This document shows, piece by piece, positions 1 to 33,938 of a stretch of 33,938 nucleotides of DNA. Each line of letters opens with the position of its first letter. Position 1 is the first letter of the stretch. Both the position numbers and the translations under genes were made by a program. The DNA is taken from the NCBI GenBank assembly GCA_014728225.1, contig WJLX01000105.1, positions 1-33,938 on the forward strand, given 5' to 3'. Source of the DNA: Candidatus Coatesbacteria bacterium (GTDB lineage: Bacteria; RBG-13-66-14). Under the pieces are notes generated by a model. The model searched no databases. It had not been told where the DNA came from and worked only from the letters and a program-made list of their open reading frames with translations.

Positions 1-18
1 ATGCAAAAACCGTGCCGG
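1..18 (-). promoter_or_regulatory. sigma-54-like promoter element pointing out of the window
   Basis: Read on the minus strand, these bases contain CGGCACG, four bases, then TTGCA, giving the GG-N10-GC spacing typical of RpoN promoters. The element lies just past the end of the minus-strand polysaccharide operon and points left, so it would serve a gene outside the window. It shares flanking bases (CCGGAAC before the element) with the motif pair at 29405-29475, so it may instead be a fragment of a dispersed repeat. Bases 19-78 also hold G+C-rich dyad sequence that could help end the operon, but no clean terminator is visible. Confidence 0.4.
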
Positions 19-78
19 TTCCGGCGCCGGGCCGGCGGGACCTGTCAAACCGGCCTAGCGGGGTTTTCCAGTGTCCGC

Positions 79-1149
79 CTACGGTGTAGTCCGGTTCAGC
101 AGGTCGCGGTAGGTCGCTTCCAGGTAGTCGAGGTAGCCGGCCAGGCTCCACTCGCGCCGGGCGCGCTGCCGGGCGGCCCGGCCGAGTCGGCGGGCCGCTT
201 CCGGCCGACGGGCCAGCCAGCACAGGGTCCGGGTCAGGTGCCTGTGGTCGCCGCGCTCGACGAGGAGTCCGTCGACGCCGCTCTCGATCAGTTCGGGCAC
301 ACCGCCGACGGCGGCGGCGACCACGGGCAGTCCGGCGGCGCAGGCCTCGCGGATCGACAGGGGCAGGGATTCCCGTCGGCTGGGCAGCACCAGGGAGTCG
401 ACCCGGCCGTAGAGCTCGGGCAGGTCCCGGCGGAAGCCCAGCCAGGTCAATCGTCGCTCCACCCCGAGGTTACGCGCCAGGGTTTTGAGCCGTTCCCGGG
501 CCGGTCCGTCACCGGCGATCCAGGCCTCGAGCTCCAGCGCGGCGGGCAGTTCGGCCAGGGCGCGCAGCAGGACGTCGTGGCCCTTGCGGCCGTCGATGCG
601 CGCCGCCAGCAACAGCCGGAAGGGGCCGGGATCGCGGTGGCGGCGGACGGCGAAGTACTCGGCTGGCAGGCCGCTGTGACGGACGAAGCCGCGCCGGGGG
701 GGGAAACCCCACTTGAGGAACAGATCGCGCTCGTAGGCCGAGACGAAGTGCACCCGATCGGCGGCGCGGGCCAGCAGGGGCGCGGCGAGGGGATAGTACC
801 AGCGGCGGTGGAGGTTGTGCAGGGTTACCAGGAGCGGCAGTCGGCGGCCCAGGCCGCGGCGGGCGGCGACGGCGGGGCGGATGGCCTGGAGGTGGATGAG
901 TTCGACCCGGCGCTCGAGGGCCAACCCGCGCAGTCGACGGCCCAGCTCGAGCAGCCCCCAGGGCGTGCGGGCGTGGGTCGGCAGCTCGAGGACCGCGGCC
1001 CCGGTCTGTTCGGCCTCGGCGGAGAGCACGCCCCGGTGGCAGGCCAGGATGATCCGATGGCCGCGGTCGACCAGGCCCGCGGCGACGTTGAGCATATCCC
1101 GCTCGGCGCCGCCGGAAATCAGCTCCGGTGTGACCAGCAGCAGCCTCAT
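79..1149 (-). CDS. glycosyltransferase family 4 (GT-B fold)
   Basis: A 356-aa predicted cytoplasmic or membrane-associated glycosyltransferase, the last gene of the polysaccharide operon. The N-terminus has the GT4 acceptor-side signature (TPELISGGAERDML, about residues 7-20). The C-terminal half has a donor-binding domain: LLLAARIDGRKGHDVLLRAL near 178-197, then the ESLPLSIREACAAGLPVVA region carrying the E-x7-E type motif, then GGVPELIESG. There are no membrane segments. The ATG at 1149 overlaps the upstream gene's TGA by four bases (ATGA), indicating translational coupling. Its position suggests it adds one sugar of the repeat unit; donor and acceptor cannot be read from the sequence. Confidence 0.9.
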   Translation of the reverse strand: MRLLLVTPELISGGAERDMLNVAAGLVDRGHRIILACHRGVLSAEAEQTGAAVLELPTHARTPWGLLELGRRLRGLALERRVELIHLQAIRPAVAARRGLGRRLPLLVTLHNLHRRWYYPLAAPLLARAADRVHFVSAYERDLFLKWGFPPRRGFVRHSGLPAEYFAVRRHRDPGPFRLLLAARIDGRKGHDVLLRALAELPAALELEAWIAGDGPARERLKTLARNLGVERRLTWLGFRRDLPELYGRVDSLVLPSRRESLPLSIREACAAGLPVVAAAVGGVPELIESGVDGLLVERGDHRHLTRTLCWLARRPEAARRLGRAARQRARREWSLAGYLDYLEATYRDLLNRTTP

Positions 1150-2270
1150 CGGCGGCTCCAGCGGCGGCGGGCCTCGGCGTAGAGGTTGTCGTGGAGGGCC
1201 AGGTTGCGCTCGAAGGACAACTCCTCGACGACCCAGTCACGTCCGGCGGCGGCGAGTTTTTGCGCCAGCACCGGCTCGGTCAGCAGGCGTCGCAGGACCC
1301 ACCGACACCCGGCGACATCACCGACCTCGAACAACAGACCGCGCTCGTCGTCACCCAACAGCTCGGCGTTGCCCCCGGCCCGGCTGGCCGCACAGGGCAC
1401 ACCGGCGGCCAGGGCCTCGATGATCGAGTTGGACAGACCCTCGGCCCGGCTGGAGAGACAGCTGACGTCGGCGGCGGCCAGCACGCTGCGGACATCGCTG
1501 ATGCGCCCCAGCAGGCGCACCCGGTCGCTCATACCCCGTCGCCGGACCCTGTCTTCCAGGATACGGCGCAGCGGCCCGTCACCGGCCAGCAACAACGTCG
1601 CCGGCCCCCTTGCCGTCTCCAGTCCGGCGACGGCCTCGAGCAGGGTCTCGGGGTCCTTGGGGCGGTGGAGATTGGCCACCATGCAGACCACGGGTTCTGC
1701 GCCGAGGCCGAGTTCGTTCCGGGCCCGGCGCTGCTCTTCAACCGTGACCGGCGGTTGGGGCTCGACGCCGTTGTAGATCAAACGCAGCTTGTCGGCGGGA
1801 CCTCCGTGGGAGATGACATTGCTGCGGACCGCGAGGGCGTTGACCTCGACCAGGGCGGCCCGGCGCCAGTACCAACGGCAGACGCTCCAGTGGTAGCCTC
1901 GGCTCCAGGGTTCCAGCCCGCCCTCGAAGGTCGTGACCGGGGTGTCGGTCCAGCGGCCGGCGGCGACGGCGTAGAGGTTGCCGGAAAAGAGTTGGCCGGC
2001 CAGCAGCTCCCAGCCCTCACTGCGCACCTTGCGCGCCAGGGCCCTCAGGCGGCGCAGGCCCCGGGGTTTGCCGGGCAGGTGGGCGGCCCGGGCCGGTCGG
2101 GTCAGCTCGACCAGCGCCGGAGCCAACTCGCCGCCGAGGACGCAGACCTCGACCCGGCGCCCCCGGCGGGCCTGCCGCGCGGCCAGACGGGCGAGCTGCT
2201 TCTCCGCCCCGGCCAGACCGTACTGGCCGATTACATGGAGCACAGCCGGCTGATCGCCAGCAGCTCTCAA
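1146..2270 (-). CDS. glycosyltransferase family 4 (GT-B fold)
   Basis: About 374 aa. The recognisable protein begins near VLHVIGQYGLAGAEKQLARL, the N-terminal GT4 motif. The donor-binding half contains VCMVANLHRPKDPETLLEAV, LLLAGDGPLR and a SRAEGLSNSIIEALAAGVP motif. The frame stays open upstream to 2471, but that stretch covers the end of the polymerase gene and looks non-native. I chose the TTG at 2270, which overlaps the upstream TGA as TTGA; a GTG at 2243 is the alternative. No strong Shine-Dalgarno sequence lies before either, so coupling is likely. It is paralogous to the next gene downstream. Family assignment is firm; the sugar is unknown. Confidence 0.88.
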   Translation of the reverse strand: MRAAGDQPAVLHVIGQYGLAGAEKQLARLAARQARRGRRVEVCVLGGELAPALVELTRPARAAHLPGKPRGLRRLRALARKVRSEGWELLAGQLFSGNLYAVAAGRWTDTPVTTFEGGLEPWSRGYHWSVCRWYWRRAALVEVNALAVRSNVISHGGPADKLRLIYNGVEPQPPVTVEEQRRARNELGLGAEPVVCMVANLHRPKDPETLLEAVAGLETARGPATLLLAGDGPLRRILEDRVRRRGMSDRVRLLGRISDVRSVLAAADVSCLSSRAEGLSNSIIEALAAGVPCAASRAGGNAELLGDDERGLLFEVGDVAGCRWVLRRLLTEPVLAQKLAAAGRDWVVEELSFERNLALHDNLYAEARRRWSRR

Positions 2271-3745
2271 GGCTGGACCCACGGAGCGAGCAGCTCCTTC
2301 GCCCCGCCCTCGGCGTCCTCCGTACCGGTAATTCGGGGATACCGCCGGCAAACGATCTCGTAGGCCGACATCGGCAGGGCGACGTAGATGAAGATCATCT
2401 TGATGACCGACGGGTTGAGAAACATGCCGAACATCAGCAGGGCCAGATAGGTCATCAACGCCGCCGAGCATAGCAGGGCGAGTTGAAGATCCCCGGCCCG
2501 GCGGGCGTAGCGAACGGCGCGCAAACCGTCGAGAAAGCCCACGACGAACAGGATCAGGGAGGCTATGGCCCCCAACAACCCATACTCGCTGAGAATACTC
2601 ATAAACATATTGTGTTGATCAAAGAAGGGCATATACTTGGAGTATCCTCCCTCCCGGCCGAGATTGTAGAAGCGGAAATGGCCGTAACCGACGCCGAAGA
2701 CGGGATTCTCGAGGAACACCTGCCAGGCCTCGCCGATCAACCGCGCTCGGAGGCTGATCGAACGATCGGCGGGCGCGCCTTCGGTTAGGAAGCTCTGAAC
2801 GCTCTGGATGCGCTGCCAGTAGATGCCGGTGGCCACGATCCCGATGATCAACACCGCGACGATTATCAACACGAAGCGCAACCGGACCTTGAGCGCCGGA
2901 TTGATGATGACCAGGATGCCTACGGCGGCGAGGATGATGAAGCCGGAACGCGACTTGGACAGAATGACACCGGCGAGCATCAGGCAGACCCCGAAGATGA
3001 TCAGCAAACGGGTCAGCCAATTTTTGGAATAGGCCAACAGGAAACCCGCAATCGCCAGGGCGGTGACGTTGAAACAAGCGTATTCGTTGGGGTCGTGAAA
3101 CGTCCCAGCCACGCGATCGGGCTGGAACAACAGGTACTGGTAGACGCCGTAGCCACCATCGATGCTGCGGGCGATGAAGATAACCACCAATACGAGCAGC
3201 AAACCCCGCTGGTCCTGGACGTAGATGCGGACGAAGATATAGCCGACCAGCCAGGACAGGACCTTGGCGAAGTAGGCCCGCCCGATGTTGCCGTTGACCA
3301 GGGTCGAGATCGAAAAGGCGACCAGGACGAGGAAGACCAGCAGGAAACGGTAGTCGAACACCCGCGGCATCCGCCGGCTGAACTCGAGACGCCGGGTGGC
3401 GTAGTAAGCCGTGGTGACGACGGCCAGGATCAAGGCCGACCAGACCGCGGCGGTGAAGACGCCCAGGCGTACATAGTTGGTCAACAGCAGCGAAGTGATG
3501 AACAGATAGAAGAGATAGGCGGGTTTATTGATGAACAGGGAGAACAACAGAACGGCGACGACGACGAAGGCCAGCAGATACAGGGGCATGCCGTGGCGAA
3601 AGAGGAAGACGGTGGCGCCCAGCAGCAGCAGCGCCGCAGTCAATTCACGGTGACCGCGGATCCATTCCCAGAGCCCCCCCCGCCAGCGAGACAGCTTCCA
3701 GCGCAGGCTCTCGCGATGCCGCGGCTGTTCAACGGGGTGCCGCAT
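2267..3745 (-). CDS. O-antigen ligase/polymerase (Wzy_C family), multi-spanning membrane protein
   Basis: A 492-aa protein with many hydrophobic helices (roughly 11-12) from about residue 36 to 465. It carries features of the Wzy/WaaL family: DPNEYA at 218-223, SKSRSG at 263-268, and GVGYGHF (351-357) followed by HNMFMSILSEYGLLG (378-392). Between the last two lies the family's characteristic periplasmic loop. In a Wzx/Wzy system it would polymerise lipid-linked repeat units on the periplasmic face of the inner membrane. The same fold also ligates glycans to lipid A or protein, so ligase activity cannot be excluded. The ATG lies one base after the upstream stop. With wzx, wza and wzc in the same operon, polymerase is the better reading. 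Confidence 0.85.
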   Translation of the reverse strand: MRHPVEQPRHRESLRWKLSRWRGGLWEWIRGHRELTAALLLLGATVFLFRHGMPLYLLAFVVVAVLLFSLFINKPAYLFYLFITSLLLTNYVRLGVFTAAVWSALILAVVTTAYYATRRLEFSRRMPRVFDYRFLLVFLVLVAFSISTLVNGNIGRAYFAKVLSWLVGYIFVRIYVQDQRGLLLVLVVIFIARSIDGGYGVYQYLLFQPDRVAGTFHDPNEYACFNVTALAIAGFLLAYSKNWLTRLLIIFGVCLMLAGVILSKSRSGFIILAAVGILVIINPALKVRLRFVLIIVAVLIIGIVATGIYWQRIQSVQSFLTEGAPADRSISLRARLIGEAWQVFLENPVFGVGYGHFRFYNLGREGGYSKYMPFFDQHNMFMSILSEYGLLGAIASLILFVVGFLDGLRAVRYARRAGDLQLALLCSAALMTYLALLMFGMFLNPSVIKMIFIYVALPMSAYEIVCRRYPRITGTEDAEGGAKELLAPWVQP

Positions 3746-3746
3746 C

Positions 3747-4946
3747 CTAGTCGGCCACCAATTCGTCGTAGGTTTTCAGCAGGGTTCGAGCCAGACGGGG
3801 CCAGTTGTAGCGTTCCTCGACCAGCCGACGACCGGCGGCGCCCATCCGCCGGCGCAGTTGACGGTTCTCCAGCAGCAGGGCGCAGGCCCGCACCAGTTCT
3901 CGGGTCGTTTCGGCCACCAGGGCCTCGCGCCCCGGGGTGAACTCGATACCCTCCATCGTCTTCGGCGTGGCCACCAGGGGGCGTTCCATGGCCCAGGCCT
4001 CGGGCACCTTGTTCTTGAAACCGGCGCCCCGGCGCAGCGGACTGCAGTAAACCGAGCCCCGGGCGATCCAGTCCGCCATCACCTCGACGCGGCCGCTGAT
4101 CACATTGCGGGCGTCGCGGCGACCGGCCTCGACCAGGCGGGCGCTGGGACGGTTGCCGACGATGTAGACCTTGAGTCCGGGCCAGCGGCGGCGCAAGGGC
4201 GGGGCGATTCTCACGACCAACTCCCAGGCGGCGGTCTCGTTGGGCGGATAGAGGTAGGAGCCGGAGAAGACCAGACTGGGATGATCCTCCAGGGCCGGAC
4301 GGGGTTCCTGCTCGGTGAGTTCGACACCGTTGGAAACCACGACGGTGTTGATCCCGGCTTCCCGGCCGCTCAGCGAGCGGGCGTCGACGTCGGTGCAGAA
4401 GACGCAGGCGTCGAAACTGCGATAGACGGCGGGTTCGTGACGGTGGACCTTGTAGAGCTCCCAGGCGAGGAAGGGCTTGAGCGGCCAGGCGACCCGGCGC
4501 AGCTGCTCCAGATACAAACGCCAGAAGGCGTCGTGGGGGGCGATCAGCCGCGGCGGAGTCGACAATCCCGCCAGACAGGCCCCGAGGAAGTAACCCTCGA
4601 CGTGGACGAGGTCGTACGAGCGTCTCTGCAACCGCTGACTAATCAGCGGTTGAATACCTGCCAGTAAATAGCTGCGGATAATCAGCGGCAGGGGCGACAG
4701 GATTCCACGAATTCTGGACGGCCATGACAGGGGGCGTGAGACGATGCGGTAATCAAGCGAACGACAGACGCTTCTTAGCGGTGCGATATTCTCCCGGGGC
4801 TCTTCGTCGACGAAGCACAGCAGGTCGACCTCGTGCCGTCGGGACACCTCGCGCAGCAGGTAGAACAGCTTGGAGCAGTGCCCGCTGATCGGCGGATAGG
4901 GCACGAAGGGGGCCGTCCAGAGGAGACGATAACCGGCGCTACTCAC
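3747..4946 (-). CDS. glycosyltransferase, GT4-like, of the exopolysaccharide type
   Basis: 399 aa starting at GTG 4946, with GAGGAG about ten bases upstream, inside the end of the previous gene (8-bp overlap). The N-terminus (LLWTAPFVPYPPISGHCSKL) resembles the sugar transferases of exosortase/exopolysaccharide clusters (the TIGR03087-like group). The middle contains VVVSNGVEL and LVFSGSYLYPPNETA. The C-terminal half has KVPEAWAMERPLVATPKTMEGI, the position of the donor-contact loop. No membrane segments are seen. It presumably adds one residue to the repeat unit. Family membership is inferred from motif pattern only. Confidence 0.82.
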   Translation of the reverse strand: MSSAGYRLLWTAPFVPYPPISGHCSKLFYLLREVSRRHEVDLLCFVDEEPRENIAPLRSVCRSLDYRIVSRPLSWPSRIRGILSPLPLIIRSYLLAGIQPLISQRLQRRSYDLVHVEGYFLGACLAGLSTPPRLIAPHDAFWRLYLEQLRRVAWPLKPFLAWELYKVHRHEPAVYRSFDACVFCTDVDARSLSGREAGINTVVVSNGVELTEQEPRPALEDHPSLVFSGSYLYPPNETAAWELVVRIAPPLRRRWPGLKVYIVGNRPSARLVEAGRRDARNVISGRVEVMADWIARGSVYCSPLRRGAGFKNKVPEAWAMERPLVATPKTMEGIEFTPGREALVAETTRELVRACALLLENRQLRRRMGAAGRRLVEERYNWPRLARTLLKTYDELVAD

Positions 4947-6777
4947 CTTGCAACAACTCCTCGATCAAGCCGGCCACCCGGCGGGCCGCGCCGCCGTCGG
5001 CTCCGGCCTCGTGACGCTCCAGATAGGCCCGTCGGCCCGCCGCCAGCTTCCGCCGCAGCTCGGGATCGCGCAGCAACCGCTGGACGCCCTCGGCCAACTC
5101 TTCGGCATTGAAAGCCCGGTAGACACCGGCCGAGGCGGTGTACTCCAACACCGCTTCCTCGCCGGGAACCCGCAGCACTGCCACGGGCTTCCCCAACACC
5201 AGGGCCTCGACGCCGACGGTGGAAAAGATGGTCGTCGCGACGGCACAGCGGTTCAGCAGATCATAGAGGTCCAGCTCGACGGGCAGCAGGGCGTCGGGGG
5301 ACAGCCCCGCCGCCTCCAGCAGCCGCCGCAGCTCGTTGGGATCCTCCCGGGGGTGGGGCTTGACGCTGACCTTCAACCGCTTTGCGCAACGCGCCAGTAA
5401 AGCGGCCCCGGCGATGAACTCGCGTTTGAGTTCCCACGTCAGCTTCTGTTCCAGGGGCTGGGAGAAGAAGACCACCTCGGGGAGCGAGCCCTCGGCCTCA
5501 CTATCCCGCGCTGAAGCGGCCGGCCCGTCGTAACGCGGCCGGCCCGTCACCGTGATCCGCTCCCCGGGCACACCGTGGCGGCGAAAAACGGCGGCGGAGT
5601 AATCGCCGGCGGCCGCCAAACGATCGGCCTCCAGAGTGCCGAACAGCGGGCTGTCGAACACCATGTCCGGGCTCTCCAGGGCCAGGGTGGGGATCCCGGC
5701 GGCGGCGGCCAGGCCGAAGGCGTAGTTGACGCCGAGACCGCGCTCGCTCATCCCGACGACCAGGCGCGGCTGGAGGGTCTCGAGAAGCTCCTCCAGGGCT
5801 GAGATCAGGGGCAGTCCGCGCCACAGCTCCATCCGCAGCATGTCGACCAGACGGCAGAGCATGAAGGGCCGCAGGTCGAAACCCCGCCAGGGCAGCGGCT
5901 CCAGCAGTTCGGGCAGGCGGGCCAGCAGGGGTTCGACGTCGCGCTCGTAGGCGGCGATCCAGCGCTGCAACCTGCCGCTCTTCAGCAGGGCGGGCAGCGG
6001 GTAGCGGGGTCGATCCGGCGGGTAGCCCTCCAGCACCCGACGATCCCAGGCCGTCACCCCCCAGCTCGCCCCATCTTCCAGGGCCTCGCCGACGGGGAGC
6101 CAGTTCCGCCGGTCTTTGACGGTCACCGGTACCACCAGGATCTCGACGGCCCGCCGGGGACCACGAACGGGCAGAGAGCGCAGCAGGGTCGCGAGGGTCT
6201 TCAGCCCCCGGGCCCAACGGTCGGCCACCACCGGGCCGGAACCGCCCGGTCGGCGGCGGACGCCCAGATAGCGCGGGTAGCTCGAGGGCGGTGTCGCCGC
6301 GGCCCTGAGGTCGATCCCCCGCCGTCGACAACAGCCGGCCAGCGTCGGCAGCAGCTTGCCCGGCAGACCCGCGGCCCGCAGGGTGTCGGGCTCGAGTTCC
6401 TCAATGAAGCTCCCCAGCACGAACAGGGGGGTCGAGACCTCCTGGATCAGCCGGTACACCAGATGACGGAAGGTCGGCTCGAGCTCCAGACAACCCAGCT
6501 TGAACCGTCCCCGGCGCAACGCCCGGCCCGTCGCCAGGGTCAATGAACCGCATTCCCGATTGAGCCGCCGCCAGGCGGAACTGGTCAGCCGTCCAGCCGG
6601 ACCTCGGGCCTCGATCCGCTCCCTGGCGCACAGCGCCCGCAGGCCCTCACCCAGGGCGGCGGCGCTCAAGCCGACGACGAGGGGCTCTCGTCCGCCGGAG
6701 CGCTCCGCCCGCAGGATCCGGCGAAGCTCCCGGGGCGGAATCCTGTCGAACAGGACCACCAGGCTACGCGGATTCAT
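4939..6777 (-). CDS. putative glycan or glycerophosphate transferase, GT-B-like C-terminal half
   Basis: A 612-aa protein without membrane segments or signal peptide. The C-terminal half looks like the GT-B domain shared by CDP-glycerol:polyglycerophosphate transferases, capsule-synthesis (KpsS-like) proteins and UDP-GlcNAc 2-epimerases: VVFFSQPLEQ, then KPHPRED at 473-479, then STVGVEALVLGKPVAVL (519-535), which matches the phosphate-binding turn in those families. The first roughly 300 residues are Arg-rich and match nothing I recognise. It overlaps the flippase gene by 14 bp upstream and the next gene by 8 bp downstream, so it belongs to the operon. It most likely adds a repeat-unit component or phosphodiester group. 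Substrate unknown. Confidence 0.65.
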   Translation of the reverse strand: MNPRSLVVLFDRIPPRELRRILRAERSGGREPLVVGLSAAALGEGLRALCARERIEARGPAGRLTSSAWRRLNRECGSLTLATGRALRRGRFKLGCLELEPTFRHLVYRLIQEVSTPLFVLGSFIEELEPDTLRAAGLPGKLLPTLAGCCRRRGIDLRAAATPPSSYPRYLGVRRRPGGSGPVVADRWARGLKTLATLLRSLPVRGPRRAVEILVVPVTVKDRRNWLPVGEALEDGASWGVTAWDRRVLEGYPPDRPRYPLPALLKSGRLQRWIAAYERDVEPLLARLPELLEPLPWRGFDLRPFMLCRLVDMLRMELWRGLPLISALEELLETLQPRLVVGMSERGLGVNYAFGLAAAAGIPTLALESPDMVFDSPLFGTLEADRLAAAGDYSAAVFRRHGVPGERITVTGRPRYDGPAASARDSEAEGSLPEVVFFSQPLEQKLTWELKREFIAGAALLARCAKRLKVSVKPHPREDPNELRRLLEAAGLSPDALLPVELDLYDLLNRCAVATTIFSTVGVEALVLGKPVAVLRVPGEEAVLEYTASAGVYRAFNAEELAEGVQRLLRDPELRRKLAAGRRAYLERHEAGADGGAARRVAGLIEELLQGE

Positions 6778-8302
6778 GGTTCCGCCCCCCGCCGAAGAGC
6801 CGCCGGAACAGCATCCCCAGCACGCCCAGCCGGCGCTCCTCGTAGACTACCAGGGGTAGGGCCGCCGCCACCGCCATCCCCAGAGCGAGCAGGAAACGCC
6901 ACAGCCAGAAACCGATCGCCAAGCGGCTCATCAACCATAACGCCCCCCAGGTCACCAGACCCAGGTAAGCCAGCGGCAGACAGACCCGCAGCAGCAGCTT
7001 GAGCGCCCCCCGGGTCCCCAGGGCGAATTCCCGCACGGTGAAGAACAGCAGCAACAGCACGTAGAGGCTGAGCAAGGCGGTGGCGCCGAGTACGACGGCC
7101 AGGGGCGAACCGTACTGGAAGAACAGCCAGATCGCCAGCGCCAGGGAGGCCGCCAGCAGAGCGAGCTGGACCCCCAGCCAGCGCCCGTAGGTCTTGCGCT
7201 CCAGCAACAGGTTGATCAAAGTGTTGCCCGCCACCGTGGTCGATGAGCAGAGGGCCGAGCGAAGAATGAAGATGTAGATCAGGGGCAGGGCCGGCACGTA
7301 ACGGGGCAGATAGACGGGCAGCAGGGCCGTCACCCCCAGGGCCGCCACGCAGGCCACCAGCCCGGCCAGATAGGCGTTGAGTTCGCTGTAGCGCAGCAGA
7401 TTGTCGCGCAGGCGGTCCAGCCGGCCGGAACCGGTCTGCTCGGCGATCGCCGGGTTGAGCACCACCCCCAGCTTGAAAGGCACCAGGATGATGAACAGCC
7501 CCACGGTGACGGCCAGCTTGACGAAGCCGTTGGCGTCGCCGCCGATGAAACGGGCGACGATCACGGCGTCGACGTTCTCCAGGCCGTAGCGCAGGAAGCC
7601 GACCAGGGTCAGCGGCAGACCCACCTTGAGCACCCGCAGGACATCCTCGCCCCGCAGGCGTGGCTTGAGCGGCAGGCCCAGCCTGACGCGGTAGAGCACC
7701 AGGAACAAAAGCTGGACCGTCACCTGGCTGACGATCACCCCGACGACGCCCCACAGCGCCGCGCTGATCAAGGTGGCGGTGACCGAGGTGAAGCTGAAGG
7801 CCACCTCGAAACGGGCCAGCTCGTTGAAGCGCTGGTCCGCCTGGTACAGATTGGTGATCAGGGCCGTCAGGTTGGTCAGCAGGACCAGGAAGGCGCCGCC
7901 CGAAATCACCACGGCGTAGACCAGGCCCGAGGTGAAGGTCGACGGTCCGGCGATGAACAGTACCCCGACCACGGCCAGCAGGGACATCAGTCCGGTGAAG
8001 CCGTAGGTCGAGTTGCGCAGGCGGTCGAGCTGTTTCTCGTCGGCGCCCCGGCCGCGCAGGTAGGGGATCTGGCGGTAGATGCCCTGGGTGGAGCCCAGAT
8101 GGACGTAGGCGCCGAAGCCGGTGATCAGGCTGACGATCAACAGCAGCCCGTAGTCGGCCGGGGTGTCGAGGAGCTTGGGCAGCAGCAGGGCCCGGACGAT
8201 CCCCAGCACCGTGGTCAACAGCCCGGCGACGGACATCGCCAGAGTGCTGCGCCACAGACCACGTCCGCCGTCGATGAGTGCTGTCGGCTTTCGTTTTACC
8301 AA
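6764..8302 (-). CDS. wzx: Wzx-type polysaccharide flippase (MOP superfamily)
   Basis: 512 aa, with about 12-14 hydrophobic helices spread over the whole length and short basic loops, as in Wzx/RfbX exporters. The N-terminus (GLWRSTLAMSVAGLLTTVLGIVR, shown in part) is the usual first helix. It is expected to flip undecaprenyl-diphosphate-linked repeat units across the inner membrane for Wzy. The start is TTG 8302 with only a weak purine run upstream; the first ATG, at 8233, would delete part of helix 1, so TTG is preferred. It overlaps the downstream 612-aa gene by 14 bp. An 84-bp gap with a hairpin separates it from the aminotransferase gene. The family call is firm; the gene symbol rests on context. 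Confidence 0.88.
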   Translation of the reverse strand: MVKRKPTALIDGGRGLWRSTLAMSVAGLLTTVLGIVRALLLPKLLDTPADYGLLLIVSLITGFGAYVHLGSTQGIYRQIPYLRGRGADEKQLDRLRNSTYGFTGLMSLLAVVGVLFIAGPSTFTSGLVYAVVISGGAFLVLLTNLTALITNLYQADQRFNELARFEVAFSFTSVTATLISAALWGVVGVIVSQVTVQLLFLVLYRVRLGLPLKPRLRGEDVLRVLKVGLPLTLVGFLRYGLENVDAVIVARFIGGDANGFVKLAVTVGLFIILVPFKLGVVLNPAIAEQTGSGRLDRLRDNLLRYSELNAYLAGLVACVAALGVTALLPVYLPRYVPALPLIYIFILRSALCSSTTVAGNTLINLLLERKTYGRWLGVQLALLAASLALAIWLFFQYGSPLAVVLGATALLSLYVLLLLFFTVREFALGTRGALKLLLRVCLPLAYLGLVTWGALWLMSRLAIGFWLWRFLLALGMAVAAALPLVVYEERRLGVLGMLFRRLFGGGRNHESA

Positions 8303-8363
8303 ACCTGTCCCCGGGGGCGACCAGGCCGGACGCGGTCGCGCCGGACCCGGTCGTCTAGCAGAT

Positions 8364-8386
8364 ACGGCGCCGCTCGGGGGCGCCGT
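8364..8386 (-). other. intercistronic hairpin after the aminotransferase gene
   Basis: An 8-bp perfect stem (ACGGCGCC pairing with GGCGCCGT, seven-base loop) begins immediately after the TGA of the CBS-aminotransferase gene and before wzx. No U-run follows in the direction of transcription, so it is not a classical terminator. It could stabilise the upstream mRNA segment, act as a processing site, or lower wzx expression relative to the sugar genes. Confidence 0.45.
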
Positions 8387-9922
8387 TCATCCAAGCTCGC
8401 GGCCCAGCGTCTCGAGACGGCGGCGGATCTCGTCGCGGGCCCGGTGCAGGCGGGCGACGGCGCCGACGACGCCCTCGACGGTCTCCCGCTCCATGTGGGA
8501 CCACAGCGGCAGGCAGATGACGTCGCGGGCCAGCTCCTCGGTCCGCGTCAAGGGCCCGGCCGACCGGGCGACGCCCTCGAAGCGGCGCTGCAGATGCTGG
8601 GGCGGGGAGAAGTAGCGCTTGACGGCGACGTTGTCGGCGGCCAGGGCGCGGGCCAGCTCATCCCGGGAGAGGCCGAAAGCCCGTTCGTCGACGACGACGG
8701 CGAAGTCTTTGTAGGTGGTGCGGCAATCCGGCGCAAGCTCCTGGAAGGTCAGACCGGGCAGACCGCCCAGGCCGGCCTTGTAGAAGCGGACGAGCTCGTG
8801 GCGCCGGGCCAGGTTGTCCTCGTGGTGCCGCAGAGTCGCCCGGCCGACGGCGGCGTTGAGTTCGCTCAAGCGGCCGTTGAGCCCCCGGCTGGGATCGACC
8901 GCGGAGTCGAGGACGCCCAGGTTGCGCTCCAGGCGGAGGCGCTCGGCGGTTTCACGACGCCGGCAGACCACCAGGCCGCCCTCGGCGGCGGTGACGGGCT
9001 TGGTGGGCGAAAGGCTGAAGACCTCGATGTCGCCCAGGGTGCCGGCGGGACGCTCGCCCAGCCGGGTACCGAAGGCGTGGGCGGCGTCGAGAATCAGGGG
9101 GATGCCGGCCTCGTCGGCGATGCGGCGCAACTCGTCGACGGGGGGCGGGCAGCCGAAGGTGTAGACGGCAGTCAGGGCCCGGGTTTCCGGCCCGACGGCG
9201 GCCTCCGCCGCGGCGGCGTCCAGGGTGAAGTCGCCGGATCTGGCCTCGCAGAAGACCGGGGTCAGCCCGTTCCAGACGGCGGAGAGGCCCGTGGCGAAGT
9301 AGGTGAAGGAGGGCATGACGACCTCGCCCGGTGACTCGACGGTACGCAGGGCCAGGATCAGGCCGGTGGTGCAGTTGGCCAGGGCGACGACCCGCTCGGC
9401 CTCGACCCCCAGGTAGGCGGCCGCCTCGGCCTCGAAGGAGCGCACCTGGGCGTCGTTGGTGATCATCCCGCTCTCGAGGGCCCGTCGCAGATCGGGCTCG
9501 ATCTCCTCGTAGGGCGGCAGGGTCGGCCGGGCGACGGGGACGGGCTCGGTGAAGAAGGGCCGCCCGCCGAGAACGGCCGGACGGTCGTCCCCGAGGCCGA
9601 CGATCAGTTCGTCGAGGGCCAGCAGTTCCACGGGACGCCCGTCCTCCAGCAGCGGCACGAAGCGCACCCCGCGAGTCCGCATCGCCGCCCGCAGTTCGGC
9701 CGGATCATATCCCTCCCGGGCAATCAGAGGCTTGTCGTTGTAAACCGCGCTGACCGGGTCTTCCAGGCTACCGCCGTCGAGCAGGTGGCGGCGCACGTCG
9801 CCGTCGGTCAGGGTACCGACGAGACGCCCGGCGTCGTCGACCACCAGGGCCAAACCGCGACCGCCGGCGTCGATCGCCGCCAGGGCCCGGCTCAGGCTGT
9901 CGTGGCTGTCGACCGTTTCCAT
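8387..9922 (-). CDS. CBS-domain pair fused to a DegT/DnrJ/EryC1/StrS aminotransferase
   Basis: 511 aa in two parts. Residues about 1-110 look like a tandem CBS module: LALVVDDAGRLVGTLTDGDV near 24-43, then a second half with RFVPLLEDGRPVELLALDEL. Residues about 125-505 are a PLP-dependent sugar aminotransferase: an ITNDAQVRSFE start, NCTTGLILAL, ILDAAHAFG (cofactor-binding Asp279) and SLSPTKPVTAAEGG with the Schiff-base Lys308. In nonulosonate pathways such enzymes (LegC/PseC type) transaminate a 4-keto-6-deoxy nucleotide sugar. The CBS module suggests adenine-nucleotide control. Start ATG 9922 has GGAG six bases upstream; the acetyltransferase gene ends 13 bp before. Known legionaminate clusters carry CBS domains on the PtmE-type nucleotidyltransferase, not on the aminotransferase. 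Confidence 0.88.
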   Translation of the reverse strand: METVDSHDSLSRALAAIDAGGRGLALVVDDAGRLVGTLTDGDVRRHLLDGGSLEDPVSAVYNDKPLIAREGYDPAELRAAMRTRGVRFVPLLEDGRPVELLALDELIVGLGDDRPAVLGGRPFFTEPVPVARPTLPPYEEIEPDLRRALESGMITNDAQVRSFEAEAAAYLGVEAERVVALANCTTGLILALRTVESPGEVVMPSFTYFATGLSAVWNGLTPVFCEARSGDFTLDAAAAEAAVGPETRALTAVYTFGCPPPVDELRRIADEAGIPLILDAAHAFGTRLGERPAGTLGDIEVFSLSPTKPVTAAEGGLVVCRRRETAERLRLERNLGVLDSAVDPSRGLNGRLSELNAAVGRATLRHHEDNLARRHELVRFYKAGLGGLPGLTFQELAPDCRTTYKDFAVVVDERAFGLSRDELARALAADNVAVKRYFSPPQHLQRRFEGVARSAGPLTRTEELARDVICLPLWSHMERETVEGVVGAVARLHRARDEIRRRLETLGRELG

Positions 9923-9935
9923 CGCCGCTCCCGTC

Positions 9936-10583
9936 TCAAAAACCGTTCCACTCGCCCTGAACCCGGGCCGGCACGCCGTAGGCGATCACACCGTCCGGGA
10001 CGTCCTCGACGACCACGGCGCCGGAGCCGATCATCGCCTTAGCGCCGACGGCGACGCCGGGGTTGACCGCGGCGTTGGTGCCGATAAAGGTGTAGGCTCC
10101 CACCTTGACTGCGCCGGCCAGCACGGCGCCGGGGTGCAGGTGGGCGTGATCACCGATCTCGCCGTCGTGATCGACCGAACAGCCCGTATTGAGGATCACG
10201 CCGACGCCCAGGCGGGCGCCGGGGTTGACGATCGCCCCGGCGCAGACGACGAGTCCCGCGGAGAGCTTGACGCCGCGGGCGATGACGGCGGAGGGGTGGA
10301 CCAGCGGCGGCAGGTGGTAGCCCAACCCGAGGGCCAGGTTGAAGATCCGTGCCCGGGTGCGATTGTCGCCCACGGCGACCACACAGGCCGTCGCCGCCCG
10401 GGGGTGCCGCTCCAGCAGGGTCGTCGAGCCGATGATCTCGACGCCGTCGAGGTAACCGCCGTGGGTGCGCGAGTCGTCGTCGACGACGGCCACCAGCTCC
10501 AGGTGACCGCTCAGCCGGATCAGGTCGGCGACCACGCGGCCGTGGCCCCCGGCGCCCACCATAACCGTGCGCAGCTCGCTCAT
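9936..10583 (-). CDS. NeuD/LegH-type sugar N- or O-acetyltransferase (left-handed beta-helix)
   Basis: 215 aa. The N-terminal part is a small Rossmann-like domain (VMVGAGGHGRVVADLI, residues 7-22) as in NeuD/PglD. From about residue 95 there is a run of hexapeptide repeats (HPSAVIARGVKLSAG and onward) with SVDHDGEIGDHAHLHPG containing the catalytic-type His. It ends with VVVEDVPDGVIAYGVPA, the usual cap of the acyl-CoA site. It probably acetylates the 4-amino sugar made by the downstream aminotransferase, the LegH/PglD step; O-acetylation of a sialic acid is the alternative. The ATG overlaps the upstream TGA by four bases. Confidence 0.87.
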   Translation of the reverse strand: MSELRTVMVGAGGHGRVVADLIRLSGHLELVAVVDDDSRTHGGYLDGVEIIGSTTLLERHPRAATACVVAVGDNRTRARIFNLALGLGYHLPPLVHPSAVIARGVKLSAGLVVCAGAIVNPGARLGVGVILNTGCSVDHDGEIGDHAHLHPGAVLAGAVKVGAYTFIGTNAAVNPGVAVGAKAMIGSGAVVVEDVPDGVIAYGVPARVQGEWNGF

Positions 10584-11740
10584 CGCTCCACCAGCCTTTT
10601 ACTGAGGAAATCGTCGTCCAATGGGGCGGACAACAGGCTCTCGACCACCCGGGGGGCGGCGCGGCCGTCGCCGTAGGGCGAGGGCTGCGCGGTCAGTTGC
10701 TCGCGCAGTTCGTCGTCGGCGCGGATCCGCGCCAGCGTCGCGCGAACACCGTCCGCCGTCGGCTCGGGGAGATCGTAAACGTTGGCGCCGCGCTCCCGAC
10801 CGTCCTGGCGTCGACCGACGTTGACCACGGGCGTACCGAGCAGGGAGGCCTCGATCAAGCCGGCCGAGGAGTTGCCGACCAGGGCGCCGCAGCCGCGCAG
10901 CAAACCGACGAACTCCCGCGGCGGCAGGTTGGCCGTCAGCGCCCGGCGGTCAGCGGCGGCGGCCCAATCGCGCAGGGCGGCGATCACCGCCCGACCGCCG
11001 GCGTCGGCGTTGGGGTGGAGGGCCAGCACGGGCTCATTCAGCTCGGTCAGGGCCGTCAGGCAGGCCGCCAGTCCGCGCTGCGTCGCCGCCGCCTCGCCGG
11101 GCAGGGGATGGTAGACCAGCAGGTGGAAAGGTCCGTGTAAATCGAGACCCAGCCGCTCCCCGAGCTCGCTCAGCTCGGCCTCGTCCAGGGGCCGCTGGTC
11201 CCGGGCGTGGTCCAGGGCCAGGGAGCCGACGCGGTGAACGCGTTGCGGCTCCTCGCCCCAGGCCAGCAGGCGCTCTTCGGCGGCGACGGTGGCCGGAAAG
11301 AGGAGCTGGGCCAACCGGCTGACGGCGTGGCGCGGTCCGTCGTCGACCCGGGAACGGTCACCGGCCTGGAGCTGGGCCAGGGCCACCCGGCTGTACCAGG
11401 CCGCCGTCGCGGCGCCCAGGACCTCGACCCGATCGCCCAGCACCACCAACCAGTGCGGTCGCTCCGTGCGCCAGAGCTCGGCCAGAGCGCCGCAGACCCT
11501 GCCGGCCAGGTCGGCCATCCCCGTGAGGCTGTCGTCGGCCTCGTCGAGGGGCGCCAGGCGCCGGGGCCGGAAACCGTCGGCCTCGACCAACTCGACGGTC
11601 GAGCCCCGCGAGACGGCCAGATGCCCGGCGGCGGCGTAGACGGCCGGCTCGACGCCGGGCTCGTCCTCCAGCAGCCGCAGCAGGGGGCGCAGCAGGCCGT
11701 AATCCGAACGGCAACCGGTGAGGACGGCGACGCGGAGCAC
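10580..11740 (-). CDS. legG: hydrolysing UDP-sugar 2-epimerase, NeuC/LegG type
   Basis: 386 aa, GT-B-like epimerase. The N-terminus VLTGCRSDYGLLRPLL matches the TG-R-x-DYG signature of NeuC/LegG; LVVLGDRVEVLGAA and the RHAVSRLAQLLF segment follow. The C-terminal part has HPNADAGG and VGNSSAGLIEASLLGTPVVN, the UDP-binding turn. The enzyme would release UDP and epimerise C2, giving the mannose-configured substrate for the synthase. The loop normally read as GGE in NeuC is QAGDRS here, a visible departure near the active site. Start is GTG 11740, three bases after the methyltransferase stop. LegG is preferred to NeuC because an aminotransferase and acetyltransferase are adjacent. Confidence 0.85.
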   Translation of the reverse strand: MLRVAVLTGCRSDYGLLRPLLRLLEDEPGVEPAVYAAAGHLAVSRGSTVELVEADGFRPRRLAPLDEADDSLTGMADLAGRVCGALAELWRTERPHWLVVLGDRVEVLGAATAAWYSRVALAQLQAGDRSRVDDGPRHAVSRLAQLLFPATVAAEERLLAWGEEPQRVHRVGSLALDHARDQRPLDEAELSELGERLGLDLHGPFHLLVYHPLPGEAAATQRGLAACLTALTELNEPVLALHPNADAGGRAVIAALRDWAAAADRRALTANLPPREFVGLLRGCGALVGNSSAGLIEASLLGTPVVNVGRRQDGRERGANVYDLPEPTADGVRATLARIRADDELREQLTAQPSPYGDGRAAPRVVESLLSAPLDDDFLSKRLVER

Positions 11741-11743
11741 GGC

Positions 11744-12568
11744 TCAGCGGGTGAACAGGACGCCGGACAGGTGCCGGGTGACGGTGTAGGCGCCCTCGCG
11801 GCCGATGGTGTCCTCGGCGACGTGGTAGAGGGTGTCCATCAGGTCGTCCCGGGCGGCCAGATCGGCCTCGAGTTCCCGGTACAGCCGGCTGGAGGCGAAG
11901 TACTCCACCAGGTCCACCGGCCGGGGGAAGCGCAGGACATTGGTGAAGTCGCTGCGCTCGCCGGCTCCGAAGGCTGACTCGAGGACGGGCAGAACCTGGG
12001 TGGTCAGGTCCCGGCCCAGGGCCTGCTCCTTGATCTGCGGCGCGCAGTCGATGATCTCATCGTAGAAGCGTCGGAAGGAGGCCTGATCGTCCGGGGCGCC
12101 CCCGACGACGAAGAGCCGCCCTCCCGCCTTGAGCAGCCGGTGCAGCTCGTCGACGGAGCGCTCCAGGTCGGGGATGAACTGCAGGGTGAAGACGGCGACG
12201 GCGAGGTCGAAGGCGCCGTCGCGCCAGGGCAGGGTGTCCGAGGGCTCCAGGGTCTTGAACTCGACGGGCAGCTCGGCGACGCCCTCGAGGATCTCCCAGG
12301 CCTTCTCGTACTGGGGCTCGAAATCCACCGCCGCCAGGCTGCCGCCCCGGGCCAGGGCCCGGGCCAAGGGCAGGGAGAGGTTGCCCACGCCGCAGCCGTA
12401 TTCGAGGACCGCTTCATCGTCCTGCGGCGCCAGGCTCTCCAGCAGCCAGCCGGCCAGGTCGGCGTTGCCGAAGCGGACGTGCACATCGACGGCCGAGCGC
12501 CGCCGTACGGCCTCGGCGGGTAACGGCTCCGGCGCGGTATCGAACTCCTCGTAGTCGCTGGTCACCAC
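11744..12568 (-). CDS. class I SAM-dependent methyltransferase
   Basis: 274 aa. SAM-binding motif I is VLEYGCGVGN (54-63), followed by LAAVDFEPQYEKA (acidic end of strand 2), the AFDLAVAVFTLQFIPD segment and LLKAGGRLFVVGGAP, the classic order of a class I methyltransferase. The C-terminal third is probably the substrate lid. Start GTG 12568 has GGAGG seven bases upstream and overlaps the synthase stop by seven bases; an in-frame GTG at 12565 would give a GTGA overlap. Placed inside the nonulosonate genes, it may methylate the sugar or an intermediate, but nothing in the sequence identifies the acceptor. Confidence 0.8.
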   Translation of the reverse strand: MVTSDYEEFDTAPEPLPAEAVRRRSAVDVHVRFGNADLAGWLLESLAPQDDEAVLEYGCGVGNLSLPLARALARGGSLAAVDFEPQYEKAWEILEGVAELPVEFKTLEPSDTLPWRDGAFDLAVAVFTLQFIPDLERSVDELHRLLKAGGRLFVVGGAPDDQASFRRFYDEIIDCAPQIKEQALGRDLTTQVLPVLESAFGAGERSDFTNVLRFPRPVDLVEYFASSRLYRELEADLAARDDLMDTLYHVAEDTIGREGAYTVTRHLSGVLFTR

Positions 12569-13629
12569 TGCAAGCCCTCCGTGGGTTCGTCGATTGTGTC
12601 TCGTGTCAACGGTCGTCCGGCGGCCAGATCGCGGTTCAGTTTGCAGCCGTAGAGCGCGTCCAGGTTACGCGGGTCCAGCCCCCGTAGCGGTCGACGGGCG
12701 ATCAAGTCGCCCGGTTCCAAGGCGTGCCCGGCGGCCAGATCCCGGGCCACCCGCAGACCCTTGCGCGCCGCGGCGCGGGCGTCGTCCTCGGCCGGACGGT
12801 GGGCCTTGGTCCGCCCGCCCAACTGAAGCTCGGCCCGGCGCAGCCGCCGAACCAGCTCGGCCAGCTCGGCGGGTTCGGCGCTGGCCCGCTGATCCGGACC
12901 CGCCGCCTCGCGGTCCAGGGTAAAGTGTTTCTCGATCAGCACCGCCCCCAGGGCCGCGGCCAGCAGCGCCGCCTGGAAGCCCCGGCTGTGGTCCGAATAG
13001 CCCACGGGAACGCCGTAGCGCTCGCGCAGCGCCGACAGGGCGCGCAGGTGCAGCTCGGCGTCGGGAGCCGGGTAGGCGCTGGTGCAGTGCAGCAGCACCA
13101 GGGGCGCCTCCCAGAGGCGTTCGACGGCCCAGTCGATGTCCCGGGGCCCGGCCATCCCCGTCGAGACGACGAGGGGCAGCCCGGCGGCCCGGGCGGCGTC
13201 GAGGACGAAGGGATCGGTCAGCTCACCGGAGCCCAGCTTGAGCGCGTCGACGCCCAGCTCGACCAGCAGCTCGACCTGGGCGGCGCCGAAGGCCGAGGCC
13301 AGGAAGTCGATACCGACCGCGGCGCAGTAATCCCGCAGCCCGGCCAGCGCGTCGCGGTCGAGGGTCAAGCGTTCCAGCATCCGGCGCTGGTCGGACAACC
13401 CGGCGGCCGCGCTCTGGTAGGCGGCCGTCGGGGCGTCGTCGTCCACCAGTTCGGCGGGGTCGAAGGCCTGGAACTTGACGGCGTCGGCCCCGGCCTCCCG
13501 GGCCGCGTCGATCAAGCGCCGGGCCGCGATCGGATCGCCGTTATGGTTGACGCCGATCTCGGCCACCACGTAGACCGGCTCACCTACGGCCAGACGGCGA
13601 CCGCTAAGCTGGACCGGGCTGGCGCTCAA
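12562..13629 (-). CDS. legI: N-acetylneuraminate/legionaminate synthase (NeuB/LegI/SpsE family)
   Basis: 355 aa: a TIM barrel (about 1-280) plus a C-terminal SAF/antifreeze-like domain (about 290-350). Diagnostic motifs are AEIGVNHNGD (23-32), KFQ (52-54), LLHCTSAYPAP, GYSDH with metal-ligand His214, and IEKHFTLDR with His235. These positions match the metal-binding histidines known from meningococcal NeuB. It condenses phosphoenolpyruvate with a 2,4-diacetamido-6-deoxy (or N-acetyl) mannose-type sugar to form a nonulosonic acid. The common GPDH motif reads GPDQ here, a position that also varies in other NeuB proteins. Start is TTG 13629 with AGAGG six bases upstream; no ATG lies nearby. Confidence 0.92.
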   Translation of the reverse strand: MSASPVQLSGRRLAVGEPVYVVAEIGVNHNGDPIAARRLIDAAREAGADAVKFQAFDPAELVDDDAPTAAYQSAAAGLSDQRRMLERLTLDRDALAGLRDYCAAVGIDFLASAFGAAQVELLVELGVDALKLGSGELTDPFVLDAARAAGLPLVVSTGMAGPRDIDWAVERLWEAPLVLLHCTSAYPAPDAELHLRALSALRERYGVPVGYSDHSRGFQAALLAAALGAVLIEKHFTLDREAAGPDQRASAEPAELAELVRRLRRAELQLGGRTKAHRPAEDDARAAARKGLRVARDLAAGHALEPGDLIARRPLRGLDPRNLDALYGCKLNRDLAAGRPLTRDTIDEPTEGLQW

Positions 13630-13658
13630 GGCTGACCTCTCGGCGATCCGCAGGGAGT

Positions 13659-13688
13659 CTAATAAGAGAAACTTAACTCATCGGGCAA
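13659..13688 (-). promoter_or_regulatory. possible internal promoter before the nonulosonate synthase gene
   Basis: The 90-bp gap between the CMP-sugar synthetase and synthase genes is clearly A+T-rich compared with its surroundings. On the minus strand it contains TTGCCC, an 18-base spacer, and TATTAG, placing transcription start about 20 bases before the TTG start codon. The hexamers are imperfect, so this is tentative. Confidence 0.25.
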
Positions 13689-13719
13689 CAGATTGCAACT
13701 ACAGCGATTGTCCGGCGGC

Positions 13720-14409
13720 TCAGGCGCGGCCGCGGCGATAGATCAGGGCGGCCTCGGCCACGGCCAGGTCCCAGTCGTCGTCGACGTCGACGGACTCCCA
13801 GGGCTCCATCACGTAGGCGGCGACGGCCTCGCCCAGCAACCGGTCGGCGGCCAGCAGCTGCGGCGTGGTCAGGTAGAGGGCGCCGTTGGGCCGGTAGAGG
13901 GGCGGCAGCTCCTGGCGCCGCCGCGGCCGCTCCCGCTCCAGGGGTACGGCCAGGCCGTCCTCGACCCGCCAAGCCCAGGCGGGGTGGCTCTCCACCGGGG
14001 CCAGGGAGAGCAGGGAATCGCAAGCGACGGCGGCGAACAGCTCCAGGGCCTCGTCGAGATGCCGCCCCGTGCGCAACGGCGAGGTGGGCTGGAGCACGAC
14101 GACGACCTCGGGCCGATAGCCCTCCTCGGCGGAGAGCCGGGCCAGGGCGTGCTGGACCACGGGCAGGGTCGGCGTCGCGTCGTCGGCCAGCTCCGCCGGT
14201 CGGCGGAAGGGCGTCTCCAGGCCCAGCTTGGCGCCCAGGCGGGCTATCCGGTCGTCGTCGGTGGACAACACGGCGCGCAGCGGGGCGCGGCAATCGTTCA
14301 CGCAGTCGGCGGTGTAGGCCAGCAGCGGCCGTCCACCCAGCTCGGCCAGGTTCTTGTGCGGCAGCCCCCTCGAGCCGCCGCGGGCCGGAATGAGGGCCAG
14401 GACCTCCAC
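13720..14409 (-). CDS. legF: CMP-nonulosonate (CMP-NeuAc/Leg) synthetase, NeuA/LegF type
   Basis: 229 aa, close to the usual size of single-domain CMP-sialate synthetases. The N-terminus ALIPARGGSRGLPHKN (5-20) is the nucleotide-binding P-loop-like signature; VVVLQPTSPLRTG follows the typical strand-4 motif, and PNGALYLTT and WESVDVDDDWDLAVAE complete the active site with its metal-binding aspartates. It activates the product of the neighbouring synthase with CTP for transfer to the glycan. Start GTG 14409 lies two bases after the dehydrogenase stop. The choice of LegF over NeuA rests on the neighbouring amino-sugar genes. Confidence 0.9.
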   Translation of the reverse strand: MEVLALIPARGGSRGLPHKNLAELGGRPLLAYTADCVNDCRAPLRAVLSTDDDRIARLGAKLGLETPFRRPAELADDATPTLPVVQHALARLSAEEGYRPEVVVVLQPTSPLRTGRHLDEALELFAAVACDSLLSLAPVESHPAWAWRVEDGLAVPLERERPRRRQELPPLYRPNGALYLTTPQLLAADRLLGEAVAAYVMEPWESVDVDDDWDLAVAEAALIYRRGRA

Positions 14410-14411
14410 CC

Positions 14412-15737
<1,326 letters not shown>

Positions 15738-15857
15738 GGAACAATCCTCCGTTGCGTTGTCCGATGCATTGTTGTGAAAGCGCCGGCGCGACGGCCGGTA
15801 TGCGGGGAGCGTTGTCCGGTTGAGCTGCTCAAGCGCGCTTCGTCCGTCACCCCCGCC

Positions 15858-16334
15858 CTATGAACTCAACGGCCCCAGCTTGAGCCGCATCAACCGGCTG
15901 AAGAACCAGCCTCGCAGGGCGGCCAGGGGCAGACGTCCGCGCAGGCGCAGGTAAACACGGTTGAGCAGCCAGGCGAGCTGAGCCCGACCCGGCCGGGCCG
16001 GCAGGCTCTGCAACCGTCCCCGATGACGCAGCAGCCGTACCCGGCCGATCAGGGGTCCGGTGCGCTCGACGATGATCCGGGCGTCGGGGTTGGCCCACCA
16101 GCCGTCGGCGTCGCGCCGGCAGAGGCGATGGACCGCCAGCTCACCGCTCCGCAGGTAGGCCGCCAGCTCGCCGACTCGGGGCGGACGCTCGCCGAAGGGC
16201 TCCAGCAGCACCTCGGCGCCCCGGGGGATCTGCCGACCCATGCAGCAGCCCCGGGTGCCCAGCCAGCGCGATCCTCCCTGCATCAGGCCCTCGACCAGGA
16301 GACCCGGAATATCTGGTTGTTCCAACGCGCGCAT
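15858..16334 (-). CDS. S24/S26 (signal-peptidase-I-like) protein with Cys at the Ser position
   Basis: 158 aa from ATG 16334, four bases after the peptide gene's TAG, so probably coupled. The frame is open further upstream, but that part overlaps the peptide. The pattern resembles the small S26-like proteins found with PqqD-type clusters: a hydrophobic/glycine lead, then RGCCMGRQIPRGAEVLLEP (28-46), RVGELAAYLRSGELAVHRL, then GPLIGRVRLL. In active relatives the first motif reads G-x-S-M, with Ser as nucleophile; here it reads G-C-C-M, so Cys31 stands where Ser is expected. The usual GD before the A-N segment is also lost. It could be a Cys-type or inactive peptidase; a leader-cleaving role is an inference from context. 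Confidence 0.6.
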   Translation of the reverse strand: MRALEQPDIPGLLVEGLMQGGSRWLGTRGCCMGRQIPRGAEVLLEPFGERPPRVGELAAYLRSGELAVHRLCRRDADGWWANPDARIIVERTGPLIGRVRLLRHRGRLQSLPARPGRAQLAWLLNRVYLRLRGRLPLAALRGWFFSRLMRLKLGPLSS

Positions 16335-16338
16335 AACG

Positions 16339-16539
16339 CTACGAGGTGCCCCCGAATGCCGGAGGCAGACACCAATCAGGGGGGCCGGCAAGATAGTAAG
16401 GACCACAAATGCCCGGCCAGAGCTTAATACAGGTCAGGTTATCACTTTCGGTGGGATCAAAGGTGCAATCGATCAGCACTGCTTGATCGAAGACCTGCTT
16501 GCTCGCCAACTCCGGTTTGCGGTAGGGTTGCTTCGACAT
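16339..16539 (-). CDS. 66-aa Cys-rich peptide, candidate RiPP precursor
   Basis: A short gene starting at ATG 16539 with a strong AGGAG ribosome-binding site that overlaps the end of the radical SAM gene 11 bp upstream. Residues 1-23 look like a leader: YRKPEL at 6-11 fits the Y-x-x-P-x-L motif that PqqD-like recognition domains bind in lasso-type and other RiPP leaders, followed by an amphipathic stretch. The core-like remainder has cysteines at 25, 37, 45 and 57 (steps of 12, 8 and 12), several Pro/Gly and a GGTS end. There is no signal peptide or membrane segment. With the neighbouring PqqD-like and SPASM radical SAM genes it is a credible modified-peptide precursor. I know no named family that matches it. 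Confidence 0.75.
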   Translation of the reverse strand: MSKQPYRKPELASKQVFDQAVLIDCTFDPTESDNLTCIKLWPGICGPYYLAGPPDWCLPPAFGGTS

Positions 16540-16550
16540 CTGCTACTCCT

Positions 16551-17615
16551 TTAACTGTCGGCTCTCGCAGACAATATTTGATGCAACTGAAGATTTTTCT
16601 TCGCCTGTGAGCAAACGGTGGGGGATGGTTTCCAGGCACTACCGGTCTCTAGAAAAGCTATCCCTGAACAGCGGCTGCACTGGATGGCAAACCGGCAATC
16701 CCGACAAGTTGGGTGAACTAATTTTGCAATGCCCCTCCAATACATCAGCCTGGACGAGTGTTGCCAAATACGAGCCACCGACTGGAACGCCGCCTTGCCC
16801 AAAACAAGAGGAGTTTGAATACAGGGCGAGATATCCCCATTGGGACTAACAGCAAATGTACTCAATCCTGCGTTACAAGGTACCGCCCGCCGAACGGGTT
16901 CGAGCGCGTGTGCTCTTGTTTCTGCTCCGCGAGGGACCGCTCGTTGTCCTTCCACCCAGGCTGTTTCGTCAACACTAAGGTAACAATCGGCCACGGGCTG
17001 CTCGCCCCTGTTAGTGGGCGTTATGTATCCCGTAGACACATAGGTGCCGCCGAGGTTGTGGGCTAATCGTTCCAGTCGATTATGCTGACGGTAGTTCTCT
17101 TTCAACAGGGAGGTCTTGATTTTGACGAAGAGGCCCGCCTCGCGGAACAGCCTAAGTGATCGAATGATACGCTCGAAACTACCCGGCACTCCACTGAAGG
17201 CATCCTGGGTTCGCGCATCCGCTCCATGGAGTGATACCTCGATAAAACGCACATTGGCCTGAACTAACCGCTCGACCTTTTCCTCATTATAATCGTAGGC
17301 ATTGGTAAATAACCGGATGAAAAAGCCGTCGTTGCCGAGTTCCTCCAACAGCTCCCAGAAAGCGGGGTACAGCGTCGGCTCGCCGCCGGTCAGCAGCAGG
17401 TTCACATCTCCAAGCTCGGCGGCCTCGCGAAAGATAGTCGTCCATTGAGCCGGGGACATCTCTTGCGCCCGGGAGCTGTTTCGATCAATGTAACAGTGTT
17501 TGCAGTTCAACTGGCAACGATAAGTCAGTTCGCAACTAATACTTAGGGGAATATTGCTTCTGCTCAGCGCTCTGCGAAAAGTGAAAAAATCCGCTCTTAG
17601 GTCGTCCGTGTTCAA
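16551..17615 (-). CDS. radical SAM peptide-modifying enzyme with SPASM domain
   Basis: 354 aa from TTG 17615, which overlaps the PqqD-like gene's TGA as TTGA and has GGAGG seven bases upstream; the longer open frame is non-native sequence. The radical SAM cluster is C-x3-C-x2-C at Cys34, 38 and 41, with GGEP at 77-80. The C-terminal SPASM-type cysteines are 247, 265, 304, 307, 313, 316 and 335 (C-R-D-C, then Q-C-S-R-C), expected to hold auxiliary [4Fe-4S] clusters. Such enzymes install thioether, C-C or epimerised residues in peptides. Base composition is far below its neighbours: two 60-base blocks counted (17281-17340, 17521-17580) are 26/60 G+C, against 42/60 just upstream. This points to separate acquisition. 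Confidence 0.9.
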   Translation of the reverse strand: MNTDDLRADFFTFRRALSRSNIPLSISCELTYRCQLNCKHCYIDRNSSRAQEMSPAQWTTIFREAAELGDVNLLLTGGEPTLYPAFWELLEELGNDGFFIRLFTNAYDYNEEKVERLVQANVRFIEVSLHGADARTQDAFSGVPGSFERIIRSLRLFREAGLFVKIKTSLLKENYRQHNRLERLAHNLGGTYVSTGYITPTNRGEQPVADCYLSVDETAWVEGQRAVPRGAETRAHALEPVRRAVPCNAGLSTFAVSPNGDISPCIQTPLVLGKAAFQSVARIWQHSSRLMYWRGIAKLVHPTCRDCRFAIQCSRCSGIAFLETGSAWKPSPTVCSQAKKNLQLHQILSARADS

Positions 17616-17896
17616 CGTACGACCTCCAGCACCTGGCGGCGGACGAGCTGCTCGACCAGTTCGCTCAGGTCGGCCTCCAGCACCGCGCGGTCGACGTCGT
17701 ACTCCTCGAGCAGGCTGTCGATGATCCCGCTCCACTCGCGCTCGCCGTCGCAGAGTTCCCAAAAGCGGGCCCCGACAGCCTGCAGGTTGTGCAGGTTGCC
17801 GTCGAAGGGCGTGATGATGAAGACCTCGTCTTCGACCCGGCGCCAGGGGATGTCCTGATGGCGGCGGGGAATGTCGTCGTCGAGCGGGCGGTTCAT
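17612..17896 (-). CDS. PqqD-family peptide-recognition protein
   Basis: 94 aa, the usual PqqD size. The family pattern is clear: a short beta start (VFIITPFDGNLHNLQAVG), then ARFWELCDGEREWSGIID (43-60), then a helical end (VLEADLSELVEQLVRRQVLE). PqqD-like domains are RiPP recognition elements that bind a precursor's leader and present it to the radical SAM partner. Start ATG 17896 has AAGGAG ten bases upstream; the frame is open further upstream, but that is sequence of the next gene. It lies 17 bp after the nucleotidyltransferase-like gene and is coupled to the radical SAM gene. Its G+C is typical of the operon, unlike that gene's. Confidence 0.88.
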   Translation of the reverse strand: MNRPLDDDIPRRHQDIPWRRVEDEVFIITPFDGNLHNLQAVGARFWELCDGEREWSGIIDSLLEEYDVDRAVLEADLSELVEQLVRRQVLEVVR

Positions 17897-17913
17897 CGGC
17901 GGTGTACTCCTTT

Positions 17914-18918
17914 TCAGTGACGCTCTCCCGCCCGGCGGACCAGGGGCCACAGCAGGCGGCTCAGGCCGTAGGTCAGGGCGCGGGCCGGACTCTGGCAGAG
18001 CAACAGGCCGAGCAGCCGGGCGCGGAGCTGCAGGCCGCCGGTGGACTTCAGCAACCGGAACCGGTAATCGTCGGCGGGCAGGATCGCCCCCGGGGGCAGC
18101 CGTCGGCGCAGGGCCGGGAAGCGGCGCAGGTAGGCCAGAGCAAAGTCGTAGAGCCGTTCCAGGCCGCAGCGGCGGGCGTTGCCCTTGACGGTCGCCCAGT
18201 CCACCAGGGGAGCCAGCCGGTGGAGGTCGAGGACCCAGAGCAGGTGGCGTTCGAAGAGGTGCTCCTTGGCCAGATGGGCCAGGGCGAACAGGGCGGCGTC
18301 CTCGAGACGGGGCACGTAGACGCGTCCGCTCTCCAGCTCCAGGGGCCGGCGATTGGCCCACAACTCATCGTAGCCGCGGTAGCGACCCGGCGGCACCAGA
18401 TCGAAGTGGACCTCGAGGCTGCGATCGTCCTTCTGCCAGCTCAGGTGGACCCAGGTGCGGTAGAGCCGTCGGGCGTAGGCGCCGTGTTCGCGGGTCAGCC
18501 AGCCGCCGCGCGCCAGCCGGCGCCGCAGCTCGTCGTACAACCGCCGGGGGCAGAAGAGGTCGATGTCGACGGAGGACCGGGCCCCCGGAGGATAGAGCAG
18601 CCGGGCGAAGTGGACGCCCTTGAGCACCACGGGCTGCAGTTCGCCGGCCAGGCGGGTCAGCTCGACGGTCAGGCCCTCGTTGATCAATTGGCGCCGCAGA
18701 ACCTCGAGCCGGGCCCGGCGCAGCTCGGCGGCGTAATCGGCGGGTAGTTCGTCCAGCAGGCCCGCCGTCTCCAACTCGGCGCAGACCGCGGCGCTGAGGC
18801 GCTCCAGAGCCAGCCGTCGGCGCAACTCCGGCTCATCGGCCAGTCGACGGGCCAACGCCGAAGTCGACCCCGAGACCAGTTCCAACAGCGCTACTTCTTG
18901 CCCAGGAAGCGCTGCCAC
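17914..18918 (-). CDS. uncharacterised nucleotidyltransferase-like protein (NTP_transf_5 type)
   Basis: 334 aa. The core signature is VVLKGVHFARLLYPPG then SVDIDLF (DID at 118-120), the G-x-D-x-D-type metal site of nucleotidyltransferase-fold proteins, followed by LEVHFDLVPPGR. This matches the family often found beside PqqD-like and S26-like proteins in exopolysaccharide and RiPP-type clusters; its reaction is not established. The rest is helical and Arg-rich. The start is uncertain: GTG 18918 overlaps the Wzc gene by 28 bp and has no clear ribosome-binding site; TTG 18885, just after the Wzc stop, is an alternative. Its place between wzc and the PqqD-like gene ties the peptide block to the capsule operon. 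Confidence 0.75.
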   Translation of the reverse strand: MAALPGQEVALLELVSGSTSALARRLADEPELRRRLALERLSAAVCAELETAGLLDELPADYAAELRRARLEVLRRQLINEGLTVELTRLAGELQPVVLKGVHFARLLYPPGARSSVDIDLFCPRRLYDELRRRLARGGWLTREHGAYARRLYRTWVHLSWQKDDRSLEVHFDLVPPGRYRGYDELWANRRPLELESGRVYVPRLEDAALFALAHLAKEHLFERHLLWVLDLHRLAPLVDWATVKGNARRCGLERLYDFALAYLRRFPALRRRLPPGAILPADDYRFRLLKSTGGLQLRARLLGLLLCQSPARALTYGLSRLLWPLVRRAGERH

Positions 18919-21287
18919 AGGGAGCGTTTCTGCGACGAATCGACCTCGCCGCGGTGGTAGTAATAGTAGTAGTAACGGTGCGACTTGTAGGTCCGGGTCA
19001 GGTCCACCTTGTTGAGGACGAAGCCCAGGATGTTGGCCCGCGCCTTGCGCAGGTGCGCCACGGCCTCGCGGGCGGCGTCGGCTTCGGTGCTCTCGCTCTG
19101 CAGCACCAGGATCGCCCCGTCGGCCAGGGTGCTCAGGATCGCCGGATCGGTAACCGCCAGCACCGGCGAGGTGTCCATCACGATACGGTCGAACCGCTGA
19201 CGCAGGCGCTCCACCAGGCGCCGGCAGCGCTTGCTGGCCAGCAGCTCCGAGGGGTTGGGCGGCAGGTGGCCGGCCGGCAGCAGGTAGAGGTCATCGATCC
19301 CCGTGGGACGGATGCACTCGTCGTCCTCGCGATCGCCCAGGATCAGCTCGGTGATCCCCGGCGTGGTGGGCACGCTGAAGTACTTCTGCAGCTCGGCCTT
19401 GCGCAGGTCGGTGTCGACCAGCAGCGTGGAGAGTCCCTGCTGGGCGAAGGAGAGGCCCAGGTTGGACGACAGGGTGGTTTTTCCGTCGCCCTTGCTGGGG
19501 CTGGTGACCGTAATCAGCTCCAGTTTACGGTCGACGCTGAAGTACTGGAGGTTGGTGCGCAGGATACGGTAGGACTCGGCCACCGGCGAACGGGGATGAC
19601 TCAGCAGCAGCGGCTTGTAGGGCTCGGGGGGGCGCTCGCTGTCGGCGATCTTGGGGATGACCCCCACCGAGCGAATCCCCAGCAGCTGGCTGGTCTCTTC
19701 GGCGGTCTTGAGGGTGGTGTCGTTGAGCTCGATGATCACGGCCAGCCCGACGCCGACGACGATGCCGATCAGCAGGCCGATCAGGATATCGCTGGTGTGA
19801 TTGGGGCTCACCGGGGCCCGGGGTACGAGAGCCTGGTCCAGAATGCGGGCGTCGCCGGTCTCCATGCTCTCGTTGATCCGCGCTTCCTCGTAGCGCTCCA
19901 ACAGCATGGTGTGGATCTTGTTGGCCACGTCGGCCCGGCGCTGACGCAGGGCCAGCTCCATCTCCTGCTTGGGCAGCTCGCCGATCCGGGCGCTCAGCGC
20001 GGCAATCTCCTCGTCGATCCCGCCCAGTTGAGCCTCCAGGCGTTCGATCTCCCCGGAGATGTAGCCACGGCGCCGCGACTGGCGCAGCTGTTCGCGCAAG
20101 TCCTCGGCTGCGGCGGTCAGCTGGCCGTCGATGGCCTGCAGACGCGGATTCAACGGACCGGTCTGCTCCTCGAGCTGCTGTCTCTCGACGAGCAAGCGGC
20201 CGATCTCCCCGGCGTAGGCCTGCAGCACCGGATCGGAATGAATGCCCTGCCAGGTCGTCAGCGTCGTCAAGCCCTCGACACCGAGCTCGCCCGTGGTCGT
20301 CAACTCCTCGATGGCGTCCTGAACGGCGTAGAGAGCGCTGAGGTCGGTGGCGATCTGATAACGCCGGGCCTCGGTGTTGGAGAGACGCTGGGTGGTTTGG
20401 GCGGCCTCGTTGGTGAAGGTGACCAGGCCGGTCTCCTCCTTATACCGGCGCAGCATATCCTCGGTGTTGCGCAGCTTGAGCTCGGCCACCTCGATCTGCT
20501 CGCCGATGAATTCCCGGGCTCGGCGGGCCCGCGACTGCTTCCAGCGCAGGTTTTCCTCGACGTAGACCTCGGCGACGGCGTTGGCCAGCTCGGCGGCGCC
20601 CTGGGGATCGGTGCGCCGCACACTGATGATGATCGTGTTGCCCTCCTTGGCCTTGCGCACGATGGTGCTCTGGCGGATGCCCTCGGCCAGGGTGGCGGGA
20701 TCGGAGGTGCGGATGGTGATGGTTTTGTCCGGGCTCGGCGAGGGATCCTCGAGGGTGAAGCCCATCAGGCCGTCGTCGGTGACGAAGGGTTCGGAGTAGG
20801 TACCCCGGCCGACGCTCTCTCCCGTGGCGGAACTCAGAAGCTCGTAGGAGTCGGTATCCTCGACGAGCTGATACTCGCCGGGGGGGAAGCCCTGTTCGAC
20901 CCAGGGGGAGATGAAGCTGGCGCCCTGGGGACCGTCCGCGCTGGCCTCGAAGGCCAGGTTGAGTTTATCGACCACCCCCAGGGAGGTGCTGCGGCTGGAG
21001 ATGATCTGGATCTCCGTCTCCAGCCGGTAGGGGTAGTAGTTGGAGTAGTAGCCGCCGATGAAGTTCTCCTGGCCCTGGGTTTCCAGCACCAGGGAACAGG
21101 CGGCGACGTAGGTCGGCGCCGTCGAGAAGGTGCGGTAGGCGCTGAAGGCGGTGATGGAGACTACGGCGAAAATGATGATCCACTTACGCTTGCGCAGGAT
21201 CAACAGGTAATCGGCCAACCGCGGTCCCTCGGAACTGGGGGGCCTTCCAGCGGTCTGTTCCTGCTGTTGGAAGTCTTCGGTCGCCAT
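18891..21287 (-). CDS. wzc: Wzc-type chain-length regulator with BY-kinase domain
   Basis: 798 aa inner-membrane protein. Wzz-type N-terminus with a first membrane helix at about 34-52, a long periplasmic region rich in helical coiled-coil (about 240-470) and a second helix at about 501-521. The cytoplasmic tyrosine kinase follows: Walker A SPSKGDGKTT (596-605), Walker A' LLVDTD (622-627), Walker B IVMDTSP (702-708) and a C-terminal six-tyrosine run (772-777), the autophosphorylation cluster. Such proteins set chain length and drive Wzy-dependent export with Wza. The ATG is one base after the wza stop. All BY-kinase landmarks are intact, so it should be active; a phosphatase partner is not in the window. 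Confidence 0.95.
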   Translation of the reverse strand: MATEDFQQQEQTAGRPPSSEGPRLADYLLILRKRKWIIIFAVVSITAFSAYRTFSTAPTYVAACSLVLETQGQENFIGGYYSNYYPYRLETEIQIISSRSTSLGVVDKLNLAFEASADGPQGASFISPWVEQGFPPGEYQLVEDTDSYELLSSATGESVGRGTYSEPFVTDDGLMGFTLEDPSPSPDKTITIRTSDPATLAEGIRQSTIVRKAKEGNTIIISVRRTDPQGAAELANAVAEVYVEENLRWKQSRARRAREFIGEQIEVAELKLRNTEDMLRRYKEETGLVTFTNEAAQTTQRLSNTEARRYQIATDLSALYAVQDAIEELTTTGELGVEGLTTLTTWQGIHSDPVLQAYAGEIGRLLVERQQLEEQTGPLNPRLQAIDGQLTAAAEDLREQLRQSRRRGYISGEIERLEAQLGGIDEEIAALSARIGELPKQEMELALRQRRADVANKIHTMLLERYEEARINESMETGDARILDQALVPRAPVSPNHTSDILIGLLIGIVVGVGLAVIIELNDTTLKTAEETSQLLGIRSVGVIPKIADSERPPEPYKPLLLSHPRSPVAESYRILRTNLQYFSVDRKLELITVTSPSKGDGKTTLSSNLGLSFAQQGLSTLLVDTDLRKAELQKYFSVPTTPGITELILGDREDDECIRPTGIDDLYLLPAGHLPPNPSELLASKRCRRLVERLRQRFDRIVMDTSPVLAVTDPAILSTLADGAILVLQSESTEADAAREAVAHLRKARANILGFVLNKVDLTRTYKSHRYYYYYYHRGEVDSSQKRSLWQRFLGKK

Positions 21288-21288
21288 G

Positions 21289-22026
21289 TCACCAGTTGAG
21301 GTAGTAGAGCCGGTTGAGATTGATCACCGAGGCAATGGTGGGGCTGAGACTGCCGAGGAAGGCGTTCCAGTCGCCGATGAAGGAGCGCGAAACGTAGACG
21401 ATGTCGCCGGAGCCCAGAGGGATGTCCCAGTTCGCCCCGCCGCCTTCCAGGATATCATCGACATTCACCAGATAGAGCTTGGTCGCCTCCGGCAACACCC
21501 GGACCACGGCCACCTCGCTGGCGACGGCGTGCTCGTTGAGGCCTCCGGCCTGGGACAGGGCCTCGATGAGGGAGATCCCGACCCGGTAGCCGTAGCGGCC
21601 GGGCTTGGCGACCTCGCCGAGGATGTAGACCCGACAGCTATTGTACTCCAGCACCTGGAGTCCGAGCTGCAACCGACCGAGGTAGGGCCGCCAGCCATCG
21701 GCTAGGGCTTCGCGTAACTGCCGCACGGTCAAACCGGCGGCGCGGAAGTCCTCCAACAGGGGCAGGTTGAGGTAGCCCTCGGGATCGACGAAATAGGCTC
21801 CGGACAACTCGGGGTGCTCGAGAACGGTGATGTTGATCTTGTCGTCGGGTCCCACGCGGTAGCTGGTCTCGGCCAGAAAGGCGGCGTCGACCACCGGGGC
21901 CTCGATGATCTCGACGGTACGCCCGGCCAGGGGATCCTCCACCGGCGCCTCCGCGGCAGCGCCGAGCGTCGCCGGCGCCGTGAGCGCCAGCGTCCATGCC
22001 GGGATCAAAACCGTGGTCAGCCTCAT
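21289..22026 (-). CDS. wza: Wza-type polysaccharide export protein (Poly_export/SLBB)
   Basis: 245 aa from ATG 22026 (GGTGA just upstream; a TTG at 22029 is less likely). Signal peptide in the first roughly 23 residues, without a lipobox cysteine. Poly_export domain from YRVGPDDKINITVLEHPEL to about residue 120, then one SLBB domain starting at VYILGEVAKPGRYGYRVG. At 245 aa it is much shorter than E. coli Wza (379 aa) and lacks the long C-terminal part with the outer-membrane helix, so it may form only the periplasmic section of the export channel. First gene of the operon; downstream of a sigma-54-like and a sigma-70-like promoter. Confidence 0.92.
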   Translation of the reverse strand: MRLTTVLIPAWTLALTAPATLGAAAEAPVEDPLAGRTVEIIEAPVVDAAFLAETSYRVGPDDKINITVLEHPELSGAYFVDPEGYLNLPLLEDFRAAGLTVRQLREALADGWRPYLGRLQLGLQVLEYNSCRVYILGEVAKPGRYGYRVGISLIEALSQAGGLNEHAVASEVAVVRVLPEATKLYLVNVDDILEGGGANWDIPLGSGDIVYVSRSFIGDWNAFLGSLSPTIASVINLNRLYYLNW

Positions 22027-22104
22027 CAAATCACCATCAGCTCGTAACGTTTAGTGGTGCAAACTACGGGTTCCGCATGGCGCGGAGCCCCTGTGGCATA
22101 GCGG

Positions 22105-22120
22105 TGCAAGAAGTATGCCA
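22105..22120 (-). promoter_or_regulatory. sigma-54-like promoter for the wza operon
   Basis: On the minus strand the bases read TGGCATA, CTTC, TTGCA: an excellent fit to the RpoN consensus with exact GG-N10-GC spacing. Transcription would start near 22094, about 70 bases before the wza ATG. An enhancer-binding activator would be needed; no activator gene is in the window. Confidence 0.6.
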
Positions 22121-22221
22121 ATCCCGTCCAGGCGGGCCTCGGCAGCGGAATAGCGGACGCGGGCGGTTCGCCTCCGGCGCTGAGGCAGGTGCGGGCGACC
22201 AGCGGTACATCCGGCGGGAGC

Positions 22222-22240
22222 GCCGTCGAACGGCTTTTTT
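22222..22240 (+). terminator. terminator-like hairpin in the control region
   Basis: On the plus strand GCCGT, a three-base loop, and ACGGC are followed by six T. It would stop rightward antisense transcription coming from the wza side before it reaches etfB. On the minus strand it would lie in the long leader, without a U-run. Confidence 0.35.
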
Positions 22241-22288
22241 CGGCCACCGCCGGTCGCGACGGCGTTAAAAGCCCCCTACTCGCTGGGA

Positions 22289-22317
22289 ATTATAAGCTTC
22301 CGGCTCAGCCGGGTCAA
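22289..22317 (-). promoter_or_regulatory. sigma-70-type promoter directed at the wza operon
   Basis: Minus-strand TTGACC (22312-22317), a 17-base spacer, and a perfect TATAAT (22289-22294). Transcription would start near 22282, leaving a leader of about 255 nt that passes over the sigma-54-like element. Confidence 0.65.
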
Positions 22318-22432
22318 CCCGGCCGGGGTGCGAATTCCGGGGTCTTAACTCCCTTGCGGGGGGCCTTTTGCCCCATTCGAGCCGTCGCCGGGGGTCGGGG
22401 AGTCGGTTTTCCGCGGGGGACCGCACCCGTGC

Positions 22433-22461
22433 TTGACCGTCGCCGGGGGCGTTGATATAAT
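22433..22461 (+). promoter_or_regulatory. sigma-70-type promoter of etfBA
   Basis: TTGACC (22433-22438), a 17-base spacer, and a perfect TATAAT (22456-22461). Start near 22468 gives a leader of about 44 nt to the etfB ATG. The hexamers and spacing are identical to those of the divergent promoter at 22289-22317. Confidence 0.75.
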
Positions 22462-22511
22462 CCCGCCGATTGCGCGATTATACCAAAACCGTCAGCGAGG
22501 CGAGGGCCGCC

Positions 22512-23309
22512 ATGCACTACGCCGTCTGCATCAAACAGGTGCCCGACATCACCGACGTCAAGATCGATCCCGAGCGCGGGACCCTGATCCGTGAGGGCGT
22601 GCCCAGCACAACCAACCCCTTCGACCTCTACGCCCTCGAGGCCGCCCTGGACCTGCGCGATCGTTACGGCGGCAAGGTCACCGCCCTGACCATGGGCCCG
22701 CCCCAGGCCGCCGACATCCTGCGCGACGCCGTCGCCATGGGCGTCGACGAAGTCGTCTTGCTTTCGGACCGCGCCTTCGCCGGAGCCGACACCCTGGCCA
22801 CCAGTTTCGTCCTGGCCACGGCGGCGGCCAAACTCGAACCCGCTCCACGGCTGATCTTCGCCGGCAAACAGGCCATCGACGGCGACACCGGTCAGGTCGG
22901 TCCCGGCATCGCCCGCCGCCTGGGCTGGACGCAGATCACCTACGCCTACCGTCTCGGCGAGCCCCGCGAGGACGCCATCGAGGTCGAGCGCCTGCTCGAG
23001 GACGGCCGCGAGGTCCTCGAGGCCCGGTTGCCCGCCGTGGTCAGCGTGGTCAAGGACCTCAACGAACCCCGCCTGCCCAGCCTGCGCGGTCTGCGCCGGG
23101 CCCGCCGACTCGAGGTCCCCGCCTGGGGGCTCGGCGATCTGGGCATCCCCGAGGAAGAGGTCGGCCTGGCCGGCTCGCCGACCCAGGTGGTCAAGATATT
23201 CAACCCCTCGAGCCGCAAGACCGAGGGCGAACTCTCCGACGCCCCGGCCCACCAGGCCGCCGCCCTGCTGGTCAAGTGGCTGGAGGACAACCGGGTTCTC
23301 GAAGCCTGA
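22512..23309 (+). CDS. etfB: electron transfer flavoprotein beta subunit
   Basis: 265 aa from ATG 22512 (GAGG just upstream), the usual EtfB length. N-terminus [10 protein letters not shown] followed by an [12 protein letters not shown] segment and [19 protein letters not shown]; the nucleotide-binding signature [14 protein letters not shown] is intact. EtfB binds AMP or, in bifurcating types, a second FAD, and passes electrons with EtfA. It sits 65 bp before the etfA gene under a strong promoter. No acyl-CoA dehydrogenase, lactate dehydrogenase or quinone oxidoreductase partner is in the window, so the electron donor is unknown. Confidence 0.95.
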
Positions 23310-23374
23310 ACCCGCCCCAGCGCCCGAACACCGGCTGTGACTACCCGCGCGAATCAACCCCCGGAGGTCGGCAA

Positions 23375-24553
23375 GTGGCCCACCTGCGCATCGAAGAAAA
23401 GCTCTGCATCGGCTGCGCCAAGTGCGTCAAGGTCTGCCCGTTCAACGCCCTGGAGATGGACGGCGATGTCGCCCGGGTCAACGAACGCTGCACCGACTGC
23501 GGCGCCTGCGTCGACGAATGCCCCGTCGACGCCATCGTCCTCGACCGGCCCGAGACCGTCGGCGGGATGGACCTCGCGGCCTATCGCGGCGTCTGGGTGG
23601 CCGTCGAGACCCAGGACGGCGCGCCGGCCCACGTCAGCCTGGAGCTGCTGGGCCAGGGCCGCGAGCTGGCCGACGACCTCGACGTGCCGCTGTCGGCCCT
23701 GCTGGCCGGCTCCGACGTCGCCGACGGCGCCGACGAGCTGATCGCCCACGGCGCCGACGTCGTCCACCTCGTCGAGCACCCCCTCCTCGAGCGCTACAAC
23801 ACCGACGGCTACGTCAAGGTCGCCGCCGAACTGATCGAGCGCTACAAACCCGAGATCGTCCTCTTCGGCGCCACCAACAACGGCCGTGACTGGGCCGGAG
23901 CCCTGGCCACCCGACTGGGCACCGGGTTGACCGCCGACTGCACCGGGCTGACCATCGACCGCGACGAACGCCGCCTGTTGCAGACCCGGCCGGCCTTCGG
24001 CGGCAACATCATGGCCACCATCATCACCCCGCGCCACCGGCCCCAAATGGCCACGGTGCGGCCCAAGGTCTTCCCCGTGCGCCCCGCGCCCGATCACGAG
24101 GGCCGGGTCGTCCGCGAAGAGGTCGACCTCGTCGACACCGACCTGCTGGCCGTGCTGAAGGAATTCATCCCCTCCAAGGCCGAATTCAACATCGCCGAGG
24201 CCCGGATCATCGTCTCCGGCGGCCGGGGCCTGGGCAAGCCCGAGCATTTCACCAAGATCTACGCCCTGGCCGAGGCCCTCGGCGGCGCCGTCGGAGCCAG
24301 CCGCGCCGCCGTCGACGCCGGCTGGATCCCCTACCCCCACCAGGTCGGCCAGACCGGACGCACCGTCCGCCCCCGACTCTACGTGGCCTGCGGCATCTCC
24401 GGCGCCATCCAGCACCTGGCCGGGATGAAGACCTCGGAATATATCATCGCCGTCAACAAGGACCGCAACGCGCCGATCTTCGACTTCGCCGACTTCGGCA
24501 TCGTCGGTGATCTGCACGAGGTCGTCCCCGAACTGACCAAGATGCTGCAGTAG
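23375..24553 (+). CDS. etfA: electron transfer flavoprotein alpha subunit with N-terminal 2[4Fe-4S] ferredoxin domain
   Basis: 392 aa from GTG 23375, chosen because GGAGG lies seven bases upstream. Residues 1-55 are a bacterial ferredoxin module: Cys11, 14, 17, 21 and Cys39, 42, 45, 49, two complete [4Fe-4S] sets. The EtfA body follows: an N-terminal domain (about 65-250), then the FAD domain with [19 protein letters not shown] and [27 protein letters not shown] (shown across its core). Ferredoxin-fused EtfA occurs in anaerobes, for example with caffeyl-CoA or lactate systems, often with flavin-based electron bifurcation. That suggests an anaerobic or fermentative host. It ends 27 bp before the terminator. 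Confidence 0.95.
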
Positions 24554-24580
24554 CACGGCGAATCGTCTGCCGTAGCCGGT

Positions 24581-24612
24581 AAAACCGGGAGGCCGCGGCC
24601 TCCCGGTTTTTT
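24581..24612. terminator. bidirectional rho-independent terminator between etfA and the glycosyltransferase gene
   Basis: Bases 24581-24610 form a perfect 30-bp palindrome: AAAACCGGGAGGCC in the left arm and its exact complement on the right, with T-runs on both strands (six T on the plus strand). It lies between two convergent genes and can end both transcripts. Confidence 0.92.
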
Positions 24613-24680
24613 CTCACCGAAACCCACTTTCAATCCGCGCGGCTACTCCAGCCCCGGAAGGACAACCGGCCTCGGCCGCC

Positions 24681-26378
24681 TCAGCGCGGTGGTTGCCAGC
24701 CGGTGACGTCTGGTTCGCGGCGCATCTCGGCGTCGAGATCGACGGTGCGCTCGACGACGCGGCTCCAGTCCAGCTCGGCGGCCCAGCGTTTGGCGTTCTC
24801 GCCGAAGCGGCGCAGCAGTTGGGGTTCGCGCCACAGGCGCAGGATCTTGGCGGCCACGTCGGCGGGAGACCGGGGATCGGCCAGCAGGCCGGTCTCGCCG
24901 TCGAGGACGGCGTCGGGCACACCGCCGAGGGTCGAGCCGAGGGAAGGGGTTCCGGCTGCGCCGGCCTCGATGTAGACGATGCCGAAGCCCTCGGCCCGGC
25001 CCGGCGGCTCGTCGCGGCTGGGCATGCAGAACAGGTCGGCCAGGCGGTAGTGGGCGGTCATCTCCTCCTCGGGCACCCGGCCGAGGAAGCGCACCCGTTC
25101 GGCGACGCCCAGGCGGTCGACCAGCTCGCGCACCGCGGGAAGGTAGTCGCCGTGACCGCCGAGGAGCAGGTGGGTTTCGGGGAACTCGCTCAGGACGGCG
25201 GGCAGGGCGCGCACCAGGGTGTCGTAGCCTTTGCGGGCCACCACCCGGCCGACGATGTAGAGCAGGCGGGCCTCGGCGGGCAGATCGTAGCGGCGGCGCA
25301 ACTCGAGCAGTTTGTCCTCGGTGACGGGGCGGCTGAAGCGCTGGTAGTCGACACCGGGGTGGATGACGGCCACGCGCTCCGGCGGCGTGTGGTGCAGGCG
25401 CTGGCAGATGTCGCCGGCGTAGCCGGCGTTGGCCACCACCCGGGTCGCTTCGCCGAAGCTGGCGCTGAAGAAGGGCGCCAGGCGGGGGTCGTTGCCCCAG
25501 TTGAGGTTTTCGGTGCCGTGGGCGTAGACGAGGTAGGGCCAACCGTAGAGGGCGCAGAGGAGCCAGGCGACCTGGGAGGCGGGCAGGCCGAAGCCGACGT
25601 GGATCGAGGCGGGGGATCGCTCGGCGGCGAGGTCGCAGGCGGTCCGGAACAGGGCCAGAAAATCGCTGAGGAAGTGCAGAGAGAGGTTTGCGAGGAAGGC
25701 CTCGAGGGTCTCGAGCACCCGAGGCGAAGCGGGGCGGCCGGGCAGTCGGGCGGCGGCCGCGGCGGCCCCGTCGATCAGGCGTTGGAGCTGGAACGGAGTG
25801 TCGCGCCGGCCGGCGAAGTAGCGGCGGACGGCAACGGGGCTCACTGGATCGAAATCACGCCAGCCAAAGCGATAACGGTCGACGACGCGGACGGACAGCC
25901 CGTTGTCGGCCAGCCCCTCGGCGGCGTGGCGCATCCAGGTCTCGATACCGCCGACGGCGGGAGGATAGGAGGCGGCCAGGTAGAGAACGCCGTCGCCGGT
26001 TGCTTCGGCGCTGCGGGGCTGCCGACGTTCCAGCTTCCGGCGGAAACGCCGCGCCGCCCAACCACCGAGCCAGCGCCGCGTCGTCGATACGAACCACGGC
26101 AGAGCGTCCTTGGTCAAACTGCAGGGCGCCGAGGCGTAGGGCACCACCCAGACCTCGGCGGCGTGGAGCAGGGCCAGCAGGCGCAGGCGCCGGGGGATAT
26201 CCCCGGCCTTGTAGGCCGTCAGGTAGATACGGTGGTAGCGGCGACCGGCCAGGCGGCGGCGCAGGCGCCAGAGATCGAACCCGGCGCCCTCGCCCCGCTC
26301 GCTGAGATTAAGCACCTCGGCGGCCGGAGGCCAGGCCGTCAGCGCCGGGTAGTTGACGTCGATGATTAACTCATTCAT
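24681..26378 (-). CDS. glycosyltransferase family 4 with an extra N-terminal domain
   Basis: 565 aa. The GT4 enzyme starts near residue 128 (GVLYLAASYPPAVGGIETWM), with VIHPGVDYQRFS, LLYIVGRVVARKGYDTLVRA, LLLGGHGDYLP and RAEGFGIVYIEAGAAGTPSLG, which carries the E-x7-E-type donor loop. About 125 residues precede it (ELIIDVNYPALTAW and onward, with an HRIYLTAYKAGDIPRRLR stretch); this part is unrecognised. GT4 proteins are usually 350-420 aa, so this is clearly extended. The ATG is six bases after the lipoprotein gene's stop, making it the last gene of the prs-lipoprotein group. Sugar and acceptor are unknown; it is not in the main polysaccharide operon. Confidence 0.85.
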   Translation of the reverse strand: MNELIIDVNYPALTAWPPAAEVLNLSERGEGAGFDLWRLRRRLAGRRYHRIYLTAYKAGDIPRRLRLLALLHAAEVWVVPYASAPCSLTKDALPWFVSTTRRWLGGWAARRFRRKLERRQPRSAEATGDGVLYLAASYPPAVGGIETWMRHAAEGLADNGLSVRVVDRYRFGWRDFDPVSPVAVRRYFAGRRDTPFQLQRLIDGAAAAAARLPGRPASPRVLETLEAFLANLSLHFLSDFLALFRTACDLAAERSPASIHVGFGLPASQVAWLLCALYGWPYLVYAHGTENLNWGNDPRLAPFFSASFGEATRVVANAGYAGDICQRLHHTPPERVAVIHPGVDYQRFSRPVTEDKLLELRRRYDLPAEARLLYIVGRVVARKGYDTLVRALPAVLSEFPETHLLLGGHGDYLPAVRELVDRLGVAERVRFLGRVPEEEMTAHYRLADLFCMPSRDEPPGRAEGFGIVYIEAGAAGTPSLGSTLGGVPDAVLDGETGLLADPRSPADVAAKILRLWREPQLLRRFGENAKRWAAELDWSRVVERTVDLDAEMRREPDVTGWQPPR

Positions 26379-26384
26379 TAGTCA

Positions 26385-27311
26385 TCAGCGGTAGTGGAGC
26401 AGGTGGGTTTCGGCGGCGGCCCAGCCTTCGTCAGTCTCGATGAAGATCAGGTCTTGCAGGTTCTCGGCGGCGGGGTGCTCGCTCTCGCTCAACCCGCCGG
26501 CGGCGTCGACGCGGGCCAGGTAAGCGCCGGGCCCGCAGATCCAGCAGCCCCCGCCCGCCGGATCGGCGGCCACGCCGAAGAGGGTCCGTTCCGTATCGAC
26601 CACGGCTTCGGCCCCGGCGGCGTCGAAGCGGTAGACCACGCCGTCGGCGGCGACGAGCCAGCCCGCGCCATCCGCCGTCAGGGTGCAATCCTCGAGACGG
26701 TCCCCGCCGGTGGAATGGTAGCTGGAGTCATCGCCCTCGATCAGCAGGGCGGTTCCCGTTCCGGCGGCGTCGGCGCCGACGACGAGGAGCGTCCCGTCGT
26801 CGCCGACATCGACGGAGCGCCAGAGGTAGTCCGCCGGAACGGTCAGGCGCTCCCAGACGTCGGCGACCAGCCGCCAGACCTGGCCGGCGGAGCCGACGGC
26901 GCAGGCCGTGTCGTCGGCGTTGACGGCGACCTCGTTGAGGTAGGCGCAATCCGCCGGGGTAACCTCGCTCCAGCCCGCACCGGGAGCGTAGTCGTAGAGG
27001 CGGCCCGCGTCGCCGACGTGGCCGCAGGCCCAGGCTCCGCCGTCGGAGCGGACGGCGACCCCGGTCAGTTCGGCGCTCGAGGGACCGTCGAGTTCGCTCC
27101 ACGAGCCGCCCGCACGGCGCCAGAACTCACCGCCCAGGCCGACGACGCAGACCACGTCCCCGGCGGCGTCGAGATCGCGCAGCCCCGCCGCCGGGCCGCC
27201 GGGAAGCTCGACGGCCACCCAGTAGGGATCGAGCTCGACATCGCCGTCGCAACCCGCCGCCAGCAGCGCCGTCAGAACCGCCGCCAGACTGATAAGCATC
27301 GCTTTCTTCAT
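26385..27311 (-). CDS. lipoprotein, beta-propeller-like, paralogue of the upstream gene
   Basis: 308 aa from ATG 27311, chosen because GGAGG lies seven bases upstream and a lipoprotein signal follows at once: MKK, a hydrophobic stretch, then LLAAGC with lipid-modified Cys21. The mature part consists of short repeated blocks with W-x-(V/L) and G-x-x-G turns (LTGVAVRSDGGAWACG, VGSAGQVWRL, LFGVAADPAGGGCWICG), as in YCF48/photosystem-stability-type or other propeller proteins. It is visibly related to the next lipoprotein: both start the mature chain with a VELPG motif and end with a D-L segment and a HLL tail. Probably outer-membrane-anchored; function unknown. Confidence 0.75.
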   Translation of the reverse strand: MKKAMLISLAAVLTALLAAGCDGDVELDPYWVAVELPGGPAAGLRDLDAAGDVVCVVGLGGEFWRRAGGSWSELDGPSSAELTGVAVRSDGGAWACGHVGDAGRLYDYAPGAGWSEVTPADCAYLNEVAVNADDTACAVGSAGQVWRLVADVWERLTVPADYLWRSVDVGDDGTLLVVGADAAGTGTALLIEGDDSSYHSTGGDRLEDCTLTADGAGWLVAADGVVYRFDAAGAEAVVDTERTLFGVAADPAGGGCWICGPGAYLARVDAAGGLSESEHPAAENLQDLIFIETDEGWAAAETHLLHYR

Positions 27312-27333
27312 CGGGGCGCCTCCCCGTCCCGGG

Positions 27334-28269
27334 TTAGAAGAAACCCAGCAGGTGATCGTCGGTGACCAGCCAGCGCGGGCGTCCCGCCTCGTCGCAGAAC
27401 AGATCCCGCACATGGCCGTCGACGGGCAGCAGCTCCGGAGTCGCCCCGTCGCGGTCGACCCGGCTCAGCTCGCCGTAGGCTCCGCAAACCCAGCAATTGT
27501 CGCGCCCGACGGCGCAGACACCGTAGAGGGGATTGGCGGAGCGGTAGAGCGTCGCCAGATCGCCTCCGACCTCGTCGAAGAAATGCAGGTTGTGGTCACG
27601 ATCGACGAGCCAGGCCCCGTCACCGAGCAGCGCCCCGGCCGCCACGCCGTAGTCGCCGAGGGGGTACTTGGTTCCCTCGAGATCCTCCTCGAGGATCAGG
27701 AAGCGACCGTCGTCGGCTTCATCGTCGCCGACGGCCAGGATCCGTTCTCCGGACAGATCGACGCCGCGCCAGCAGTCCCGCAGGTCGGTGTAGACCAGGC
27801 GCCAGTCCGCACCGGGTTCTCTGAGCCAGATGTGGCCGTACCAGCCCACGGCGGCCGACCGGCCCTCGGCGTCGGCCTCGACGGCGGTCAACCATAACAC
27901 GCGCCCGGGCAGCTCGACGACGCTCCAGCCCGTTGACGGATCGTACTCCCAGAGGGCACCCAGGTACTGACCGTCGGAAAGTGTTGCCGCGGCGCAACCG
28001 CCGGGCAGGGCGGCGATGTCCGTCAACACCCAGCCGTCCTCGACGGCCAGCCCGCGCGGCAGCCAGTCGCCGCCGTCGGAGTACCACACCCGACCGTCCG
28101 CGGCGGCCGCCCAGACCCCGCTGTTATCGGCGGCGTCCACGGCGCACAGCTCGCCGCCCGCGGCACCGGGGAGCTCGACGATCCGCCAGGCCGGGTCGTC
28201 GCCCAGCCCGTCGCAGGCCGTCAACAGAACCGGAGCCAACAAGACGCAGAACCTCGTCAGACGGCGCAT
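27334..28269 (-). CDS. lipoprotein, beta-propeller-like
   Basis: 311 aa. Signal peptide MRRLTRF, a hydrophobic stretch and LLTAC with lipid-modified Cys19; GGGAGG five bases before the ATG. The mature chain repeats short strands with W/G turns (GVWAAAADGRVWYSDGG, AVGWYGHIWLREPG, LYGVCAVGRDNCWVCGAYG). The shared VELPG start, the CW-(I/V)-CG block and similar ends show that this gene and the downstream lipoprotein arose by tandem duplication. It follows prs by 13 bp and precedes its paralogue by 22 bp. Such propeller lipoproteins often serve binding or assembly roles in the envelope, but no specific function is indicated. Confidence 0.75.
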   Translation of the reverse strand: MRRLTRFCVLLAPVLLTACDGLGDDPAWRIVELPGAAGGELCAVDAADNSGVWAAAADGRVWYSDGGDWLPRGLAVEDGWVLTDIAALPGGCAAATLSDGQYLGALWEYDPSTGWSVVELPGRVLWLTAVEADAEGRSAAVGWYGHIWLREPGADWRLVYTDLRDCWRGVDLSGERILAVGDDEADDGRFLILEEDLEGTKYPLGDYGVAAGALLGDGAWLVDRDHNLHFFDEVGGDLATLYRSANPLYGVCAVGRDNCWVCGAYGELSRVDRDGATPELLPVDGHVRDLFCDEAGRPRWLVTDDHLLGFF

Positions 28270-28282
28270 TCACGCCTCCCGG

Positions 28283-29227
28283 TCAAACGAACAGGGAGCT
28301 GATCGAGAGCTGGAAGTGGGTCCGGCGGATCGCCTCGCCCAGCAGCCGGGCCACGCTGACCTGGCGAATGACCGGCGGCGCGCCCTCGCGCAGCGGAATG
28401 GTGTCGGTGACGATGAACTCCTCGAAGACCGAATCGGCCAGCCGCTCGAAGGCCGGACCGGCGAAGACGCCGTGGGCCACCGCGGCGCGCACGCTCCTGG
28501 CCCCGTGCTCCTTGAGCATCCTGGCCGCGTTGACCATCGTGCCTCCCGTGGCGATCACGTCGTCGATGATGAAGCAGTGCTTGTCGCGCACGTCGCCGGT
28601 CAGCGTCAGGGCCTTGGAGCTGTCGGCGGCGAAGCGGCTCTTGCCGACGATGGCGAAACCCGAGTTGAGCCGATCGGCGTAGCTGCGGTTGACCTTGGCG
28701 CTGCCGGCGTCCGGGGCGACAATGACCAGCTCCTCGGCCGGGAAGCGGCGCATCTCCTCCAGAAAGATCGGCTTGGCGTAGAGATGGTCCACCGGGATGT
28801 CGAAATAACCCTGGATCTGACCCGCGTGGAGCTCCATCGTCAGCAGACGGTCGATGCCGGCGCGGACCAGCAGGTTGGCCACCAGCTTGGCCGTGATCGG
28901 CACCCGGGGCTTGTCCTTGCGGTCCTGCCGGGCGTAGCCGAAATAAGGCACAACCGCCGTCACCCGATTGGCACTGGCCCGCCGCACCGCGTCGACCATC
29001 ACCAGCAGCTCCATCAGGTGGTCATTGACCGAACCCGTCGATGCCGTGCAGGTCGGCTGCAGGATGAAGACGTCGCGCCCGCGGACGTTCTCGTGGATCT
29101 CGACCCGGATCTCGCCGTCGGCAAAACGGGTCATCAGACGCTCGCGCAGAGGGGTGTGCAGATAGGCGGCCACGTCGCGGGCCAGTTGGGGATGGGCGTT
29201 GCCGGCGAACAAATACAGATCGAGCAT
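28283..29227 (-). CDS. prs: ribose-phosphate pyrophosphokinase
   Basis: 314 aa from ATG 29227 (GAGG six bases upstream), a typical Prs length; a GTG at 29239 lacks a ribosome-binding site. It makes PRPP from ribose 5-phosphate and ATP. Visible landmarks: FADGEIRVEI, the ATP-loop VVPYFGYARQDRKDKPR (92-108), ELHAGQIQGYFDIPVDHL (132-149), and the PRPP-binding loop DDVIATGGT (222-230). A housekeeping enzyme of nucleotide, His and Trp synthesis, here leading an operon with two lipoproteins and a glycosyltransferase, an uncommon grouping. Motifs are complete and it should be active. Confidence 0.96.
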   Translation of the reverse strand: MLDLYLFAGNAHPQLARDVAAYLHTPLRERLMTRFADGEIRVEIHENVRGRDVFILQPTCTASTGSVNDHLMELLVMVDAVRRASANRVTAVVPYFGYARQDRKDKPRVPITAKLVANLLVRAGIDRLLTMELHAGQIQGYFDIPVDHLYAKPIFLEEMRRFPAEELVIVAPDAGSAKVNRSYADRLNSGFAIVGKSRFAADSSKALTLTGDVRDKHCFIIDDVIATGGTMVNAARMLKEHGARSVRAAVAHGVFAGPAFERLADSVFEEFIVTDTIPLREGAPPVIRQVSVARLLGEAIRRTHFQLSISSLFV

Positions 29228-29273
29228 GGCGGACCTCACGATCGTAGGGAAGGGGACGGCTTATTGAGCTTCG

Positions 29274-29302
29274 ATTTTAACCCTCAGCAGCCTTCAGCGC
29301 AA
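29274..29302 (-). promoter_or_regulatory. sigma-70-type promoter of the prs operon
   Basis: Minus-strand TTGCGC (29297-29302), a 17-base spacer, and TAAAAT (29274-29279). Transcription would start near 29267, about 40 bases before the prs ATG. The -10 is good, the -35 only fair. Confidence 0.5.
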
Positions 29303-29404
29303 GCCGAACGCCGTGCACAGACCACACCGCAGCGACGGATCTGAGGGACCTTTGAAAAACAACCCCGCCGAACCGCCGACCCCAGACGATCGAAGCCCCG
29401 GAAC

Positions 29405-29420
29405 TGGCACGGTTTTTGCG
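29405..29420 (+). promoter_or_regulatory. sigma-54-like promoter, plus strand, in the inverted-repeat element
   Basis: TGGCACG, GTTT, TTGCG with exact GG-N10-GC spacing. It would start a transcript near 29431 running right toward the hairpin at 29550-29576, giving an RNA of about 145 nt without a gene. Confidence 0.45.
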
Positions 29421-29459
29421 GAGGCGGACCGTTATCATCGGCCGTAACGGTCGCCGAGA

Positions 29460-29475
29460 TGCAAAAACCGTGCCA
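29460..29475 (-). promoter_or_regulatory. sigma-54-like promoter, minus strand, in the inverted-repeat element
   Basis: Minus-strand TGGCACG, GTTT, TTGCA, matching the RpoN consensus completely. It points left toward prs and faces the plus-strand copy 40 bp away; a transcript starting near 29448 would reach prs after about 220 nt. Confidence 0.5.
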
Positions 29476-29549
29476 GTTCCGGGGCGGCGCAGACGGCGCG
29501 AGGCAGTGTCGCCGGAGGCTGTTTTTCAAAGGTCCGTCCGGCAATCAAC

Positions 29550-29576
29550 AACGGGTCCCTCGGCGGGGACCCGTTT
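29550..29576. terminator. hairpin terminator downstream of the small membrane-protein gene
   Basis: AACGGGTCCC pairs with GGGACCCGTT (10-bp perfect stem, six-base loop). T-runs are short on both strands, so strength is uncertain. It lies about 20 bases past the stop of the 124-aa gene and could also end rightward transcripts from the repeat element. Confidence 0.5.
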
Positions 29577-29596
29577 GCTGAAAGACCTTGCGGCCA

Positions 29597-29971
29597 TCAG
29601 TGCCGATAGCCCCGCTTGTCGTCGAGGCCGCCGCCGATGCGGAAGCGGGCCACCAGATAACCGGTCAGACCGCCGCCGACCAGGGCGAAGAGGAAGAAGT
29701 ACCAGAAGGGGATCTGGACCATGATCGCCAGGGGAGTACCCAGCAGCAGGGCCAGGAAGGCGCCCTGGGTGATGCCGTAGCGCCAGAGTGGGGCGGCGCC
29801 GATAACGAAGCAGACGGCCAGACGGTGGCCGAAGAAGGCCAGCATCTCGACGACCTCGACATCGCCCGAGCTGAACATGGGAATGATTTCGAACAAACCG
29901 AGGACCAATCCCATGTAGATGCCGATGACCCAGGGTCGGCGCCAGATTGAGGGCTTGTCGGAATCAGCCAT
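29597..29971 (-). CDS. small integral membrane protein of unknown function
   Basis: 124 aa with about four hydrophobic segments: around 15-33 (IGIYMGLVLGLFEIIPMF), 42-60, 66-88 and 90-108, with a basic, soluble tail. No motif I can assign to a family. The ATG at 29971 lacks a ribosome-binding site; the preceding bases are pyrimidine-rich, so the start or leaderless expression is open. It stands alone between a hairpin and a 252-bp gap. The regular alternation of helices and the normal composition argue for a real gene. Confidence 0.6.
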   Translation of the reverse strand: MADSDKPSIWRRPWVIGIYMGLVLGLFEIIPMFSSGDVEVVEMLAFFGHRLAVCFVIGAAPLWRYGITQGAFLALLLGTPLAIMVQIPFWYFFLFALVGGGLTGYLVARFRIGGGLDDKRGYRH

Positions 29972-30223
29972 AGGTGAGGAATAGGGTTGGGAGGTGGTTT
30001 TTCAGCTTCGAGGGGATGGTGGACGGCGGCGCAGAGCCGCCTGTCGACGAGGTGCTGGACCCTGATGGTAGTTTTAAGGCGGTAATCCGTCTACGGCAAT
30101 ATCAACCCAGAACAACAACAGCACCATCAGGGACAGCCGACTGCTGATCAGCCCGCCGGCACCGGAGAAAACCCCGACGTGATCACCAAGGCAGTTACGC
30201 CGGGCAGCAGCCTCGGCGTCCCC
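29972..30223. other. intergenic stretch before the small membrane-protein gene
   Basis: 252 bp without a gene. It holds one weak minus-strand promoter candidate (TTGCCG, 17 bases, TAAAAC) and a 10-bp inverted repeat (30060-30069 with 30123-30132) separated by 53 bases. Nothing else was recognised. Confidence 0.4.
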
Positions 30224-31135
30224 CTAGCCGCCGAGGCGGGCGAGGAAGTCACCGCTGGCGGCGTCGACGACGAGGTCGGTGTACTCACGGTCCTCGGCGT
30301 CGTTCATCGGAGCTGCGAGCCGCAGCAAGACGTGATAAGTGGGTCGATCGCGATAGGCTTCGCCGGTGTTTTCCGGGTCGTCCTGGTGGGTGAGGTAGAT
30401 ACGGTCCAAGTGCCAGCGATCGAGTTCGCGCTGCGGACGGTCGTCATTGGCCAGGGCGGTCTCCAGGGCGGCGGGGGAATCGACGTCCGTCGCTGCGAGG
30501 GGATTGCGCGGGGCGCCGAGGGGCCAGGTGGTGTGAGCGTCGGGGTCGCCCACGGGCACGTCGGTTTCCAGGACCATGGTGCGGACGCCGGCGGTGACGA
30601 CGATCTTGAGGGCCCGGCGGGTGGCGGGCGAGTAGTAGGCGATCTCCCACTCGCGGTGCCGACCCCCGTCGGGCTCGACCCCGGAGGCGCAGGCGTAGGC
30701 GAAGGCGTCGCTGTGCCAGGCCAGGCCGAGGGACTCGCTCAGGCGCAGGGCTTCGAGAACGGTGTATGAATCGCGGTCGTAGAGGGCGGCGATCTCCGAA
30801 TCGACGGGTTCCAGCCATTCGCGGCCGTCGTCGTACCAGCACAGGGTACCCTCGGTACCGTCGGAGAGCAACCGAACCCGGGCGGTGGACTCGCCGGCTT
30901 CGAGGACCTGCAGGGCGGTGCCCGGGGGCAGCTCGAGCTTCTCGCCGGCGGCGTTTAGCTCGAGGTTGGATCCGGGGATCGGCTTGAGGTAGGCGCCCGC
31001 GGCCGGGGGATCGGGCCGGACCGTCACCGTGGTCCGCTGGCACTGGAAGATCTCGCCGAAGACGACGAGCATCACCAGGCCGGCCAGGATGACGGCCATC
31101 AGGGAGCCGAACAGGATAACGCGGTGTTTGGCCAT
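30224..31135 (-). CDS. membrane-anchored protein with an SH3-like domain
   Basis: 303 aa from ATG 31135; the frame is open further upstream, but that part opposes htrA and looks non-native. One N-terminal membrane helix (about 7-28), then an extracytoplasmic chain. Residues about 45-110 resemble a bacterial SH3 domain (PPGTALQVLEAGESTARVRL, then GTEGTLCWYDD with the closing strand). The last roughly 40 residues (YHVLLRLAAPMNDAEDREYT and onward, ending in a VDAASGDFLARL segment) have a PepSY-like look. Acidic overall outside the anchor. Likely faces the periplasm; function unknown. Divergent from htrA with a good promoter between. Confidence 0.65.
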   Translation of the reverse strand: MAKHRVILFGSLMAVILAGLVMLVVFGEIFQCQRTTVTVRPDPPAAGAYLKPIPGSNLELNAAGEKLELPPGTALQVLEAGESTARVRLLSDGTEGTLCWYDDGREWLEPVDSEIAALYDRDSYTVLEALRLSESLGLAWHSDAFAYACASGVEPDGGRHREWEIAYYSPATRRALKIVVTAGVRTMVLETDVPVGDPDAHTTWPLGAPRNPLAATDVDSPAALETALANDDRPQRELDRWHLDRIYLTHQDDPENTGEAYRDRPTYHVLLRLAAPMNDAEDREYTDLVVDAASGDFLARLGG

Positions 31136-31189
31136 GACTCGCCCGTTGGAGTGGGAGGAAGGACGGCGTTGAGCTGATGCTTCCCTGCT

Positions 31190-31218
31190 ATTATACCCGC
31201 AGGACCGGGTCGGGGCAA
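31190..31218 (-). promoter_or_regulatory. sigma-70-type promoter of the SH3-like gene
   Basis: Minus-strand TTGCCC (31213-31218), a 17-base spacer, and a perfect TATAAT (31190-31195). Start near 31183 leaves about 48 bases to the ATG at 31135. Confidence 0.65.
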
Positions 31219-31324
31219 ATGAATATCGGCTTCGGCGTGTTATCATCGGAGGAACACGGTGGCGGCGGCCGGCGTACAGGGTAGGTGGAAGCAGCTGACG
31301 TGACACAATCACCGGGGAGGCCGG

Positions 31325-32515
31325 ATGCAGAGAAACCTGATGCCCTTGATATTCATTTTGCTCCTGTCCATCGTCATTCCGGGATGCGCCGAGGAGCAGG
31401 AAACGTCGGCGGACGACACAGCTCCCGAGAGCACCGCGACCCAGGACGCCGAAATAACCCACGAGCGCGAGAACGCCATCGTCGCCGCGACGCGGCGCGC
31501 GGCACCCGCCGTCGTGACGATCACCACCATCACGCGCTACACCGAACGGGTTTACGATCCCTGGAGAGGTTTCTTCAACGACCCCTTCTTCCGCGAGTTC
31601 TTCGGTCACGGCTATGAACCCTCCGAACCCCAATACCGGGAGCGCGAGATCCCCGGGATGGGCTCCGGCTTCATCATCGACGAAGAAGGGCATGTGCTGA
31701 CGGCGGAACACGTTGTTCACTCCGCCGACGAGCTGGAGATCACCCTGCCCGACGGCCGCAGCTTCCCCGGGGAGATCGTCGGCCGCGACCCCTACACCGA
31801 CACCGCCGTGGTGCGGATCATCGACGGCGAGGACCTGCCCGTCGTCGAGTTCGGCGATTCCGACGCCCTCGAGGTCGGTCAATGGGCCATCGCCATCGGC
31901 AACCCCTTCGGCTTCGTCGTCAACGACCCCCAGCCCTCGGTGACCGTGGGCGTGGTCAGCGCCGTGGGGCGGACGATGCGCTCCCGGCTGTCTTCGGGCG
32001 AGGGGCGGATAATCGACGGCTTGATTCAAACCGACGCGGCGATCAACCCCGGCAACTCCGGCGGCCCCCTGGTCAATTCCCTCGGCCGGGTGATCGGCAT
32101 CAACTCCTCGATTCTGTCAACCTCCGGCGGCAACCAGGGCATCGGTTTCGCCATCCCGATCAACACGGCCCGGGAGGTGGCCGGGGAGCTGATCGCCCAC
32201 GGCAACGTCAGCCGGGCCTACATCGGTTTCTACCTCCAGGACGTCACCGCTTCGATCGCCCAGGCCCTGGGCCTCGATTCCACCACCGGGACCATTATCA
32301 CCGAGGTAGATGAGGGCTCGCCGGCGGATGAGGTCGGCCTGCGCCGGGGTGACGTGATCCTGGGCTACAACGACGAACCGATCACCTGCCTGCAGGACTT
32401 CTACGACGAGTTCCAACGCAGCGCACCGGGGGACGAGTTGTTGCTCAAGGTTTTGCGCGACGGCGGCTTGTACAAGGTCACTCTGGTCATCGACGAACAG
32501 CCCGTCGAGGAGTAG
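31325..32515 (+). CDS. HtrA/DegP-family serine protease, lipid-anchored, one PDZ domain
   Basis: 396 aa from ATG 31325, with GGGGAGG four bases upstream. The N-terminus is a lipoprotein signal: hydrophobic stretch, then VIPGC with Cys21. A linker rich in Thr/Glu follows. The trypsin-like domain (about 50-290) has the full triad: His129 in TAEHVVH, Asp159 in YTDTAVV, Ser245 in NPGNSGGPL. One PDZ domain occupies about 300-390 (GSPADEVGLRRGDVILGYND). E. coli DegP has two PDZ domains and a cleaved signal; this form is DegS-like in having one PDZ and an anchor. It probably degrades or senses misfolded envelope proteins. Which membrane holds it cannot be told. Confidence 0.93.
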   Translation: MQRNLMPLIFILLLSIVIPGCAEEQETSADDTAPESTATQDAEITHERENAIVAATRRAAPAVVTITTITRYTERVYDPWRGFFNDPFFREFFGHGYEPSEPQYREREIPGMGSGFIIDEEGHVLTAEHVVHSADELEITLPDGRSFPGEIVGRDPYTDTAVVRIIDGEDLPVVEFGDSDALEVGQWAIAIGNPFGFVVNDPQPSVTVGVVSAVGRTMRSRLSSGEGRIIDGLIQTDAAINPGNSGGPLVNSLGRVIGINSSILSTSGGNQGIGFAIPINTAREVAGELIAHGNVSRAYIGFYLQDVTASIAQALGLDSTTGTIITEVDEGSPADEVGLRRGDVILGYNDEPITCLQDFYDEFQRSAPGDELLLKVLRDGGLYKVTLVIDEQPVEE

Positions 32516-32542
32516 GCGCCGTTGACTCCGATCGCGCCGGGC

Positions 32543-32558
32543 CGGCACGTTTCCTGCA
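32543..32558 (+). promoter_or_regulatory. weak sigma-54-like element between htrA and purB
   Basis: CGGCACG, TTTC, CTGCA keeps the GG-N10-GC spacing but deviates from the consensus at two conserved positions. It resembles the elements at 1-18 and 29405-29475. A transcript from it would begin inside or at the 40-nt palindrome that follows. Confidence 0.3.
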
Positions 32559-32560
32559 TT

Positions 32561-32600
32561 CCGGGTTCAACCGCTCGAACGTTCGAACGGTTGAACCCGG
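32561..32600. repeat. 40-nt near-perfect palindrome downstream of htrA
   Basis: CCGGGTTCAACCGCTCGAAC is followed at once by its complement with a single mismatch (19 of 20 pairs). There is no loop and no T-run next to it. It may be a terminator part, an RNA stabilising stem or a protein-binding site. The 258-bp gap 32516-32773 holds this, a sigma-54-like motif and a short terminator. Confidence 0.7.
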
Positions 32601-32637
32601 GCCACAAGGGCGCCGACCCTCAGTAGTCACCCCTCCC

Positions 32638-32654
32638 CCGCTGGGCGGTTTTTT
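32638..32654 (+). terminator. short terminator before purB
   Basis: CCGC, three-base loop, GCGG, then six T. The stem is only four pairs, so efficiency is doubtful; it probably ends htrA transcription together with the palindrome upstream. Confidence 0.4.
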
Positions 32655-32773
32655 ATCCTACCTTGCCACTTCCCTGGGTATCGACGGCTGTGGTAAGATT
32701 CGGGTTGACTGGGTCACGAGTCCTTTTTGAGAGTCGCCGGCCGCCGGATCCGCCACCAACGACGGTGCCAGAG

Positions 32774-33938
32774 ATGATCAACCGCTACAGCGTCCCCGAG
32801 ATCGAGCGCCTCTTCAGCGACAAGACCCGCTTCGACACCTGGCTGGAGGTCGAGCTGGCCGCCGCCGCGGCGATGGCCGAGCTGGGCCGGATACCAGCGG
32901 AAGCCGTCGCCGTCTGCCAAACCAAGACCGCCGAGACCCCGCTGGATCCCGGACGCATCCGCGAGATCGAGCGGACCACCCGCCACGACGTCATCGCCTT
33001 CCTCGAGCACCTGGCCGAGATCATCGGTCCCGAGGCCCGCTGGCTGCACCTGGGCCTGACCTCCTCCGACGTGCTGGACACCGCCCTGGCCCTGCAACTG
33101 ACCCGGGCCCACGCCGTCGTCGACGAAGCCCTGGCCGAATTGACCGCCGGCGTGGCCGACAAGGCCCTCGAGCACAAGGAGACGCTCTGCGTCGGCCGCA
33201 GCCACGGTATCCACGCCGAGCCGACGACCTTCGGGCTCAAGCTGCTCGGCTTCTTCGTCCAATTGCGCCGGGACCGCGCCCGCTTGAACGCCGCCGCCGC
33301 CGAGCTGCGCGTCGGTCAGCTCTCCGGGGCCGTCGGCGTCTACACCAACCTCGACCCCGAGGTCGAGTCCCGGGCCTGCGCCCGGTTGGGTCTGACCCCG
33401 GCCCCCGTCTCGACCCAAATCCTCCAGCGCGACCGCCACGCCGCCTACCTCCAGGCCCTGGCCCTCCTCGGAGCGACCCTCGAACGCCTGGCCGTCGAGA
33501 TCCGCCACCTGCAGCGCACCGAGGTCGCCGAGGTCCGCGAGCCCTTCACCAGCGGCCAAAAGGGCTCCAGCGCCATGCCCCACAAGCGCAACCCCATCGT
33601 CACCGAGCGCCTGACCGGCATGGCCCGCCTGCTGCGCACCAACGCCCTGGCCGCCGTCGAGAACGTCGCCCTCTGGCACGAACGCGACATCAGTCACTCC
33701 TGCGTCGAGCGCATCATCCTGCCCGATTCCCTCCACCTGGCCGTCTATATGCTGCGCAAGGCCGCCTTCGTCGTCGACGGCCTGGTGGTCAACGCCGCCA
33801 GGATGCGCACTAACCTCGAGCTCAGCGGCGGACTGCTGGCCTCCTCCGCCCTCCTCGTCGAGCTGATCCGCGCCGGCGCCGAGCGCAAGCGCGCCTACGA
33901 ACTCGTCCAGCGCCACGCCCTGGCCGCCTGGGAGGGCG
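32774..33938 (+). CDS. purB: adenylosuccinate lyase, cut by the window end
   Basis: 388 codons are present from ATG 32774 to the window edge; the family is about 430 aa, so some 40-45 C-terminal residues are missing. The N-terminus [13 protein letters not shown] is typical of PurB. Landmarks: [42 protein letters not shown] with His144/147, and the signature loop [11 protein letters not shown] (264-274) holding the catalytic serine. The enzyme catalyses two fumarate-releasing steps of purine synthesis (SAICAR and adenylosuccinate cleavage). The ribosome-binding site is weak (AGAG just before ATG); a GTG nine bases upstream is the alternative. No clear sigma-70 promoter was found in front. Confidence 0.96.

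Follow-up and report, generated by a model that had tools for sequence, protein, structure and literature searches.

In the stretch of DNA analysed here (33,938 nucleotides, hereafter the window), the five genes between wzc and ugd very probably encode a small peptide containing cysteines together with the proteins that modify it by radical chemistry and release it by cleavage. Overall, they are best explained as a RiPP pathway built into a capsule operon, which we regard as somewhat better than an even prospect. Within this explanation, it is highly likely that the peptide is a RiPP and that its leader guides a radical SAM step.

All five open reading frames lie on the minus strand, in the order nucleotidyltransferase (NTase), PqqD-type protein, radical SAM enzyme, peptide and S26-like protein (Table 1). 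The preliminary description had spoken of five tightly coupled genes on one strand, and the spacing, from -28 to +17 nt, bears this out. The NTase gene overlaps the end of wzc by 28 nt and is followed after 17 nt by the PqqD gene, which the radical SAM gene overlaps by 4 nt; the peptide gene starts 11 nt further on and the S26-like gene 4 nt after that, with a 120 nt gap before ugd. Pfam and NCBIfam profiles detected neither a kinase nor a dedicated exporter in the five-gene block.

Table 1. Features of the cassette and of its capsule-operon surroundings (positions in the window).
Feature	Position	Strand	Basis
Nonulosonic-acid-type sugar genes (context)	8387..14409	-	Pfam: CMP-transferase, NeuB, methyltransferase, UDP-GlcNAc 2-epimerase, PglD-type, DegT aminotransferase
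UDP-sugar 6-dehydrogenase, ugd (context)	14412..15737	-	PF03721/PF00984/PF03720
S26/S24-fold protein, 158 aa, no apparent membrane anchor	15858..16334	-	AlphaFold2 fold and alignment
Precursor peptide MSKQPYRKPELASKQVFDQAVLIDCTFDPTESDNLTCIKLWPGICGPYYLAGPPDWCLPPAFGGTS, 66 aa, 4 Cys	16339..16539	-	Orthologue in 14/14 phylum genomes beside PqqD-radical SAM
Predicted core, residues 21-66, four Cys, C-terminal Ser	16342..16479	-	Family conservation
Predicted leader, residues 1-20	16480..16539	-	RRE motif Y6-x-x-P9-x-L11-x-S13-x-x-V16-F17
Radical SAM/SPASM enzyme, 354 aa, TTG start	16551..17615	-	PF04055 1.7e-27, SPASM 1.9e-8
PqqD-type discrete RRE, 94 aa	17612..17896	-	PF05402 E=4.8e-15
NTP_transf_5 (PF14907) nucleotidyltransferase, 334 aa	17914..18918	-	Pfam E=2.1e-33
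wzc-like polysaccharide co-polymerase/tyrosine autokinase (context)	18891..21287	-	Wzz, GNVR, AAA_31, Tyr-rich tail
wza-like polysaccharide export protein (context)	21289..22029	-	Poly_export + SLBB

The cassette is more than a chance arrangement, because the same order, wzc-NTase-PqqD-radical SAM-peptide-S26, recurs in all seven genomes of the family: this one and the six others, in each of which it was sought and found beside wzc. In one of these (G002) the contig ends after the S26-like gene, placing the ugd position beyond view, while the five-gene order itself is visible. Protein identity for the cassette among the seven genomes is about 33-56%, and a quick tree of the radical SAM enzymes groups the seven family sequences together (99). 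This conserved order, with a PqqD-type RRE and a radical SAM maturase, upholds the earlier suggestion of a RiPP-type cassette in a capsule operon. Homologous operons devoid of a Y-x-x-P peptide were also looked for, and every homologous cassette in the phylum proved to carry one. In each of the 14 phylum genomes examined (8 genera, 5 families), the peptide gene adjoins the PqqD-radical SAM pair, and it was seen at these loci only. Outside the family of the present genome, the PqqD, radical SAM and peptide genes are placed away from wzc and an HprK-like kinase accompanies the peptide. The NTase gene remains linked to wzc throughout, adjacent to it in 13 genomes and separated by one sugar-epimerase gene in the fourteenth.

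The precursor combines a conserved leader and a variable core and is encoded next to modifying enzymes, as expected of a RiPP. The leader motif Y-x-x-P-x-[ILMV]-x-S-x-x-[IV]-F is present in all 17 precursors (one locus is present twice), and these were its only matches among 19,873 six-frame ORFs. Between two of the genomes (G004 and G005) the leader has 0 nonsynonymous against 10 synonymous differences (dN 0), and the core has a dN of 0.44 and a dS of 0.61. Across the phylum the core varies in sequence and usually holds four cysteines, which are conserved in all seven family precursors (one has five); the first of them follows the leader phenylalanine by six residues in most precursors. The C-terminal residue is serine in 7/7 family precursors and serine or threonine in 17/17 from the phylum, compared with 0/13 of the two-radical-SAM, CxxG-type precursors found with the same regular expression. 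The peptide matches no Pfam or NCBIfam family, which might suggest that the small ORF is spurious and that the radical SAM and PqqD proteins act on another substrate. However, the invariance of the leader, the recurrence of the motif and of the gene in every genome, and an AAGGAG ribosome-binding site ahead of it make this highly implausible; cross-genome conservation contradicts it. The peptide is a new precursor family.

The nearest solved relatives of the RRE are the lasso RRE TbiB1 (1.8e-13) and the PqqD-family and lasso PqqD-family chaperones 9x8z and 9x90. In the radical SAM enzyme, both the CxxxCxxC motif (C34, C38, C41) and seven C-terminal cysteines (247, 265, 304, 307, 313, 316, 335) are invariant among the seven members. 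Its best solved relative is SkfB, followed by PqqE, with CteB also scoring high, so that this SPASM maturase is related to thioether-forming enzymes: SkfB and CteB form thioethers, and PqqE forms a C-C bond. Membership of PQQ biosynthesis was rejected (PqqD 30 bits against a cut-off of 46, PqqE 119 against 381), as were GeoRSP (TIGR04302 and TIGR04303: 40 against 100 bits for the PqqD protein, 84 against 400 for the radical SAM enzyme) and SynChlorMet (SCM), for which NCBIfam scores fell far under the cut-offs.

The RRE would bind the leader at Y-x-x-P-x-[LIM] and so bring the core within reach of the radical SAM enzyme; like SkfB and CteB, this enzyme would then form thioethers between core cysteines and residues nearby. 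We give this thioether chemistry an even chance. A somewhat unlikely alternative is that the product is linear, with the enzyme making another change (a C-C bond or an epimerisation) and the cysteines serving as disulfides or metal ligands. The position of PqqE as second-best relative speaks for such a product, and so does the closest gene set, which overlaps that of the LPP RiPPs, whose intermediate is linear (PMC13381572). Nevertheless, thioether maturases are the best and another of the high-scoring relatives, and the core's most constant feature is its set of four cysteines, conserved in position.

The S26-like protein has no match in Pfam or NCBIfam and none to a peptidase family by sequence. 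Neither this protein nor the NTase gave a useful result when its profile was searched against the PDB, and the folds of both were therefore predicted instead. The S26-like model (AlphaFold2, pLDDT 78.7) matches LexA, SEC11 (SPC-A/C) and SipA (best E=6e-3, prob 1.00); this and the NTase match below come from models built on shallow alignments (5-6 sequences) and carry modest Foldseek E-values. The position of the catalytic serine is occupied by Cys31 in all seven members, compared with serine in all ten aligned homologues from elsewhere; His69, Asp84 and Glu90 are invariant in the seven. The classical serine and lysine are missing and the KGD motif is altered. The protein had earlier been called S26-peptidase-like: the model and alignment support the SPase/LexA fold, but the serine nucleophile has given way to cysteine. 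As modelled, it is a Cys-type variant of the S26 fold and a predicted peptidase.

It could instead be a scaffold or inactive subunit, a housekeeping protease removing the leader; the lost serine, the altered KGD motif and the lack of a peptidase-family match would fit. We consider this quite unlikely, since the change is specifically from serine to cysteine in every member, the three other residues are invariant, and an alanine three residues after the leader phenylalanine occurs in all seven members with the S26-like gene and is not fixed in members without it. Removal of the leader by the S26-fold protein is the likely course: with the leader offered by the RRE, as for LppS in LPP, the enzyme would cut after the alanine of [IV]F-x-x-A, here predicted from the sequence to be Ala20. 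With its Ser-to-Cys change, this leader peptidase would be a cysteine enzyme built on an S26 fold. The idea that the same protein transfers the core to the capsule by transpeptidation was set aside, because the leader, not the core, would stay on the enzyme after the cut, and nothing lies beyond the C-terminal serine.

With a PF14907 score of 116 bits against a curated cut-off of 31, the NTase belongs to the NTP_transf_5 family. Its K100-G101 and D118-x-D120 are invariant (six family members), and its AlphaFold2 model (pLDDT 80.5) matches the nucleotidyltransferases MenT1/MenT3 and ANT(2'')-Ia in the PDB. It might add a nucleotide or (phospho)sugar to the invariant C-terminal serine, tying the product to the capsule of the surrounding genes; action on this serine we put slightly below even, and a physical link between peptide and capsule is unlikely. 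A precedent is pseudomycoidin, whose C-terminal serine is modified by a kinase and an NTase, PsmK and PsmN (reviewed in PMC9266682). PsmN acts on already phosphorylated serine (PMC9266682), and the absence of a kinase from the cassette counts against an NTase-serine step. A genome-wide PF07475 kinase search returned one true HprK plus weak P-loop matches, and was likewise positive in 10/14 control genomes.

Alternatively, the PqqD, radical SAM, peptide and S26 genes could be a complete RiPP pathway and the NTase a neighbouring capsule enzyme, with a sugar or a lipid carrier, for example, as its substrate. In other families of the phylum the NTase gene keeps its place at wzc while the PqqD-radical SAM-peptide genes lie elsewhere, and in Azospirillum PF14907 genes occur in polysaccharide loci where no RiPP gene is annotated in the vicinity. 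On the other hand, all NTase-bearing genomes of the phylum also carry the peptide, and PF14907-type enzymes occur in lasso and HprK clusters (Deinococcus, as a B2 fusion; Antarctobacter; Vibrio) and in a radical SAM/HprK/S26 cluster (L051), while PsmN itself modifies a RiPP (PMC9266682). We hold this alternative to be rather unlikely.

In its fullest form, our proposal is that the wzc-linked NTase joins the radical SAM-modified peptide, through its C-terminal serine, to a nucleotide-activated sugar or the capsule, that the Cys-type S26 member releases the leader, and that the modified peptide would be a fixed part of the envelope in the whole phylum; taken together, this is improbable. Several observations also count against our favoured explanation of the block as a whole: LppK phosphorylates a serine near the core start, not the C-terminus (PMC13381572); precursors of two NTase-bearing relatives outside the phylum (L073, L076) do not end in serine; the block has no dedicated exporter; and the S26-like protein lacks the classical catalytic pair. 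The uncharacterised NTP_transf_5 family gains a substrate hypothesis, the C-terminal serine of a radical SAM-modified peptide.

RiPPs are usually patchy in distribution and often antimicrobial. This peptide is present in every genome examined across the five families, and the NTase gene is always linked to the one for capsule export. Both facts point to a surface role of a structural or housekeeping kind, and the peptide may therefore have a long-term function there. The bacterial phylum of these genomes is little known.

Among known systems, sactipeptides (SkfA/SkfB, ruminococcin C) and ranthipeptides (CteA/CteB) share the SPASM radical SAM enzyme and cysteine-containing core. They differ from the present cassette, which has a separate PqqD-type RRE reading YxxP, an NTase, an S26-fold protein and a capsule context, and in which thioethers are predicted. 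GeoRSP and SCM also pair PqqD with radical SAM/SPASM, and the SCM-like cassettes examined have cysteine-containing YxxP precursors, often with HprK/ScmC, S26 and NTP_transf_5; however, they use two radical SAM enzymes compared with one here, and the precursors examined have no Ser/Thr end. A lasso peptide was rejected, as neither a macrolactam synthetase (Asn synthase-like) nor a B2 gene was found in the block or scanned neighbours.

Of all known systems, the LPP and paeninodin/pseudomycoidin RiPPs, which are often found in capsule loci, resemble the cassette most closely. Like the present cassette, LPP (Popov et al. 2026, PMC13381572) has a discrete RRE, a YxxP leader, a leader peptidase of signal-peptidase fold, a short precursor whose leader is fixed and whose core varies, capsular polysaccharide loci and an NTP transferase, the last shared by description, PF14907 being the family of the one here. 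There, an RRE-dependent SipW-like peptidase removes the leader, cutting after F-E-T (PMC13381572). LPP differs in its HprK-like kinase and MsbA-like exporter, neither of which is in this block, in a Ser/His/Asp rather than a Cys-type peptidase, in its reported occurrence in Bacillota, and in its leader (YxxPxVLxHQxIxFETxxS), a consensus that the YxxPx[ILMV]xSxx[IV]F leaders do not match. The radical SAM/SPASM enzyme and four-cysteine core are particular to the present system, radical SAM enzymes not being mentioned in the LPP paper (PMC13381572). Paeninodin and pseudomycoidin (PMC9266682) share a [Y/W]xxP-type RRE leader, a C-terminal serine and an NTase (PsmN) in the cluster, and their HprK-like kinase has a counterpart in phylum relatives; here, by contrast, a radical SAM enzyme is present without macrolactam synthetase C or the B2 transglutaminase-like peptidase. 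For the question of what LPP and paeninodin peptides do in capsule loci, which is still open (PMC13381572), the system described here adds a second lineage, independent of the first, where possible answers can be tested.

The five genes between wzc and ugd are a real RiPP pathway built around a new precursor family, while its chemistry and its link to the polysaccharide are what we infer. The window is one of 181 contigs (C105) in a genome of 2.96 Mb, and the block's neighbours (wza, wzc, ugd, CMP-transferase, NeuB, UDP-GlcNAc 2-epimerase, DegT aminotransferase, several glycosyltransferases and O-antigen ligase) place it inside a capsule-type operon with genes for nonulosonic-acid-type sugars. 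Successive spacings from wzc to the S26-like gene are -28, +17, -4, +11 and +4 nt, with ugd 120 nt further on. Third-position GC is 0.57 in the radical SAM gene and 0.64 in the peptide gene (16339-17615) versus 0.83-0.91 in their neighbours, a trend also seen in most relatives that could reflect module exchange or different constraints. Upstream of wza (26385-28269) are two adjoining paralogous lipoprotein-like genes, 31% identical, with a weak Tectonin match.

Features of the peptide-modification block and of related cassettes
Feature	Coordinates	Strand	Remarks
wzc	21287-18891	minus	5' flank of the block
NT (nucleotidyltransferase)	18918-17914	minus	NTP_transf_5, PF14907, 2.1e-33
PqqD (RRE)	17896-17612	minus	PF05402, 4.8e-15
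rSAM	17615-16551	minus	Radical_SAM 1.7e-27; SPASM 1.9e-8
Peptide	16539-16339	minus	no Pfam/NCBIfam match
S26-like	16334-15858	minus	no Pfam/NCBIfam match
ugd	15737-14412	minus	3' flank of the block
Beta-propeller-like protein (other loci)	L040:6281-7156, L041:7156-7983, L042:2305-3126, L044:7660-8496, L045:12210-13040		weak DUF6923

The preliminary description had named homologous operons lacking the peptide as the observation that would count against it. The order wzc-NT-PqqD-rSAM-small ORF-S26 proved identical in all six other genomes of the family (three other genera), the small ORF being present in every one with a leader of the same kind, so the cassette passes that test; ugd follows S26 except in G002, where the contig stops. 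The NT gene of genome G004 is broken across two frames (L033:8225-9041) and that of G005 contains unknown residues, both probably assembly errors. The genomes compared are mostly draft assemblies.

In four other families of the phylum, seven more genomes carry PqqD-rSAM next to one or two peptides of this kind; an HprK-like kinase adjoins the peptide genes wherever the contig covers that stretch, and the S26 gene is absent from these seven genomes' peptide cassettes. A profile built on 17 precursors found peptides in 14 of 14 phylum genomes, and at PqqD-rSAM loci only; these genomes, drawn from five families, do not amount to 14 independent cases. The leader motif Y-x-x-P-x-[ILMV]-x-S-x-x-[IV]-F occurs in 17/17 precursors and in no other of 19,873 six-frame ORFs of the loci; the C-terminal residue is Ser or Thr in every precursor, and 16 of the 17 have at least four Cys. 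In the most similar pair of family members, all 10 differences within codons 1-24 are synonymous, and the core has a dN of 0.44 and a dS of 0.61. Such a fixed leader with a changing core is characteristic of RiPP precursors. As a control, the same YxxP expression gave no Ser/Thr terminus among 13 precursors of two-radical-SAM (SynChlorMet-like) cassettes, although three others (L051, L062, L098) do end so. In other families of the phylum, a secreted beta-propeller-like protein is encoded directly upstream of the kinase; family f3 (L148, L149, L151) has another propeller-like family downstream of wzc-NT.

In profile searches against the PDB, the RRE was nearest to the lasso RRE TbiB1 (1.8e-13), also matching two PqqD-family chaperones; for the radical SAM enzyme the best match was SkfB (1.1e-35), then PqqE and CteB. 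The radical SAM enzyme has CxxxCxxC and seven more invariant Cys, the pattern expected of a SPASM enzyme with two auxiliary clusters. Elsewhere in the window's genome, another PqqD and another radical SAM domain share a single 531-aa open frame (G000:C140:8788-9918; L002, L050); the long-frame radical SAM homologues of G001, G003, G004 and G006 (506-614 aa) are perhaps the same fusion.

The AlphaFold2 model of the S26-like protein (pLDDT 78.7; a shallow alignment of five sequences) matched LexA/UmuD/lambda repressor, the signal peptidase complex subunit SEC11 and SipA in Foldseek (best E=6e-3, probability 1.00). In an alignment with homologues of other PqqD/rSAM loci, all seven members have Cys and then Met, His or Leu in place of the catalytic Ser-Met; His-Arg is retained, and the acid positions are Asp84 and Glu90. 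In family members that have this protein, the third residue after the motif Phe is invariably Ala; relatives without the protein do not keep the Ala. Our best guess is a Cys-type leader peptidase cutting after this Ala. In the linear polyphosphorylated peptide (LPP) RiPPs, an RRE-dependent SipW-like peptidase cleaves after F-E-T (PMC13381572); that enzyme is of the archaeal signal peptidase type, and the S26 homologues at loci L047 and L051 exceed the cut-off for this type. One long frame of a Candidatus Aminicenantes contig (L076:9823-11877) holds S26-like and NTP_transf_5 domains, a hint of joint action by the two proteins.

The NT model, also from a shallow alignment, matches MenT1/MenT3 and ANT(2'') nucleotidyltransferases; the K-G and D-x-D motifs are conserved in the sequence. 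Each of the 14 phylum genomes has exactly one PF14907 gene; in the seven outside the family it lies apart from the peptide genes, directly after wzc in six and separated from it by one sugar-epimerase gene in the seventh. Elsewhere, PF14907-type genes adjoin lasso and EPS genes (Antarctobacter), are fused to a lasso B2 domain (Deinococcus), neighbour an HprK-related kinase (Vibrio) or lie inside a polysaccharide locus (Azospirillum). The pseudomycoidin enzyme PsmN attaches hexoses to a C-terminal Ser that is already phosphorylated (review PMC9266682). Given these contexts, the wzc linkage and PsmN, NT may modify the peptide's C-terminal Ser and so bridge peptide and capsule. Against this, the window's cassette has no kinase, the LPP kinase LppK targets a Ser close to the core start, and L073 and L076 have NT with precursors not ending in Ser.

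Two cassettes come from outside the phylum. At L051 (7897-14285) the order is PqqD-rSAM-rSAM-peptide-HprK-methyltransferase-S26-NT, directly preceded by a polysaccharide locus; at L073 (Anaerolineales; 249-8067) it is PqqD-rSAM-rSAM-peptide-ScmC/HprK-S26-ABC transporter-NT. Their peptides contain YxxP and Cys, and the signal peptidase is of archaeal type. These two loci indicate that the RRE/kinase/signal-peptidase/NTase module of LPP and lasso pathways is also joined to radical SAM enzymes, and the window shows one such combination, of five genes only, fixed in a capsule operon.
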